In this document: piece after piece, positions 1 to 64,000 of the stretch
Layout of the letters: each line of letters opens with the position of its first letter
Position numbering within the stretch: the first letter of the stretch is position 1
NCBI GenBank assembly: GCA_943736015.1
Contig: OX031070.1
Span: 39,920,173-39,984,172, forward strand
DNA length: 64,000 nt
Direction: 5' to 3'
From: Tridacna crocea
Taxonomy: Eukaryota > Mollusca > Bivalvia > Cardiida > Cardiidae
Position numbers and translations under genes: made by a program
The notes under the pieces: generated by a model
What the model saw: only the letters and a program-made list of their open reading frames with translations
Told to the model about the DNA's origin: nothing
Databases searched by the model: none

Positions 1-235
1 AAGGACATTCGGATATTTACGTAAAGTGTCGTCTTGGACCAGGTGCTACTGCAAAATTGAACTATTTTCAATCCACGACCCGGAAGCAATCTCCCAGGGT
101 TCACAGCGCAAATATAAGTTCCTGATGTTGCCTTTACATAAAAACAAAAGTAACTGGGTGTGACCATTGTCTAATGAAAACAAAAGGGCCATGATGGCCC
201 TGTGTTGCTCCACTGGCTTTTTAACCCTTACCACA
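1..235 (-). repeat. Fragments of repeat families H and G
   Basis: 1-45 carries the family H end (GGACATTCGGATATTTACG, AAGTGTCGTCT). 186-230 is the reversed end of a family G element (GGGCCATGATGGCCCTGTGT, TGCTCCACTGGC). No gene seen. Confidence 0.5.
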
Positions 236-589
236 AAAATTAAAGTGTTCGTGACCCTGAAATAAAGGGCCTTTGAAAACAATGAACACTGACAGGCAAT
301 ACAAGCAGGTTAATTCATTGGCGTGAAAGGTGAAGTTCTTGGGGAAAAAAGCTAAATGATAGAAACCTTACTCTGGATTTAATATTCCAATCATGTGAGC
401 ATACTATTAGCATCAAAATAACTCACTCTCCCTGAAAACAGAATATTTTCTATCAAAAAACTTAATATCTAGCACCAATCATGTATCACTGCAGTTCGAT
501 AATCAAGGGAGGTAAATAGTAACTTTTTCTTTTACAAAAAGAGTTATTTCCCTTGATTAATAATTAAATTGAAATGGCTATATTTTGAA
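236..589. other. No feature recognised
   Basis: AT-rich unique-looking sequence; no exon-like frame or repeat identified. Confidence 0.4.
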
Positions 590-995
590 GTTCGTGTTAA
601 ACCTGTGATCCCTGGAATGGAGCCAATTTTGACCCCAGGCCTATAATACGAAGAAACTTGTTAAAGGTCCATTAGATAAAGCTACATTCCAAATTCAGTA
701 GCCCTGGGCCTTGTGGTTTCAGAGAAAAAGATTTTTAAAAATGTTTTTGTTTTTAGTTTGTTGCCATGGCAACCAGAGTTTTTGAAGGAATCAAATTCTT
801 TCAAGAAATTCTGAAAATGTCCATGGCACGATCATTTCTGTAAAGTTTAATCACATTTAGATGGGTAGTTTTAGAGAAGAAGATGTTTGAAGTAAAAGTT
901 AACGCACGCACGGACGGGCGCACGACGGACACTGGATGGCCACGCCATGACACACTGGGCTTCGGCAAGTGGAGCCAATCAAAGTAAATGAAAAA
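590..995 (-). repeat. Family G repeat, reversed
   Basis: Ends in GGCTTCGGCAAGTGGAGCC, the complement of the family G start. Contains TTGCCATGGCAACCAGAG and a CGCACGGACGGGCGCACG run as in the copies at 30767 and 49001. Confidence 0.6.
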
Positions 996-1141
996 GAACC
1001 AGTTTGACTTACCGTATCAGCACAATTTTTAAAGATCCAAGTGACGTACCGTAACCCTACAGAATCACAAGTCACATAAAATGCATACTTCCGGTCCTAC
1101 ATTGTGTCTTCGAGCAGCGGGTTTGTATTACAACTTGATTT

Positions 1142-1366
1142 ACTCTTCAACACACAATCCCGACTTTTAACGACCGTGAGAGAGAAGCCTTTTGAAAACA
1201 TTGTGGGAAAAAGAGAAAATGCTGGTAACCAGCATTTTCTCCTTTTCCCACAATGTTTTTTACCCTCCTCAAACCAAATTTTAATTTTTCAGTCACATTT
1301 ATTTTGTCCTCTGCAATGCCTTCAATTTGGAATCGTCTATAATTTTGTCGATTGGTAAAAAGTTAA
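1142..1366 (+). mobile_element. piggyBac-type MITE, family A
   Basis: Full length. The left TTAA has decayed and the right TTAA is at 1363. The palindrome centres near 1231 on GGTAACC. Confidence 0.85.
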
Positions 1367-1651
1367 TGTCTGCTACGTACAAAACGGTAAAACAGATTAC
1401 GAGAGCAAAGATTGTGAGCGAAAACTTCACTTTATCAGGGACAAACTGTGGGACAAAACTAATTCTTCAAAAGATTACACTATCATACTCTAGATTTAAG
1501 ATAAGGTGGCACCATGTATTTTTAAACAAACCATTTTGCATTAGGGTTACTATGTGCTTCTTGGATACAAACATGTGATTAGGTTTTTAAAATATTCCCT
1601 CTGATTGTGGTCGAGTAAAGAATTGAGTTGTGTTCTGTGAAATGGCCTGAA

Positions 1652-1893
1652 ACACGAAAAAAGGGGCATTCGGACATTTGCGTAAAGTGTCGTCTCGGAT
1701 CAGCCTGCGCAGTCCGCGCAGGCTTATCTTAAACGGCACTTTCCGTTTCAATGTAATTTTCAGTTTCGCACAAGTCTCCTGTAGCACAAAATCTAATGTA
1801 GTTGTAAAGTGCCGTCTCGGATTAGCCTGCGCAGACTGCGCAGGCTAATCCGAGACGACACGTTACGCAAATGTCTTAATGTCCCTTTTCGCG
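1652..1893. mobile_element. Family H MITE with inverted ends
   Basis: Ends are inverted copies: ACGAAAAAAGGGGCATTCGG against the complement of GTCCCTTTTCGCG. Inside are two GC-rich palindromes (GCCTGCGCAGTCCGCGCAGG and GCCTGCGCAGACTGCGCAGG). I recognise this type from bivalve DNA. Confidence 0.75.
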
Positions 1894-1899
1894 AGTTGT

Positions 1900-2361
1900 A
1901 AGCCAAATGGGAGTAAAATGCATCTGTAAAAGAGTAATGCAGGCGACTTTTTCCATCTTGCATTTGACCAACTTTGAAAACATTTGACTAACTTTGAAAT
2001 CAAATGGCATGAAAAGAAATTCAATAGCTCATATGCAACAATTTCTCCTTTATCTACAATGTTACGACGTGTTTCACTAGGAAGGTATATGCAGTCTAAT
2101 TAGTTAAACTGACATATTTACGCAACTCGTTATCCGAAATGGAAAAAATATTCCACTTATGGGCTGTAATGCTTTAAAGACTGTAAAGAAGTAGATCTAT
2201 ACTAGACTTCTTTTTATCTTTTAATGCAATACTTGGCCTCGTTCAAAACATGAAAAAGGTTTGGACCTGAGTACAATCAGAAACACACACGAAAAGGGAA
2301 CTAGATCTAAATCTATGCAACAGTGACCTTAGTCTAAAGCATTTGGAAAAATTCCGCCAAG
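1900..2361. other. Upstream region of the SLC5 gene
   Basis: No repeat or clear promoter motif. It should hold the 5' untranslated region and promoter, but no TATA or start site can be fixed by eye. Confidence 0.4.
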
Positions 2362-2442
2362 ATGGGAGGCGGTCTGACACACTGGGGTGATATACTAGTG
2401 GTGATTGTATATTTCATACTCGTCTTACTCGTTGGATTATGG
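2362..2442 (+). CDS. SLC5A9-like: SLC5 exon 1 (residues 1-27)
   Basis: Starts at ATG in [10 protein letters not shown] and covers most of the first helix ([17 protein letters not shown]). Donor gtaagt, phase 0. Confidence 0.93.
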
Positions 2443-5400
2443 GTAAGTTTCCTCTTTTGTGACGTAATTAAGTAATTGCATTGTATTTAAAGCAATAGTG
2501 TTATGCTTATAACTTATGATCGGATAAAATAAGTTGAAGTCTATCCTTTGGTAACGTCTAAATGGAATACTCGCCTTCTGTCTGATTACGTCATTAACAT
2601 TGCAGTCAGTGAAATACTAGTCTTATATGATGAATTATGAGTAAGTCTTCTAATTCGTGACGTCATGAACAAAGTACCTCAGTCAAACGGACACTTCTCT
2701 ACCCACTGGATTAAGACAAAGTTTTCTTTTAAATGACGTCATAAACAAAGTATATGCATTTCAATCAATAGCCAATAGACTGATACTCGTTGAATCTGTT
2801 GAATTATGGAGACGTCTTCTATTTTGTGACGGCTATTAATATGATTTTCCATCAAAGTGATACTTGCATTTTGAATTAAGTATTATTTAGATAACTTGAT
2901 ATATATGAGGCAACTGAATTAATGAGTAGGTTCTTGTCTTGGTTTGCGAAACCTTTGCGCAACAGGTAATGTTGTGCTAAAAATCTCGGTCTGTATTCAC
3001 CGACCATTCTAAAGAATGTTTTTTGTCTAATTTTTGTCTAAGACTGTGAAAGTAACAGAACGTATGATTGGCTAAACCCTTTGGTTTAGCCAATCAGACG
3101 TTCTGTTACTTTCACATTGACAAAATTTTGAAGAATAAAACTAAGAATGTTCTTAAAAATGGTTGATGAATACGGACCCAGGCTGCTGATAAACCTAAAA
3201 TAATTTGGCTTTTTTTGTCTTATAGGCAATTTTTTTTTATAGGTCAGCATGTAATTGTTTAGATTAATTAGGATAAATAAACACGGAATGAAAAGACCCA
3301 AAAATGAGTAGACATGTACATTCTCCGGTTGTTTCAAGAGAATTTTGCTAGTCTGCAGAAGGTTGATATAAGGCATTTTTTTCAGAGTTTACGACGTCCT
3401 AATCGCGATACAGTCCAAAGCTATTTTCTAGCTGGTAGATCCATGTCATGGTGGCCGGTAAGTTACCGTCTCTAGTAGGTCCGTGATGGCTTATGATCTG
3501 ATTACGTTATGGTAAAGAATGAAATTAATTCAACCCTGTAAAAAGGAGCTTTAATGCATCTGCAGATAGTATCGACCAATACAGCTAACATTTGTCGAAA
3601 TGGGTAGAAACTATGCATGTCAAAATACCATTCTGCCGCATAATTCATCAGTTTTAAAACAAATTAGATCCACATTATGCGGAAATGAAAAACGTGTGTC
3701 CAAGTTTTAAAGTCAAACTGTTACTCTGTCGTGTAGCAATCATATGTCGAAAATTCAATTTTATTTCATGCTTTCCGGTAGGATATCGACAAATAGCAGT
3801 GAAAATATTTTTCGATATTACACGGGTACCACCAGTGAAAATATCGATTTTCATGTTCTTGTTGCTCAGGTAAATTGCACGTGCCTCACAAACAGATGGA
3901 AATATGGCGTCATTTAACTTACATTTCTCGCATTTGACATAATACGTATTGTAATGCGCTGCTATGCGGAAGGGTACGCCGCGGGGACTAACGGAAAAGA
4001 ACTGTACTAGATTTTGATGAAGCTCCTCCCAGAAAGGAATAAAAACATAAATAGTTTTTTTTTCTGTGAAAGATCGAAATTTATTTCATCCAGTGAACAC
4101 CATCGGTAATATTTTCACGAGTGGCTGTGAAACACTTAAATTTATTTCATCAAGTGAACACCATCGGTAATATTTTCACGCAGCCACGAGTGAAAATAGT
4201 ATTGATGGTGTTCACTCGATCAAATAAATTTTGATCTTTCACCGAGAAAAAAAAATATCCTCCATATCATTATCAACAGGTTGGAGCCTCCCTGTTTTCC
4301 AGCAACATTGGCAGTGAACATTTTGTAGGACTTGCAGGAGCCGGAGCCGCCAGTGGCTTGGCGATTGTATTGTATGAATGGCTGGTGAGTGAAAACGTAT
4401 TTGTCGTGTTGTTTTAAATGATTCTGCTGCTGCTGACAGCGTTGTTGTTGTTGTTTAACAAACTTTCAAATTTCAAACGGAAATTTCATAAGGAATTAGT
4501 CATGAATAAAGATGTTGAACCCACTAAAATCTAGAACTATGCACTATAAAGTTTAGTTTAATTCATTATCAAACGACAATATTTTAGACTGGTCCAAATC
4601 GAACGCATTTACAGACGACAAAATAAAAGTGTCTGAAAAATTGAAATTTGTTTTGTGAAGAGTAGAAATCATTGTTGGAAAAGGAAGGAGAAAATGCTGG
4701 TTACCATCATTTTCTCCTTTTCACACAATGTTTTCGAAAGGTTTCTACCTCGTGGTCATCAAGGTAGGGATTGTGTGGTAATGGATTAAACATAGTTGTT
4801 TTACATCGATTGAGAAACAACTTCTTACAACTTATCCTAATCTCTCTCGATTCTGCTTCCTGGTTGGTTGTATTGGGGTTTAACGCCACTTTAACAGCTA
4901 AGGTCATATTATGGCGGTCGGTGACGCACATGTGTTTCCTGGCTTTCTCAGACCGGTACTAACACAACTTTCTTTCCAAAATCACCGACTACTTTTCTCA
5001 CATGCTGCAGCAGAAGTCAGAGGCGAAAATACGCCGGAAAGAAAGTTTGCCTCAACCGGGTATCGAACTCACAACCACCAGGACATGAGTCTGACACGCT
5101 CACCACTGAGCCACCGAGGCAGGCCTGCTTCCTTGGAACTAGAACGGTACTCGCGCCTACAGTTTGGAATATATACAGTAGATCTAAAGTACCCACTATA
5201 GTAAGCCTGCGCCTCAGTCCGCGAGGATTGACCTGAGTGGATTTTTTTTTTTGCAACGGGTAAAATTTCCCACATGTCAAATGACCAAATTACCTCATAA
5301 TTCAGTGAGTAGTTAGGCAAATAGAATTATATGGATCCATCATTATGTGGTGAATTACTTGGTATAATTAATGCACCATAGAGATGCTTCACCCTCCCAC

Positions 5401-8400
5401 ACCCACACCCCCAACCCTTTCCTATTTGAGCCCCGCTCATTTACATTTGCAGGCTATGCCACTATTGATTGTACTAGCCTGGCTCTTCATACCAGTCTAT
5501 ATATCTGCTGGGGTAAGTATCCTTGTCATCCTGCAACCCTTAACCGAACAACCCATGGTGCCTTCTGAAAACACTGTGGGAAAAGGAGAAAATGCTGGTA
5601 TAACCAGCATTTTCTCATTTTTCCACAATGTTTTCTACTCTTCAAAGTTAAGTTTAAATTTTTGAGTCACGTTCATTTTGTTGTATGCGTATGCTTTCAG
5701 ATTGGACATAAGGCTAAAATTTTGTCGTCTGGTAAAGGCTTAGTCCTAACTCCAAAATTCTCCACCACATTGTATAAGATAGGGATACAGGTGCGTGGAG
5801 AGAATGTCCATCTCGAGGCCCTCGAGTTTCATCTACCCTTACCCCATGTATGTAACACAGGAGCACATTATTTTCATTATTTTTTTTAACGCCACTTGAG
5901 ATTTGTAGCTCAGCATTATTCATTAAAATATATCGATGGAGAAATCCGCCTTGATGGAACCAATGCTTTTCTTTACGTGAAGTTCAAGGGCCTCCTTTCA
6001 CCTATAGCAATTACGAACAAAATTTGTATAAGTTTTACGTAACTACAGTATAGTGGCATTAAATCGCTAAAAGATAACCCATAACTATCACGATTATTTT
6101 AGAAAACTATAGCGATAAATCAAAGTTTCTTGGAAATTTCATCTTTTCAATTTATCAAGATAAAATTTCCAGGAAAACTTCGATTTTTCTCGATAGCTTT
6201 CAAAAATATTCAATGATAACTATCATGTACCTTCTGGCAGACTAATGCCACCATACTATAGTTAAAACTTACCCAAACTTCGTACGTAACTGCCATGATG
6301 AAACGGGGCCAAGGTGTATTTTGTTCAAGCACTCATTTTATCTGTTACCTTAACTCTTTACCACACAATCCCGACTTTTAACGACCCTGAGAAAGAAGCC
6401 TTTTGAAAACATTGTGGGAAAAGGAGAAAATGCCGGTAACCAGCATTTTCTCCTTTTCCCACAATGTTTTCCACCCTTTCCAAAACAAGTTTCATGTTTT
6501 GATCCAAATTTATTTAGTCGTCTGCAAATGCTTTCAATTTGGACTAGTCCAAAATTTTGTCGTTTGGTAAAAAGTTAAAGTTATTTACCTTTTTGTTTAT
6601 GTCTAGTTAGTATGACGTATGCTCATTTAAATAAAACACTTTGCACCATTTTGACTTTATCGATAACTTACCGCATCGTTTATCGCAAATTAATTCCATA
6701 TTTCAAACCTGCAGGTTTATACAATGCCAGAGTACATGCAGAAACGTTTTGGTGGCAGCCGGATACGGCTTTATCTTAGTATCCTCGCCGTCATCTTGTA
6801 CATTGTAACAAAACTAGCGGTATGACTTTGTTTAACTCTTTTTATACTCAGTGTTTCTCGATGACAGAAAATACTCTTAGGCAAACTTTCTAATGATTAT
6901 TTGCTCTACTTTATAAACGGACATGATAGATCCAAGATGTAAAGACAAAACATTCTGTGGTATAGGCAGGATAAATCTGAGAAACAAAGACCTTGGCAAA
7001 AACTCCGAAGAGCTGCTTCATGGCAGAGAATGAAAAAGCAACTGCAATGTTTAAACCTTTACCACACAATCCCAGCTTTTGACGACCTATGCATAGTTTT
7101 TTTCCCCCTTCTTTGAACGGGTCTTAACGGACCCGTTCCCAATGCCAAAAAATGACCATTTTCCCCCAAAATCAAGTTTAAAAATTCCCAAAATGAAACA
7201 CTCTCCCTACTTAGACCCAAAATCAAGGATAAAGGAATGAAATTTGCCGTTTGGATTTCCCACAGCTACACTGTATCTAGATATTGCAATTAGCCTATCG
7301 GCGATGTCAATGGTCGAAAAGGTATCAAGACATTTGCCCCCTGGACATCTGCCCCCCCGGACTTTAGCCCCTTAGGACACTTGCCCCCTGGATATCTGCC
7401 CCCGGGCATTTGCCCCCGTAGGACATCTACCCCCCCCCGACATCTGCCCCCCCCCGGACATCTGCCATCCAGACATTCACCCCCGTAGAACATCTGCCCC
7501 CTTAGGACATTTGCCCCCAGGACACTTGCCCCCTGGACATCTGCCCCCCCCCCCCACAAGGACATCCCCAGGTCATTTGCCCAGGTAGGACATCTGTTCC
7601 CGGATATTTGCCCCCGACGGAAAACTGCCTCCTGGGAAACGATAAACCTCTTCTAAATGATGTTGAAGAACTAATTACATCCTGAATTTTGCTTTATTTT
7701 TCTTAAAATGAAAAAAAAAAAAAAATAGAATTTTAATCGGGGTTTTTAGCAGGCGTACCAGATGAGTAACTGACTCTATAGTTATCATACTGGAAGTTTG
7801 ATATTAAAATTGAAATCAATTAATCAGCCGAAGATTTTCAGCAAAATAGCACTTAACGATACAACAGCTGAGAAGACTTTTTCATAGTACCGGTGAAATT
7901 TACCATGTACAATATGGATCTACATAGGCCTATCTCAAAGTTGCTTTTTTGAGATTGTCCCTTAAAGGAGCTCGACGTCCAAGTTGTAAACAAACTGAGG
8001 GGGCAGATGTCCAGGGGGCAGATATCCTATGGGGGCAGATGACCGGAGGGGCACATTTCTGGGGGGCAGATGTCTGGGGGCAGATGTCCTAGGTTGGCAG
8101 ATGTCCGGGGGGGCAAACGTCCAGGTGGCAGATGTTCTAAGGGGACAAAAGTCTGGGGGGCACAAGTCCGGGGGGAAAATGTCCTAGACCCGGTCGAAAA
8201 AAGGTGAATTTTCCATATACCTTTCGGTCTTTTTTTAGATTCACTGGTCCCGGAGTAGACAATCTAATATTATAAAGCAAACCGGGGTCCAGTCTATTTA
8301 TTTTGGAGAACTCGGTAGTTATCCTAAAATACAATACAGTCGGACTGACAAGTGTTTTCGCGGGGAGACGAGCTGAAGTAAATTAATGGTGAAAATGAGC

Positions 8401-11400
8401 TACAACAGTAAAATTACTGAAAATGTAAAATTATTGGGGTCTGAAAGGTTAACAGACTTTAACCTCATGGAGCCAAGTTATGATTCTAGTCGGGATGACG
8501 TTGACGAGCCTGAGGAAACTGAAAGTAAGCGCTCGTCTGCAATCATGGATCAGAACACTTCAAGTATTAAATCTAACAAAATTATGATTATTCTTATTTT
8601 CAGAAACATGAAAAGCAGGATATTGCCCTTTGAAGAGATCATTTTAGTTCATGTATTTCAGGTCATGAAAGCTGAACATTTAAAGTGGAAGTAAAACATG
8701 GTACTTTTGAGTTCTGTTTTAGTTTCAATGACCGAAGTGGGAAAAGAACCTTTATTTGAAGGCTTACAGCAAAACTGTTGTAAGTGCCTATATTTAGTTA
8801 CATAGGCACTTACAGTAGTTTTGCACTATGATAGTAAATGATATGCAAGGACTTAACTCTTCGTCTAACATCATGAAGAAAATAATTCCCAATGTTATAC
8901 AAATCTACACATTTTTCCCAATTTGCCTAGTTTCGGACCCATTCCCAAAACTATGAGAAAAAACACTGGACCCTGAAAAAGAAGTCTTTAAAAACAATGT
9001 GGGAAAAAGAGAAAATGCTGGTAACCAGTATTTTCTCCTTTTTCCACAATGTTTTCTACCCTTCACAATGAAATTTCAAATTACCAGAATTTTATTACGT
9101 TGTCTGCAAATGCTTTCGACTTGGACAAGCCAAAATTTTTGTCATTTGGTAATGAGTGAACAAATAATGAAGAATTGCCATGAAATCATTCAAGAATAGA
9201 ATATTTTCTTAGCATGTTGATATTAAGTTCAAAATGTATTGTATTCAAGTGCTCATTTTCCAAAGCAACTTAAAAACATTTTGTTTCACCAAACTGACAT
9301 GTTCAACTTTATAAGCATAATGAAAATTTCTTGCAGGTCAGTATATTTGCTGGTGCACTATTCATACAACTCTCTCTAGGCTGGAATATGTACCTCTCAA
9401 TCGCTTTGTTGTTGTTTGTCACAGGAATTTTTACAATACTAGGTAGGTCTTAATCTTTTCTTGTTTTGCTGTGTTAATTAGGAGCATAATGTAGCTAATC
9501 TGTATTTAGTGTAGATGTGAGATCTAACGCTGCCTTAACTCTTTCCCAAACAAGCCGTGGTTTTTAAGTGTCTGCAGTAAAAGTCTTTTGAAAACATTGT
9601 GGGAAAATGAGAAATTGCTCGTAATGAGTAATTTCTCCTTTTCCCACAGTGTTTTCTACCCTTTTTGAGAACTTTCTGCCATTTTCTCAAAATATAAAAT
9701 TGTCGTCTGCAGACTCTTTCAATTTGGAAAAGTCCAAAATTTGCCGTTTGGGAAAGGGTTAACCTATGTTTTATACCAAGGTGACAGCTCACCTACTTTT
9801 GTCCGTCCTAGATTTCATTTGTACTGAACAGCAACTCTATAGTAGCCTGGGTTCCAGTCCAATCATTTCCTTTATACCATTTGTACATGGCTTTGTCAAA
9901 AATGATGGCATTCAAAAACCAAATCCTTCTTCCCATGAGGTAAATTAGATGTTGCTGCAATTGATTATCAAACGTAAATAGCTAAAAATAGATACAGAAG
10001 TTCCAATAGTGACGGTTTGATTACTTCATGAATGTGTGCAATTTTTGAAAATACTGATAACAAGTTTCAAATAGTTTATTCACAATGACCTCGGCAGACA
10101 GTATGACAGTGGCTGCTAATTGTTTCGACTGTTTCACTCAAACTAGTCAACAGCTTTATTACAGGTGCTGTTACAAATTTTGTTCAAGATCGCCATAAAT
10201 TGATTAAAAAAAAACACAAATCCATCATTATTAATATTATGACTAAACATGATAAACAAGCCTACAGTAAACTATCAGCATATAGGGAGACCCTCGAATA
10301 TCCCCAGAGGTTAATAATTACTAAAGCAATGTATGCACTGCGATTCTAAGGGGCGCATAATACAGAGTTATAAGAATTATTACCACCTGGACCCAGTGAC
10401 TCTACAGTGACCTCATCAGAATTATGGAATAAGGAACCCAATATTTTACCGGCAGCGAAGTACCAAACATTTCGCCTTTCCAAACAAAACTGTTGATTTC
10501 AAGATGTCTATAGGATTAAACAGGCATTTCAATATAATTTTTACTGGTGAAGTTCAATGACATGCATTCTGCATTTCAAAAACAACGCAATGACTATAAC
10601 ATAAATAGGTTATATAAGGCTCATTTCTACACATTAGGAGCCTTTGGAAAACATTGTGGTAAAAGGTGAAATTGCTCGTTACGAGCAATTTCACCTTTTG
10701 TCACAATGTTTTCTATGCTATCAAAAGGTGACATATACGCGTAAGAAATGGCTTCATCCTTGCTGTTATTTAGGGCCAATTAAGGATACCATAGAAATGA
10801 CTTATGGGGTAAAGGGTTAATGTGGATAGCAGATTTACACTTTATTCCATTACAGGTGGTTTGGCAGCCGTCATCTACACAGACACGCTGCAGACTGGTA
10901 TTATGTTAATTGGTTCCGTGGTCTTGGCATCAATGAGTATGTATTTTACCTTGATTATACTTTTCTAATTCCTGGGAAGGTGGCTAAATGGCTGTCAGTA
11001 TCATAATACAGTTTTGTAGGTAGTTTGGTCGCCATTATCTACACACCTGCACACAGCAGACAGTAATTATAATATACAGTTTCATGGTCCTGGCACCTGA
11101 GAGTATGTGCACTTCTTTATTTTGTACTTTTCTGGTACCCACGTGGGTGGCCAAGGTTTTCATGACAGATGCTTTAGCCACCATCATCTACGGCTACACA
11201 TAACAGGGTACCCGTGGTTGTGAGGTAGAGCGTCGGCCTCATAATCTAAAGGTTCTGAGTTCGATACCCGGGAGCGGGTGTCAACTTGGGATTTTTCATT
11301 GGCCCACACATTCGGCGCGAGTACTGGTGTGGTTCCCAGGAAGCAGAATCGAGAGAGATTAGTATAAGTTGTTAGAACTTGTTTCTCAATCGAGGTGAAA

Positions 11401-14400
11401 TAAATACATGTATATTCAAACTAAACTAAACTATCTAATGACTAAGGTGAAATTTTCTGTACGATCTAGCAAGTTCTTTTTTTTTTCAATAATGTACATT
11501 TTAGGCTTATCAGAAGTTGGTGGTTACAGACAGCTAAAAATAGAGTACATGAATGCAACACCATCAGTCCAGGAGCCCAATAGCACATGCGGGTTACCAC
11601 GTAATGACGCCTTTAGTGTACTTAGTCATCCTGTGACATCAGATAATCCATGGCCCGGCTTGGTCCTACATATACTGTTTGGTTGTTTGTGGTATTTTTG
11701 CTGTGACCAGGTAACATCTTGAAACTTAGTTAGATCTATGCCACCATTCTTAACCCATTACCGAATGACAATATTTTAGACTGGTCCAAATTGAAAGCAC
11801 TTGCAGACGACAAAATCAAAGTGACTGAAAATTTGAAATTTGTTTTGTGACGGTAGAAAACATTGTGGGAAAAGGAGCAAATGCTGGTTACCAGCATTTG
11901 CTCCTTTTCCCACAATGTTTTCTACAGGCTTCTTTCTCAGGGGCGTTAAAAGTAAGGATTGTGTGGTAATGGGTTAAATGTTAAAAATGATAAGAAAAAA
12001 AGAAAACATGTTTTTCTGCATCAAACCTATTCCTTGTTTCATTTTTCAATCGAACACCTAGATCTACATGGTTCAGGACCTTCGCACGTATTCTAGAACT
12101 AGATCTATATCTCTTTGTAATAATTGAAACCCATATCTGTTGATATAAGATTGTTTTGCATATATATGAAAAAGATCGGAGTGAAAGAGTTTTCAAAGTG
12201 CTTCGTACTCTTGTAGATACTATATGTTACACGTAAAATGGCACTTTCTATATAGTTATTGCATGTTTCTTTTTAACCCTTTCCCAAACAATCCCTGGTT
12301 TTTACGACTCTGAGATAGAAGCCTTTTGAAAACATTTGGGAAAAGGAGAAAATGCTGGTAACCAGCATTTTCTCCTTTTCCCACAATGTTTTCTACCCTG
12401 CTGGAAACAAATTTCAGTTTTTGAGGTAACTTTATTTTGTCATCTGCAAGTGCTTTCAATTTGGACCAGTCTCAGATTTTGTTGTTTGGTAAAGAGTTAA
12501 TATTATGCAGACTATAGAAACATTATGAAATTTGTAATAAAGGCTATTTTTTCAAAAAATAGAAAGTCAAATATGTTCATAAATAGGCCAGTCCGGGAAC
12601 TTTCTGTCTGCACCTAGTACTTGCTCTTCATTATCCCAACTAATGCATATCCAGATTAATTATCAGAAGGTTTGATTCGTACCATGTACAGAATAATTAA
12701 CCCTTTATTCCATAGATACTCATTTCTACGCATTGCTTTTAGGAGCCTTTGGAAAACATTGTGGCAAAAGGTGATGAGCAATTTCTCCTTTTGTCACAAT
12801 GTTTTCTATGCTATCAAAAGGTGTCATATACACATAAGAAACGGCTTCATCCTTGCTGTTATTAAGGGTCAATTAGAGATACCATAGAAATGCCTTATGG
12901 AGTAAAGGGTTAAAGAAATGTATAAAGTACTGTTACGTCATAGGTAATTGTCCAGCGTTCTCTTGCTGCCAAATCTCTGTCTCACGCCAAAGGAGGGTCC
13001 CTGGTATCAGGATATCTGAAGATACTACCCATGTTTATAATGGTTTTGCCAGGGATGGCAAGTCGGGCACTTTATCCGGGTCAGTAACTCTTTTCAAATG
13101 AACAAAGTTATTTGTAGTAATTAATCCTTACTAAGCAATGTCTGATGATGTCTATATGTAAATCACATCTTTTCATATGAATTTATGTTGTTGACTATTC
13201 GAAAAACAAGAAAATCACACTTCATCTCAGACCCTGATCAATTTGTCTTTGGTATTTGATGCGAAATTTGCTAGATCTACTCAAAAATGGAGAGACGGGG
13301 TGAGATGACAAACCTCACACTGTATGAGCCGAACACTTTAAAAGTGGCTGCATAATGCAGACTTATGCCTGCAGTTTATCAATAGAACTTTGCTTCTTAC
13401 CTTGCCCTCTACTTTGTTTATCCAGATAATTCTTAATTCAGTTCTAAAATCAAAGTTGAAGACTTCCTGGGTACATATTCACTAACCATTCTTAAGAACG
13501 TTCTTTGTCTTATTCTTCAAGATTTTCTGACAGTGAAAGTAACAGAACTTCTCATTGGCTAAACCAAATGGTTAAGCCAACCAGAAGTTTTGTTACTTTC
13601 ACAATGACTAAATTCTGAAGAATAATACTAAGAACTTTCTTAACCCTTTCCCAAACAAGCCCTGGTTTTTACATGTCTACAGTAAAAGCCTTTTGAAAAC
13701 ACTGTGGGAAAAGGAGAAATTGTCTGTAACGAGCAATTTCTCCTTTTCCCACATTGTTTTCTACCCTTTTTGAGAACTCTCTGCCATTTTCTCAAAATCT
13801 AAAATTGTCCTCTGCAAATTCTTTCAGTTCGGAAGAGTCCAAAATTCTTCGTTTGGGAAAGGGTTAAGAATGGTTGGTGAATACGGACCCTGCTGAAAGA
13901 TTTAGTCCTTCAGCCTCAGCCAATAGAATGGTTAGTGAATACAACTGAAATACCTTTAACATAAATGTATGCGTTTTCTTCTCCATTTCAGACGAGGTTG
14001 CTTGTGTCACTCCGGCAGAATGCATGAAATACTGTGGTAATCCAGTTGGATGTTCAAACATTGCCTATCCTAAATTAGTTCTGGAACTTTTACCCACAGG
14101 TAAACATTAAACATTTGATACAGGGTAGTTCTGTTGGAAGTTGTACGGTTTAGCTCAAAGTTTTGAAAATATAAGTCGTAAACAACCGATTCAACATGAC
14201 AATTCTGATGTCTGACTGTATAAGGTTTCATTTGATAAATCAATATTTCTCTTCATTTCGTACAGATCCTGGGCAGTGCTCGCTTGTTAAAAAGTTCTTG
14301 TTGCGCATCCTTCGAAAATCTCAAATAAGATCTGATGCGTTTATTGCCAGAGTGTGTTTTACTGACACAAATATGGCACTACTATGGAAGTTGGCGAGTG

Positions 14401-17400
14401 AATATCAAAAAATCTCACTTATGTATTGGCATATTTTGATCTACGTCCCCCTCACAATAAACCAATTGTTCGATATTTGATTGATACATGTTCTGACTCA
14501 AACGCTTTAAAATAACATTGTTTCCATAGTTCACTCAAAGTATTAGTATGTAAAACTGTGTACTAACAATTTCTAAATTCATATGAAGTGATAGTGTTTA
14601 ATTTCAATTACCAAAATTATTTAACAGATTTTACATGTTTTTGTCAAGGTGTGAAGTATAATATTGTTTATATGGAATTACTAAAAGTATATACATGTTT
14701 AAAGTCGAAATATTTGATATAACAGTTTTTATATGCAATTATTCAAATTATTTGATATAAAATTGTTTATAAATACTTCATTTGTTTGATTTACTTTTTA
14801 ATTTTTTATGTTCATTTTACAGACATGTAGCAGTGTTTACATGCAGTTGTTCAAACTAATTAACAAACAATACTAAAAGTTTATTTATTCAATACAACTC
14901 TGTTTACATGCATATACAGGTTTACGCGGTTTACTGATGGCCGTTATGCTATCTGCAATTATGAGTTCATTGACATCAATATTCAACAGTGCAAGTACAT
15001 TGTTTACAATGGACTTATGGCCAAAAATACGGAAAACAGCATCAGAAAGAGAACTTCTAATTGTCGGCAGGTGAGGAATATTGTTATATGGCTGGTTACA
15101 TGATCATCACTATGAATTCCTCATTTATTGTGTCAAAAGTCAATTTATTTGTTATGTCAATCTTTCAGATAGAGATCGTATACATTTCTATATTTTTGAA
15201 AGAGATCGTATGCATTTCTATCCAAGAGAACCATGTTTTGACTGTCTGTCTGTCTTGCTTTGTAAGAGGCTTTTTGAAACCTACATCTTGTAAAAAAAAA
15301 AGACTTTTTATTCCATGTGTTTTTGGTGGAGAAACTGTCTCTGCTTGTAATTCTTTCAAAGAAATACTCATGAAGTAATTCTAAAGTGACAGATTTTCGT
15401 GGAGATTGGCTTACATTGTAGACCGTTCCGATTATTTTAATGTTCATTTTTATGGACGTAGCCGAAGTTCGTGAGGAAACGTTCTCCACACAACCTGAGC
15501 AGTATAAAAGCTGTGTGTACAGCGTTTCTTCATCTCACTCCACTTCTGATGCTGTCACTAATTATTTATTATTTTTGCTTGTGAAAATCTATTATTCTTA
15601 GGTACTTAGACTTTAGGAATAACATTTCTTGATGTTAGTAATTGTTAGTAATATTTATATAAGTTGTTGAAACAGTTTTTAGGTCTAGATTACATTTAGA
15701 GCTGGCTTTATTTAGTCAGGACTTACTGTTTAAATTTCTGGCTCCTTCAGCACTCTTTAAACTTGGCGTTGGAACCTTGAGTTAAACTTTGATATTTTCA
15801 ATAAGCCTCTCACATAAATTGTTGTTTAAAGTTTAATTCAGTGATATGTAATGTTAATCTTTATGTATTACTGAGGCCGTTCTCTGCAAAGGACCTAGGC
15901 GTAGATTACATGTAAAATATTAAATTAATGTTTTAAATGGTTAGGGTTGGCTCCTGTAATATTTTGATCCAGATCTTGTCTCCCCCTCCCCTTCCCCTCC
16001 TTTACAATGAATGTTATACTAAATTTATTTTACCAGTAGCTGTCTTTTCCATGAGCAAATCACTACCAGTGACCCTCTTCACGAACATTTCAGGATATTT
16101 ATACTACTGCTTGCTGCCCTAAGTATACTATGGATACCTCTGGTGAAATCCTCGAAGAGTGGGGAACTGTTTAATTACATCCAGGCTGTGCAGGGATATC
16201 TCGGTACACCATTGGGTCCGTCATTTATACTCGCCATCTTTTGGAAAAGAACGAGTGAGCCGGTAAAACATTTTCTTTCAACAATAGTTGTAAGATTAAA
16301 ACTCTTAATCCTGGGTCTGTATTCACCAACCATTCTAAAGAATGATCTTTTGTCATATACTGCAAGATTTTTTTACTGTGAAAGTAACAGAACTTTTGAT
16401 TGGTTAAACCAAATAGTTTAGCCAATCAGAAGTTCTGTTCCTTTCACATTGACAAATTCTGAAGAATAAGACTGAGAACATTCTTGAGAATGGTTGGTGA
16501 ATACAGCCCAGTTCTGGATTCACCTCTTTACCAAATGACAATTTTTTGGGGCTAGTCCAAATTGAAAGCATTCACGGGCGACAGAATGAAAAACTGAAAT
16601 TTGATTTGGAAAGGGTAGAAAACATTGTGGGAAAAGGAGAAAATGCTGGTTACCAGCATTTTACTCCTTTTCCAACAATGTTTTCAATGGCATACTTTCT
16701 CAGAGTCGTTAAAAGTTGGGATTGTATGGTAAAGAGTTAAAAAGTAATGAAATTTCTGATCGGCCAAAACAATGGCTAAAACTGGTTTCATCCAGTCAAA
16801 AATTAGACAATTCTTGAGATAGAAACTATAAGGAATTTTACAAAGAATGGTCTGTGAATCTAACATTTATATGGGATGGATTATGTGTAGTGGCTGTCGT
16901 GGTATGACGCAAAAGCTTGCAGTATTTAGCTTTGCATCACTTAAATATGCCAGCGAAATACTAATCGGAAACAACAAGAGTAGGTTCTTTAATCTGTATT
17001 ACCACCATGTAATTGTAAGGGCCAGTGTCCGTTGTCTTTGAATTCAGTTTTGTTTGTTCCATCAACTGGCTGATGAAGATAAAACATGACTTTATCTGAA
17101 TTATTCATTTCATGTTTTTAGGCTATTTTCTGGTCTCTGGTGATCGGTCATGTTTGTGGTGTTATCCGGATGGCCATGGACTTTTCAATGCCCCCGCCTG
17201 GATGCGGGGAACCAGAAAGACAACCTGCGGTACTGTATAAAGTCCACTACACGTACTTCGGGATAATGTCGTTCATCATCACCAGTATCAGCATTGTAAT
17301 CATCAGTTTAATGACTAAACCAGACAGTCGAAATTTGCAGGTTAATTTTTCTGTCATTATTGTTCAATCTAAATAATCTGTGTAAACCTTTACAATATCT

Positions 17401-20400
17401 TGCATCACGCAATTTCTTCTTTTCCCATTGTTTTTATCCATATCTTTCAAGAGTTTTGAAATGATAAAATGAAATAAGTGTGCGCCCTTTCTTTCAAATA
17501 TTGCTTTCTTCTTAACCCTTTGCCAAAGGAAAAAATTTTGGGCTTGTCCAAATGGAAAGCATTTGCAGACAACAAAATAAAATTGACTGAAAATTTGAAA
17601 TTTGTTTTATGCAGGGTAGAAAACATAGTGGGAAAAGGAGAAAATGCTGGTTATCAGCATTTTCTCCTTTTCCCACAATGTTTTCTACAGGCTTTCTTCT
17701 CAGGGTCGACAGAAATAGGGATTGTGTGGTAATGGGTTAATTGGTGAAAAGAGAGGAGAAAATGTCATAGTGATATTGGACTTTACTGTCAAAGAGAGTC
17801 AAAAGTGCAGTTTCAAAACCATTATTGTAATACTTAGTATGTTTATGAATTTCTCAAAAATCGGATGTATCCAGCATTTTGCTGTTTGATCCTCATCTAT
17901 AGTTTCCACAAAACAAGTTTTCGCTTGTGTTGTGGGATTAACCCATTACCACACAATCCCTACTTTTGACGCCCCTGAGAAAGAGGCCTTTTGAAAACAC
18001 TGTTGGAAAAGGAGAAAATGCTGGTAACCAGCATTTTCTCCTTTTCCCACAGTGTTTTCTACCCTTCCCCGAATAAATTTCAATTTTTCAGTCACCTTTA
18101 TTTCGTCATCTGCAAATGCTTTCAATTTGAACCAGTCTAAAATTTTGTCGTGTGGTAAAGAGTTAAATGAGCTCTTTGGAGACATTGATGATTCCATATC
18201 TTTGAAGAGAATTACGCCATGTACAACTTTATTTTGCTTTTGTAGGGGCTAACATGGTGGACAAGGGAGGACCTGGAAACAAATATAGAGACAAATTCTC
18301 ATAGCATAGCATCGGGCCTACAGCCCATAGAAGGTAGAGAGAAAGAGAGGTGGAGGATCTTTTCCTAACTGCTTTTTTTTTTTCCGCCCGACGAAAAGGC
18401 GTCAGAGGATATGGTATTTAGTAGACGTCCGTCATTCCATCTGTCCATCTGTCCTTCCTTTGCTCCCTCTTTTCCGTAGCATAACTCAAAAACTATTGTG
18501 TGAAGTAAACATGAAACTTTAAAAAATGGATAGATATCATCTAGGAGAAATTCGGCACAAAAGAATCATAACTATTGATTACATAATTCATAAGAAATTT
18601 CCTGTTGTATTTTTCTCACTTATATTATGTCCAGAGCATAAAATTGAATACTATACAAGATATAAACATGATTTAACTTCAAAAGTTAATAGATGACTTT
18701 AAGGAGAAGTACAACGTATAAGAACAACAACTGTCAGCATCATAATCTAGGAGTTATTGCCCTTTGCTTTCATATTTAGCTCTTTACCAAACGACAAAAC
18801 TTTGGACTGGTTCATATTAAAAGCACTTGCAGACAACGAAATAAACCAAACTCAAAAAAAATGAAATTTGTTTCCAGCAGGGTAGAAAACATTGTGGGAA
18901 AAGGAGAAAATGCTGGTAACCAGAATTTTCTCCTTTTCTTACAATGTTTTCAAAAGCCTTCTTTCTCAGGGTCATCAAAAACCAGGGATTGTTTGGCAAA
19001 GGGTTAAATTATGCCCTGAGCATTTCCCAAAAAAGTATTTTTAAGTGTGAACATGAAAATTCTCGAGTGGATGAAGTACAATGCACCCGAACCATAACTC
19101 TTGATTGCATAATGTAGCCATTATTTCCATTTTGTTCCAACTTTAATTTTGTCTATAGTATAACTAGAAAATTACATGAGATATCAATATGAAAAGTCAC
19201 AGGTTGATAAATGACATTAAGAAGAAGTAAAGAACCATAACTTTCAGTACCATGATTTTGGAGTTATTGTCCTTTGTTGTTTTTCATAGTTAAATTTTGT
19301 CCTCAGTACAATGAAAATATTATACAAGTTTTTAGAGTGAGACTCCAGAGATAGGTGATTTTTTTTTTTTTTCACTAGAAGTGAAATACAATGATTTTAA
19401 AGTTTTGTCCCTTTACTGATTTTTTAGTAGCAAAATTTCTTTGGATCATGACTCAAGCAGCATATACCTCACATCTGACTAGTTGTCTTTGTGTAGGAGT
19501 GCAGTACACAAGAATGATGCCTCTTCCATCACTAATCTTTCATGTATTGCTCTTTGTTATTTTTCAGAGGGTTTTTTTTTTTTTGGTCTGGTTTCATATG
19601 TGTTTGCACTTTACAGCTATATAAGAAAGGTGTACCAGAATGAAATTTTACATTCGGCAGGGGATGGCTATGCCAACATGTCTTATACATGTATTCTTTT
19701 CCTCCTAAATTACCATCACTTACAGTCAGTAACTGTAAGTATCTTGTACAGCTCGTTTACTGACGACTTTTGTGACCCAAAGTACAAAAAACGCTATGTT
19801 CATGAGATCTAATGAGTGTAAACTGTGGGGAATAAATTGTATCATAGTTGTAAAATGTTGGAATGAATTGGATTGCTTAATTAACCCTTTCCCAAACGAC
19901 AAACTTTTGGACTGGACCAAATTGAAAGCATTTGCAGACAACAATTCAACTCTTGCTGAAAAGATGATTTCTGTCTATGATAGGGTAGAAAACATTGTGG
20001 GAAAAGGAGAAAATGCTGGTTACCAGTATTTTCTCCTTTTCCCACAATGTTTTCAAAAGGCTACTATTCCAGACCCATAAAAACCAGGGATTGTTTGGGA
20101 AAGGGTTAAGATGATGTGGTGGCCATTATACAGAAGTTTTATCAATCTGATTTGCTGGAACTAACAAAACCATGTTCTTTTGATTAGAGATTCAATAAAA
20201 TAGTGAGGCTTCACAAATCGGGCCTGCTACCATTAGGTTTTGTTGTTATTAGTATTAACCAATTACCACACAATCCCTACTTTCGACACCCCTGAGAAAG
20301 AAGCCTTTTGAAAACACTGTGGAAAAAGGAGAAAATGCTGGTAACCAGCATTTTCTCCTTTGCACACAGTGTTTTCTACCCTTCCTAGAACAAATTTCAA

Positions 20401-20790
20401 TTTTTCAGTCACCTTTATTATGTCGTCTGCAAATGCTTTCAATTTGAACCAGTCTAATATTTTGTCGTTTGGTAATGAGCGAATTGTTTGAAATGTGCGC
20501 ATCTTGTTACAAGTAGTGTTTGTTTCCTTTATTTTCAAGATAATGAGGACTCCATGGCAGAAAATGAAGAAACCAAAGAAAACCTTCCTAGAAGGAATGG
20601 ATTCCAGAAGTGGGTGTGTCACTTGTGTGGAATACCGGAAGTGAACAAGCGGTCCAAACCAAGACCGGAAATAGAAACTATCATTAAAGAACGCTACTTA
20701 AAAGAAAACCCCTTTTGGAAAACTGTTCTAGATATTAATGCATTCTTTGGTGTATTGGTGGTTGTTTTTCTACTTGGTTATTTTCATTAA
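2362..20790 (+). CDS. SLC5A9-like: SLC5-family sodium/sugar cotransporter, SGLT4/SGLT1-like, 15 exons
   Basis: Fifteen exons with GT/AG borders join without a frame break into 645 residues, the usual length for SGLT proteins. The family imports sugars (or inositol) across the plasma membrane with Na+, using about 14 transmembrane helices. Signatures in order: [12 protein letters not shown] (40-51), SNIGSEHF (59-66), the IYTDTLQ loop (183-189), [25 protein letters not shown] (266-277), SGYLK (to 298), [12 protein letters not shown] (368-379), YIQ (432-434), AIFWKR, LTWWTR near 535-540 and a last helix ending GYFH. Against remembered human SGLT1 numbering, sugar-site residues N78, H83, E102, Y290, K321 and Q457 match N60, H65, E84, Y267, K298 and Q434; W291 is Phe268. 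[10 protein letters not shown] and LTWWTR favour SGLT4 (SLC5A9), while SEHF resembles the SMIT inositol carriers, so the substrate is uncertain. The start has context gccaagATGg. Introns are full of MITEs; none breaks an exon. Confidence 0.95.
2988..3179. mobile_element. Palindromic MITE, family D
   Basis: Ends GGTCTGTATTCACCGACC and its complement. The centre is a long palindrome containing GTGAAAGTAACAGAACGT, TTGGCTAAACC and their complements. Confidence 0.85.
3386..3457 (+). CDS. SLC5A9-like: SLC5 exon 2 (residues 28-51)
   Basis: Acceptor tttttttcag, donor gtaagt, phase 0 on both sides. Encodes the conserved [12 protein letters not shown] turn that leads into the Na+/sugar-site helix. Confidence 0.95.
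4081..4240. repeat. Inverted and direct repeat cluster
   Basis: GTGAACACCATCGGTAATAT occurs twice directly (near 4094 and 4156) and once inverted (near 4200), making a foldable unit just before SLC5 exon 3. Confidence 0.6.
4280..4384 (+). CDS. SLC5A9-like: SLC5 exon 3 (residues 52-86), sugar-site helix
   Basis: Encodes [21 protein letters not shown]60, H65 and E84 match sugar-binding residues of SGLT1. Glu64 sits where SGLT1 has Gly (SGSGHF-type versus SEHF). Donor gtgagt. Confidence 0.95.
4558..4789 (-). mobile_element. piggyBac-type MITE, family A
   Basis: TTAA at both ends; internal GGAAGG insertion in one palindrome arm. Confidence 0.85.
4800..5135 (-). mobile_element. tRNA-derived SINE
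   Basis: On the minus strand, box A-like TGGCTCAGTGGTGAGCG and box B GTTCGATACCC lie in the head. The tail complement, CTCTCTCGATTCTGCTTCC, is shared with the SINE at 11213. Read from the head near 5130 down to the tail near 4800. Confidence 0.75.
5453..5512 (+). CDS. SLC5A9-like: SLC5 exon 4 (residues 87-106)
   Basis: Short helix exon, [20 protein letters not shown], phase 0 on both sides. It matches the LGWLFVPIYI segment of SGLTs. Confidence 0.92.
5540..5741 (+). mobile_element. piggyBac-type MITE, family A, short arm deleted
   Basis: Palindrome centre GGTATAACC; about 25 bp of the short arm is missing. Confidence 0.75.
6032..6268. mobile_element. Long palindromic element, unclassified
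   Basis: Arms GTATAGTGGCATTA and TAATGCCACCATACTATAG, then inner TTTCTTGGAAATTTCATCTT pairing with AAGATAAAATTTCCAGG. Imperfect hairpin over about 230 bp. Confidence 0.6.
6350..6578 (+). mobile_element. piggyBac-type MITE, family A
   Basis: TTAA on both sides; one arm has GCCGG where the other gives CCAGC. Confidence 0.9.
6715..6819 (+). CDS. SLC5A9-like: SLC5 exon 5 (residues 107-141)
   Basis: Encodes [20 protein letters not shown] and the next helix, to TKLA. The TMPEY and KRFGG motifs are intact. Confidence 0.95.
7051..7087 (+). mobile_element. Left piece of a family A MITE split by an insertion
   Basis: TTAAACCTTTACCACACAAT then CCCAGCTTTTGACGACC, cut off there. The rest resumes at 8969. 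Confidence 0.8.
7321..8191. mobile_element. Foldback-type element with minisatellite arms
   Basis: Flanked by direct repeat GGTCGAAAA (7312-7320 and 8192-8200). Ends are inverted: GGTATCAAGACATTTGCCCC against the complement GGGTCTAGGACATTTTCCCC. The left arm (to about 7640) is an irregular array of GGACATCTGCCCCC; the right arm (from about 7990) is its complement. The spacer has no gene. Confidence 0.7.
8769..8824. repeat. Hairpin inside the hAT-like element
   Basis: GCAAAACTGTTGTAAGTGCC against GGCACTTACAGTAGTTTTGC with a short AT loop. Confidence 0.7.
8969..9159 (+). mobile_element. Right piece of the split family A MITE
   Basis: Begins GACCCTGAAAAAGAAGTC, contains the palindrome, and ends GGTAATGAGTGAA. 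Confidence 0.8.
9337..9442 (+). CDS. SLC5A9-like: SLC5 exon 6 (residues 142-177)
   Basis: Reads [20 protein letters not shown]. The Asp of the usual KISAD-IF segment (SGLT1 D161 from memory) is Ser143 here. Ends with one extra base, donor gtaggt. Confidence 0.94.
9535..9762 (+). mobile_element. piggyBac-type MITE, family C
   Basis: CTTTCCCAAACAAGCC start; apex TTGCTCGTAATGAG; both TTAA present. Confidence 0.9.
9763..10617. other. Intron sequence, nothing recognised
   Basis: AT-rich intron 6 sequence of the SLC5 gene with no repeat family or exon that I can identify. Confidence 0.4.
10618..10820 (+). mobile_element. piggyBac-type MITE, family B, left end lost
   Basis: Clear palindrome with apex GCTCGTTACGAGC; right end GGGGTAAAGGGTTAA. 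Ends 35 bp before SLC5 exon 7. Confidence 0.85.
10856..10936 (+). CDS. SLC5A9-like: SLC5 exon 7 (residues 177-204)
   Basis: Encodes [20 protein letters not shown] and SVVLASM. Acceptor ttacag, donor gtatgt. Decayed tandem copies of this exon follow at 11020 and about 11168. Confidence 0.95.
11020..11102 (+). pseudogene. Decayed tandem copy 1 of SLC5 exon 7
   Basis: Starts 164 bp after the real exon 7. The acceptor-like tag, GTAGTTTGG, GCCATTATCTACACA, a later TTTCATGGTCCTGGCACC and GAGTATGT align base by base with exon 7 and its donor. The following intron (CTTTTCT, GGTGGC) aligns too. The frame meets a stop after about 15 codons and several changes hit conserved residues, so it is not usable as an exon. 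Confidence 0.8.
11165..11200 (+). pseudogene. Fragment of a third copy of SLC5 exon 7
   Basis: GCTTTAGCCACCATCATCTA plus CGGCTACACA resembles the exon 7 start (GGTTTGGCAGCCGTCATCTA). It lies about 150 bp after copy 1 and stops where a SINE begins. Confidence 0.5.
11205..11418 (+). mobile_element. tRNA-derived SINE
   Basis: Head with TTGTGAGGTAGAGCGTCGG and box B GAGTTCGATACCC; tail GGAAGCAGAATCGAGAGAGA, ending AATAAAT. It cuts into the third exon 7 ghost. Confidence 0.8.
11505..11710 (+). CDS. SLC5A9-like: SLC5 exon 8 (residues 204-272)
   Basis: Covers the extracellular loop with possible N-glycosylation sites N220 (NAT) and N229 (NST), then [20 protein letters not shown]. Tyr267 of the sugar site is kept; the following Trp of SGLTs is Phe268. 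Confidence 0.95.
11750..11977 (-). mobile_element. piggyBac-type MITE, family A, 73-bp perfect palindrome
   Basis: The palindrome 11853-11925 is perfect around one central base. It carries GAGCAAATG in one arm and CATTTGCTC in the other, a paired change relative to the usual GAGAAAATG and CATTTTCTC. Confidence 0.93.
12273..12500 (+). mobile_element. piggyBac-type MITE, family A
   Basis: Starts TTAACCCTTTCCCAAACAAT, ends GGTAAAGAGTTAA. Confidence 0.92.
12697..12913 (+). mobile_element. piggyBac-type MITE, family B, palindrome partly deleted
   Basis: TTAACCCTTTATTCCATAGA start; one palindrome arm has lost its inner half. Ends 30 bp before SLC5 exon 9. Confidence 0.85.
12944..13079 (+). CDS. 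SLC5A9-like: SLC5 exon 9 (residues 273-318)
   Basis: Encodes [23 protein letters not shown] with Lys298, and [15 protein letters not shown]. Donor gtcagt after one base of a split Asp codon. Confidence 0.95.
13469..13890. mobile_element. Family D palindromic MITE interrupted by a family C MITE
   Basis: GGGTACATATTCACTAACC on the left and GGTTGGTGAATACGGACCC on the right. The internal TTAA before GAATGGTTGG received the family C copy. Confidence 0.88.
13640..13867 (+). mobile_element. piggyBac-type MITE, family C, nested in family D
   Basis: Flanked by TTAA on both sides at a point where other family D copies have a single TTAA (CATTCTTAAGAATGG). Confidence 0.93.
13992..14099 (+). CDS. SLC5A9-like: SLC5 exon 10 (residues 318-354)
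   Basis: Cysteine-rich outer loop [20 protein letters not shown] followed by [16 protein letters not shown], a hallmark of SGLT and SMIT proteins. Confidence 0.95.
14100..14919. other. AT-rich SLC5 intron 10
   Basis: Poly-AT intron sequence; no repeat family or exon recognised. Confidence 0.5.
14920..15070 (+). CDS. SLC5A9-like: SLC5 exon 11 (residues 354-404), Na+ site
   Basis: Encodes [20 protein letters not shown] (354-373), containing the serines that coordinate the conserved Na2 sodium, then [13 protein letters not shown]. Confidence 0.96.
15071..16093. other. SLC5 intron 11 with a promoter-like stretch
   Basis: Holds GAGCAGTATAAAAGCTGTG near 15498, a TATA-box-like motif followed by TTCTTCATCTCACTCC. 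It may be a remnant of an old element end, but no paired repeat or coding part is seen. Confidence 0.25.
16094..16262 (+). CDS. SLC5A9-like: SLC5 exon 12 (residues 404-460)
   Basis: Encodes [18 protein letters not shown] with Gln434 (SGLT1 Q457, sugar selectivity) and [12 protein letters not shown]. Donor gtaaaa is weak but in phase. Confidence 0.95.
16313..16509. mobile_element. Palindromic MITE, family D
   Basis: GGGTCTGTATTCACCAACC to GGTTGGTGAATACAGCCC; central TTTAGCCAATCAGAAGTTCT. Confidence 0.9.
16522..16740 (-). mobile_element. piggyBac-type MITE, family A
   Basis: Left TTAA decayed (ACCTCTTTACC); right GGTAAAGAGTTAA. Begins 13 bp after the family D copy. Confidence 0.85.
16741..17121. 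other. SLC5 intron 12, nothing recognised
   Basis: No repeat or exon identified. Confidence 0.4.
17122..17340 (+). CDS. SLC5A9-like: SLC5 exon 13 (residues 461-533)
   Basis: Two helices ([39 protein letters not shown]) around the loop [20 protein letters not shown], which resembles SLC5A9. Confidence 0.95.
17512..17740 (-). mobile_element. piggyBac-type MITE, family A
   Basis: TTAACCCTTTGCCAAAGG to GTGGTAATGGGTTAA; near-perfect palindrome. Confidence 0.92.
17938..18166 (+). mobile_element. piggyBac-type MITE, family A
   Basis: TTAACCCATTACCACACAAT start; arms use the CACTG/CAGTG variant pair. Ends 79 bp before SLC5 exon 14. Confidence 0.93.
18246..18333 (+). CDS. SLC5A9-like: SLC5 exon 14 (residues 534-563)
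   Basis: GLTWWTRED followed by an acidic cytosolic linker. Acceptor tttgtag, donor gtagag. Confidence 0.88.
18376..19660. repeat. Family E repeat, diverged
   Basis: CCGCCCGACGAAAAGGCG then a GTCCGTC-rich start and spaced units with CCATAACT, GAGTTATTGCCCTTTG and TTTGTC, like the homogeneous array at 34833. Interrupted by a MITE at 18776. Confidence 0.55.
18776..19007 (-). mobile_element. piggyBac-type MITE, family A
   Basis: Inserted in the family E repeat; left end TTTAGCTCTTTACC (decayed TTAA), right GGCAAAGGGTTAA. Confidence 0.87.
19881..20108 (-). mobile_element. piggyBac-type MITE, family A (AAAAGATGATTTCTG subtype)
   Basis: TTAA at both ends; the long arm carries GATGATTTCTGTCTATGA, a subtype also seen at 31274, 47840 and 49498. 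Confidence 0.92.
20255..20483 (+). mobile_element. piggyBac-type MITE, family A
   Basis: TTAACCAATTACCACACAAT start; CACTG/CAGTG arm variant. Ends 56 bp before the last SLC5 exon. Confidence 0.9.
20540..20790 (+). CDS. SLC5A9-like: SLC5 exon 15, C-terminus (residues 563-645)
   Basis: Acidic linker, [10 protein letters not shown], then [20 protein letters not shown] and a final helix ending in HFY-type residues (GYFH) before TAA. This matches the 'EEKPLWRTVLNVN' plus last-helix ending of SGLTs. Confidence 0.95.
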
Positions 20791-21107
20791 CTTCTTCATT
20801 GCTACAGGCAAAAACGGAGATTTGTGCGGACCATAAACGATAAAGACCAGTCTGCACAGAACGTGCAGTCTAAAAATAGATCTATACTGTTTGGTTGTTT
20901 CTCAAACCTATTTAATGATACTCTTTTTGACTTTTAGTGGATTCTAGTTTTGGCCATTTGAACAGCTCTAGCTTATATATATGTATATTCAAAGAGTCAA
21001 GTGACCTCCTGCAGGCGACTCTTTCCGTCTTACTGCAAACGGCATTCTACAGTACTGCTTTAAAAGAAATTGCTAGATTCCAGCAATTTATCTTTTTTGT
21101 CACAATG
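20791..21107. other. 3' flank of the SLC5 gene
   Basis: Likely 3' untranslated region. No AATAAA here; the first one lies at 21289, inside the next element. A degraded family B palindrome arm ends it (TTTTTTGTCACAATG). Confidence 0.4.
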
Positions 21108-21970
21108 CAGTGTTGCATCCAGGCCGCGCGATCGCGGGATTCACGCTATTTTTTTCTGCCTTCACGCAATTTTGTGAATGTGATGGGGGAGCAATTGCGC
21201 AATATTGGTCTAACTCCCGCAAAAAGAAGACACAGCTGCGTGCATAAAAGAAAAATTGAAAAAGTCGGGTCCGGTTTCAAGTCATTTCAATAAAATAATC
21301 GGAAGTCCGACAATGCTTACATAAAGGTAGACTGTTCCAGGTGGTTTCCGATTTCATAGTGAAGTTAGTATTGAAGCTGGGAAACAATATATCTACACAT
21401 GCGCATTGAATGTTTACTTTTATAATGCTGACGAATTGAAGAACCCGGCGGTTTAAAACTTGCGATTTGTCATGTATTCCGCCGAAAGGAAACATGTCAA
21501 AGACTTTCATTTGTTCTGTTGCCGACGCCGATGGTTCATACGATGATAGTAAGGAAAGAATTGAGTGAAAACAGCGGGGAATAAACTTAAGTTTGTTTGG
21601 CCCCAGATTCTGACTTACTACTGAGGATGTATCGTAATCGTGAACGAAAATTGATGTGTACATCTATAGATGCGCATTATCAATCAAGAATGAGAATCTA
21701 TAATGTTTTGTGTTAGAAATAAGGTAAGATCAACCCAATAGGCATCAACCCTCCCCTGTCGGCCATAGAAATATAGATCTAGCAAATATCCTATCAGCCC
21801 TTGAAAGACACTATTCATTTCCATTCAAAAAAAGGAAAATGACCAGAAAAATACATATTTTGCTTATACTTAATTTTCTTTTACCCATCCCCGAAATTTT
21901 TTATTCCCCCCATTTTGAAAATTCCATGGGGGATCTCCCCCTCTTGGCAGAATTCCTGGATGCAACACTG
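21108..21970. mobile_element. hAT-like non-autonomous element
   Basis: Perfect 16-bp inverted ends CAGTGTTGCATCCAGG and CCTGGATGCAACACTG, less one base at the inner border. The flanking CAATG (21103-21107 and 21971-21975) is a 5-bp target duplication. A 128-residue minus-strand frame inside resembles nothing I know. It split an old family B MITE arm. Confidence 0.8.
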
Positions 21971-22404
21971 CAATGTTTCACTTGTGCTCATGTATTGAAC
22001 CTTACCTGACGACAGTATTTTTAACTAGGTCAAACTTTAAGCATCTGCAGAAGACATAACAGATTATGACTGAAAAATGGATGTTGTTACGTTAAAAATC
22101 GGGATCGTGCTGCGAAGGGTTACTCTATTGTTTATCTGTATTCTAAAGAAATATCGTTAAACCTTAAGTTGCTAAACGTGACTCACTGACCTTTTGCGGA
22201 CAGTGTAGATCAAGATCAGACTGCACAAAATGTGCAGTCTGATCTTGGATCTACTCTTTCCGACAAGAAAACATTATTCCCTAAAACATAACTTCAAAGA
22301 AGAAGCAGTATTTGGGGTTTTATTATCGAATTGAAAAAAATTCATTTCAGTTATTCATCAGGATAAGGTTTAATACATGACTTCATAACATAACCTTCGT
22401 ATTG

Positions 22405-22962
22405 CATCTCCGCAAGCCAAGGGTGACGATTCACTACACTACTCTACCCTTGGCGGATAGAGCTTGGTTTCAACATACCCCTGGTATGCACTTTCATTCG
22501 TTGCAGCTAGCTTTAACTGCACGAATCAAATCGCTCGTAGCATTTCATCTTTGGTAAAAATAGAACAAGGTCGTGACTTTTTGGATAAAAATAAAAGGTA
22601 AACATGAATACCTCCGTGAATGTGTACAGGATCTGTAATGATTTACTACCAAAAAAAACATAGATGAACAATATTTACAGAAAGTTTCAGTGTAACAAAT
22701 AAATTATTAGAGGTTTTAGGCTATATCCCAGCACCCGATGTTGGAATGTCAAAGTATGTTTGTGGTTATTACTTCATGTTGAAATTAATGTATGAATTGG
22801 TAAGCTGTTTGTGAAACGGTATTTCATTGGCTATAAAAAATATGATGTCAAGGGAGATAATAAGCAGCATCCGATGAGGGCGTATCGCAGGAATCTCGAA
22901 ATCAGGCTCGATCCGCCAAGGTAAGATCCACATAGTGATCGTAACCTTGGCTCGCGAAATTG
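22405..22962. mobile_element. Mutator-like element, copy 1
   Basis: Ends CATCTCCGCAAGCCAAGGGT and ACCTTGGCTCGCGAAATTG. Nine-bp flanks TTCGTATTG and TTCATATTG differ by one base. The interior shares CATTTCATCTTTGGTAAAAA and other blocks with copies 2-4, in the opposite arrangement. Confidence 0.85.
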
Positions 22963-22975
22963 TTCATATTGGGAA

Positions 22976-23440
22976 AAAAAAAACAAATAAAATGCAAAGA
23001 AGAAACCTATATTGGTTCTTTAGCCCACTGTGTTCAAAACTTTGGATGGCTACCTTAACCACCGAGCTATAGAGTCAATTGATAGTTTTTCTTGTTAAAA
23101 TTGTGTAGGAACAATGCTGTGTGATAATGAGGCTTCATGCATTTGTAAAACGTATCAACCCTTAACAGCCTGCACCATCTGCTTTTGATAGGTTCTCTAC
23201 CTGTCAAAAGTGCATTCTACCTCACAGTTTAGTCAGGTTTTATACAAAGTGGCCTTCAAGAACCCATTATTATGTGAAGTCTTGGTTGACACGGAGATAC
23301 ATCATACCCTCTTTTCCCAGAGCATGGTTCATCTATCTTTTGTATTGCAATAATGACCCGACCGTAACATTTTATAACAGCATAGAAAATTCCACAATCA
23401 CAAAAAAAAATCTCGCTAATGATCGTTACATCTATCGCTC
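22976..23440. other. Intergenic, nothing recognised
   Basis: No exon or named repeat seen. Confidence 0.4.
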
Positions 23441-23449
23441 ATTGGCTTT

Positions 23450-24320
23450 TTAAGGGGAGCTCAATTAGTCGCCGCTTTGTCCATCCGTACTCCCGTCGTC
23501 TGAAGCCATTTCTCCACTATCCCTGGACCAAACTGAATGAAACTTCAGAATGAACTCTAAATTAGGATATTGCGCTGATGTACTTTACTCAGTTTTTCAA
23601 TTTGACGCAGTGTCATGGAAAAAGGAATTTCTTGTAATCTTCTGATTTTTACTAATATCTCCAGTATTCAAGAAAATTTCATGAAACTTTACATTGATAT
23701 TGTTTGTTAAAAGTTTCACCATGTGCCTTTGTTTGTTTAATCTATGCAAAACCATGTTATGGGAAAAGGGTGCTTAATGTCATACAAGTTATTGCCCTTG
23801 GTAAATTTTAACATTTTTTTTTTGTCCACTGCATAACCTAGAAAGTGTAGAAGGTAGTAACTTCAAACTTCACACTCAGATAGATCACATAAAGAAAAAG
23901 TGCAGTGTATAAGAACCATAACTCTTTGCCATTTATTTTTCGGATTATCGTCCTTGTAAAATTTTAACTTGAAATTTTGTCAAGTGAAAACTTCCTATGT
24001 AAAAAAGCTAGTAACTTCAAACTTCATATACAAACATGCCACATTAAGGAGAAGTGCAGTGTACAAGAACGATAACTCTATTCCCACTTTTTTATAGAGT
24101 TATTGCCCTTTGTAAATTTTAACTTTGGGTTTTTGTCTAGGGCATAACTTCAAAAGTATCAAAGCTAGTTACTTCAAACTTCACATAGATCTACAGATAG
24201 ATCACATAATGGAGAAGTGAAGAGTACAAAACTCGCAGCTCTATCCCAACTATTCTAGGGTTATTGACCATGGTAAATTTTAACTTTAAATAACTCATAT
24301 GAATGAGTTTGCCTTTTATA
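23450..24320. repeat. Family E repeat with about three ~156-bp units
   Basis: TTGTAAATTTTAACTTTG-type segments recur near 23797, 23950, 24108 and 24268, each with GTGCAGTGTA and CATAACTC-like blocks between. Confidence 0.65.
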
Positions 24321-24322
24321 GA

Positions 24323-24385
24323 GGAAAAAACATTTTTGGAAAAGGAGAAAATGCTGGTATCCAGCATTTTCTCCTTTTCCAACTT
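24323..24385. mobile_element. Isolated MITE palindrome core
   Basis: AAAAGGAGAAAATGCTGGTA and its complement, without either MITE arm or TTAA, lying inside family E sequence. Confidence 0.75.
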
Positions 24386-24389
24386 TGGA

Positions 24390-24809
24390 GTTAGTATCCT
24401 TTGCTTGCGAAGATGTGGATAGCCTAGATGGGCATATAAAGATACAGGCTAAAGATCTAGGTCTAATTTCCTTTATTTTTTCCAGAGGCTGACTGCAGGG
24501 CCAATAGGGCCAAGTCTACCCATAGAACGTAGATCTACCTCTATCGTCACCGAATGATCAGCTGGCCATGAAATTTCAAAGTTTGGAGCTTGTCTGTATC
24601 TCTATAAGAGTCTTTTGCGTAACAGTCTTTCATGAACAAGACTTCGTATAAATTTGAGGAGAATCTCTGCTGAGCATGGACTGTTCAAAATTCATAAGCA
24701 CGGGTTCGGGTCATTCACTTTTGGATTGCAAGTTCCTCTCCCGCTTTTTTACTTTCGATTGGACTCGGCTATTTCCGTAATATGATCATGTGATACTGTG
24801 TCAAACAAA
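24390..24809. other. Upstream region of the P2X gene
   Basis: No TATA box or repeat recognised; presumed promoter and 5' untranslated region. Confidence 0.35.
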
Positions 24810-24946
24810 ATGGCGTCTAAAGTCACAAGCTCAATCGTTAGCGTGTTATTTGAGTATGATACACCAAGAATTGTACACATTAAAAGCAAGAAAGTTGGAA
24901 TATTTAACAGATTTTTGCAGCTATGTATCATTGCTTACGTTATTGG
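24810..24946 (+). CDS. P2RX4-like: P2X exon 1 (residues 1-46)
   Basis: [20 protein letters not shown], then [10 protein letters not shown] and [10 protein letters not shown] of the first membrane helix. Context caaaATGgcg, donor gtaagt, ends two bases into a Gly codon. Confidence 0.95.
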
Positions 24947-27900
24947 GTAAGTATATGAAATGTCAGAGCATAATTAATGATGGAACTTTATTTTTCAGTT
25001 TCGACTGAAATTCGCCCCTTTTGTTTTCGTTCTTACTTGCGCCAGATGGATCGATTCCTGTGTTGCCCTTCATTTTTATGCGTTCATACATTTCATGTCT
25101 GTGATTGTGTTTACTGAAAGCTTTTTATTTTGTTTAAGATGTGCTTTTTAACGGGATCGAACGGGTACCGGGATTGAACAAAGCTCTTGCTCTGGCAGGC
25201 TCAATAATGAGAGCACAGGAATTTGACATTCCATAACCAAAATAAATGAGCAGGTATGAAAAAAAAATCTTCCCTATATATTATAAACACAAGGAATGCA
25301 ACGTCTCGATTGCCGTCGCTAGCACAAGACAGCTTTTCCCACCCAAAATCACCCACGAAACAAACATTGATAATAATTTCCTTTAGCCTGATGATAGACA
25401 ACAGAAAAATGTACCTCCGACATTCAGCGATTCCTCAGTAGACACCTTTTAACTGGAGATATCTGTCATGTTTTGCAATTTTTTTGAAAATTTCTATCTA
25501 ACAAGGAGGCCATTCGCTGACGACACGGGAAGGGCCAGGAAGCGTATTTTCGGATTACATATTACCATTATTTTTGTCGCTTTTAGATATATTTATGGAC
25601 ATCATGTGATACTTAAGATTTTTCTTGAAGTAACTATCAAAAGTATTTGACCGTATTCTCTTTTAAAGAAAAGATATTTGACTCTATACCTAATCCGAAA
25701 ATACACTTCCTGGCCCTTCCGTAGTGTCTCATTATTGAGACTCAGTAACAGACATACAGAAGACAAATTATTGAACCTTTTGTTACTTAAAGTGTTTGTA
25801 GAAGTTGTTAATAACATATAAATCTAAAACTATTATTTTTTCTAAAGTTATCTTGTGTGACAGCCATTTTGTGACAATTTTCGGGAAGGTCAACACTTTG
25901 AGTGACAGTTGAAATAAATTATTTTTGCATATGTTAAGCATTCGAATACAAAATATATGTATCTCGAAGGAAGGGTTATTGAATGCATAAGCAACAGGTT
26001 TATTCAAGTCCTAGTTTTGTGCTGTATTTGTGAAATTATGTTCAAACTTGGGGAGATTTACGAAGATTTCAGCTACTTTTTTCACAGTCATCTTTACTAT
26101 GAATGTGTACAGATAACCATCACCAAAGGCAATGTTACTTTTTGACTGGTTAGACAAAATCAGTTGAAAGCTCTTAACCCTTTACTCCACAGATACTCAT
26201 TTCTACGCATTGCTTGTAGGAGCTTTTGGAAAACATTGTGACGAGCAATTTCACCTTTTGTCACAATGTTTTCTATGCTATCAAAAGGTGTCATATACAC
26301 GTAAGAAACTTCTTCATCCTTGCTGTTATTTAGGGTCAATTAGAGATGCCATAGAAATGCCTTATGGGGTAAAGGGTTAACAGATTCTGTGTACAAGTTT
26401 GTCCTCTCATAATTTTGCAAATACAGCACAATTCTAGAATTTAAACATTGCTTGCTTACTGAATACCAATAGTTTCAATTTAAACCCTGAACATAAAAGA
26501 AAATCATCTGTTACTCCAGTTGTTTATGTTCCCGAAAAGATTAAAAATGGTCACTTCCCACGAGACCTGAGATGGTATGGTGCACAATAAACATCCAGAT
26601 ATGAAAAAGAATCATTATGTGTTGTGTTGCACTTGAGGATCAACTGATAGCGTTTCTATTTATTGTACACTGGCCATCTTTACTAGATGACCGAGCTCTA
26701 GACATGCAAAAAATTGCAGACAACACATTTTGCTTGAGTTTTGTTAGAAAGAGAACCAAAGCTAATGAGAATAGAGAAGAGCGTTGTCTGCGCATGTCGT
26801 ATTCTTTGAAGATTTGACCTGTCTTATATATGATGCATATAACTCATACATGTATATGATACATCACTAGCCCCGAAAGCGGGCAGAGTGTAATATGACG
26901 CTCTATAAAGTAGCAATGTAGAAAGTAGCTTTTTATCAATACGTTTGAGGAGAAATGAGACCTGCTTTAGCTCCAGATTTCTCTAAACTGCTGATCATAG
27001 CTGAGTGAATTGCACAAGGTGATGCATATGACGCATCACTAGCCCCGAAAGCGGGCAGACTGTAATATTACATTCTATAAAGTAGCAGTATAGAAAATAG
27101 CTTTTACCAATACGTTTGAGGAGAAATGAGACCTGCTCTAGCTCCAGATTTCTCTAAACTGCTGATCATAGCTGAGTGAATTACACGAGGTAGTGTTTTA
27201 TTGAGTAAACATTTATTTTAGTTTGAAATTCAAAGGTTGTCGCGTAGGAAAGTGGTTTTATTCTGTACCCACGATGCCCAACTTAGACAAGTATAATACT
27301 GTATTTATAGAATGCCATCTGGCAGGAGCTAACGTAGAGAAGAGACAAAATATTGGTTACGTGGTACCAAAAGGTGTAGAGAGAAAATGCTGGTTTTCAA
27401 TATTATTTACTTCTCTAACAATCATAAAAGCATTTTCTTTTTTTCCCACAGTGTTTCAAAATCTCATCAGCCAATTGGCTAGACTGTGATTATTATATTG
27501 TTACAGCTGTAGGATTTGATCACAAGACTTGAGAGGAAGGGAAGGGGAGGGCTGCTTATCTCGTAACAGGATGGTCATATTACCTACATCCTTGTGGTTA
27601 ACTCTTAACCCTTTCCCAAATGGCAAATTTTGGACTAGGCCAAATTGAAAGCATTTTGCAGATGACAACAGCTGCTAAAAAGATGATTTTTCTATATGAT
27701 AGGGTAGAAACATTTTGGGAAAAAGAGAAAATGCTGGTTACTTTGAGTTTGCAGACGACAATGGCAGAAATTTCTCAAAAAGGGTAGAAAACACTGTTGG
27801 AAAAGGAGAAATTGCTCGTTACGAGCAATTTCTCCTTTTCCCACAGTGTTTTTAAAAGACTTTTAATGCAGACACGTAAAAGCCAGGGCTTGTTTGGGAA

Positions 27901-30900
27901 ACGTAACTCAGAAATTGAAATTTGTTTTCAGCAGGGTAGAAAACATTTTACAAAGGAATAGGAGAAAATGCTCGTTACCAGGATTTTGTCCTTTCCCCAC
28001 AATGTTTGTAAAGGGCCTTCTATCATGAGGTCGTAAAAATCAGGGATTGTTCAGTTAAGACATAAGTTTCAATGACCAAGTGCAATTAAACCTTTAACAC
28101 ACAATGCTGACTTTAAAGGCCTCTGAGAAAAACCGCTTTTGAAACCATTGTGGGAAAGGGAGAAAATGCTGGTAATCAGCGTTTTCTCCTTTTCCTACTT
28201 TAGCCTGTTTTCTACCCTTTGATAGATGGATTTCCTGCTTTGAGTAACATTTAAAACTTCATCTGCAAATGCTTTCAATTTGGACATGGCTAAAAGTTTC
28301 CTTTGTGGTAAAGAGCTAAGGCCTTTGGAAACATAGTGAGAAAGGGAAAAATGCTGGTAACCAGTATTTTTTTTTTCTTTGCTCTCATTTTTTGTACCCT
28401 TTCCAAGATGAATCCCATGAGCCACACTTGAATTTTGTCAAAAGAACTCTTTCAGTAAGGACTGGTGCAAAATTTCTGTTCTATGGTGAAGATTCCAGGC
28501 ACTTAGTTCGATCCCTATCACGAATCGTGCAGATCAAGATCAGACTTCATGGAATACACGTTCTGATCTTAGATCCATATTGTCTGCTAATTGATTCTTA
28601 CTCATGGCAAACAAGACTTTCTACTGACTTGGGTATTATGTTTTAGGCAGCTGAAAGGGAATCAACCCAACCCATTCTCATCTGTATGACAAAATGGAAA
28701 CAATTGTTGAAGAAAACTGCTCATTTACATACCAAATAAAAATCAACAGGGCTTTAGTTCCATGATAGGGTAGGAAACATTGTGGGAAAGAGAGAAAATG
28801 CTGGTTACCAACAATTTCTCCATTACCCCAAGGTTTTCAAAGCTTTATTCTTTAGGGTCATTAAAATCCAGGATTGTTACCTGAAAGGTTTACTTTTTTG
28901 AGGAGTGAAAAAATAAATCCAGGTCTTTCATTTAGTCAAGTCTGCAACAGTAATCTTCCTTTCATTTAGTCATGTCTGCACTTTTATTTTGTCGTCTGCA
29001 AATGCTTTTGATTTGGACAAGCCTTGTCGTTTGGTAATGAGTTAAAAGGATTTTAAATCGGTGTCCATTTCCTTGAATATTGACAGCCAACAGGGTTCAA
29101 ATTTCATTTTTTTATCCACTTGCAAATTTTAGCAAGTAGCTTTAATTTCCACTTGCAAAATTAAAATTAGACTCGCATTTCTTTTTTAAGCTCAGCTTGC
29201 CTACCAAATAGTACCAATGGTAAAGAACGAATGGCCGGTACAAACTGTTCAATTCTATTCTATTACGTAACCTGTCGGGTAGAGAAAACAATGGAACAAA
29301 ATGAAACTTTAACTAATATGAAAGCCCTCATTTAACCATTAATTCAATTCCAGCTGAATTTCTGTTCTCAAACCAAGTTATATTTCTGTAAAACTTACAA
29401 TGGTGAACGATTTTGTGAATGAATTACAGACGCATCGCATTCGAATATCTGCGTGTCCGGTAACTGGTTTAGCAAGTCCATCATTTCTGACTTGTTTCTC
29501 GTTCTTATTTGCACATCTTATCTTATCTTTTCTTGAAAGATTGACAAATATTTTTGTTTTGTAATCAGAGATTGTATTCCCATGCCGTTTTCCTTGTAAA
29601 AACGCAAAACCTCAGTACCGGCTGTGAGTGTAGACGAACGAACTTTGCTCAAGAAAATCGGATAACAAACGACAAATCGGAGGCTTCAATGGCGTCATTT
29701 AAATTATCAACAGCTGTCGAGGAGTATTTTTAGGGCGACATGACTGATGATTATCCAGAACGAAGAGAATTAGTTCATTTGTATTGCGAGATAAAATTTA
29801 GTACATTTTGGTAACTGTTCTTCACTAATTTGCACTCGCATTTTTTAGCAAATGCTTGAAATTTCAACTTGCATTTTCTGATTCTGGCTTGCATTTTGCA
29901 AGTAAATATGTGGGAATTTCGAACCCTGGCCAATTTTTCAAATTGTTCCCAGAGATTAAATTTTTGCCATCTTTAATCTTTTTTAGAGATTATGTAAACT
30001 TTTGATAATATGGTATGAAACATGGTGCCAGCATATTCTCCTTATCCAACAATGTTTTTAGCTCACCTGAGCACAAGGTGTTCAAGGTGAGCTTTTGTTA
30101 TTGTGCTGTGTTTGGTGTCCATCGTACGATGTCCGTTGTACATCATCAACTTTTACCTTGTGTACACTCTAGAGGCCACATTTTCATGATACTCATGAAA
30201 CTTGGTCAGAATGTTTGTTGCTATAAAATCTCGGAGGAGGTTGATAATAGGTCTTGTCAAGTCAAACACTGGGTCACCAAGTCAAGTCTTTGAAAAACTT
30301 AGTGTATGGGCTAGGGGCCACATTTTAAAGTCCAATACTCTTGAAAGTTGGTCAGAATGTTTGTTCTGATATTGTCTCAGATAACGTTGTAAGTGGGTCA
30401 TGTCAGATCAAAAACTAGGTCACTAGGTCAAGTCTTAGAAAAACCTTGTGTACGTTTTAGTGAAAATTGGTCAGAATGTTTGTATTGATATCTCTGAGGA
30501 GTTTGAAAATGGGTCATGTTAGGTCAAAAACTAATCACTAGGTCAAATCAAAGAAAAATTTTGTGCACGCCCTAGAGGCCACATTTTTTGTCCAGTACTC
30601 TTTGAATTTGGTCAAAATGTTTGTCTTGATGATATCTCGAACAAATTTAAAGTGGGTCATGTTGGGTAGAAAAGTAGGTCATTAGGCCAAATCTTTAAAC
30701 GAACTTTATGTATGCTTTAGAGGTCACATCATTAGTCCAATACTCCTGAAAATTGGTCAGAATGGTTTTTAGCTCCACTGGCCGAAGGCCAGCGAGCTAT
30801 TGTCATGGCGTTGTGTCCGTCGTGCGTCCGTCCGTCCGTCCGTCCGTTCGTTCGTCCGTCCGTTCGTCCGTGCGTGCGTCCGTAAACTTTTACTTTAAAA

Positions 30901-33900
30901 AACTTCTCCTCAGAAACTATTGACTGGATTTTTACCAAATTTCACAGGAATGTTCCTTAGGTGGTCCTCTTTCAAATTCCTTCAAATAATTGTGTTCCAT
31001 GAATAATTCTGGTTGCCATGGCAACCAAAGTTAAAAACCTTTAAAAATCTTCTCCTCCCAAACCGCTGATTGGATAGCATTATTATTTTGCAGGAATGTT
31101 GCTTAGGTAGAGGTCTACAGAATTCCTTAAAAGAAAAAGGATCCGTCAAAAAACATGGCTTTTATGGGAGATTCATTTTCCTTTTATGGTAAAAAGTAAA
31201 ATCTTTGAAAAATTTCTTCTCTCAAACTATTGGTTGGATTTCATTGTTGTATTGCAGGTTAGTTCCTATGGTGGTAAGTCTTTACCATACATTCCTGACT
31301 TTTAACGTCCCTAAAGAAGAAGTCTTTGGAAAACACTATTGGAAAAGGAGAAAATGCTGGTAATCAGCATTTTCTCCTTTTCTCACAGTGTTTGCATCAA
31401 AGAGAGAAATCATCATTTCATCAATGTTTAATTTGTTGTCTGCAAATGCTTTCAGTTTGATCACATCCCAAATTTTGTGGTTTGGTAAAGAGTTAAAGAT
31501 GGTTGCTTTACATAATCTATAATCCTTTTCATATAAAACAAGAGAACCTCTGCACTTCTATTAGTTCTGGTAAAGGTTTGTTGAACTACTGGTGACCTTA
31601 GTACAAAGAGGGACAGGGCTTTTACTGTTGTGATAAGGCATTTTGTTAATTTAATCAAACTGATCCTGCAACTTCAATAAAACAATTGCTACAATACATT
31701 TTTTTTTCTGTATCTTGATGTTTCCCCACCCAAAATGGTTTGTAACAAGACCTTCTTTAACTATTACCAGAAGACAAAATTTTTAGAACTGGTCATAATT
31801 GAAAGATGTTGCAGACAACATAATAAATCTTCAAATTAGTAAAACTTTTATCAAAAAGGGTAGATATTATTGTGTAAAACTAAGAAAATGTAGGTTACTA
31901 TTATTTTCTTCTTTTTTCACAATGTTTTTCATAGCTTTTTTTCTTTAGAGACCTAAAATGCAGGAATGAATGGTAATTGTTAAAAACTTCTCTTCACCGT
32001 TACAGAAAAATCAGGCCTGTGGAGCGATACAGGCGCTCAAGCGCCTCTAGTTTTTTTTTTATGATATTGCAGTTTGTCATTGTATATCAGAAAGGGTACC
32101 AGGAATTTGAAAGTTTATCAGGGGTTTGGCCTGCAAGCATACATCAAATATGGGGTGTTGTTCAAAGAACATAATGTACTTTGTTTTATAGAATGTAGGT
32201 TGTCTATGTTTTCAGGTATGCCATTAAATATCAGAAGGTGTACCAGGAGTTTGATCATGTGAGAAAAATGTGTGACCTTCAATTTTCATCAAATACAAGT
32301 TGAATGATGCTTTACTTTGTTTAACCCATTACCACACAATCCCTACTTTTGATGCCCCTGAGAAAGAAGCCTTTGGAAAACATTGTGGGAAAAGGAGAAA
32401 ATGCTGGTAACCAGCATTTTATCCTTTTTCCACAATGTTTTCTACCCTTTCCAAATCAAATTTCGATTTTTCAGTCACATTTATTTTGTCGTCTGCAAAT
32501 GCTTTCAATTTGGACCAGTCTAAAATTTTGTCGTTTGGTAAAGAGTTAATGTTTTGTTTTTTTTTTCAGGTATGCTATTATATATCAGAAAGGGTACCAG
32601 GAGTTTGACAGTGTTCAAGGGGGTGTTACCACCAAAGTGAAAGGCGTAGCCAAAACTAGTGGGCTTACATCAAATACAAGTAGTCGAATCTGGGATGTGG
32701 CAGATTATGTTGTTCCTCCACAGGTAAACTTTCTAAATGTGTACCACATATCATACTTTTAGACTTGTCGATGTGAAAAATTCATGCAAATTACAAACCA
32801 GGTAAGGTTGAAATAGCTAAACTTGTGTTTGAAAGGTAACATTATTGGTAAAAGTGTCCACATCCTCAAGTTTTCAACCACTTTGGCTGAAATTTTAATA
32901 GAATACTTGTAATCAGTCCTACCAAAGGAACTTGTGCATCTGCAAGTTTTCAATATGTTTGGTCAACTATTACATGAGTTTCTTGATCACTTGAGAAGGC
33001 AAATAATTGAAGGTATTTTTCAGTCTTCGACAATCCTAGTTTTGACATAATTTTGTATCTATCTTTGATTCAGAGCTACATATAATATAGTCAACACCTG
33101 TCACATGTGACAATTAAACAGAGCTTATTGACTTTGCTTTTTGATAAATATAGGAAACAGCTCGATAGCTATTGCATTAAAAAGGTATTTTCCACAGTGA
33201 CTTTTCATCAGTCACATTGTCTGAGAAAGGAACAAAAGTTGTCCATAGCATACCTACCAAGTCGGTAGAATTTAGTTCATAATATGTAATAAAGTGGCCA
33301 TTTTAGAATTTTTTATTTTGAATGAAAACTTTGTGTTTACAACTTATAAAGACTATATTAAATTTTTGCTGCATACATAAATATACTAGAAGGTCATCTT
33401 AGTGAGCCAAGGTTACTATCACTACGTGGATCTTACCTTGGCGGATTGAATCCAATTTCAAGATTCATGCAGTGCGCCCTCTATTGGATGCTGGTTATTA
33501 CCCCTCTTTACATCATATTTCTAAAAGCCAATGTAATATTGTTACGAATACACATAAAGCGATAAGCAGACATCCACGTGGGTTTCCATGTTTACCTTCT
33601 ATTCGAAAGGTAGCAACGTTGTTCTATTTTTATCAAAGATGAAATGCTACCAGCGATTTCATTCGTTGCAGTTAGAGCTGGCTGCATCCAATGAAAAAGC
33701 GTATTGGGTGAATGTAAAAATCCAGCTCAATCCGCCAAGGTTAGAGTAACGGTAGTGAATCGTCAGTCTTGGCTTGCAAAGATGACTAGACGGTTAGAGG
33801 CAGTAAAAAAAAAAAATGCGAACTTGATGCTCCAGGAACAGGTCGGTGTCTACTTTAACCCTTTACCACACAATGCTGACTTTTAACAACCCTTGGAAAA

Positions 33901-36900
33901 AAGTCTTTTGAAAACATTGTAGAAAAAGGAGAAAATGCTGGTAACCAGCATTTTCTCCTTTTCCCACAATGTTTTCTACATCATAAAAAAACAGATTACT
34001 CCATTTGAACCCCATTGAAATTGTCGTCTGCAAATGCTTTCAATTTGGACATAGCTAAAATTTTGTTGTCTGGTAAAGTGTTCATGAGATCAATGCTTTC
34101 TCTTCAAAAGAGCTCTTCTTTAGGATCTTTAAAGTCAGCATTGTGTAGTAAAAGTTTAATTGAGCTACCATAGCGCTAGCTGAGTAGAAAGTTTTGTAAA
34201 GAGTTTAGATGCTACATAGCTCAATTAATCCATTACCACACAATCCCTACTCTGAGAAAGAAGCCTTTAGAAAACATTGTGGGAAAAGGAGAAAATGCTG
34301 GTAATCAGCATTTTCTCCTTTTCCCACAATGTTTTCTGCCCTTCCCAGAACAAGTTTCAATTTTTCAGACACCTTTATTTTGTCGTCTGCAAATGCTTTC
34401 AATTTGAACCAGTCTAAAATTTCGTCGTGTGGTAAAGAGTTAAGGATTTTTCCTGCATTTTTTAACTGATGATTTGCCAGTTGGAACCTTCCTTAATACA
34501 ATACATGTAACGCCAATGAAAAACAGAGTAGAAAACAGGATATAAAACACAATACATATAGTTACTTCTCTGGCTATTATATTTTGTAGGAAAACAATGC
34601 TTTCTTTGTCATCACTAATCTTATCATATCAGAAGAACAAAGTCTTGGTTTATGTGAGGAGGTAAGTGTCTTTTCTTACAGAATGGACCATTCCAACAAT
34701 GGATCTGGTTTCATACATTTTTGTTATCCCCCGCCGAAAGGCGGCGGGGGATATGGTAATAGTCTCCGTCCGTCCTTCCGTCATTTCGTCATTCCGTCCT
34801 TCTGTCCTTCCGTCCTTCCGTCCCACATTTTTGTCCGGAGCATATCTCCAAAATATAAAAGCTAGGAACTTGAAACTTTACACACATACAGAACTAATTG
34901 AGGAGAAGTGCAGTGCATAAGAACCATAACTCTATCTTCAGTATTTTTGGAGTTATTGCCCTTTGTACACTTTTTTTCTGGTATTTTTGTCCGGAGCATA
35001 TCTCCAAAAATATGAAAGCTAGATCCTTGAAACTTCACACACATATAGAACTCATTGAGGAGAAGTGCAGTGCATAAGAACCATAACTGTATCTGAAGTA
35101 TTTTTGTAGTTATTGCCCTTTGTACATTTTTACTTTGGATTTTTGTCCGGAGCATATCTCCGAAAGTATAAAAGCTAGGAACTTGAAACTTCACACATGT
35201 ATAGAACTCATTGAGGAGAAGTGCAGTGCATAACAACCATAACTCTGTCTTGAGTATTTTTGGAGTTATTGCCCTTTGTACTTTTTAACTTTGGATTTTT
35301 GTCAGGAGCATATCTCCAAAGGTATAAAAGCTAGGAACTTGAAACTTCACACACATATAGACCTAATTGAGGAGAAGTGCAGAGTACAACAACCATAACT
35401 CTGTCTTCTGTATTTTTGGAGTTACTGCCCTTTGTAAATTTTAACTTTGAATTTTTGTCCGGAGTATATCTCCAAAAGTATAACAGCTAGGAACTTGAAA
35501 CTTCACACACATATAGAACTCATTGAGGAGAAGTGCAGTGCATAAGAACCATGACTGTATCTGAAGTATTTTTGGAGTTATTGCCCTTTGTACATTTTTA
35601 CTTTGGATTTTTGTCCGGAGCATATCTCCGAAAGTATAAAAGCTAGGAACTTGAAACTTCATACACATATAGAACTAATTGAGGAGAAGTGCAGTGCACA
35701 ACAACCATAACTCTGTCTTGAGTATTTTTTGAGTTATTGCCCTTTGTAAATTTTTACTTTGGATTTTTGTCTGGAGCATATCTCCAAAAGTATAAAAGCT
35801 AGGAACTTGAAACTTCACACACATATAGAACTAATTGAGGAGAAGTGCAGTGCACAAGAACCATAACTCTAACTTCAGTATTTTTGGAGTTATTGCCCTT
35901 TGTAAATTTTTACTTTGGATTTTTGTTAGCACATTTCTATTTAGATTCACAGGCTTTTTTTGACTGATTACCCTTTGATGAATTTATCCTGTTCTGGAAC
36001 AAGTGCTAGTTTATTTTTCATACTTATTATCCCCCTGGTGGGGGGGGGGTATGTGGTAATAGTCTCTGTCAGTCCCTCCTTCCATCCCCGATTTTTATCT
36101 GGTAGATAACTTAACCAGTATTTCAGATACCAACTTCAAACTTCGTAAGTGGATAGATCTCGTTAAGGAGGAGTGCAGTGTACATGAATGACAACTCTGT
36201 CCTTCAAATTTTTGGAGTTATTGTCCTTCGTTATTTTTCAGGCTTAATTTTTTTTTCTCTAGCACATAACTTGAAAATTGTTTCACATATCAACTTAAAA
36301 ATTTGTATGTGTCTAGATTTCAATAAGGAGAAGTGCAGTGAAGAAGAATAATAACTCTAACTTTCATAATTTTTGAGTTATTACCCCTTCTTATTTTTCA
36401 GGCTTAACTTTTGTCCAGAACATAATTGAAAAACTATTTCAGATATGAACATGTAACTTAATCGGTGGATGGATCTTACTGTGAGGAGTGCAGTGTACAA
36501 GAACGATAACTCTGGCAATATGATTTTTGAATTATTGCCCTTTGTTATTTTTCAGGCTCAATTTTTGTCCAGGACATAACTCAAAAATTATTTCAGTTAA
36601 TGACATGTTTCTTCATACGTGGATAGATTTTATTGTGCGGGACTGCATTGTACAAGAATGATAACTCTGCTTTTTATGATTTTTGAGTTATTATGTAATG
36701 AAATCCTGTGCCATGGAACAAGGGAGCTTAATGTATAAACTTATCATGGACCAATAACAAAAAGGCCACATGTACATGCAAAACACAATACCTCTTATAC
36801 GTTTGTATCAAAAAAGGTCTTTTTCGGCGGGGGATATCATTTCAATGAAATTGCTTGTTTTGTTTGGTGTAGTCATATCACAGTGTCCAGAGCATCTATC

Positions 36901-39900
36901 CAAGTGCACCTACAATTTCTATTGCCAGCCCTTTCCAGGCAACTTGCTGCTTTTCAATACTTTTGAAGAAAAACTGTAAGAGGAGTTCGTGACACAAAAT
37001 TACAAGTATTTTGTACTCCGGCAGACACACAGATGGATGGAAGGACACACAGAGAGGCAGGCTGATTCCAGTTTACCCCCGAAAACATTTTGCAGGGATG
37101 TAATAATGAAAACCTATGTAAGCCTGTGACCCCCTGGACAGGATCAATTTTGACCTAAGGGCTATGATTTCAAGCATCTTAGGGTAGGTTCATTAGGTGA
37201 AGCTGCATGCGAATGTAAATCCAGGTAAAACCTGCCACCCTTGGGGCAAAGCCAATTCTGGCCAAAGAGCCATTATTTGAAGAAATCCAGTAGAAGGCCA
37301 TTAGATGAAGGTATATGAAGTTTGGTTAAAATTCCATGGGTACTTTCAGAGAAGATGTTTGATAAAATAGTTAACACAAGCATGCAGGGATGCACACATG
37401 GGCACATCCAAGCACACATACACAACAAACACAGGGTCATGGCATAAGCTATCTGGTGTTTGGCTAGTGGAGCTAAAAACACTTGGAAGTTTGTCAGAAT
37501 GTTTGTTTTGATGATATGGCTTGCAACACGCGAAAAGGGGCATTCGGATATTTGCGTAAAGTGTCGTCTCGGATTAGCCTTGATACAAGTTCAGTATGTA
37601 AAAAACTTGGTCAGAATGTTTCTCTTGATGACATCTTGGAAGAGTTTGGTAAAACCTTGTGTACAAGCTAGTCTTGAAATTTTCAGTCCAGTAACTATGA
37701 AAGCTTGTTAGAATGTTTGTCAAAATATCAAAGAGATTTAGAAAGGATCATATTTTGTCTAAAAGGTCACATAAGCGACTTTAGGGCCATTATGGCCCTC
37801 TTGTTAAAAAAGGTTTTCAAAAGCTGCCAACTGCAGGGAAACAAAAAGTGGTGTTTATGTGGGAGGGGGTTAGGATCATTGTGGTTGTCTTTTTTTGCAG
37901 GATTTAAGCGTTCCTGGGGCTGACTGTACTGATGACAAAAGTATCTGTGTAGAAGGGCAGCCATTTTTAACAGGAGATGGTATGTTTACAATTTCAATGT
38001 CAGTGATAGTTATCTCTTTACTTATTCCTTTCCCAAACAAGCCCTTGTTTTTACGTGTCTGCTGTACAAATTTTTTGAAAACACTGTGGGAAAAGGAGAA
38101 ATTGCTCATAACGAGCAATTTCTCCTTTTCCCACAGTGTTTTCTGCCAGTTAGGATAATTGTCTGCCTTTGTTATGAAAGTTGAAATTGTCGTCTGCAAA
38201 CTCTTTCAGTTTGGAAGAGTCTAAAATTTGTCGTTTGGGAAAGGGTTAACAACAGAATTTTAGACTCATTGGAATATTGAAAGCTCTTGCAGACAACAAA
38301 TTCTGTATGGCTCAAATTGTGAAATTTCCGTTTGTAATGGTAGAAAAAAATGCAGAAAAAGGAGAAGAAGCGTTACCAGCACTTTCTCCATTTCCCAAAA
38401 TGTTCCCAAAAGGGTTCTTGCTCAAGGTGGTTGAAATTGCAGATTGTGTGGAAAAGTGTTTTACTGCAATTTAACTTGTATGAACTCGCTACCAGTTGAC
38501 AAAATTTTAGACATGTCTAACTTAAAAGCATTTGTAGATCACAAAATAAAGGTGACTCAAAAATTTACCAGCATTTTCTTCCTTTTCCTAGATGTTTTAT
38601 GAGAGTTTCTTCCTCTGGGTCATAAAAACAAACGATTGTTTGGTAAAGGGTTATTAAAAAAAGAAAAAAAAAAAAAAACGCTAAGGGAAGTGGTAAAGAG
38701 TTAACCCTTTACCACAAAATGCCAACATTTAACAACCCTGGGAAAAAAGCCTGATGAAAGCATTATTGGTAACCAGCATTTTCTCCCTCTCCCACAATGT
38801 TTTCTACTCTGGCAAAATCAAAATGAATGAGCTGCGTGTTTTGCCACAAACTATTTTTCACAGTGAACACTTTTGTATAGCAGTAAAGACCTTTTTAGCT
38901 ATTGTGATCGGTCAGGGTAGGTCGTCCGTCTGTCCTCCTAAACTAACGATCAGATTTCAGTCAAACTTCACAGAAATGATCCTTAGGTCATGCTCTTTCA
39001 AAATACTTCAAAAAATTGAAATCAGTGAAGAACTCTGGTTTTTTTCATAAAATAGATGTTTTTATGTTTTTTGTTTTTTTTGCAACAACCACATATTTTT
39101 TCAGTAAGCACTTCTGTTTCAAATTTTAATCATAATGTTTTTTCAGGATTTATGACTGGAAAATGTATCAACTCTACACGATATCCAGGAAAGAAGAGTT
39201 GTGAAATACATGCTTGGTGTCCAACAGAGGATGGCAGGATGAAGCCGTGAGTAAATTGACTCCTTATCACTCAGTCCCGAGTTTTAACGACCCTCATGGA
39301 GAAGCATTTTGAAAGCATTGTGAAAAAAGGAGAAAATGCTGGTAACCAGCATTTTCTCCTTTTCCCACAATGCTTTCTAACCTTTCAAAAACAAATTTCA
39401 TCATATTGGACACTTTTAATTTGTTGTCAGCAAAGGTGTTGAATTTGGAAGAGTTCAAAATATGGTTGTGTGGAAAAGGGTTAACCCTTTACCAAACAAT
39501 CCCAGGTTTTTACGACCCCGAGATAGAAGCCCTTTGAAATCATTCTAGGAAAAGGAGAAAATGCTGGTAGCCAACATTTTCTCCTTTTCCCACAATGCTT
39601 CCAATCCCGCTGGAAACAAATTTCAATATTTGAGTCACATTTATTTTTGTCATCTGCAAATACTTTCAGTTGGGACCAGTCTAAAATTTTGTCATTTGGT
39701 AAAGAGTTAACTGACCTGCTCTCAACCCCTGGGCTGTTATGGACCATGTATGGACAGTGTAGATCAAGATCTGACTGCTTAGAATATGCAATCTGGTCTT
39801 GGATCTTCATTGTTTGATAAGGAGATATACTTTCTCTTAGAAATAATTTTGGAATAGCAAAATTTGGATTTTGGGTTTGAAAGTTTTATTTTACTTACTT

Positions 39901-42900
39901 AGCAGTTTAAGGGGTTTGTCTGTACTTAACAAATTTCATGATTTTTACAGCATGTAGAAAGAAGGTTATTAAAAACATTGTAGGCCAAGGAGAAAATGCT
40001 GGTAACCAGCATTTTCTCCTTTGCCTGCAAGTTTTCCTACCACTTCAAAGACAATACATGAATATACATTTAGTATATCATCTACAAGTGATTTAACTTT
40101 TTACCAAATGACAACAATTTAAAAGTGTTGAAAATACTGTCAAAGGACAGATTAATGTGACTTAAATATGGATTTTATCCGTGATATTTTAGGAAACATT
40201 GTTGAAAAGGGACAAAATGCTGGTTAGCAACATTTTGTCCTTTTCCGGCAATGTTTTCAAAAGCTTTCCCTGCAAGGTCATAACAACTTGGGATTATGTA
40301 GTGATGGGTTTAGAATAAAAAGCCTGCTGTTTTGACTGTAATTCTATTGATTTTACCCTGTGATTTTTTTTTGGACGGTAAACAGTTTATATAATGAACC
40401 ATATACCACACATTGTAGACTTTCAACGACTCTAGGAAAGAAACCTTTTGAAAACATGGTGGGAACAGGAGAAAATGCTGGTAACCAGCATTTTCTCCTA
40501 TTCCCACAATGTTTTCTTAGAAAAATTGCACCATTTGAACCATATTGAAATTTTCATCTGCAAATGCTTTCAATTTGGACAAGTCTAAAATGTTGTTATC
40601 TGGTAAAAGGTCAAACGAGACAATTAGTTGATGTGCTGTATGTTACAAAAAGTGTACTACATGTGTGTTACGGATCATGTATCGAAAATGTATTTATAAT
40701 TGAGTGATAAGGACGTTTATGTAAAATTTTATATTTCCTTAAGAAATTGGATCTTTTCCCCCTTTCTCCTTTCAGGCCTGACCCTGCTGCCATTGCTGAA
40801 GCAGAAAATTTCACTGTATTTATCAAAAACAACATCGAATTTCCAAAGTTTGGTGTGAAAAGGTAAGAGCTTTTTTAAAAGCTATACCAAACAGCTAAAT
40901 TTTAGACTGGTAGACAACAAAATAAATGTGACTGAAAATTGGAATTTATTTTTGGAAGGATAGAAAACCTTTACCAAACTTCTACATTTTAGGCTGGTCC
41001 AACTTAACCCTTTACTCCATAGATACTTATTTCTATGCATTGCTTGTAGGAGCCTTTGGAAAACATTGTGGCAAAAGGTGAAATTGCTCGTGTCGAGCAA
41101 TTTCATCTTTTGTCACAATGTTTTCTATGCTATCAAAAGGTGTCATATACACATAAGATAGTTTCATCCTTGGTGTTATTAAGGGTCAATTTGAGACACC
41201 ATAGAAATGCCTTATGGGGTAAAGGGTTAAAAAGCATATGCAGATGATATAATAAATAAGATGGAAAAATTAACATATGTTTTGGGAAGGGTAGTAAATA
41301 GTGTGAAAAAAGGAGAAAATGCTGGTTAATTCTCCTTTCCCACAAGATTTCAAAAAGCTTCTATCTTGGGTTCTTAGCTGGCTTATGTCATGCACCAGTG
41401 TTCACCATGCCTCTGTTCTACCGTCCACCTGTGCAGGAATTAACTTTTATTGCAAACATCTGCTCTAATACTACACATCAAATTTTGATGAAACATCACA
41501 GAAATGATCCTGTCAGAATTTCTTGAAAGAATTTTTTTCTTAGAAAAAGAAATTCTGGTTGCTATGGCAACAAATCTGAAAGATATGGAAAATGTTCGAA
41601 GACTTGTCTGAAGCCGTAAGGCCCAGGGCTACCAAATTTGGCATGTAGGGGGTCACAAATTTTACATTGGCTTGCATAGGTAAAATTTAAAAATCTTATT
41701 ATATCTAGCCATAAGGCCTTGGGCTAAAAAATTCTTCTTCTAGCTTTATCTAGTGAGTATCTACCAAGGGGGCCCAAGTTACAGCCCTGAGGTCAAAATC
41801 GGCTCTATCATGGGGATCACAAGTTTTAGATTGTATATATGCTGAAAAGTTTGTAAAATCTACTTATTACCTACCATAAGACCTAGGACTACAAATTTTG
41901 ACCCTTGTCTCAGGGGTCTTATGTTTAACAGGGTCCTTTATTGAGGAAACCTGGAAAATCTTCTTGCTTACAACCACACATTCTAGACCTGTATTCTTTT
42001 ATAATTATGGGGTTTTATCTTGTGGACCTCTAACAGGATTCAAGTAATTATAGCTCTGTGGTCAAAAGTGGCTTTGCCCTGAGGGTAATTGCTGTCTCTG
42101 TCTGTTGAGGTTTTATAGAGAAAACTGAGTATGTTTAACCCATTACCAAACAACAAATTTTAGGCTGGTCCAAATTGAAAGCATTTTCAGATCACAAAAT
42201 GAAAGTGACTGAAAATTTGAAATTTGTTTTGTGAAAGGTAGAAATCATTGTGGGAAAAGGAGAAAATGCTGGTTACCAGCATTTTCTCCTTTTCCCACAA
42301 TGTTTTCTAAAGGCGTCTTTCTCAGGGGCATCAAAAGTAGGGATTGTGTGGTAATGGGTTAAACCAAATGGTCAGGTAGTGTAATTTTTGGCATGTAAGG
42401 TTTTTACTTATTAGCCAGTGGAGCAACACAGGGCCATCATGAAACTGTGGTTTAAAAGTCAGGGTTGTTTGGCAGAAGGTTGAGTTTTTATACACTAGTT
42501 GATCATTTTCCACAATGTCTTCTACTATTCACAAAACAAATTTCAAATATTCAGTCACTTTTATTTTGTCGTCTGCAAATGTTTTCGATTTGGACAAACC
42601 TAAAATATTACGGTTGTTTGCTACTGAGTTATGATATAAATTTTGCAAACAGTGGGTACATTACCAAAAAGAAACTTTTTTTTTCTTATTCTAAAGTCTT
42701 TGCCAAATAGTTATGATCAAGAAAAAGACTTTTGAAAGAAAAGGGAAAAATGCATGTTACCAGCCTTGTTGCCTTTCCCCGAATGTTTAATATCTATTTA
42801 TAGGCAATTTCTATCTTTTGAACCAAATTAATTTGTAATCTACAAAAGCTTTTAACTTGGAATGAATGAAAAAATTTGTTTAAATGATTTTTGCAGTGAG

Positions 42901-45900
42901 AAAAAAGATTTAACCCATTACCACACAATTCCTACTTTTGACGCCCTTAAGAAAGAAGCCTTTTGAAAACACTGTAGGAAAAGTAGATAATGCTGGTAAC
43001 CAGCATTTTCTCCTTTTCCCACAGTGTTTTCTACCCTTCCCAGAACAAATTTCAACTTTTCAGTCACCTTTATTTTGTCATCTGCAAATGCTTTCAATTT
43101 GAACCAGTCTAGAATTTTGTCGTGTGGTAAGGAGTTAAACAGAGAAGTGAATCAGTTTCAGAAAAAAATGAACAAGTCAGGAAAATTTTGAAAACGGAGA
43201 AATTGTACAAAAACACAGTCTCTTATGATAGCATCTGAAGACAACACAATTGAAATTGGCACAAATAGATTAAATATTTTGAAAGGGTAGAAGACATTGT
43301 TGGAAGAGAAGAAAATACTGACAAGCAGCATCGTCTTCTTTTCTCGTAGTGTTATCAGTATGTTTCTTCCTCATGTTGCGTATATGGGATTGTTTGGTAA
43401 AGGCTTTGATTGTAGGTTTCATCTTCCCCTATGCTTACAGACGCAATGTCCCCTCTTTCGTAAACGAATCCTATTTGAAAAGCTGCCGCTTTGACTTTGG
43501 CGCGAATGACCAATGTCCAATCATGGAACTGAAGACCATAGTTGCAGGGGCAGGCTCCAGCAATTTTAGCAGTATAGCTAGACAGGTATCATAATTATGA
43601 GGTGGAGGTAGTGTTGTAGTCTGACTTTAAGTAGTTTTAGATTTCATAATCCACTATTGTGTATTTAGATTTTAACCACTTACCTATGTTTGCATGACCC
43701 TGTTGAAATGCATCTTCGCGAGCCAAGGTTATGATCACTACCTGGATCTTACCTTGGTTGATTGAGCCGGATTTCGAGATTTCCACAACACGCTCCCTAT
43801 TGGATACTGCTTATTATCTCCCTTTAGATGTTGTTTCTTATAGCCAATGAATTGTCGTTTTACAAACCGCTTACGAATACAATAATTCAACATGAAGCAA
43901 TAACCACAAACATACTTCGACATTCCATGGTCAAGTGCTTGGATATAGCCTAAAACATCTGATAATTGATTGGTCACATTGAAACCTTATGTAAATATTT
44001 TTCGTCTATGTTTTCTTCGGTAATAAATCATTACAAATCTTGCACACATCCACGAAGGTATTTATATTTACCTTCTATTTTTATTGCGACCCTGTTCTAT
44101 TTTTGTCAAAGATGAAATGCTATGAGCAATTTGATTTGATGCAGTTAGAGCTAGCTGCAACCAATGAAAATGCAACTTGGGTAATCTTCGAAATCAAGCT
44201 TAATCTGCCAAGGGTAGAGTGGCGTAGTGGATTGTAACCCTTGGCTTGCAATGATGGTGGAAATGCTGATAAGTAGCATTTCTACAACATTCTCAAGCAT
44301 TAACCCTTTACCAAACGACCAAATTTTTGAATGGACCACAAAATAAATATGACTCAAAAATTGAAATTTGCTTTCAGCAGGGTATAAAACATTGTGAGAA
44401 AAGAAGAAAATGCTGGTTACCAACATTTTCTCCTTTTCCCACAATGTTTTCAAAGGGCTTCTTTCTCAGGGTTGTAAAAACCAGGGATTGTGTGGTAAAG
44501 GGTTAAGGTGCCAAGTTGGTACATTTTCATTTTGTAAAAAAGACATAGATAGTCTGTTTTTAGCTCACCTGAGCACAACGTGCTCAAGGGGAGCTTTTAG
44601 GATCACCCGGTGTCCGGTGTCCGTCGTCCGTCGTCAACAATTCTTTAAACATCAACTCCTCCTAAACCGCTGGGCGGATTTGGACCAAACTTGGCAGGGA
44701 TGTTCCTTGGGAGGTCCTCTTTAAAAATTGTTCAAAGAATTTGATTCCATCAAAAACTCTGGTTGCCATGGCAACGAAATGGAATTTTTTAGCAAATTCT
44801 TTAAAAATCTTCTCCTCTGAAACTGCTGGTCGGATTTTGAAATAATTTCACAGATATGTTCCTTGGGTGACCCTTTTCAAAAATTGTTCGTGAAATTGTG
44901 ATTCGTCAAAAAATGTGGCTCTGGTGAATGGGGGCTTCTTGCACTATACAGAAATGAAGGAATTCTTAAAAATCCTTCTTCTCTGAAACCGCTGGTCAGA
45001 TTTTGAAATAATTTGACAGAGTTGTTCCTTGGGTGACCCTTTTAAAAAATGTTCGCGAAATTTTGATTGGTCAAGAAACATGGCTCTGGTGAATGGGGGC
45101 TTCTTGCACTATACAGAAATGAAGAAATTCTTAAAAATTCTTCTTCTCTGAAACAGCTGGTTAGATTTTGAAATAATTTCACAGACTTGTTCCTTGGGTT
45201 ACCCTTTTCAAAAATTGTTCGCGAAATTTTGATTGGTCAAGAAACATGGCTCTGGTGAATGGGGGCTACGTGCACTATACAGAAATGAAGAAACTCTTGA
45301 AAATTCTTCTTCTCTGAAATGGCTGGACAGATTTTGAAATAATTTCACAGAGATGTTCCTTGGGTGACCCTTTTCTAAAATTGTTCGCAAAATTTTGATT
45401 GGCCAAGAAACATGGCTCTAGTGAATGGGGGCTACTTGCACTATATGGAAATGAAGAAATTCTTGAAAATTCTTCTTCTCTGAAACCCGTGGTCAGATTT
45501 TAAAATAATCTGACCGAGATGTTCCTTGGGTGACCCTTTCCAAAAGCTGTACATATAATTTTGATCCGTCAAGAAACATGGCTCTTGTGAATGGGGGCTA
45601 CTTGCACTATACGGACATGATGAAATTCTTTAAAATTCTCTTTCTCTGAAACCCCTGGTCAGATTTTGAAATAATTTCAGAGAGATGTTCCTTGGGTGAC
45701 CCTTTTCAAAACTTGTTCGTAAATTTTGATCCATCAAGAAACATGGCTCTCGTGGATGGGGGCTACTTGCTCTTATACAGAAATGAAGAATTCTTAAAAA
45801 TTCTTCTTTTTGAAACTGATGGTCAGATTTCGAAATGACTTTTACAGGTGACCTTTTGAAAATTGCTTGGCAAAATTATAAATTTGGTTCCAATGTTTCA

Positions 45901-48900
45901 ATACCTCAAAAGAAAAATAGACTATGGTCATCTCAAAAATTCAGGTGAGCGATCCAGGGCCATCTTGGCCCTCTTGTTTGGTTCACCTAAGCACGAGGTG
46001 AGGTATTGTGATCGGTCGTTGTCTGGCATACGTCCGTCCATCTGTCTGTCCACAATTCCTTTAACACCGTCTCCTCCTAAGCCGCTGGGCCTATCTTGAT
46101 TGAACTTGGCAGGGATGTTTCTTGTTCTTAAAGAGATTGAATTCCACCTAGAACTCTGGTATGGTAATAGAAAGGGGAAAAAAATAGGCAAATCTTTGAA
46201 AATCTTCTTCTCTGAAACAAGAAGGCGTAGAGCTTGCTTTGATATTTAGTATGTAGCATCTCCTAATTTACCTCTACCAAGTCTATTCATATGATGCCCC
46301 TGGGGTCAAAAATATGGTGGGGAAAAAAATCCTGGTGACTAGCATTTTCTCCTTTTTATATACCTGAGGTGTCATATTATGTTACGGCCCAGGTTGCCCG
46401 TATGTCTGTCAGTCTGTACGTCCTCATTAGTTATTTCTTGAGTGGGCAACCCTTCGTTCAGTTTCTATTGGAATAAGTTCAAACTTACCACAGCGGAATC
46501 TCTATGATGTGTAGTTGTGCATGTGACTCTTAAAATTTTGATTTCTGTAGGTATTCTAGATTTTGACCCATTTCTTTGGCAAGCCGCTTCAGGAGCATAT
46601 GCGCTGCTCTGCAAAGCTCTTGTTCCATAATGTTCCATACCCTTTCAGAAACAAATCCTACTGTTCGAGCTTTATCTACCATTAATCTGTTTTTAGCAAA
46701 TGCTCTTAATTTGGAAATGTTTAGAATTTTGTTGTTTACAAAGGTAAACTCAAACACAAAAAGACTTAAAGTAGACTTTTTAATCCTTTACTCCATAGAT
46801 ACTTGTTTCTATGCATTGCTTGTAAGAGCCTTTGGAAAACATTCTGGCAAAAGGTGAAATTGCTCATGAAGAGAATTTCACCTTTTGTCACAATGTTTTC
46901 TATGCTATCAAAAGGTGTCTTATACACATAAAAAACAGCTTCATACTTGCTGTTTTTTAGGGTCAATTAGAGATACCTTACAAATGCCTTATGGGGTAAA
47001 GGGTTTATCTATTTTCAGCAAATGCTCTTAATTTGGACATGTTTAGAATTTTGTTGTTCACAAAGGTAAACTCAAACACAAAAAGACTTAACCCTTTACC
47101 CCATAAGGCATTTCTATGGTATATATACTTGACCCTAAATAACAGTAAGGATGAAGCCATTTCTTATGTGCATATGACACCTTTTGATAGCATAGAAAAC
47201 ATTGTGACAAAAGGTGAAATTGCTCATCATGAGCAATTCCACCTTTTGCCAAACCATTTACACCATAAGGCATTTCTATGGTATATCTACTTGACCCAAA
47301 ATAACAGTAAGGATGAACCATTTCTTATTTGCATATAACACCTTTTAATAGCATAGAAAACATTGTAACAAAAGGTGAAATTGCTCATCACGACCAATTT
47401 CACCTTTTGCCACAATGTTTTCCAAAGGCTCCTACAAGCAATGCGTAGAAATGAGTATCTATGGAGTAAAGGGTTAAAGTAGACTTTTTAATGGAGAAAA
47501 GAGGGTAGTACTACACAAAAATCCTAATGATTCATTTCAGAAGGGGTATTTTTGGCTTCAAAAACGATACTGAACTGAGTCGATGCAGGTATAACAAAGA
47601 TGACCCAGTAGATAAATTTTGTCCCATTTTTGTGTTGAAGGACATCGCCCTTGAAAGTGGAGTAACAAATTTCTCTACTTTAAGTGTAAAGGTAAATACT
47701 CGCTAAATGCTAGCATAATTATTTGAAAATCCTGCAAGATTTGCATGTGCCAAGATTCAAAAGCTATAATTATTTGGCTTTTTAACAAAATGATAAAATT
47801 TTGGAATCGAACAAATTGAAAGTATTTGCAGATGACAAATTAACCCTTTCCCAAACAATCCCTGGTTTTTACGGGTCAGGAATAGAAGCCTTTTGAAAAC
47901 ATTGTAGGAAAAGGAGAAAACGCTGGTAACCAGCATTTTCATTTTTTCCCACAATGTTTTCTACCCTATCATATAGAAATATAATCTTTTTAGCAACTGT
48001 TAATTTGTCATCTGCAAAATACTTCCAATTTGGTCTGGTCCAAAAGTTGCCGTTTTGGGAAAAGGTTAAATGTAGCTCAAAGAATGATGATTTCTGTCCT
48101 CGACAGGAAAGGAAACATTAAAGAAAAAGGAGGAAAAATTAATGCTGGTTACGGGCATTTTTTCCTTTTATCCACAATGTTTTGAAACACTATTTTCTTC
48201 ATGGTTGTCAAAACTTGGCAAAAGGTCAATGGAATGAACATGTGTGCTTCCATGTAACCAGAATTAGGATCCTTTACATACACAAGCATTAGATACACTA
48301 AATTTAGGAACATCCCCTAGCAGTTCCCAAATGCAATTACCCTGTTACCAGTCTACCCTATGTTTTTATGCCTTTACACCTACTTTGAAAATGACTTTTT
48401 TTTTTAATATAGTATTGAACGTAATGAATAATCAGTGATTTGGTGGCTGATTAATATTCATATATTAACTCATTAACCCATGAGAAAAATTTAGACTGGT
48501 CCAAATTGAAAGCATTTGCAGACAACAAAATAAAAGTGACTGAAAAATTGAAATTTGTTCTGGGAAGGGTAGAAAACACTGTGGGAAAAGGAGAAAATGC
48601 TGGTTACCAGCATTTTCTCCTTTTCCCACAGTGTTTTCAAAAGGCTTCTTTCTCAGGGGCGTCAAAAGTAGGGATTGTGTGGTAATGGGTTAATGGAACG
48701 TGATAACCATGGCCCTCGTTTACAAAAATTCAGAGCATCTTATTTTTGTATACAGGAAGAACAGGTAAGTTATCGGACAATTTTAGTTAAAATGTATATT
48801 AAAAAGGTTTAAAACTTTTACAAGCTATGGATTCTACTTAGCGAGGAGTGGTGTAATGGATAAAATCCAAGCCTCTCAAACTGGCAATCCTGGTTTAAGC

Positions 48901-51900
48901 CATTAGACCTACCTTTTTTGGAAGCTAGTTAACAACTTTTTTTTGTTGTTTTCTCCTTACTTTACTTTTCCTTGTTTGATTGTCTTTTTATGTTTTTCTT
49001 TTTTAGCTCCACTGGCCGAACGCCAGCAAGCTATTGTCATGGCATTGTGTCCGTCGTGCGTGCGTGCGTCCGTTCGTTCGTACGTCAGTTCGTACGTGCG
49101 TGCGTCCGTAAACTTTTTCTTTAAAAAACTTCTCCTCAGAAACTACTGACTGGATTTTTACCAAATTTCACAGGAATGTTCCATAGGTGGTCCTCTTTCA
49201 AATTCCTTCAAATAATTGTGTTCCATGTATAATTCTTGTTGCCATGGCAACCAAAGTAAAAAACCTTTAAAAATCTTCTCCTCCCAAACCGCTTATTGGA
49301 TAGCATTATTTTTTTGCTTTTCCTTAGATAGAGGTCTACAGAATTCCTTAAAAAAAAAAAAGATCCGTCAAAAAACATGGCTTTTATGGGAGACTCATTT
49401 TCCTTTTATGGTATAAAGTAAAATCTTTGAAAAATTTCTTCTCTGAAACTATTCGTTTTGATTTCATTGTTGTATTGCAGGTTAGTTCCTATGGTGGTAA
49501 GTCTTTACCATACAATCCTGACTTTTAACAACCCTAAAGAAGAAGTCTTTGGAAAACACTCTTGGAAAAGGAGAAAATGCGGGTAATCAGCATTTTCTCC
49601 TTTTCCCTCAGTGTTTTCTACTCTATCAAAGAGAGAAATCATCATTTCATCAATGTTTAATTTGTTGTCTGCAAATGCTTTCAGTTTGGTCACATCCCAA
49701 ATTTTGTCGTTTGGTAAAGCGTTAAAGATGGTTGCTTTACATAATCTATAATCCTTTTCATATAAAACAAGAGAACCTCTGCACTTTGATTAGTTCTGGT
49801 AAAGGTTTGTTGACCTACTGGTGACCTTGTACAAAGAGGACAGGGCTTTACTGTTGTGAAATGGCATTTTGTTATCCAATCAAACTGAACCTGCAACTTC
49901 AATAAAACAATTGCCACAATACATATTTTCTATATTTTGATGTTTCCCCACCCAAAATGGTTTGTAACAAGACCCTTTTTAACCCATTACCACACAGTCC
50001 CTTCTTTTGACGTCGCTGACACAGAAGACTTTAGAAAACATTTTGGGAAAAGGAGAAAATGCTGGTAACCAGCATTTTCTCCTTTTCCCACAATGTTATC
50101 TACCCTTCACAAAATTTTCAAATTTTCAGCCACTTTTATTTTTTCATCCGCAAAATTAATGCTTTCCATTTGGACAACCCTAAAATGTTGTCATTTGGTA
50201 ATGAGTTAACTACAACCAGAAGACAAAATTTTTATAACTGGTCATAATTGAAAGATGTTGCAGACAACATGATAAATCTTCAAATTAGTAAAACTTGTAT
50301 CAAAAAGGGTAGAAATTATTGTGTAAAACTAAGAAAATGCAGGTTACTATTATTTTCTTCTTTTCTCACAATGTTTTTCATAGCTTTTTTTACTTTAGTG
50401 ACCTAAAATGCAGGAATGAATGGTAATTGTTAAAAACTTCTCTTCACCGTTACAGAAAAATCAGGCCTGTGGAGCAATACAGGCGCTCAAGCGCCTCTAG
50501 TTTTTCTTTTTCCATTCTTTTATTTTTTGGATGTATAAACCTTTTTGTCATTGATATTCTTTTGTTATTATTACATTTTATTATAATTCATTCAATTCTT
50601 CTTGTTTTAAAGCATATTTTTATATGATTGATGCAATATTCTAACATGACACGCAAATTCGGCTCTATAAACACAGTGCAAAGAAAGCTTGGTAAAATCT
50701 GCGACAATCGATGCAGAGTGATGTCATTCTATATTGAGTGACGTCATTCAGTGAATGGGTTATTCAATGGAACGTTATCTTCATCCGCGTGTTTATTCCA
50801 AGTTTGAACTTGTTTTCCTTTCATTCAGAATTGGCCATGTTAGAATCGAAATAATCTTCTTTCTATTGTGATTTATCGTTCAATAAACCACATTTTGAGT
50901 TATGAGGCGCACTAAATAAACCACTCGGGCTATTGCCCTCGTGGATTATTCATTGTGCCTCATAACTCACAACTGGTTCATTGAATGATAAACCACAATA
51001 GAAAGAAGATTATTTCTTAAATGCATTGATATGTGAGCAACTCCCATCCCGTTTACTGGCAGTACCCATATCTCTTCATTGCCACTAGCCTCTAGACCTC
51101 TAGACATTCAATATCTGTTGCTTCCTTATCGCTGACTGCTATTAATCACTGCTCACAGTCTTCTTGGATTGCAATGTCTGCTTTTAAAAAGGTATTCTAC
51201 TAAGACCACACATCAGCTGCAGTATATTTTCAACTCAGATTGCTTAACCCATTACCACACAATCCCTACTTTTAACGCCCCAGAGAAAGAAGCCTTTTGA
51301 AAACACTATGGGAAAAGGAGAAAATGCTGGTAGCCAGCATTTTCTCCTTTTCCCACAGTGTTTTCCACCCTTCCCAGAACAAATTTCTATTTTTTAGTCA
51401 CCCTTAATTTGTTGTCTGCAAATGCTTTTTTTTGGACCAGTCTAAAATTTTCTGGTGTGGTAAAGAGTTAACTCATTACCAAACGAAAATATTTTAGGCT
51501 TCTCCAAATCGAAAGCTTTTGCAGACGACAAAATAATAGTAATTGAAAATTTGAAATGTGTTTTGTGAACAGTAGAAAACATCGTGGGAAAAGGAGAAAA
51601 TGCTGGTTACCAGCATTTTCTCCTTTTCCCACAATGTTTTCTAAAGGCTTGTTTCTTAGGATCGTCAAAAGTAGGGATTGTGTGGTAATGGGTTAAGTTC
51701 ACAAGCCGTTCAAGCTGTTCTGTTCCACTGACCAGTGCATCAATTTAAATCCTTGTCTAGTCAAGCTTCCAAGATACTTAAGTTCCCAATTGTAGAGAAC
51801 AGTGAGTAGACATGTCTCTCCCGTCAAAGCTATGAAACAGGAAGAAAACTAGAAGCCAAAAGTTTGTGGCTCTAGTCATCTTAAAAGTCTAAACACTAAG

Positions 51901-54900
51901 CTAATTTTAGCATCAGTTCCTGTGCAAGAAATGTCTCGGTTCTTTTTTCCCATTTTTCACAAGGATCAATGTGCAATCTTGTTTTATGCCAGACAAATAT
52001 GAATGAAACTACTAATTACAAATACAAACACCTACTGTGATATCATGAAGAACAATGTAACCATTGATTTAGCATAACTCTTTACCACACAATCCCAACT
52101 TTTAACGACCTTGAGAAAGAAGCCTTTTGAAAACATTGTAGGAAAAGGAGAAAATGCTGGTAACCAGCATTTTCTCCTTTTCCCACAATGTTTTGCCCCT
52201 ATCAAAGACATAAATCATCATTTGAACAACATTTAAATTGTTAATTTCAGATGCTTTCAGTTTTGTCCAGTCCAAAATTCTGTCGCGTGGTAAAGGGTTA
52301 AAAAAAAAACAATTGCTTGATTGAAAAAAAAAGGTTTTCCTGTGACTCGAACTTGACTTGCTATGACCACTGCACCACAGCACTATTTACAAGATTTAGT
52401 TGGAATTTACTACTAGGTGACTGCTTCGCCCCTGTTATCCCTATTTGAATGTTTTGAACTGATCCAGTGTTTGTAAACAAAGGCCACAATTATCGCATTT
52501 TGTTAGTACCTAGCAAATCATCTTCGCGAGCCAAGTTTACGTGGATCTTACCTTTGCTGATTGAGCCCGATTTTGAGATTCCTTTGATGCGCCCTCTATT
52601 CGATGCTGGTTATTACCCCCCTTTACATCATACTTCTAAAAGTCAATGAAATATCGTTTTACAAACCGCTTACGAAAACACATGAAGCGATAAGCAGACA
52701 TCCACGTGGGTTTCCATTTTTCCCTTCTATTCGAAAGGTAGCGACCTTGTTCTATTTTTATCAAAGATGAAATGCTATGAGCGATTTCATTCGTTGCAGT
52801 TAGAGCTGGTTGCATCCAATGAAAAAGCGCGTATGGGGGAAATGTAAAAATCAAGCTTGATCCGCCAAGGGTAGAGTAATGTAGTGAATCATCAGCCTTG
52901 TCTTGCGAAGATGCTAGCAAATACGATTGTGTAAACAAGCATGTCCATCCTCTTCCATGTATGTACATGTATACATGTAACAATGCCAAAGAAAATCACA
53001 AAATAATTATAAGTACCTGATTCTTGTACATTTTTCTCACAATTTCTACCCTTCCCAAAACAAGTTTCAATTTTTCAATCACTTTTATATTTGTCATCTG
53101 CTAATGCTTTCAATTTAGGATAGTCTAAATAAAGTCGTTTTGTCTGGTAAAGAGTTAAGGGAGAACATGTAATACTGCAAGATTTATAGAAGTGGAACTA
53201 AAGTGGATATTACAGCAGTATAGATTTACCTTTTACCAGACCATGAAATTTTAGACTGGTCCAAAAGCTTTTTAACTCTTTACCAAATGACAAAATTTTA
53301 GACTGGTCCAAATCGAAAGCATTTGCGTATGACAAAATAAAAGTGACTGAAAATTTGAAATTTGTTTCGTGAAAGGTAGAAAACATTGTGGGAAAAGGAG
53401 AAAATGCTGGTTATCAGCATTTTCTCCTTTTCCCACAATGTTTTCTAAAGGCTTCTTTTTCGGGATTAAGACCACGAATGTATCTCTAATAATGAGATGT
53501 AAACCAGACAGGGTAGAAAACATGGCGGGGGCAAAGAGAAAATTGCTGTTTACCAGCATATTCCTCTTTTTCCACAATGGTTTCAAAAGCCCTCTTAATT
53601 AGGGTTCTTTAAAGTCAGTATAAGTAAATGTAGATGAAAATAATCAGACTCGTCAGAAAAACAAAAATTTGAAGAATAAATCTTTGTCTTATCTGAACTT
53701 ATGACTACCTGATATGATTATAAGTACATATTTTGCGTATGTTTTGGGACACCTAAAGAATTGGGACACCATCGAAAATTGCAAAAATAATTATTTTTTA
53801 TGACCCAAACATTTGGGACATACTAAAAAATACAAAATAAGACCATTCTTTGTCTTGTTCTTCAAGATTTTGTTACTGTGAAAGTAACAGAACTCATGAT
53901 TGGCTAAACCAAATGGTTTAGCCAATCAGAAGTTCTGTTACTTTCATATTGACAAAATTCCGAAGAATAAGACTGTTCTTAAGAATGGTTGGTGAATAGG
54001 GACCCTGTGTTTTCTTGTTCGAAGAATTGGGAAAGTGAATATCTATTTTAACACTTTCCCAAATGACAAATTTTAGACTGTCCCAAACTCAAAGTGTTTG
54101 CAGATGAAAATTTTTGAATTCGATGAGAATGGCAGAAAGTTTTCCAATAGGCTAGAAAACACTGTGGGAAAAGGAGAAATTGCTCATTATGACCATTTTC
54201 TCCTTTTCCCACAGTGTTCTCTAAAGACTTGTACTGCAGACACATAAAATCCAGGACTTGTTTGGGAAAGAGTTAATTAAGAAAAAGAATTCTTTCTATC
54301 CGTTTGATATCCTTTGTTTGCAAATATTTATTTCACGTAGTTTTATTTCTACTGATAGAAAATGCATTCCATGTTTCAGAGGCCTTCAAAGCAGTCACTG
54401 ATATCCAGCTTTATGGATGCATCTTTAACTGTTTACTAAATGACAAAATTTTGGAATGGTCCAAATTGAAAGCATTTGCAGATGACAAAACAAACATGAA
54501 TCAAAAATTGAAATCAGATTTGGAAAGTAAAAAGCATTGTGGGAAAAGGAGAAAATGCATTTTCTCCTTTTCCCACAATGTTTTCAAAAGCTTCCTTTTT
54601 CAAGGTCATTAAAAGTCAGGATTGTGTGGTAAAGAGTTAATAAGTAAACTTTCATTATCATAACTGAAGTAATTATGAAATTGCCATGAAAACCATTTAA
54701 ACATTTTTTTTATTAGCTCACCTGAGCACAAAGGGCTCAGAGTGAGCTATTGTGATAGTGCCGAGTCTGTCGTCCATCGTCAACTTTTCACCTTTTGTAC
54801 GCTCTAGAGGCCACATTTTTCATCCGATACTCATGAAACGTGGTCAGAATGTTTGCCTCGATAAAATCCCGGAGAAGTTTGAAATTGGGTCATGTCAGGT

Positions 54901-57900
54901 AAAAAACTAGGTCACTATGTCAAATCTTAGCAAAACCTTGTGTACGCTCTAGAGGCCACATTTTCAGTCCGATACTCATTAAAGTTGGTCAGAACATTTG
55001 CCTTGATAAAATCTCGGACGAGTTTGAAAATGGGTCATGTTGGGTAAAAAAACTAGGTCAATAGGTCAAATATTATAAAAAACCTTGTGTATGCTCTGGA
55101 GGACACATTTTCAGTCTGATACTCCTGAAACTTGTTCATGATATTTGTCTCGGTGATACCTTGAATGAGTTTGAAAATGGGTCATGTGGAGTCAAAAACT
55201 AGGTCACTGGGTCAAATATTAGAAAAACCTAGTGTACACTCTAGAAGCTACATTTTCTGCTGGATACTCTTCAAACTTGTTCATAATGTTTGTTTTGGTG
55301 ATGTCTCAAAAGAGTTTGGATAATTGTCGGGTCCAAAACTAGGTCACTTGGTGAAATCTTAGAAAAACCTTTTGTACGCTGTAGAGGCCATATTTTCAGT
55401 CAAATACTCATGAAACTTGGTCAGAATGTTTGCCTTATTGATATCTCAAAAGTGTTTGATAATGGTTAATGTCTGATAAAAAACTAGGTCACTGGGAAAC
55501 TAGATTGAAAAAGGTTCATGTTTGGTCAATAGACTCAGGTGAGCGATTTCAGGGCCATCATGGCCCTCTTGTTATGATACTTATAATTTTGTAGAACATA
55601 ATATTTTCTAATCATCATTTCAGTCTAGAAAAGTAAGACCCAAATAATTCCATTTTCAAGTCTTTATATCCCTGCAAAAAGGATGGTTTTGGGGGTATAC
55701 TGGAATCAGCCTATCTGTACGTGTGTCTGTCTGTGTGTCCGTCTGTGTACAAAATCAAAGCGCTGGCGGGGATATTAACCCATTGAAACACAATTCCTAC
55801 TTTTGACGACCCTGAGAAAGAAGCCTGTGGAAAACATTGTGGGAAAAGGAGAAAATGCTGGTTACCAGCATTTTCTCCTTTCCCAAAAATGTTTTCTACC
55901 CTTCACAAAACAAATTTCAAATTTTCAGTCACTTTTATTTCGTTGTCTGCCAATGCTTTCGATTTGAACAAGCCTAAAATATTGTCATTTGGTAATGAGT
56001 TAAGTCACATTCATTGACGGCTCTAGTTTTTTTTTTGTCTGGCTTATTTCATCAATGCGGATAGTGTGGATCAAAGATCAGACTGTACATTTTATGCAGA
56101 TATCATCTTGGTCTAATACTGGTGACATAGGAAACTTGTTTTGAAAAGGTTTCAATGGAGAGCATTTTATTTCCAAACAGGGAGGTGTTATACAAATCAT
56201 TATAACTTGGGACTGCGATCTTGACCACAGTGAAGAGAAATGTCTCCCGAAGTATAGTTTTAGAAGGCTGGATAGTGATGCGGACATTTTGTCTAAAGGT
56301 TATAACTTCAGGTAAGGCATCATTTTATCATGCCGTAACCCATTACCATACAATCCCTACTTGTAACGAGCCTGAGAAAGAAGCCATTAGAAAACATTGT
56401 AGGAAAAGGAGAAAATGCTGGTAACCAGCATTTTCTCCTTTTCCCACAATGTTTTCAAACCTTCCAAAATAAAAAATTTTATTTTTTATTCACATTTACT
56501 TTGTCGTCTGCAAATGCTTTCAATTTGGACAAGTCCAGAATTTTGTCGTTTTGCAAAGCTTTAAACTATGAATGAGGTCATCTGTCTTGGCTGTGGAAAT
56601 CTACCATTGATCCTTAAAAAAGGCAAATTTCATGTGTTGGTTATGAAAGAGTTCACATCATGGAAGCAAATACAAGAAAAAAGCAATTCCTTGTCTAAAA
56701 TAAGTAATTGAATCAACACCTTCAACCATTTTGTTTTTCACGGAAGTGTAACTGTTTAGACCTGTTGCTTTTAGCTCACCTGAGCACAAAGTGCTCAGAG
56801 TGAGCTATTGTGATAGAGCTGTGTCTGTCGACCGTCGGCCACATTTTTCGTCCGATACTTGTGAAACTTGGTCAGAATGTTTGCCTGAATGAAATCTCGA
56901 ACAAGATCGAAATTGGGTCATGTCGGGTCAAAAGCTAGGTCACTAGGTCAAATCTTAGAAAAACCTTGTGTATGCTCTAGAGGCCACATTTTCAGTCCGA
57001 TACTCATGAAAGTTGGTCAGAATGTTTGCCCTGATAAAATCTCAGATGAGTTCGATAATGGGTCATGTCTGGTTAAAAACTAGGTCACTAGGTCAAATCT
57101 TAGAAAAACCTTGTGTATGCTCCAGAGGCCACATTTTCAGTCTGATACTCATGAAAGTTGGTCAAAATGTTTGCCTCAATGATATCTCGGACAAGTCTGA
57201 AAGTAGGTCATGTCAGATCAAAAACTAGGTCACTTGGTCAAATCCTAGAAAAACCTTGTTTGCTTTTGGAAACATTGAAGTAAAAGGAGAAAATGCTTAC
57301 AACCAGTATTTTCTCCAATTTCCCGCAGAGTGTAGAGGCCACATTTTCATTCCAAAACTCTTGAAAGTTGGTCAGAATGTTTGTCTTGATGATATCTTGG
57401 ATGAGTTTGAAAATGGGTCATGGCAGGTCAAAAACTAGGTCATTATGTCAAATGTTAGAAAAAAAAAATTATGCTCTAGAGGCCACATTTTCAGTCTAAA
57501 ACTCTTGAAAGGTGGTCAGAATGTTTGTCTTGATGATATCTCGGACAGGTTTGAAAATGGGTTATGTTGGGTAGAAAACTAGGTTACCATGTCAAATCTT
57601 ACAAAAAACCTTGTATACGCTCTGGAAGCCACATTTTCAGTCCAGCACTCTTGAAAATTGGTCTGAATGTTTGCCTTGATAATATCTTGGATGAGTTTGA
57701 AAATGGGTCATGTTGGGTCAAAAACTAGGTCAATAGGTCAAATGTTATAAAAACCTTGTGTATGCTCTGGAGGACACATTTTCAGTCTGATACTCCTGAA
57801 ACTTGTTCATAGTATTTGTCTTGGTGATACCTTGAATGAGTTTAAAAATGGGTCATGTGGAGTCAGAAACTAGGACATTGGGTCAAATATTAGAAAAACC

Positions 57901-60900
57901 TTGTGTGCACTCTAGAGGCCACATTTTCTGCCTGATACTGTTCAAACTTGGTCAGAATGTTTGTTTTGGTGATGTCTCAGAAGACTTTGATATTAAGTGA
58001 TTGTCGAGTCCAAAACTAGGTCACTTTGTCAAATCTTTGAAAAACCTTTTGTATGCTGTAGAGGCCACATTTTCAGTCCAATACTCATGAAACTTGGTCA
58101 GAATGTTTGTCTAATGGATATCTCAAAAGTGTTTGATAATGGGTAATGTCTGATAAAAAACTAGGTCACTGGGAAACTAGATTGAAAATGGTTCATGTTT
58201 GGTCAATAGACTCAGGTGAGCGATTTCAGGGCCATCATCGCCATCTTGTTTCTTTCAGATATGCTCATTATTTTAAAGATGAAAATGGTACGGAGTATAG
58301 AACATTATTTAAAGCATATGGTATCAAGTTTATTATAACGCTACAAGGCCAGGCTGGACAGTTTCGTATCGTTCCTCTCATGACCAAATTTGGAAGTGGA
58401 TTGGCCATTCTTGGAATTGTAGGTATCTCTAGCTATCCATCTTGCATAGATTTTACTTAACAACCAGCAGTTTTCATGACCTTGAGTGAGAAGGCTTTGG
58501 AAATATTGAAGTAAAAGGAGAAAATGCTTGCAACCAGTATTTTCTCCTTTTTCCCGCAGAGTGTTACAATCTTTCGTAGACAATTTTTACCATTTAATCC
58601 TTTACTAAACAATGCCGACTTTTGACGCCCCTCTGAAGGAAGCCTTTTGAAAAAATTGTGGTAAAAGAAGAAAATGCTGGTAACCAGCATTTTCTCCTTT
58701 TCCTACAATGTTTCCTACTCTATCAAAGAAAATTTACACCATTTGAGCCACACTAAAATTGTTATCTGCGAATGCTTTCAGTTTGGACAAGAGTAAAATT
58801 TTGTCGTCTGGTAAAGGTTTAAGTCATTTTTGAATTGTTGTCTGCAAATGTGTTGAATCTGAATGAATTTAAAGGTCTGTCATTTTGTGAAAGAAAAGAA
58901 AACATTGTAATTTAAGGGAGTTTATGCCAAGATATATCACCACATAGGGAACACTTAAGATTATATACATGTTGGTTTATTTATGTGGATGCCCTAGATA
59001 AGAGAATGTGCATTATGGGAAATACAGAAGGCTGTGTTCTAGTTCACAACATTATGACACATTATTTGCTTTGTTTGTTCATTTGTTTGGTGTTTAACTC
59101 TTTACCACATGACAAAATTTAGACCAACCCAAATTCAAAGCACTTGCAGAGAACAAATTGAATGTGACTCAAAAATTGAAATTTGGTTTGGGAAGGTAAG
59201 AAAACACTGGGAAAAGGAGAAAGTGCTGGTTACCAGCATTTTCTCCTTTTCCCACAATGTTTTCAAAAGGCTTCTTTCCCAGGGTCGTTAAATGTCGGGA
59301 TTGTGTGGTAAAGAGTTAACACAGACAGCATCATCAATTCAATGTATTTCATTTGCTGCAAGCACACCCAATATGAACTTAGATGTTGACAGGCTCTAAA
59401 ACACCATTCATTCATTCATTTAACACAGTGTTAATCCATTACCACACAATCCCTACTTTTGACGCCCCAGAGAAAGAAGCCTTTTGAAAGCACTATGGGA
59501 AAAGGAGAAAATGCTGGTAACCAGCATTTTCTCCTTTTCCCAAAGTGTTTTCTACCCTTTCCAGAACAAGTTTCAATTTTTCAGTCACCTTTATTTTTTT
59601 GTCTGCAAATGCTTTCAATTTGGACCAGTCTAAATTTTTCTCATGTGATAATGGGTTAAACACTATTTCATTTGTAAAACAGTGGCCAGTGCAACATCCA
59701 CATAGGGTTCCTTTACCAGTACTGGGCACAAAATTCTTTGCAAGCACCAGGCTGCTTTTCTAGACCAATATTAAATATGATAAACAATCTGTAATGTAGA
59801 CTTTTGACGCTCCTGAAAAAGTAGCCTTTTGAAAACGTTGTAGGAAAAGAAGAAAATGCTGGTAACCAGCATTTTCTCCTTTTCCCACAATGTTTGCTTC
59901 CCTTTCCAAATCAAATTTCAGTTTTTAATTCATGTTTATTTTGTCATCTGCAAATGCTTTCAATTTGGAATGTAGACTTTTGACGCTCCTGAAAAAGTAG
60001 CCTTTTGAAAACATTGTGGGAAAAGAAGAAAATGCTGGTAACCAGCATTTTCTCCTTTTCCCACAATGTTTACTACCCTTTCCAAATCAAATTTCAGTTT
60101 TTGATTCATGTTTATTTTGTCGTCTGCAAATGCTTTCAATTTGGACTATTCCAAAATTTCGTCGTTTGGGAAAGAGTTTAAGACCTTGAGAAAGAGGCCC
60201 ATTTTCAATTCCTTTGAAAACAAATTTTACGGTTGAGCCACATTTAATATGTCAACTGCAAGTTCACTCATTTTAGACAAGACTTTAAAGATGCCTGTCT
60301 ACAGCCGGTGAGCAGAAACGCTGTTAAATTTCAAAAAGAAAAATAGAATGGTACAGAAATCTGTCCTTTGTGTACACTAGGATAAATTACTGACATTTAT
60401 CGTGTAAATGAAAAAAGAAACACGGGGGTTTGTGTGAAAAACCGAAAATTGGCCAGAAGAAAACTGGCTGACGATCGAGGCTGTAAACAATGGCAGTGAC
60501 TCACAGAAATTTATCGTTGGTTTCCGCCTAGAGTCGGATACAGTGTAACTTACATATAGTTTTGATCTCCGTCTAAAAATAGAGGCTGCATCAGAGAAGC
60601 ATCCATTTTCCTTTATTTACCGCATCAAGGCCAAGGTCAAATATAGTCACGTTACGGAATGCATGATCATCATTTGAATCTACCCGAGTGTATAACGGAT
60701 ATCGAAAATCTTCGATTCAAAATCCGGAAACGACCAGTCTGTTTACATTGAAGGCCGCAAGTCCGCGAAATGCATTTTCTATCAGGCGTAATCTAAGCAA
60801 CCTTGCAACCGTCAGGCGCAGTATTTGGCATAGATATATAAGAATGACTATATTTTGATAAAATAAAAACAAAATGAGTTAAAACTGGCTTAAAATGAGT

Positions 60901-61200
60901 ATTATTGCCTCTTTAAATATTTGCAGATGACATATAATTTATGGCTGGAATACTTATCTCTTGACGAATAGCAAATAATGGGAAAAAGAGGAAATGGTGA
61001 TTACCAGCATTTTTTTCCTTTTTCCACAATGTTTTCTTAGGGTTTTCAAAACCCTGCAATGGTTGATAAAAACTTTAGGTTTCACTCTTTGGTTTCAGGC
61101 CACCATTATCTGTGATATTTTTGTGTTGTACTGTCTTAAAGCACGGAATGTTTACCGAGACAAGAAGTACCTTCAGGTAGTAGGTGATGACGCATATAAG
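24810..61200 (+). CDS. P2RX4-like: P2X ATP-gated cation channel, P2X4-like, with alternative exon 7
   Basis: Ten exon positions join in phase to 389 residues, the P2X4 length, before an unresolved tail. P2X channels are trimers in the plasma membrane, opened by extracellular ATP. Seen: cytosolic FEYDTPR with Thr18; first membrane helix about 27-47; ATP-contact lysines K68 and K70 (TTKVKG); NFT (192-194); NFR (300-302); K320; ten ectodomain cysteines (119, 130, 137, 154, 166, 172, 225, 235, 270, 279), as in all animal P2X; second helix about 336-366; and the YxxxK surface motif (Y374-K378). Exon borders match vertebrate P2X genes as I recall them. Exon 7 is present twice (7a, 7b). The start is the only ATG upstream of FEYDTPR in frame. 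The gene end may lie beyond 61200. Confidence 0.95.
25522..25728. mobile_element. MITE with about 38-bp inverted ends, unclassified
   Basis: GGGAAGGGCCAGGAAGCGTA with TTTTCGGATTA, against the complement of TAATCCGAAAATACACTTCC and TGGCCCTTCCGTAGTGTC. No target duplication settled. Confidence 0.75.
25729..26173. other. P2X intron 1, nothing recognised
   Basis: AT-rich; no repeat or exon identified. Confidence 0.4.
26174..26380 (+). mobile_element. piggyBac-type MITE, family B, one palindrome arm deleted
   Basis: TTAACCCTTTACTCCACAGA to GGGTAAAGGGTTAA; GACGAGCAATTTCACC follows directly on GTG, so about 25 bp of the first arm is gone. Confidence 0.9.
26862..27205 (+). repeat. Tandem duplication, 172-bp unit, two copies
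   Basis: CATCACTAGCCCCGAAAGCG starts at 26862 and again at 27034; the units stay alike through AGCTCCAGATTTCTCTAAAC and CTGAGTGAATT. Confidence 0.9.
27206..27604. other. P2X intron 1, open frame of unknown meaning
   Basis: An 88-codon plus frame (27223-27489) begins [19 protein letters not shown] but resembles no family I know, and its end runs through degraded MITE-like sequence. Probably not a gene. Confidence 0.3.
27605..27905 (-). mobile_element. Chimera of family A and family C MITEs
   Basis: Starts as family A (subtype with GATGATTTTTCTATATGA) up to its palindrome apex, GCTGGTTAC, then continues as family C from GAGTTTGCAGACGAC through apex TTGCTCGTTACGAGC to CTTGTTTGGGAAACG. Confidence 0.8.
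27906..28060 (-). mobile_element. Family A MITE remnant
   Basis: CAGAAATTGAAATTTGTTTT then a damaged palindrome and CAGGGATTGTTCAG. Confidence 0.65.
28086..28319 (+). mobile_element. piggyBac-type MITE, family A, diverged
   Basis: TTAAACCTTTAACACACAAT to GTGGTAAAGAGCTAA. Confidence 0.8.
28320..28500 (+). mobile_element. Family A MITE remnant
   Basis: GCCTTTGGAAACATAGTG, apex GCTGGTAACCAG, then a poorly kept long arm. Confidence 0.65.
28505..28590. repeat. Palindrome with GATCAAGATCAGACT
   Basis: GTGCAGATCAAGATCAGACT against TCTGATCTTAGATCC. Related copies occur near 22205, 39755 and 56060. Confidence 0.6.
28730..29045. mobile_element. Two family A MITE remnants
   Basis: 28740-28885 keeps a minus copy with a damaged palindrome; 28972-29045 keeps the plus long arm ending GGTAATGAGTTAA. 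Confidence 0.6.
29091..29928. mobile_element. hAT-like non-autonomous element
   Basis: Ends CAGGGTTCAAATTTC and GGAATTTCGAACCCTG are inverted and have the common hAT form CAGGGTTCGAAATT. Flanks GCCAA (29086-29090 and 29929-29933) are a 5-bp duplication. Subterminal repeats of CTTGCAAA-type words lie at both ends. No transposase frame. Confidence 0.82.
30003..30055 (+). mobile_element. Family A MITE fragment
   Basis: GCCAGCATATTCTCCTTATC then CAACAATGTTTTTA, cut by the next repeat. Confidence 0.5.
30056..30766 (+). repeat. Family F repeat, right end replaced by family G
   Basis: TTTTTAGCTCACCTGAGCAC start, then ~145-bp units with GAGGCCACATTTT, TTGGTCAGAATGTTTG and AACTAGGTCACTAGGTCAA. Confidence 0.8.
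31274..31496 (+). mobile_element. piggyBac-type MITE, family A, inside composite copy 1
   Basis: Left end TAAGTCTTTACCATAC, right GGTAAAGAGTTAA; matching copy at 49498. Confidence 0.88.
31757..31983 (-). mobile_element. Old family A MITE inside composite copy 1
   Basis: TTAACTATTACCAGAAGACA to GGTAATTGTTAA; palindrome eroded; matching copy at 50206. Confidence 0.8.
32073..32172 (+). pseudogene. Decayed tandem copy A of P2X exon 2
   Basis: After gcag it reads TTTGTCATTGTATATCAG, AAAGGGTACCAGGAATTTGA and later ACATCAAATA, aligning with the exon 2 start. The frame gives YQKGYQEFE, but both ATP-contact lysines and the donor are gone and a stop follows. Confidence 0.8.
32216..32312 (+). pseudogene. 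Decayed tandem copy B of P2X exon 2
   Basis: After ttttcag it reads GTATGCCATTAAATATCAGA, GTGTACCAGGAGTTTGA and TTCATCAAATACAAGTTGA, aligned with exon 2 but with a deleted middle, lost lysines and an in-frame stop. It starts 143 bp after copy A. Without the later MITE, the real exon would start about 125-130 bp further on. Confidence 0.82.
32321..32549 (+). mobile_element. piggyBac-type MITE, family A, next to P2X exon 2
   Basis: TTAACCCATTACCACACAAT to GGTAAAGAGTTAA. Only a T-rich 20 bp separates it from exon 2; it lies between ghost copy B and the real exon. Confidence 0.94.
32570..32723 (+). CDS. P2RX4-like: P2X exon 2 (residues 46-97), ATP-site lysines
   Basis: [21 protein letters not shown]68 and K70, then [13 protein letters not shown]. 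The acceptor has a long T-run and lies 20 bp after a MITE. Two ruined copies of its first half lie upstream. Confidence 0.96.
32730..33390. other. P2X intron 2, nothing recognised
   Basis: No repeat family or exon identified. Confidence 0.4.
33395..33784. mobile_element. Mutator-like element, copy 2
   Basis: CATCTTAGTGAGCCAAGGTT to TTGGCTTGCAAAGATG; flanks ACTAGAAGGT and ACTAGACGGT. Interior TTTACATCATATTTCTAAAA and CATCCACGTGGGTTTCCAT shared with copy 4. Confidence 0.88.
33854..34083 (+). mobile_element. piggyBac-type MITE, family A
   Basis: TTAACCCTTTACCACACAAT to CTGGTAAAGTGTTCA; right TTAA decayed. Confidence 0.9.
34225..34443 (+). mobile_element. piggyBac-type MITE, family A
   Basis: Short arm lacks about 10 bp between CCCTAC and TCTGAGAAAG; both TTAA present. 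Confidence 0.92.
34590..34661 (+). CDS. P2RX4-like: P2X exon 3 (residues 98-121)
   Basis: [20 protein letters not shown] plus LCEE; Cys119 is the first ectodomain cysteine. Acceptor tttgtag, donor gtaagt. Confidence 0.95.
34725..35940 (+). repeat. Family E element with seven exact 156-bp tandem units
   Basis: Opens with hairpin CCCCCGCCGAAAGGCGGCGG and a GTCCGTCC-rich stretch. GTCCGGAGCATATCTCC recurs at 34833, 34989, 35145, 35301, 35457, 35613 and 35769, and the last unit closes at 35924: spacing 156 each time. Because 156 is a multiple of three, long antisense frames arise by chance. Confidence 0.93.
36020..36850 (+). repeat. Second family E element, diverged
   Basis: TATCCCCCTGGTGGGGGGG start, units with ATAACTCTG, GAGTTATTG and TTTTTCAGGC, and an end near CGGCGGGGGATATC. 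Confidence 0.7.
37080..37477 (-). repeat. Family G repeat, reversed
   Basis: GTGACCCCCTGGACAGGATC start and GTTTGGCTAGTGGAGCTAAA end, as at 590-995. Confidence 0.65.
37478..37808. repeat. Family F fragments with a family H piece
   Basis: F-type TTTGTCAGAATGTTTGTT and the F end GGGCCATTATGGCCCTCTTG surround a family H end (CGCGAAAAGGGGCATTCGGA) at about 37528-37580. Confidence 0.65.
37901..37979 (+). CDS. P2RX4-like: P2X exon 4 (residues 122-148)
   Basis: [20 protein letters not shown], head domain with Cys130 and Cys137. Acceptor ttttttgcag, donor gtatgt. Confidence 0.92.
38022..38249 (+). mobile_element. piggyBac-type MITE, family C
   Basis: TTATTCCTTTCCCAAACAAG to TTTGGGAAAGGGTTAA; near-perfect palindrome with apex TTGCTCATAACGAGCAA. 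Starts 42 bp after P2X exon 4. Confidence 0.9.
38250..38654 (-). mobile_element. Two decayed family A MITEs
   Basis: 38250-38462 keeps AAAGCTCTTGCAGACAACA; 38484-38654 keeps AATTTTAGACATGTCTAA and GTTTGGTAAAGGGTTA with half the palindrome gone. Confidence 0.65.
38701..38825 (+). mobile_element. Family A MITE, right part lost
   Basis: TTAACCCTTTACCACAAAAT start, one palindrome arm only. Confidence 0.75.
38860..39060 (+). repeat. Fragment of a family F/G-type repeat
   Basis: TTTTTAGCTATTGTGATCGG, a CGTCCGTCTGTCC run and GAAATGATCCTTAGGTCATG; no end seen. Confidence 0.5.
39147..39246 (+). CDS. P2RX4-like: P2X exon 5 (residues 148-181)
   Basis: [19 protein letters not shown] then [11 protein letters not shown], with three conserved cysteines and a possible N-glycosylation site (NST). 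Donor gtgagt; a MITE starts 10 bp later. Confidence 0.95.
39257..39484 (+). mobile_element. piggyBac-type MITE, family A
   Basis: Left end decayed; shares its right TTAA (39481) with the next copy. Starts 10 bp after P2X exon 5. Confidence 0.85.
39481..39710 (+). mobile_element. piggyBac-type MITE, family A, back to back with the previous
   Basis: TTAACCCTTTACCAAACAAT to GGTAAAGAGTTAA. Confidence 0.92.
39950..40092 (+). mobile_element. Decayed family A MITE
   Basis: AAAACATTGTAGGCCAAGGA with apex GCTGGTAACCAGC; arms eroded. Confidence 0.65.
40093..40311 (-). mobile_element. piggyBac-type MITE, family A, paired stem change
   Basis: TTAACTTTTTACCAAATGAC start. One arm reads GGGACAAAATG and the other CATTTTGTCC, a compensating change in the stem. 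Confidence 0.8.
40396..40613 (+). mobile_element. piggyBac-type MITE, family A, diverged
   Basis: CATATACCACACATTGTAG to ATCTGGTAAAAGGTCAA. The paired change GGGAACAGG and CCTATTCCC is only half compensated. Confidence 0.8.
40776..40862 (+). CDS. P2RX4-like: P2X exon 6 (residues 181-210), NFT motif
   Basis: [20 protein letters not shown], with Phe193-Thr194 of the ATP pocket, then EFPKFGVK. Ends two bases into an Arg codon, the phase that both exon 7 versions accept. Confidence 0.96.
40880..41370 (-). mobile_element. Family A MITE pieces interrupted by a family B MITE
   Basis: AGGCTGGTCCAACTTAA before 41004 continues after 41230 as AAAGCATATGCAGATGA. The same junction in an empty copy (38518) reads TCTAACTTAAAAGCATTTG. 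Confidence 0.8.
41004..41230 (+). mobile_element. piggyBac-type MITE, family B, nested
   Basis: TTAACCCTTTACTCCATAGA to GGGTAAAGGGTTAA; inserted at a TTAA inside a family A copy. Confidence 0.93.
41374..42440 (+). repeat. Family G-type repeat, diverged
   Basis: AGCTGGCTTATGTCATG start, TGGTTGCTATGGCAACAAAT, end TTAGCCAGTGGAGCAACACA and GGGCCATCATG. Holds the MITE at 42135. Confidence 0.6.
42135..42362 (-). mobile_element. piggyBac-type MITE, family A
   Basis: TTAACCCATTACCAAACAAC to GTGGTAATGGGTTAA. Confidence 0.93.
42508..42890 (+). mobile_element. Two family A MITE remnants
   Basis: 42508-42632 is a right half (TTTATTTTGTCGTCTGCAAA); 42715-42890 is a heavily decayed copy. Confidence 0.6.
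42910..43138 (+). mobile_element. piggyBac-type MITE, family A, upstream of exon 7a
   Basis: TTAACCCATTACCACACAAT to GTGGTAAGGAGTTAA; CACTG/CAGTG stem. Confidence 0.93.
43230..43408 (-). mobile_element. Decayed family A MITE just before exon 7a
   Basis: AAGGGTAGAAGACATTGTTG and GGATTGTTTGGTAAAGGCTT; ends about 32 bp before exon 7a. Confidence 0.65.
43441..43585 (+). CDS. P2RX4-like: P2X exon 7a (residues 210-258), first alternative
   Basis: 145 bp, enters with one base (AG|A) and leaves at a codon end. Reads [15 protein letters not shown], then Cys235 in [11 protein letters not shown], and [10 protein letters not shown]. Corresponds to the P2X4 segment beginning KRNILPN and ending DMAVE, which forms the dorsal-fin region and part of the adenine-contact wall. 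Acceptor ttacag, donor gtatca. Confidence 0.93.
43711..44256. mobile_element. Mutator-like element, copy 3
   Basis: CATCTTCGCGAGCCAAGGTT to CCTTGGCTTGCAATGATG; flanks GTTGAAATG and GTGGAAATG. Confidence 0.88.
44300..44506 (-). mobile_element. piggyBac-type MITE, family A, downstream of exon 7a
   Basis: TTAACCCTTTACCAAACGAC to GTGGTAAAGGGTTAA; about 20 bp of the long arm missing. Confidence 0.92.
44559..45978 (+). repeat. Family F element with ~166-bp tandem units
   Basis: TTAGCTCACCTGAGCACAAC start, GGGCCATCTTGGCCCTCTTG end. GAATGGGGGCT-type words recur at 44926, 45091, 45257, 45423, 45589 and 45755, spacing 165-166. Confidence 0.88.
45979..46230 (+). repeat. Truncated second family F element
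   Basis: GTTCACCTAAGCACGAGGTG start and GTCCGTCCATCTGTCTGTCC; no end. Confidence 0.6.
46620..46750 (+). mobile_element. Family A MITE, right half, diverged
   Basis: AGCAAATGCTCTTAATTTGG and TTTAGAATTTTGTTGTT; its last part is duplicated at 47010-47085. Confidence 0.6.
46780..47007 (+). mobile_element. piggyBac-type MITE, family B
   Basis: TTAATCCTTTACTCCATAGA to TATGGGGTAAAGGGTTTA. Confidence 0.88.
47088..47477 (-). mobile_element. Double family B MITE (one and a half copies)
   Basis: TTAACCCTTTACCCCATAAG start. The CATAAGGCATTTCTATGGTA segment occurs at about 47103 and again at 47267; one TTAA at each outer end. Ends 64 bp before exon 7b. Confidence 0.85.
47541..47691 (+). CDS. P2RX4-like: P2X exon 7b, second alternative to exon 7a
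   Basis: 151 bp with the same entry and exit phases as 7a. Reads [15 protein letters not shown], then [15 protein letters not shown] and TNFSTLSVK. The two cysteines, N-x-S/T near the start, CPI, LK and NFS are shared with 7a; most other positions differ. Acceptor ttcatttcag, donor gtaaat. The frame is open through the whole exon only in the P2X phase. If spliced after 7a the frame shifts and meets a stop within 11 codons, so the pair should be mutually exclusive. Confidence 0.92.
47783..48226 (-). mobile_element. Old family A MITE interrupted by a younger one
   Basis: GCAGATGACAAATTAA before the insert continues after it as ATGTAGCTCAAAGAATGATG. The undisturbed subtype reads GACAACAAATTAAACATTGA. 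Confidence 0.75.
47840..48068 (+). mobile_element. piggyBac-type MITE, family A, nested
   Basis: TTAACCCTTTCCCAAACAAT to GGGAAAAGGTTAA; target is a TTAA of the older copy. Confidence 0.9.
48227..48464. other. P2X intron sequence, nothing recognised
   Basis: No exon or named repeat seen. Confidence 0.35.
48465..48693 (-). mobile_element. piggyBac-type MITE, family A, perfect 67-bp palindrome
   Basis: The palindrome at 48572-48638 is perfect around one central base, with the CACTG/CAGTG pair. Right end GGTAATGGGTTAA. Confidence 0.93.
49498..49725 (+). mobile_element. piggyBac-type MITE, family A, inside composite copy 2
   Basis: Matches the copy at 31274, including its unusual left end TAAGTCTTTACCATAC. 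Confidence 0.88.
49979..50209 (+). mobile_element. piggyBac-type MITE, family A, unique to copy 2
   Basis: Flanked by TTAA twice, where copy 1 has a single TTAA at 31757: a filled site against an empty site. Confidence 0.94.
50206..50433 (-). mobile_element. Old family A MITE inside composite copy 2
   Basis: TTAACTACAACCAGAAGACA to GGTAATTGTTAA, matching 31757-31983. Confidence 0.82.
50849..51015. repeat. Long palindrome, unclassified element
   Basis: ATAATCTTCTTTCTATTGTG and its complement at the ends. TTTGAGTTATGAGGCGCAC pairs with GTGCCTCATAACTCACAA around CTCGGGCTATTGCCCTCG. Confidence 0.75.
51244..51471 (+). mobile_element. piggyBac-type MITE, family A
   Basis: Shares its right TTAA with the next, oppositely oriented copy. 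Confidence 0.92.
51468..51696 (-). mobile_element. piggyBac-type MITE, family A, tail to tail with the previous
   Basis: TTAACTCATTACCAAACGAA to GTGGTAATGGGTTAA. Confidence 0.92.
51697..52073. other. P2X intron sequence, nothing recognised
   Basis: No exon or named repeat seen. Confidence 0.4.
52074..52301 (+). mobile_element. piggyBac-type MITE, family A
   Basis: ATAACTCTTTACCACACAAT to GTGGTAAAGGGTTAA. Confidence 0.9.
52330..52385 (-). mobile_element. SINE head fragment
   Basis: Complement reads GTGCTGTGGTGCAGTGGTCA and GTTCGAGTCACAGG, like tRNA boxes A and B; no tail. Confidence 0.4.
52519..52913. mobile_element. Mutator-like element, copy 4
   Basis: CATCTTCGCGAGCCAAG to TTGTCTTGCGAAGATG with a perfect 9-bp flank duplication, CTAGCAAAT, at 52510-52518 and 52914-52922. 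Confidence 0.92.
53035..53158 (+). mobile_element. Family A MITE, right half
   Basis: CTACCCTTCCCAAAACAAGT to CTGGTAAAGAGTTAA. Confidence 0.75.
53272..53625 (-). mobile_element. Family A MITE plus a second fragment
   Basis: 53272-53465: TTAACTCTTTACCAAATGAC start, full palindrome, right end lost. 53505-53625: decayed palindrome, ATTGCTGTTTACCAGCAT. Confidence 0.8.
53842..54005. mobile_element. Palindromic MITE, family D, left end short
   Basis: TGGCTAAACCAAATGGTTTA centre; right end GGTTGGTGAATAGGGACCC. Confidence 0.88.
54048..54276 (-). mobile_element. piggyBac-type MITE, family C
   Basis: TTAACACTTTCCCAAATGAC to GTTTGGGAAAGAGTTAA. Confidence 0.9.
54425..54640 (-). mobile_element. piggyBac-type MITE, family A, apex deleted symmetrically
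   Basis: GAGAAAATGCATTTTCTCC joins the two arms directly; the GCTGGT and ACCAGC halves are both missing, so the stem stays perfect. Confidence 0.9.
54713..55574 (+). repeat. Family F element
   Basis: TTAGCTCACCTGAGCACAAA to GGGCCATCATGGCCCTCTTG; internal ~146-bp units starting GAGGCCACATTTT. Confidence 0.88.
55775..56003 (+). mobile_element. piggyBac-type MITE, family A
   Basis: TTAACCCATTGAAACACAAT to GGTAATGAGTTAA. Confidence 0.92.
56181..56311 (+). CDS. P2RX4-like: P2X exon 8 (residues 259-302), NFR motif
   Basis: [27 protein letters not shown] and KGYNFR; last cysteine pair 270/279 and the ATP-contact N300-F301-R302. Donor gtaagg. Confidence 0.97.
56335..56564 (+). mobile_element. piggyBac-type MITE, family A, just after P2X exon 8
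   Basis: GTAACCCATTACCATACAAT start, 23 bp after the exon 8 donor begins; right TTAA at 56561. Confidence 0.9.
56769..58250 (+). repeat. Family F element ending at P2X exon 9
   Basis: TTTTAGCTCACCTGAGCACA start, ~145-bp units, end GGGCCATCATCGCCATCTTG. A MITE core is embedded near 57256-57330. Confidence 0.88.
57256..57330. mobile_element. MITE palindrome core inside family F
   Basis: GGAAACATTGAAGTAAAAGG, ATGCTTACAACCAGTAT and CCCGCAGAGTG. The same odd variant recurs at 58487-58562. Confidence 0.7.
58259..58418 (+). CDS. P2RX4-like: P2X exon 9 (residues 302-355)
   Basis: [20 protein letters not shown] with Lys320 of the ATP site, GQAGQF, then the pore-helix start [13 protein letters not shown]. 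Donor gtaggt at 58419 keeps phase with exon 10. The acceptor sits 9 bp after the end of a family F repeat. Confidence 0.95.
58455..58593 (+). mobile_element. Family A MITE, damaged
   Basis: ACTTAACAACCAGCAGTTTT start; core AATATTGAAGTAAAAGGAG. Confidence 0.65.
58594..58822 (+). mobile_element. piggyBac-type MITE, family A
   Basis: TTAATCCTTTACTAAACAAT to CTGGTAAAGGTTTAA. Confidence 0.88.
59094..59319 (-). mobile_element. piggyBac-type MITE, family A
   Basis: TTAACTCTTTACCACATGAC to GTGGTAAAGAGTTAA. Confidence 0.92.
59431..59659 (+). mobile_element. piggyBac-type MITE, family A
   Basis: TTAATCCATTACCACACAAT to GATAATGGGTTAA. Confidence 0.92.
59781..60181 (+). mobile_element. Family A MITE with an internal 176-bp tandem duplication
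   Basis: AATGTAGACTTTTGACGCTC begins at 59793 and again at 59969. Each unit has its own palindrome, and only the second has the right end (GTTTGGGAAAGAGTTTAA). Confidence 0.88.
60182..60288 (+). mobile_element. Family A MITE remnant
   Basis: GACCTTGAGAAAGAGGCCC and the long arm only; no palindrome. Confidence 0.55.
60289..60912. other. Unclassified stretch, possible TTAA-flanked element
   Basis: Less repetitive and richer in CG words than its surroundings. It lies between ACTTTAAAGATGCCTG and TTGCCTCTTTAAAT, which are weakly inverted. No exon seen. Confidence 0.3.
60915..61060 (-). mobile_element. Decayed family A MITE before P2X exon 10
   Basis: AATATTTGCAGATGACATAT, then GGGAAAAAGAGGAAATGGTG and ACCAGCATTTTTTTCC. 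Confidence 0.6.
61099..61200 (+). CDS. P2RX4-like: P2X exon 10 (residues 356-389), end of helix 2 and tail
   Basis: [20 protein letters not shown] then [14 protein letters not shown], with the YxxxK motif at Y374-K378. Possible donors: gtagga at 61201 (phase 0), gtgatg at 61184 and gtagta at 61177. Without splicing the frame runs to TAA at 61353, through MITE-like sequence. Confidence 0.9.
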
Positions 61201-61349
61201 GTAGGATATTACAGATTACAGTTTCCTGTGATGCAGTTTCTTTCTGTTTTTAACTATAAACAAGATGACAAACTTTCATACTTGTCCATTTCGAAAGCAT
61301 TTGCAGATGATAATTTCAATGAGGCTAAAATGGTGGGGTTCATTTTTAA

Positions 61350-61579
61350 CTAACTCTTTACCCAGCAACAAAATTTTAGACTGGTTCAAATTGAAAGTAT
61401 GTGCAGACAACACAATAAACATAACTAGAAAATAAAAATTTGTTCACAGCATGATAGAAAACATTGTGGGAAAAGGAGAAAATGCTGGTAACCAGCATTT
61501 TCTCCTTTTCCTACAATGTTTTGAAAAGCTTTCTTTCTCAGTATCTTTGAAAATTCGGGTCTGTGTGGTAAAGAGTTAA
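61350..61579 (-). mobile_element. piggyBac-type MITE, family A
   Basis: CTAACTCTTTACCCAGCAAC to GTGGTAAAGAGTTAA; long palindrome almost intact. Confidence 0.9.
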
Positions 61580-61589
61580 ACAGTTTCAG

Positions 61590-61634
61590 ACTTCAATAAT
61601 GAGGGAACACAATACCCATGAAAAAAATTTGTAG
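61590..61634 (+). CDS. Possible P2X terminal exon (weak)
   Basis: Follows cagtttcag just after a MITE. In phase 0 it reads TSIMREHNTHEKNL then TAG; joined to the 61184 donor it would read DFNNEGTQYP then TGA. Another weak candidate starts at 63221 after a good pyrimidine tract (VHNYRLIT then TAA, with AATAAA overlapping). None is recognisable as a P2X tail. Confidence 0.2.
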   Translation, partial: TSIMREHNTHEKNL

Positions 61635-61689
61635 TGTAGTGCTTTTAAAAGGTCCTTGTAAAATACATTAAAAACAGACTGTTTTGCTT

Positions 61690-61900
61690 CTAGCTGTAAC
61701 ACTTTACTATGCAACAAAATTTTAAAACATGTTCAATTGGAGAGCATTTACAGTTGACAAACTACCGGTAAATCCAATTTGAAATGGTGAAATTGGTTGT
61801 TAAATGGGTAGAAACCTGGTAAAATGGTATGTTTACTTAGAATATTGTCAGATGCTCTTTTCCATAGGGTCATGTTAATGAGATTTGTATGTAAAATAAT
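61690..61900 (-). mobile_element. Heavily decayed family A MITE
   Basis: ACACTTTACTATGCAACAAA start and TTGGAGAGCATTTACAGTTG; the palindrome is gone. Confidence 0.45.
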
Positions 61901-61984
61901 TAAGATAATTCTTTCACAGAGAAAACAGAGTTTTATGGACTTTGCCCAGAAATTAGAAATTGTATTTAGAGTTGTATCGTTATT

Positions 61985-62625
61985 TTGGAAGCATTCAGAT
62001 TAGAAATAGGGAACCATGTGGAAAACTGTTGACCTTTCTTTGTTCTAAAGCCTCAAGAGGATTTGACAGCATGAAATATTTCTGGGAACCTGACTCATGG
62101 CTCTAAATCTATTGAACATAGGTATTTTATCCTTTAACCATAAGTCAAACCAACATGTATTTTAAATTGCACTTTACAAATTCCCTAATTATTTGCAGAC
62201 GACAAAATAAACATAAGTCAAAAACTGAAATTTGTTTCCAACCAGCTAGAAAACACTGTGGGAAAAGGAGAAAATGCTAGTTACCAGCATTTTCTCCTTT
62301 TCTCACAATGATTTCAAAAAGGCTTCTATCTCAGGGTCATAAAAACCAGGGATTGTTTGGTAAAGGGTTAAAAACCCTGCTGGACTAGGATCAAAATACA
62401 CTCACTCCATTCATCTTCAATTGCTATTCAGGTTATAATATTTCAATTTTGGGGTACCATGTGGAAAAATGTTGACTTTCTTTTGTTCTAAAGCGTCAAG
62501 AAGATTTTACAGGTTTGAATTTTTCTGGGGACCTGAATCATGGCTATGAAACATTTGAACATAGGTATACCATCTTTGTAACCTGGTTGAGGCAATACCC
62601 ACATATATTTCAAACTGCACCTAGT
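61985..62625 (+). repeat. Direct duplication of about 170 bp around a MITE
   Basis: ACCATGTGGAAAACTGTTGA near 62012 and ACCATGTGGAAAAATGTTGA near 62456 begin similar stretches running to TTTAAATTGCAC and TTTCAAACTGCAC. A MITE lies between them. Confidence 0.75.
62188..62371 (-). mobile_element. Family A MITE, left end lost
   Basis: TATTTGCAGACGACAAAATA to GTTTGGTAAAGGGTTAA. Confidence 0.88.
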
Positions 62626-62739
62626 TGAGTCTCCCAGTTTATTTATAGACCTTAATACCTGGATTTTGTTTCATATAATAAGAATTTGTTCAGTCATTTA
62701 ATATGCTTTTATTAACTCCTGACCAAAAGATCCCATGTT

Positions 62740-62974
62740 TTAACCCTTTGCCACACGACCATATTCTGGATTCTTCCAAATTCAAAGCATTTGCTGACAA
62801 CAAATTAAAAGTGTCAAAAATGATGAAATTTGTTTTTGAAATAGTAGAAAGCAATGTGGGAAAAGGAGAAAATGCTACCGGTAGTTACCAGCATTTTCTC
62901 CTTTTCCTACATTGCTTTCAAAAGGCCTCTCCATCAGGGGTGTTAAAACTAGGGACTGTGTGGTAAAGGGTTAA
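62740..62974 (-). mobile_element. piggyBac-type MITE, family A, extended apex
   Basis: The apex carries a self-complementary extra ACCGGTAG (GCTACCGGTAGTTACCAGC). Confidence 0.9.
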
Positions 62975-62979
62975 TGACC

Positions 62980-63110
62980 CTGTGAGGAAAACTTTTGTAA
63001 TATTTCTGGAAAAGGAGAGACTTCTGTTGACCATCCTATTTTCTTTTTCCAACCGTGTTTTCTACTATTTTAAAGACAAATCTTAGTTTAAACATATTTT
63101 ATTCATCAAT
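62980..63110 (+). mobile_element. Decayed family A MITE
   Basis: CTGGAAAAGGAGAGACTTCT and CCGTGTTTTCTACTATTTTA. Confidence 0.5.
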
Positions 63111-63517
63111 TACATGTAATTACAAAGATCTAAAGACAAATCAACAAAATAACAAACAATAACTGATGAAATGGATCAGAACGAAAGCTAAGCTTATATT
63201 GTTCTTCTCTAAAATTTCAGGTACACAATTATAGATTGATAACGTAATAAAAATCATAACAGTATTTTGATTGTTATTGAAAGAAAACCGTGGGAAAGAA
63301 AAACAGAACAGGAAAATAAGCTGAAAAATAAGCTGAATTGGTGTGGAGTGTTTCACTGGGGGAACGAGAAGGAATTTTTCACAAACAATTGACCTCCTCC
63401 ATGAGCATCCAATATCTATTGATATGTGATGGTCATGAAGACAAATCTTATCATTTGAACCACATTTATTTTGTCATCTATAAATGCTGTTTGATTTAGG
63501 GAGGTCCCAAATGGTCA
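63111..63517. other. Downstream of P2X exon 10, nothing firm
   Basis: Contains the weak splice acceptor at 63220 and AATAAA at 63246; otherwise unrecognised. Confidence 0.3.
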
Positions 63518-63737
63518 CATCTTTACAAACTGACAAAATTTTAGGCTTGTTGAATTCAAAAGCATTGGCAGACAAAATAAATTCATTTCAAAAATCAAAA
63601 CCTGAGTTTGGAAAGATAGAAAACACTGTTGGAAAATGGAGAAAATACTGGTTAACAGCATTTTCTCCTATTCCCACAGTGTTTTTGAAACCTGTTTTAC
63701 TAAGATTAAAAGTTGGGATTTTGTGGTAAAGGGTTAA
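63518..63737 (-). mobile_element. piggyBac-type MITE, family A
   Basis: ATCTTTACAAACTGACAAAA to GTGGTAAAGGGTTAA. Confidence 0.87.
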
Positions 63738-64000
63738 AGGAGTTTTGCTCTAATATGGTGTTGAAGTCTTTTACTGCCTGTTATTTCTTTGCCCTACCAA
63801 ATAATTGTGAAAGTTGTGGCTCCATTCAAGCTGTTCATTCTTTAGTTTGGTTCGAAAATATTGTGGAAAAAGGAGAGAATTCTATTTCGCCTTTGACCAC
63901 ATTTTTTTTTACTAAAACACAGGATTGTTTGATTAGGGTGAAATATTTCCATTCTGAAACCGTGAAAAAAATTATCGAAATTTTGTTGTTCTCTAAAGCG
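63738..64000. other. Window end with a MITE fragment
   Basis: 63850-63910 keeps GAAAATATTGTGGAAAAAGG and a broken partner arm; the rest is unrecognised. Confidence 0.4.

Follow-up and report, generated by a model that had tools for sequence, protein, structure and literature searches.

Tandem homologous exons that are used one at a time tune gating in AMPA receptors (flip/flop) and in voltage-gated sodium channels. Those pairs belong to other channel families and are backed by RNA, whereas the pair described here, exons 7a and 7b of a P2X receptor gene, is known from genomic sequence alone. Among vertebrate P2X receptors, splice variants of P2X7 (including P2X7K, which has an alternative exon 1'), P2X2, P2X5 and P2X6 alter function (PMC9329894, PMC3360091). 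P2X7K exchanges its first exon and is, like the change proposed here, a P2X alteration made by splicing. The vertebrate variants involve exon skipping, intron retention, addition of exon N3, or other first or last exons; no swap of internal homologous ectodomain exons was seen among them, the coverage of PMC3360091 being the best 12 of 31 places.

The published cases nearest to this locus come from two gastropods. In Lymnaea stagnalis, LymP2X and contig FX193730 differ markedly over 150 nt, or 50 amino acids, and the authors proposed an "alternatively spliced exon" of what is apparently one P2X gene, assigning this stretch to the "cysteine rich head domain" and not to the dorsal fin (PMC3510196). 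In length the Lymnaea block is close to the exons found here (145 and 151 nt); the extracts of that account mention neither an exon duplication nor a frame argument of the kind seen for 7a and 7b. In Aplysia californica, AcP2X and AcP2Xb are splice forms of a single gene that are 92% identical and vary over 147 bases, a difference termed "deletion/insertion"; both give ATP currents, much smaller ones for the second form, which were called "very similar" apart from size and stability on the basis of data that the authors did not show (PMC7943599). Exchanging 7a for 7b in the gene described below leaves 91.6–92.0% protein identity, so the Aplysia values agree with an exon-7 swap in their size and identity figures alone; the extracts of the Aplysia report describe no genomic exon pair, in which it differs from this locus. 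The original prediction held that no described P2X receptor has this arrangement. That view has to be narrowed, since gastropod transcripts of one gene differing over about 150 nt are published, and it stands for the duplicated exon itself, which was not found in the extracts and papers of the literature searched. Alternative splicing of this type is thus partly published, and what appears new here is the homologous exon 7 pair, together with the absence of N204 from 7b.

The window, the whole 64-kb stretch of DNA that was analysed, contains a single P2X gene on the plus strand. Nine constitutive exons were placed, from the ATG to beyond TM2, together with two seventh exons:

24810..24946, + strand: P2X exon 1, with the ATG, the cytoplasmic N-terminus and most of TM1 (tblastn, sequence, phase check, alignment to solved P2X chains)
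32073..32123, + strand: relic copy A, a degenerate duplicate of the beginning of exon 2
32216..32300, + strand: relic copy B, a degenerate duplicate of exon 2 with an internal deletion and a stop
32570..32723, + strand: exon 2, with 11 protein letters (not shown) and the phosphate lysines (phase check, alignment to solved P2X chains)
34590..34661, + strand: exon 3 (phase check)
37901..37979, + strand: exon 4, head (phase check)
39147..39246, + strand: exon 5, head (phase check)
40776..40862, + strand: exon 6, with 11 protein letters (not shown), ending two bases into an Arg codon
43441..43585, + strand: exon 7a, 145 nt, the canonical dorsal-fin exon, with Asn at rat P2X4 N204
47541..47691, + strand: exon 7b, 151 nt, the diverged dorsal-fin exon, with Gly at rat P2X4 N204 and two extra residues between the cysteines
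56181..56311, + strand: exon 8, carrying the ATP-site motif GYNFR (alignment to solved P2X chains)
58259..58418, + strand: exon 9, with KAYGIKF and the start of TM2 (alignment to solved P2X chains)
61099..61200, + strand: exon 10, with the end of TM2 and the start of the C-tail; the gene continues 3'

Exon 1 was located by tblastn with a human P2X4 N-terminus as bait. The joined protein has 389 amino acids with 7a and 391 with 7b, is free of stops and has every exon in phase. Its closest solved structure is P2X4 9bqh, matched over nearly the full length (E 3e-119 for the 7a model and 5e-116 for the 7b model), and the Pfam family PF00864 is matched with 414 and 403 bits, respectively, against a cut-off of 27, the models being scored without exon 1. 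In alignments to P2X4 9bqh both models have ten ectodomain cysteines (13 cysteines in total in each) and the ATP-site motifs TTKVKG, NFT, GYNFR and KAYG. The predicted product is a P2X receptor, which would carry an ATP-gated cation current.

Both seventh exons are intact and homologous, with AG/GT borders, at the positions where the original prediction had placed them, about 4 kb apart. Their reported identity of about one third corresponds to 18 of 49 aligned residues (37%), and the motifs said to be shared are present in both: the cysteine pair, CPI, an early sequon (NES in 7a, NDT in 7b), LK (ELKT and VLKD) and NFS. At the entry of each exon an Arg codon is split behind its second base, and each exon ends on a complete codon, as had been claimed. 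The frame argument also held, with a stop after 10 codons when 7a is joined to 7b and after 8 codons, counting the split Arg, when exon 6 is joined to exon 8, and the assignment of this segment to the dorsal fin was borne out. Splice sites are canonical, with donor scores of 6/9 for 7a and 8/9 for 7b against 6 to 8/9 in exons 2–6 and 8–10. Adjacent homologous exons of equal phase, for which double inclusion and double skipping both break the frame, are the marks of a mutually exclusive pair.

We therefore consider, with a probability of roughly 0.8, that transcripts use 7a and 7b alternately. The proposal is that exon 7 of one P2X gene was duplicated in tandem and that every transcript would take either 7a or 7b, giving two subunits identical except for the dorsal fin and the adjacent strands, while products with both exons or neither would be removed because of their early stops. 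Anatomy, homology, phases, frame logic and the intact state of both exons are seen directly in the sequence, and alternate use in transcripts is inferred.

Could 7b instead be a duplicated exon on its way to being lost, rarely or never spliced, with its frame open through recent descent from a working copy? N204 and Y213 are gone from it, and of 15 residues invariant among zebrafish, human and tick it retains 6 (7 under an alternative gap placement) against 10 in 7a, the tick Asn at position 204 having been placed by hand in this comparison according to the phmmer alignment. The gene also offers a precedent in its two extra copies of exon 2, both decayed. Yet the two seventh exons have diverged widely, with agreement at 22, 27 and 19 of 49 first, second and third codon positions (the third being lowest, a weak sign when taken alone), and through this divergence the frame, splice sites, cysteine pair, CPI, L214 and sequons of 7b have remained intact. 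Such an outcome was almost absent from neutral simulations at 0.63 substitutions per site, in which 0 of 1500 runs started from 7a, 2 of 1500 from human and 0 of 1500 from tick matched 7b in frame, motif and family score, under a single substitution model without indels and with a motif picked after the exons were seen; these runs address long neutral decay, not the recent loss of a long-functional 7b. Gastropod P2X genes, moreover, give two transcripts differing across about 150 nt, and on balance we regard decay of 7b as unlikely.

The early stop of the 7a–7b join would also suit a poison exon, whose inclusion together with 7a would lower the amount of receptor and whose own protein sequence would be irrelevant. 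A P2X-like sequence is not required for such a role, yet exon 7b alone matches PF00864 with 23.8 bits (E 2.8e-5), and 7a with 32.7 bits, where the cut-off of 27 is meant for whole proteins; the 6–7b–8 product, furthermore, stays in frame, and we consider this explanation very improbable. We give even less credence to the idea that 7b is an exon of another P2X gene, or that an assembly error has placed a paralogue's exon here. Dense repeats do flank both sides, which would favor such an error, but the window is free of ambiguous bases (0 N), exons 3–6 and 8–10 have no second copy in the 64 kb (likewise exon 1 with the bait used), and the gastropods examined are reported, in the extracts of that literature, to have a single P2X gene.

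A second P2X gene or a third exon 7 was sought by tblastn and blastn with exons 2–10 and rejected, the two decayed exon 2 copies being the only extras; no intact second copy of any other placed exon was found. In tblastn over the whole window 7a and 7b retrieve each other at E 2e-4, and no other match to the exon 7 part has E < 0.5. A pattern search able to detect close relatives only, run on IMG/VR and GTDB contigs as possible eukaryotic contamination, gave 8 and 51 pattern matches and 0 relatives. Shared flanks of 7a and 7b were considered as a trace of the duplication and rejected, with partial matches only, in both orientations, that resemble interspersed repeats.

As to how the two exons would exclude each other, steric hindrance is unlikely given their spacing of 4 kb. 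Of the inverted repeats, 13 flank only 7a, 48 only 7b and 61 the two exons together; similar repeats are spread across the region, so that pairing of these repeats in the RNA is not specific to the exons, and none emerges as a particular candidate for the exclusion mechanism. Rfam gave 0 matches to structured RNA at gathering scores.

The strongest functional clue, which the original prediction did not mention, is that 7b lacks N204. At this position 7b has Gly, whereas 7a, zebrafish, human and tick have Asn; 7b also has Glu at Y213 and a Cys–Cys loop two residues longer than that of 7a. N204 is conserved across all seven rat P2X subunits; rat P2X4 N204A is essentially non-functional and is rescued by ivermectin, rat P2X2 N202A is listed as non-functional, and P2X1 N204A is listed with a 3.5-fold EC50 shift only (PMC4232510). 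It is a conserved residue thought important for gating and not a criterion of the P2X family. The mobile wall of the ATP pocket is predicted to take its shape from whichever of exons 7a and 7b is used. An ordinary receptor would result from 7a, and 7b, by itself or in trimers mixed with 7a, would reduce the efficacy or the potency of ATP; that 7b makes the weaker subunit, of lower efficacy, is a prediction to which we give slightly less than even odds. Since 7b is without the putative gating residue, the animal may be able to make, by its choice of exon, either a strong or a weak ATP receptor.

In a review of P2X structures the dorsal-fin loop was proposed to set ATP efficacy, and a swap of this loop between subtypes was suggested as a test (PMC5801290). 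If spliced as predicted, the gene would be a natural version of that experiment, one that includes the change of N204 to Gly at a position with a published loss-of-function alanine mutant. A wider and rather doubtful extension is that molluscs, which reportedly have just one P2X gene, switch efficacy through an ancient exchange of exon 7 where other animals would rely on a gene family, with 7a strong and 7b, from which the gating Asn204 is removed, weak or modulatory. The swap would then predate the gastropod–bivalve split, should the window come from a bivalve, and the contrast published for Aplysia and Lymnaea, in dorsal fin as in ATP sensitivity, would partly reflect exon choice and not species. 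If spliced as predicted, the gene described here would also exemplify a route to receptor diversity in animals having one P2X gene and would provide a genomic basis for the splice forms known from two snails.

A P2X receptor gene lies on the + strand of the window. Apart from the exon-7 pair, nine of its constitutive exons were placed; they begin with the ATG at 24810 and reach, at 61200, past TM2 into the first part of the C-tail. The junctions are AG/GT in every case and all are in phase, and the joined protein reads without a stop over 389 residues with exon 7a and 391 with exon 7b. The solved structure closest to both isoforms is P2X purinoceptor 4 (9bqh, which we take to be the human P2X4), with alignments that span almost the entire protein (E 3e-119 with 7a, 5e-116 with 7b); with exon 1 left out of both, the two gene models score 414 (7a) and 403 bits (7b) against Pfam PF00864. 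The coordinates originally predicted for the two exons proved correct, and they are listed here with two extra copies of exon 2:

43441-43585, + strand: exon 7a (145 nt)
47541-47691, + strand: exon 7b (151 nt)
32073-32300: two extra exon-2 copies, starting at 32073 and 32216, shortly before the real exon 2

Exon 6 ends two bases into a codon, exon 8 starts at a codon start, and the lengths of 7a and 7b are both 1 modulo 3. Joining 7a to 7b breaks the frame, with a stop after 10 codons, as does joining exon 6 to exon 8 (stop after 8 codons); by this frame logic a channel product would require the single use of 7a or 7b, in agreement with the original prediction. We consider it likely (probability about 0.8) that the two exons are used as alternatives. 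The donor of 7a is the weaker, with 6/9 consensus matches against 8/9 for 7b; 4 kb separate the two exons, and nearby inverted repeats are of the same kind as those filling the region.

When isoforms spanning exons 2-10 were searched against the whole window by tblastn, 7a and 7b recovered each other (E ~2e-4), and over the exon-7 part no further match was found below E 0.5. Taken alone, 7a matches the P2X profile (PF00864) at E 5.3e-8 and 32.7 bits, and 7b at E 2.8e-5 and 23.8 bits, under the curated whole-protein cut-off of 27. The two agree at 22/49 first, 27/49 second and 19/49 third codon positions; that third positions are least alike is a weak sign, on small numbers, of the pattern expected for a protein under selection. 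Third positions give about 1.26 substitutions per site (Jukes-Cantor), or 0.63 per branch.

Neutral decay was simulated without indels (1500 runs per setting), counting runs in which the frame stayed open, the sequon-Cys-CPI motif survived and the family score (mean alignment score against the human, zebrafish and tick stretches) was at least that of 7b. At 0.63, with the motif picked post hoc when the exons were already known, such runs numbered 0/1500 from 7a, 2/1500 from back-translated human P2X4 and 0/1500 from back-translated tick P2X. At 0.2 they made up 0.8%, 3.7% and 2.8%, respectively. At either setting the null is favoured for the human and tick starts because the family score uses those same stretches. 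This result is also compatible with a 7b that recently lost its function, its frame being still open. A local yardstick for the intactness of 7b is provided by the extra exon-2 copies, which are both truncated and disrupted by deletions and stops despite their likeness to the real exon 2 (87% over 46 bases and 90% over 39 bases). The gene, judged from its sequence, has undergone exon duplication more than once.

Exon 7 encodes the dorsal fin and neighbouring strands. In phmmer alignments position 204 (rat P2X4 numbering) is Asn in 7a and Gly in 7b; its spacing to the first cysteine is identical in zebrafish (presumably 3i5d and 4dw1), human, tick (presumably 5f1c), 7a and 7b, with Asn in all but 7b. 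Exon 7b also has Glu at Y213, retains L214, and places 11 residues between the cysteine pair, against 9 in the other four. Zebrafish, human and tick share 15 invariant positions, of which 10 are kept by 7a and 6 by 7b in a hand alignment (7 by 7b if the gap is placed as by MAFFT). ATP binding moves the dorsal fin up and the left flipper down, according to passages of PMC5801290. In the relevant sections of an alanine scan of R203-L214 in rat P2X4 (PMC4232510), R203A and N204A were essentially non-functional and both were restored by ivermectin, N204 was common to all seven rat P2X subunits, and L214 was implicated in ATP recognition. From the Gly at 204, the Glu at 213, the longer loop and the fewer invariant residues, we tentatively predict, at slightly less than even odds, a weak response of 7b subunits to ATP. 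The same sections list rat P2X2 N202A as non-functional and P2X1 N204A with only a 3.5-fold shift; the latter, and possible compensation by other changes in 7b, may temper the prediction.

The claim that no P2X receptor with such an arrangement had been described stands in part. No mutually exclusive P2X exon pair was found among the matches listed in open-licence PubMed Central; the splicing passages of two vertebrate reviews (PMC9329894, PMC3360091) cover skipped, retained, added, first or last exons and no internal homologous swap, and the terms 'splice' and 'exon' are absent from two papers on early P2X receptors (PMC3853471, PMC2633282). Two gastropod papers, however, come close. In Lymnaea, transcripts differ over 150 nt (50 aa), a block that the authors of PMC3510196 suggest is an alternatively spliced exon and assign to the cysteine-rich head domain rather than the dorsal fin. 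In Aplysia, the corresponding text of PMC7943599 describes a single P2X gene with two splice forms of 92% identity that 'vary by a 147 base deletion/insertion', the currents of the second being much smaller but otherwise very similar to those of the first. In the part of our gene inside the window, the two products of an exon-7 swap are 92.0% identical when gapped columns are left out and 91.6% when they are counted. Three exons of our gene come close to the gastropod block in length and go from phase 2 to phase 0, namely 2 (154 nt), 7 and 9 (160 nt); of the three, only exon 7 has cysteine codons. The same swap thus probably underlies the gastropod forms. Dorsal-fin differences between Aplysia and Lymnaea are read in the same passages of PMC7943599 as a species difference, marine versus freshwater; a comparison of differing exon choices would produce the same picture.

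Elsewhere in the window, there seems to be an SLC5-like gene upstream of the P2X gene, with + strand matches to PF00474 (sodium:solute symporter) at 11399-11719 (21.8 bits, narrowly below the 22.8 cut-off) and 16023-16418 (38 bits); 20479-20787, with no Pfam match, looks like its C-terminal end. A near-palindromic repeat with arms GGAGAAAATGCTGG and CCAGCATTTTCTCC, probably a MITE family, occurs in dozens of copies (for example 42240-42310), its exact arm cores numbering 31 and 28. A tRNA-Met call at 5047-5121 on the - strand is possibly within a tRNA-derived repeat. Minisatellite arrays with a unit like GGACATCTGCCCCC lie in opposite orientation at 7325-7552 and 7998-8187, about 450 bases apart; arrays of 156- and 166-base units were found at 34827-35926 and 44794-45836, and arrays of a 145-base unit at 54790-58170, between exons 7b and 9.
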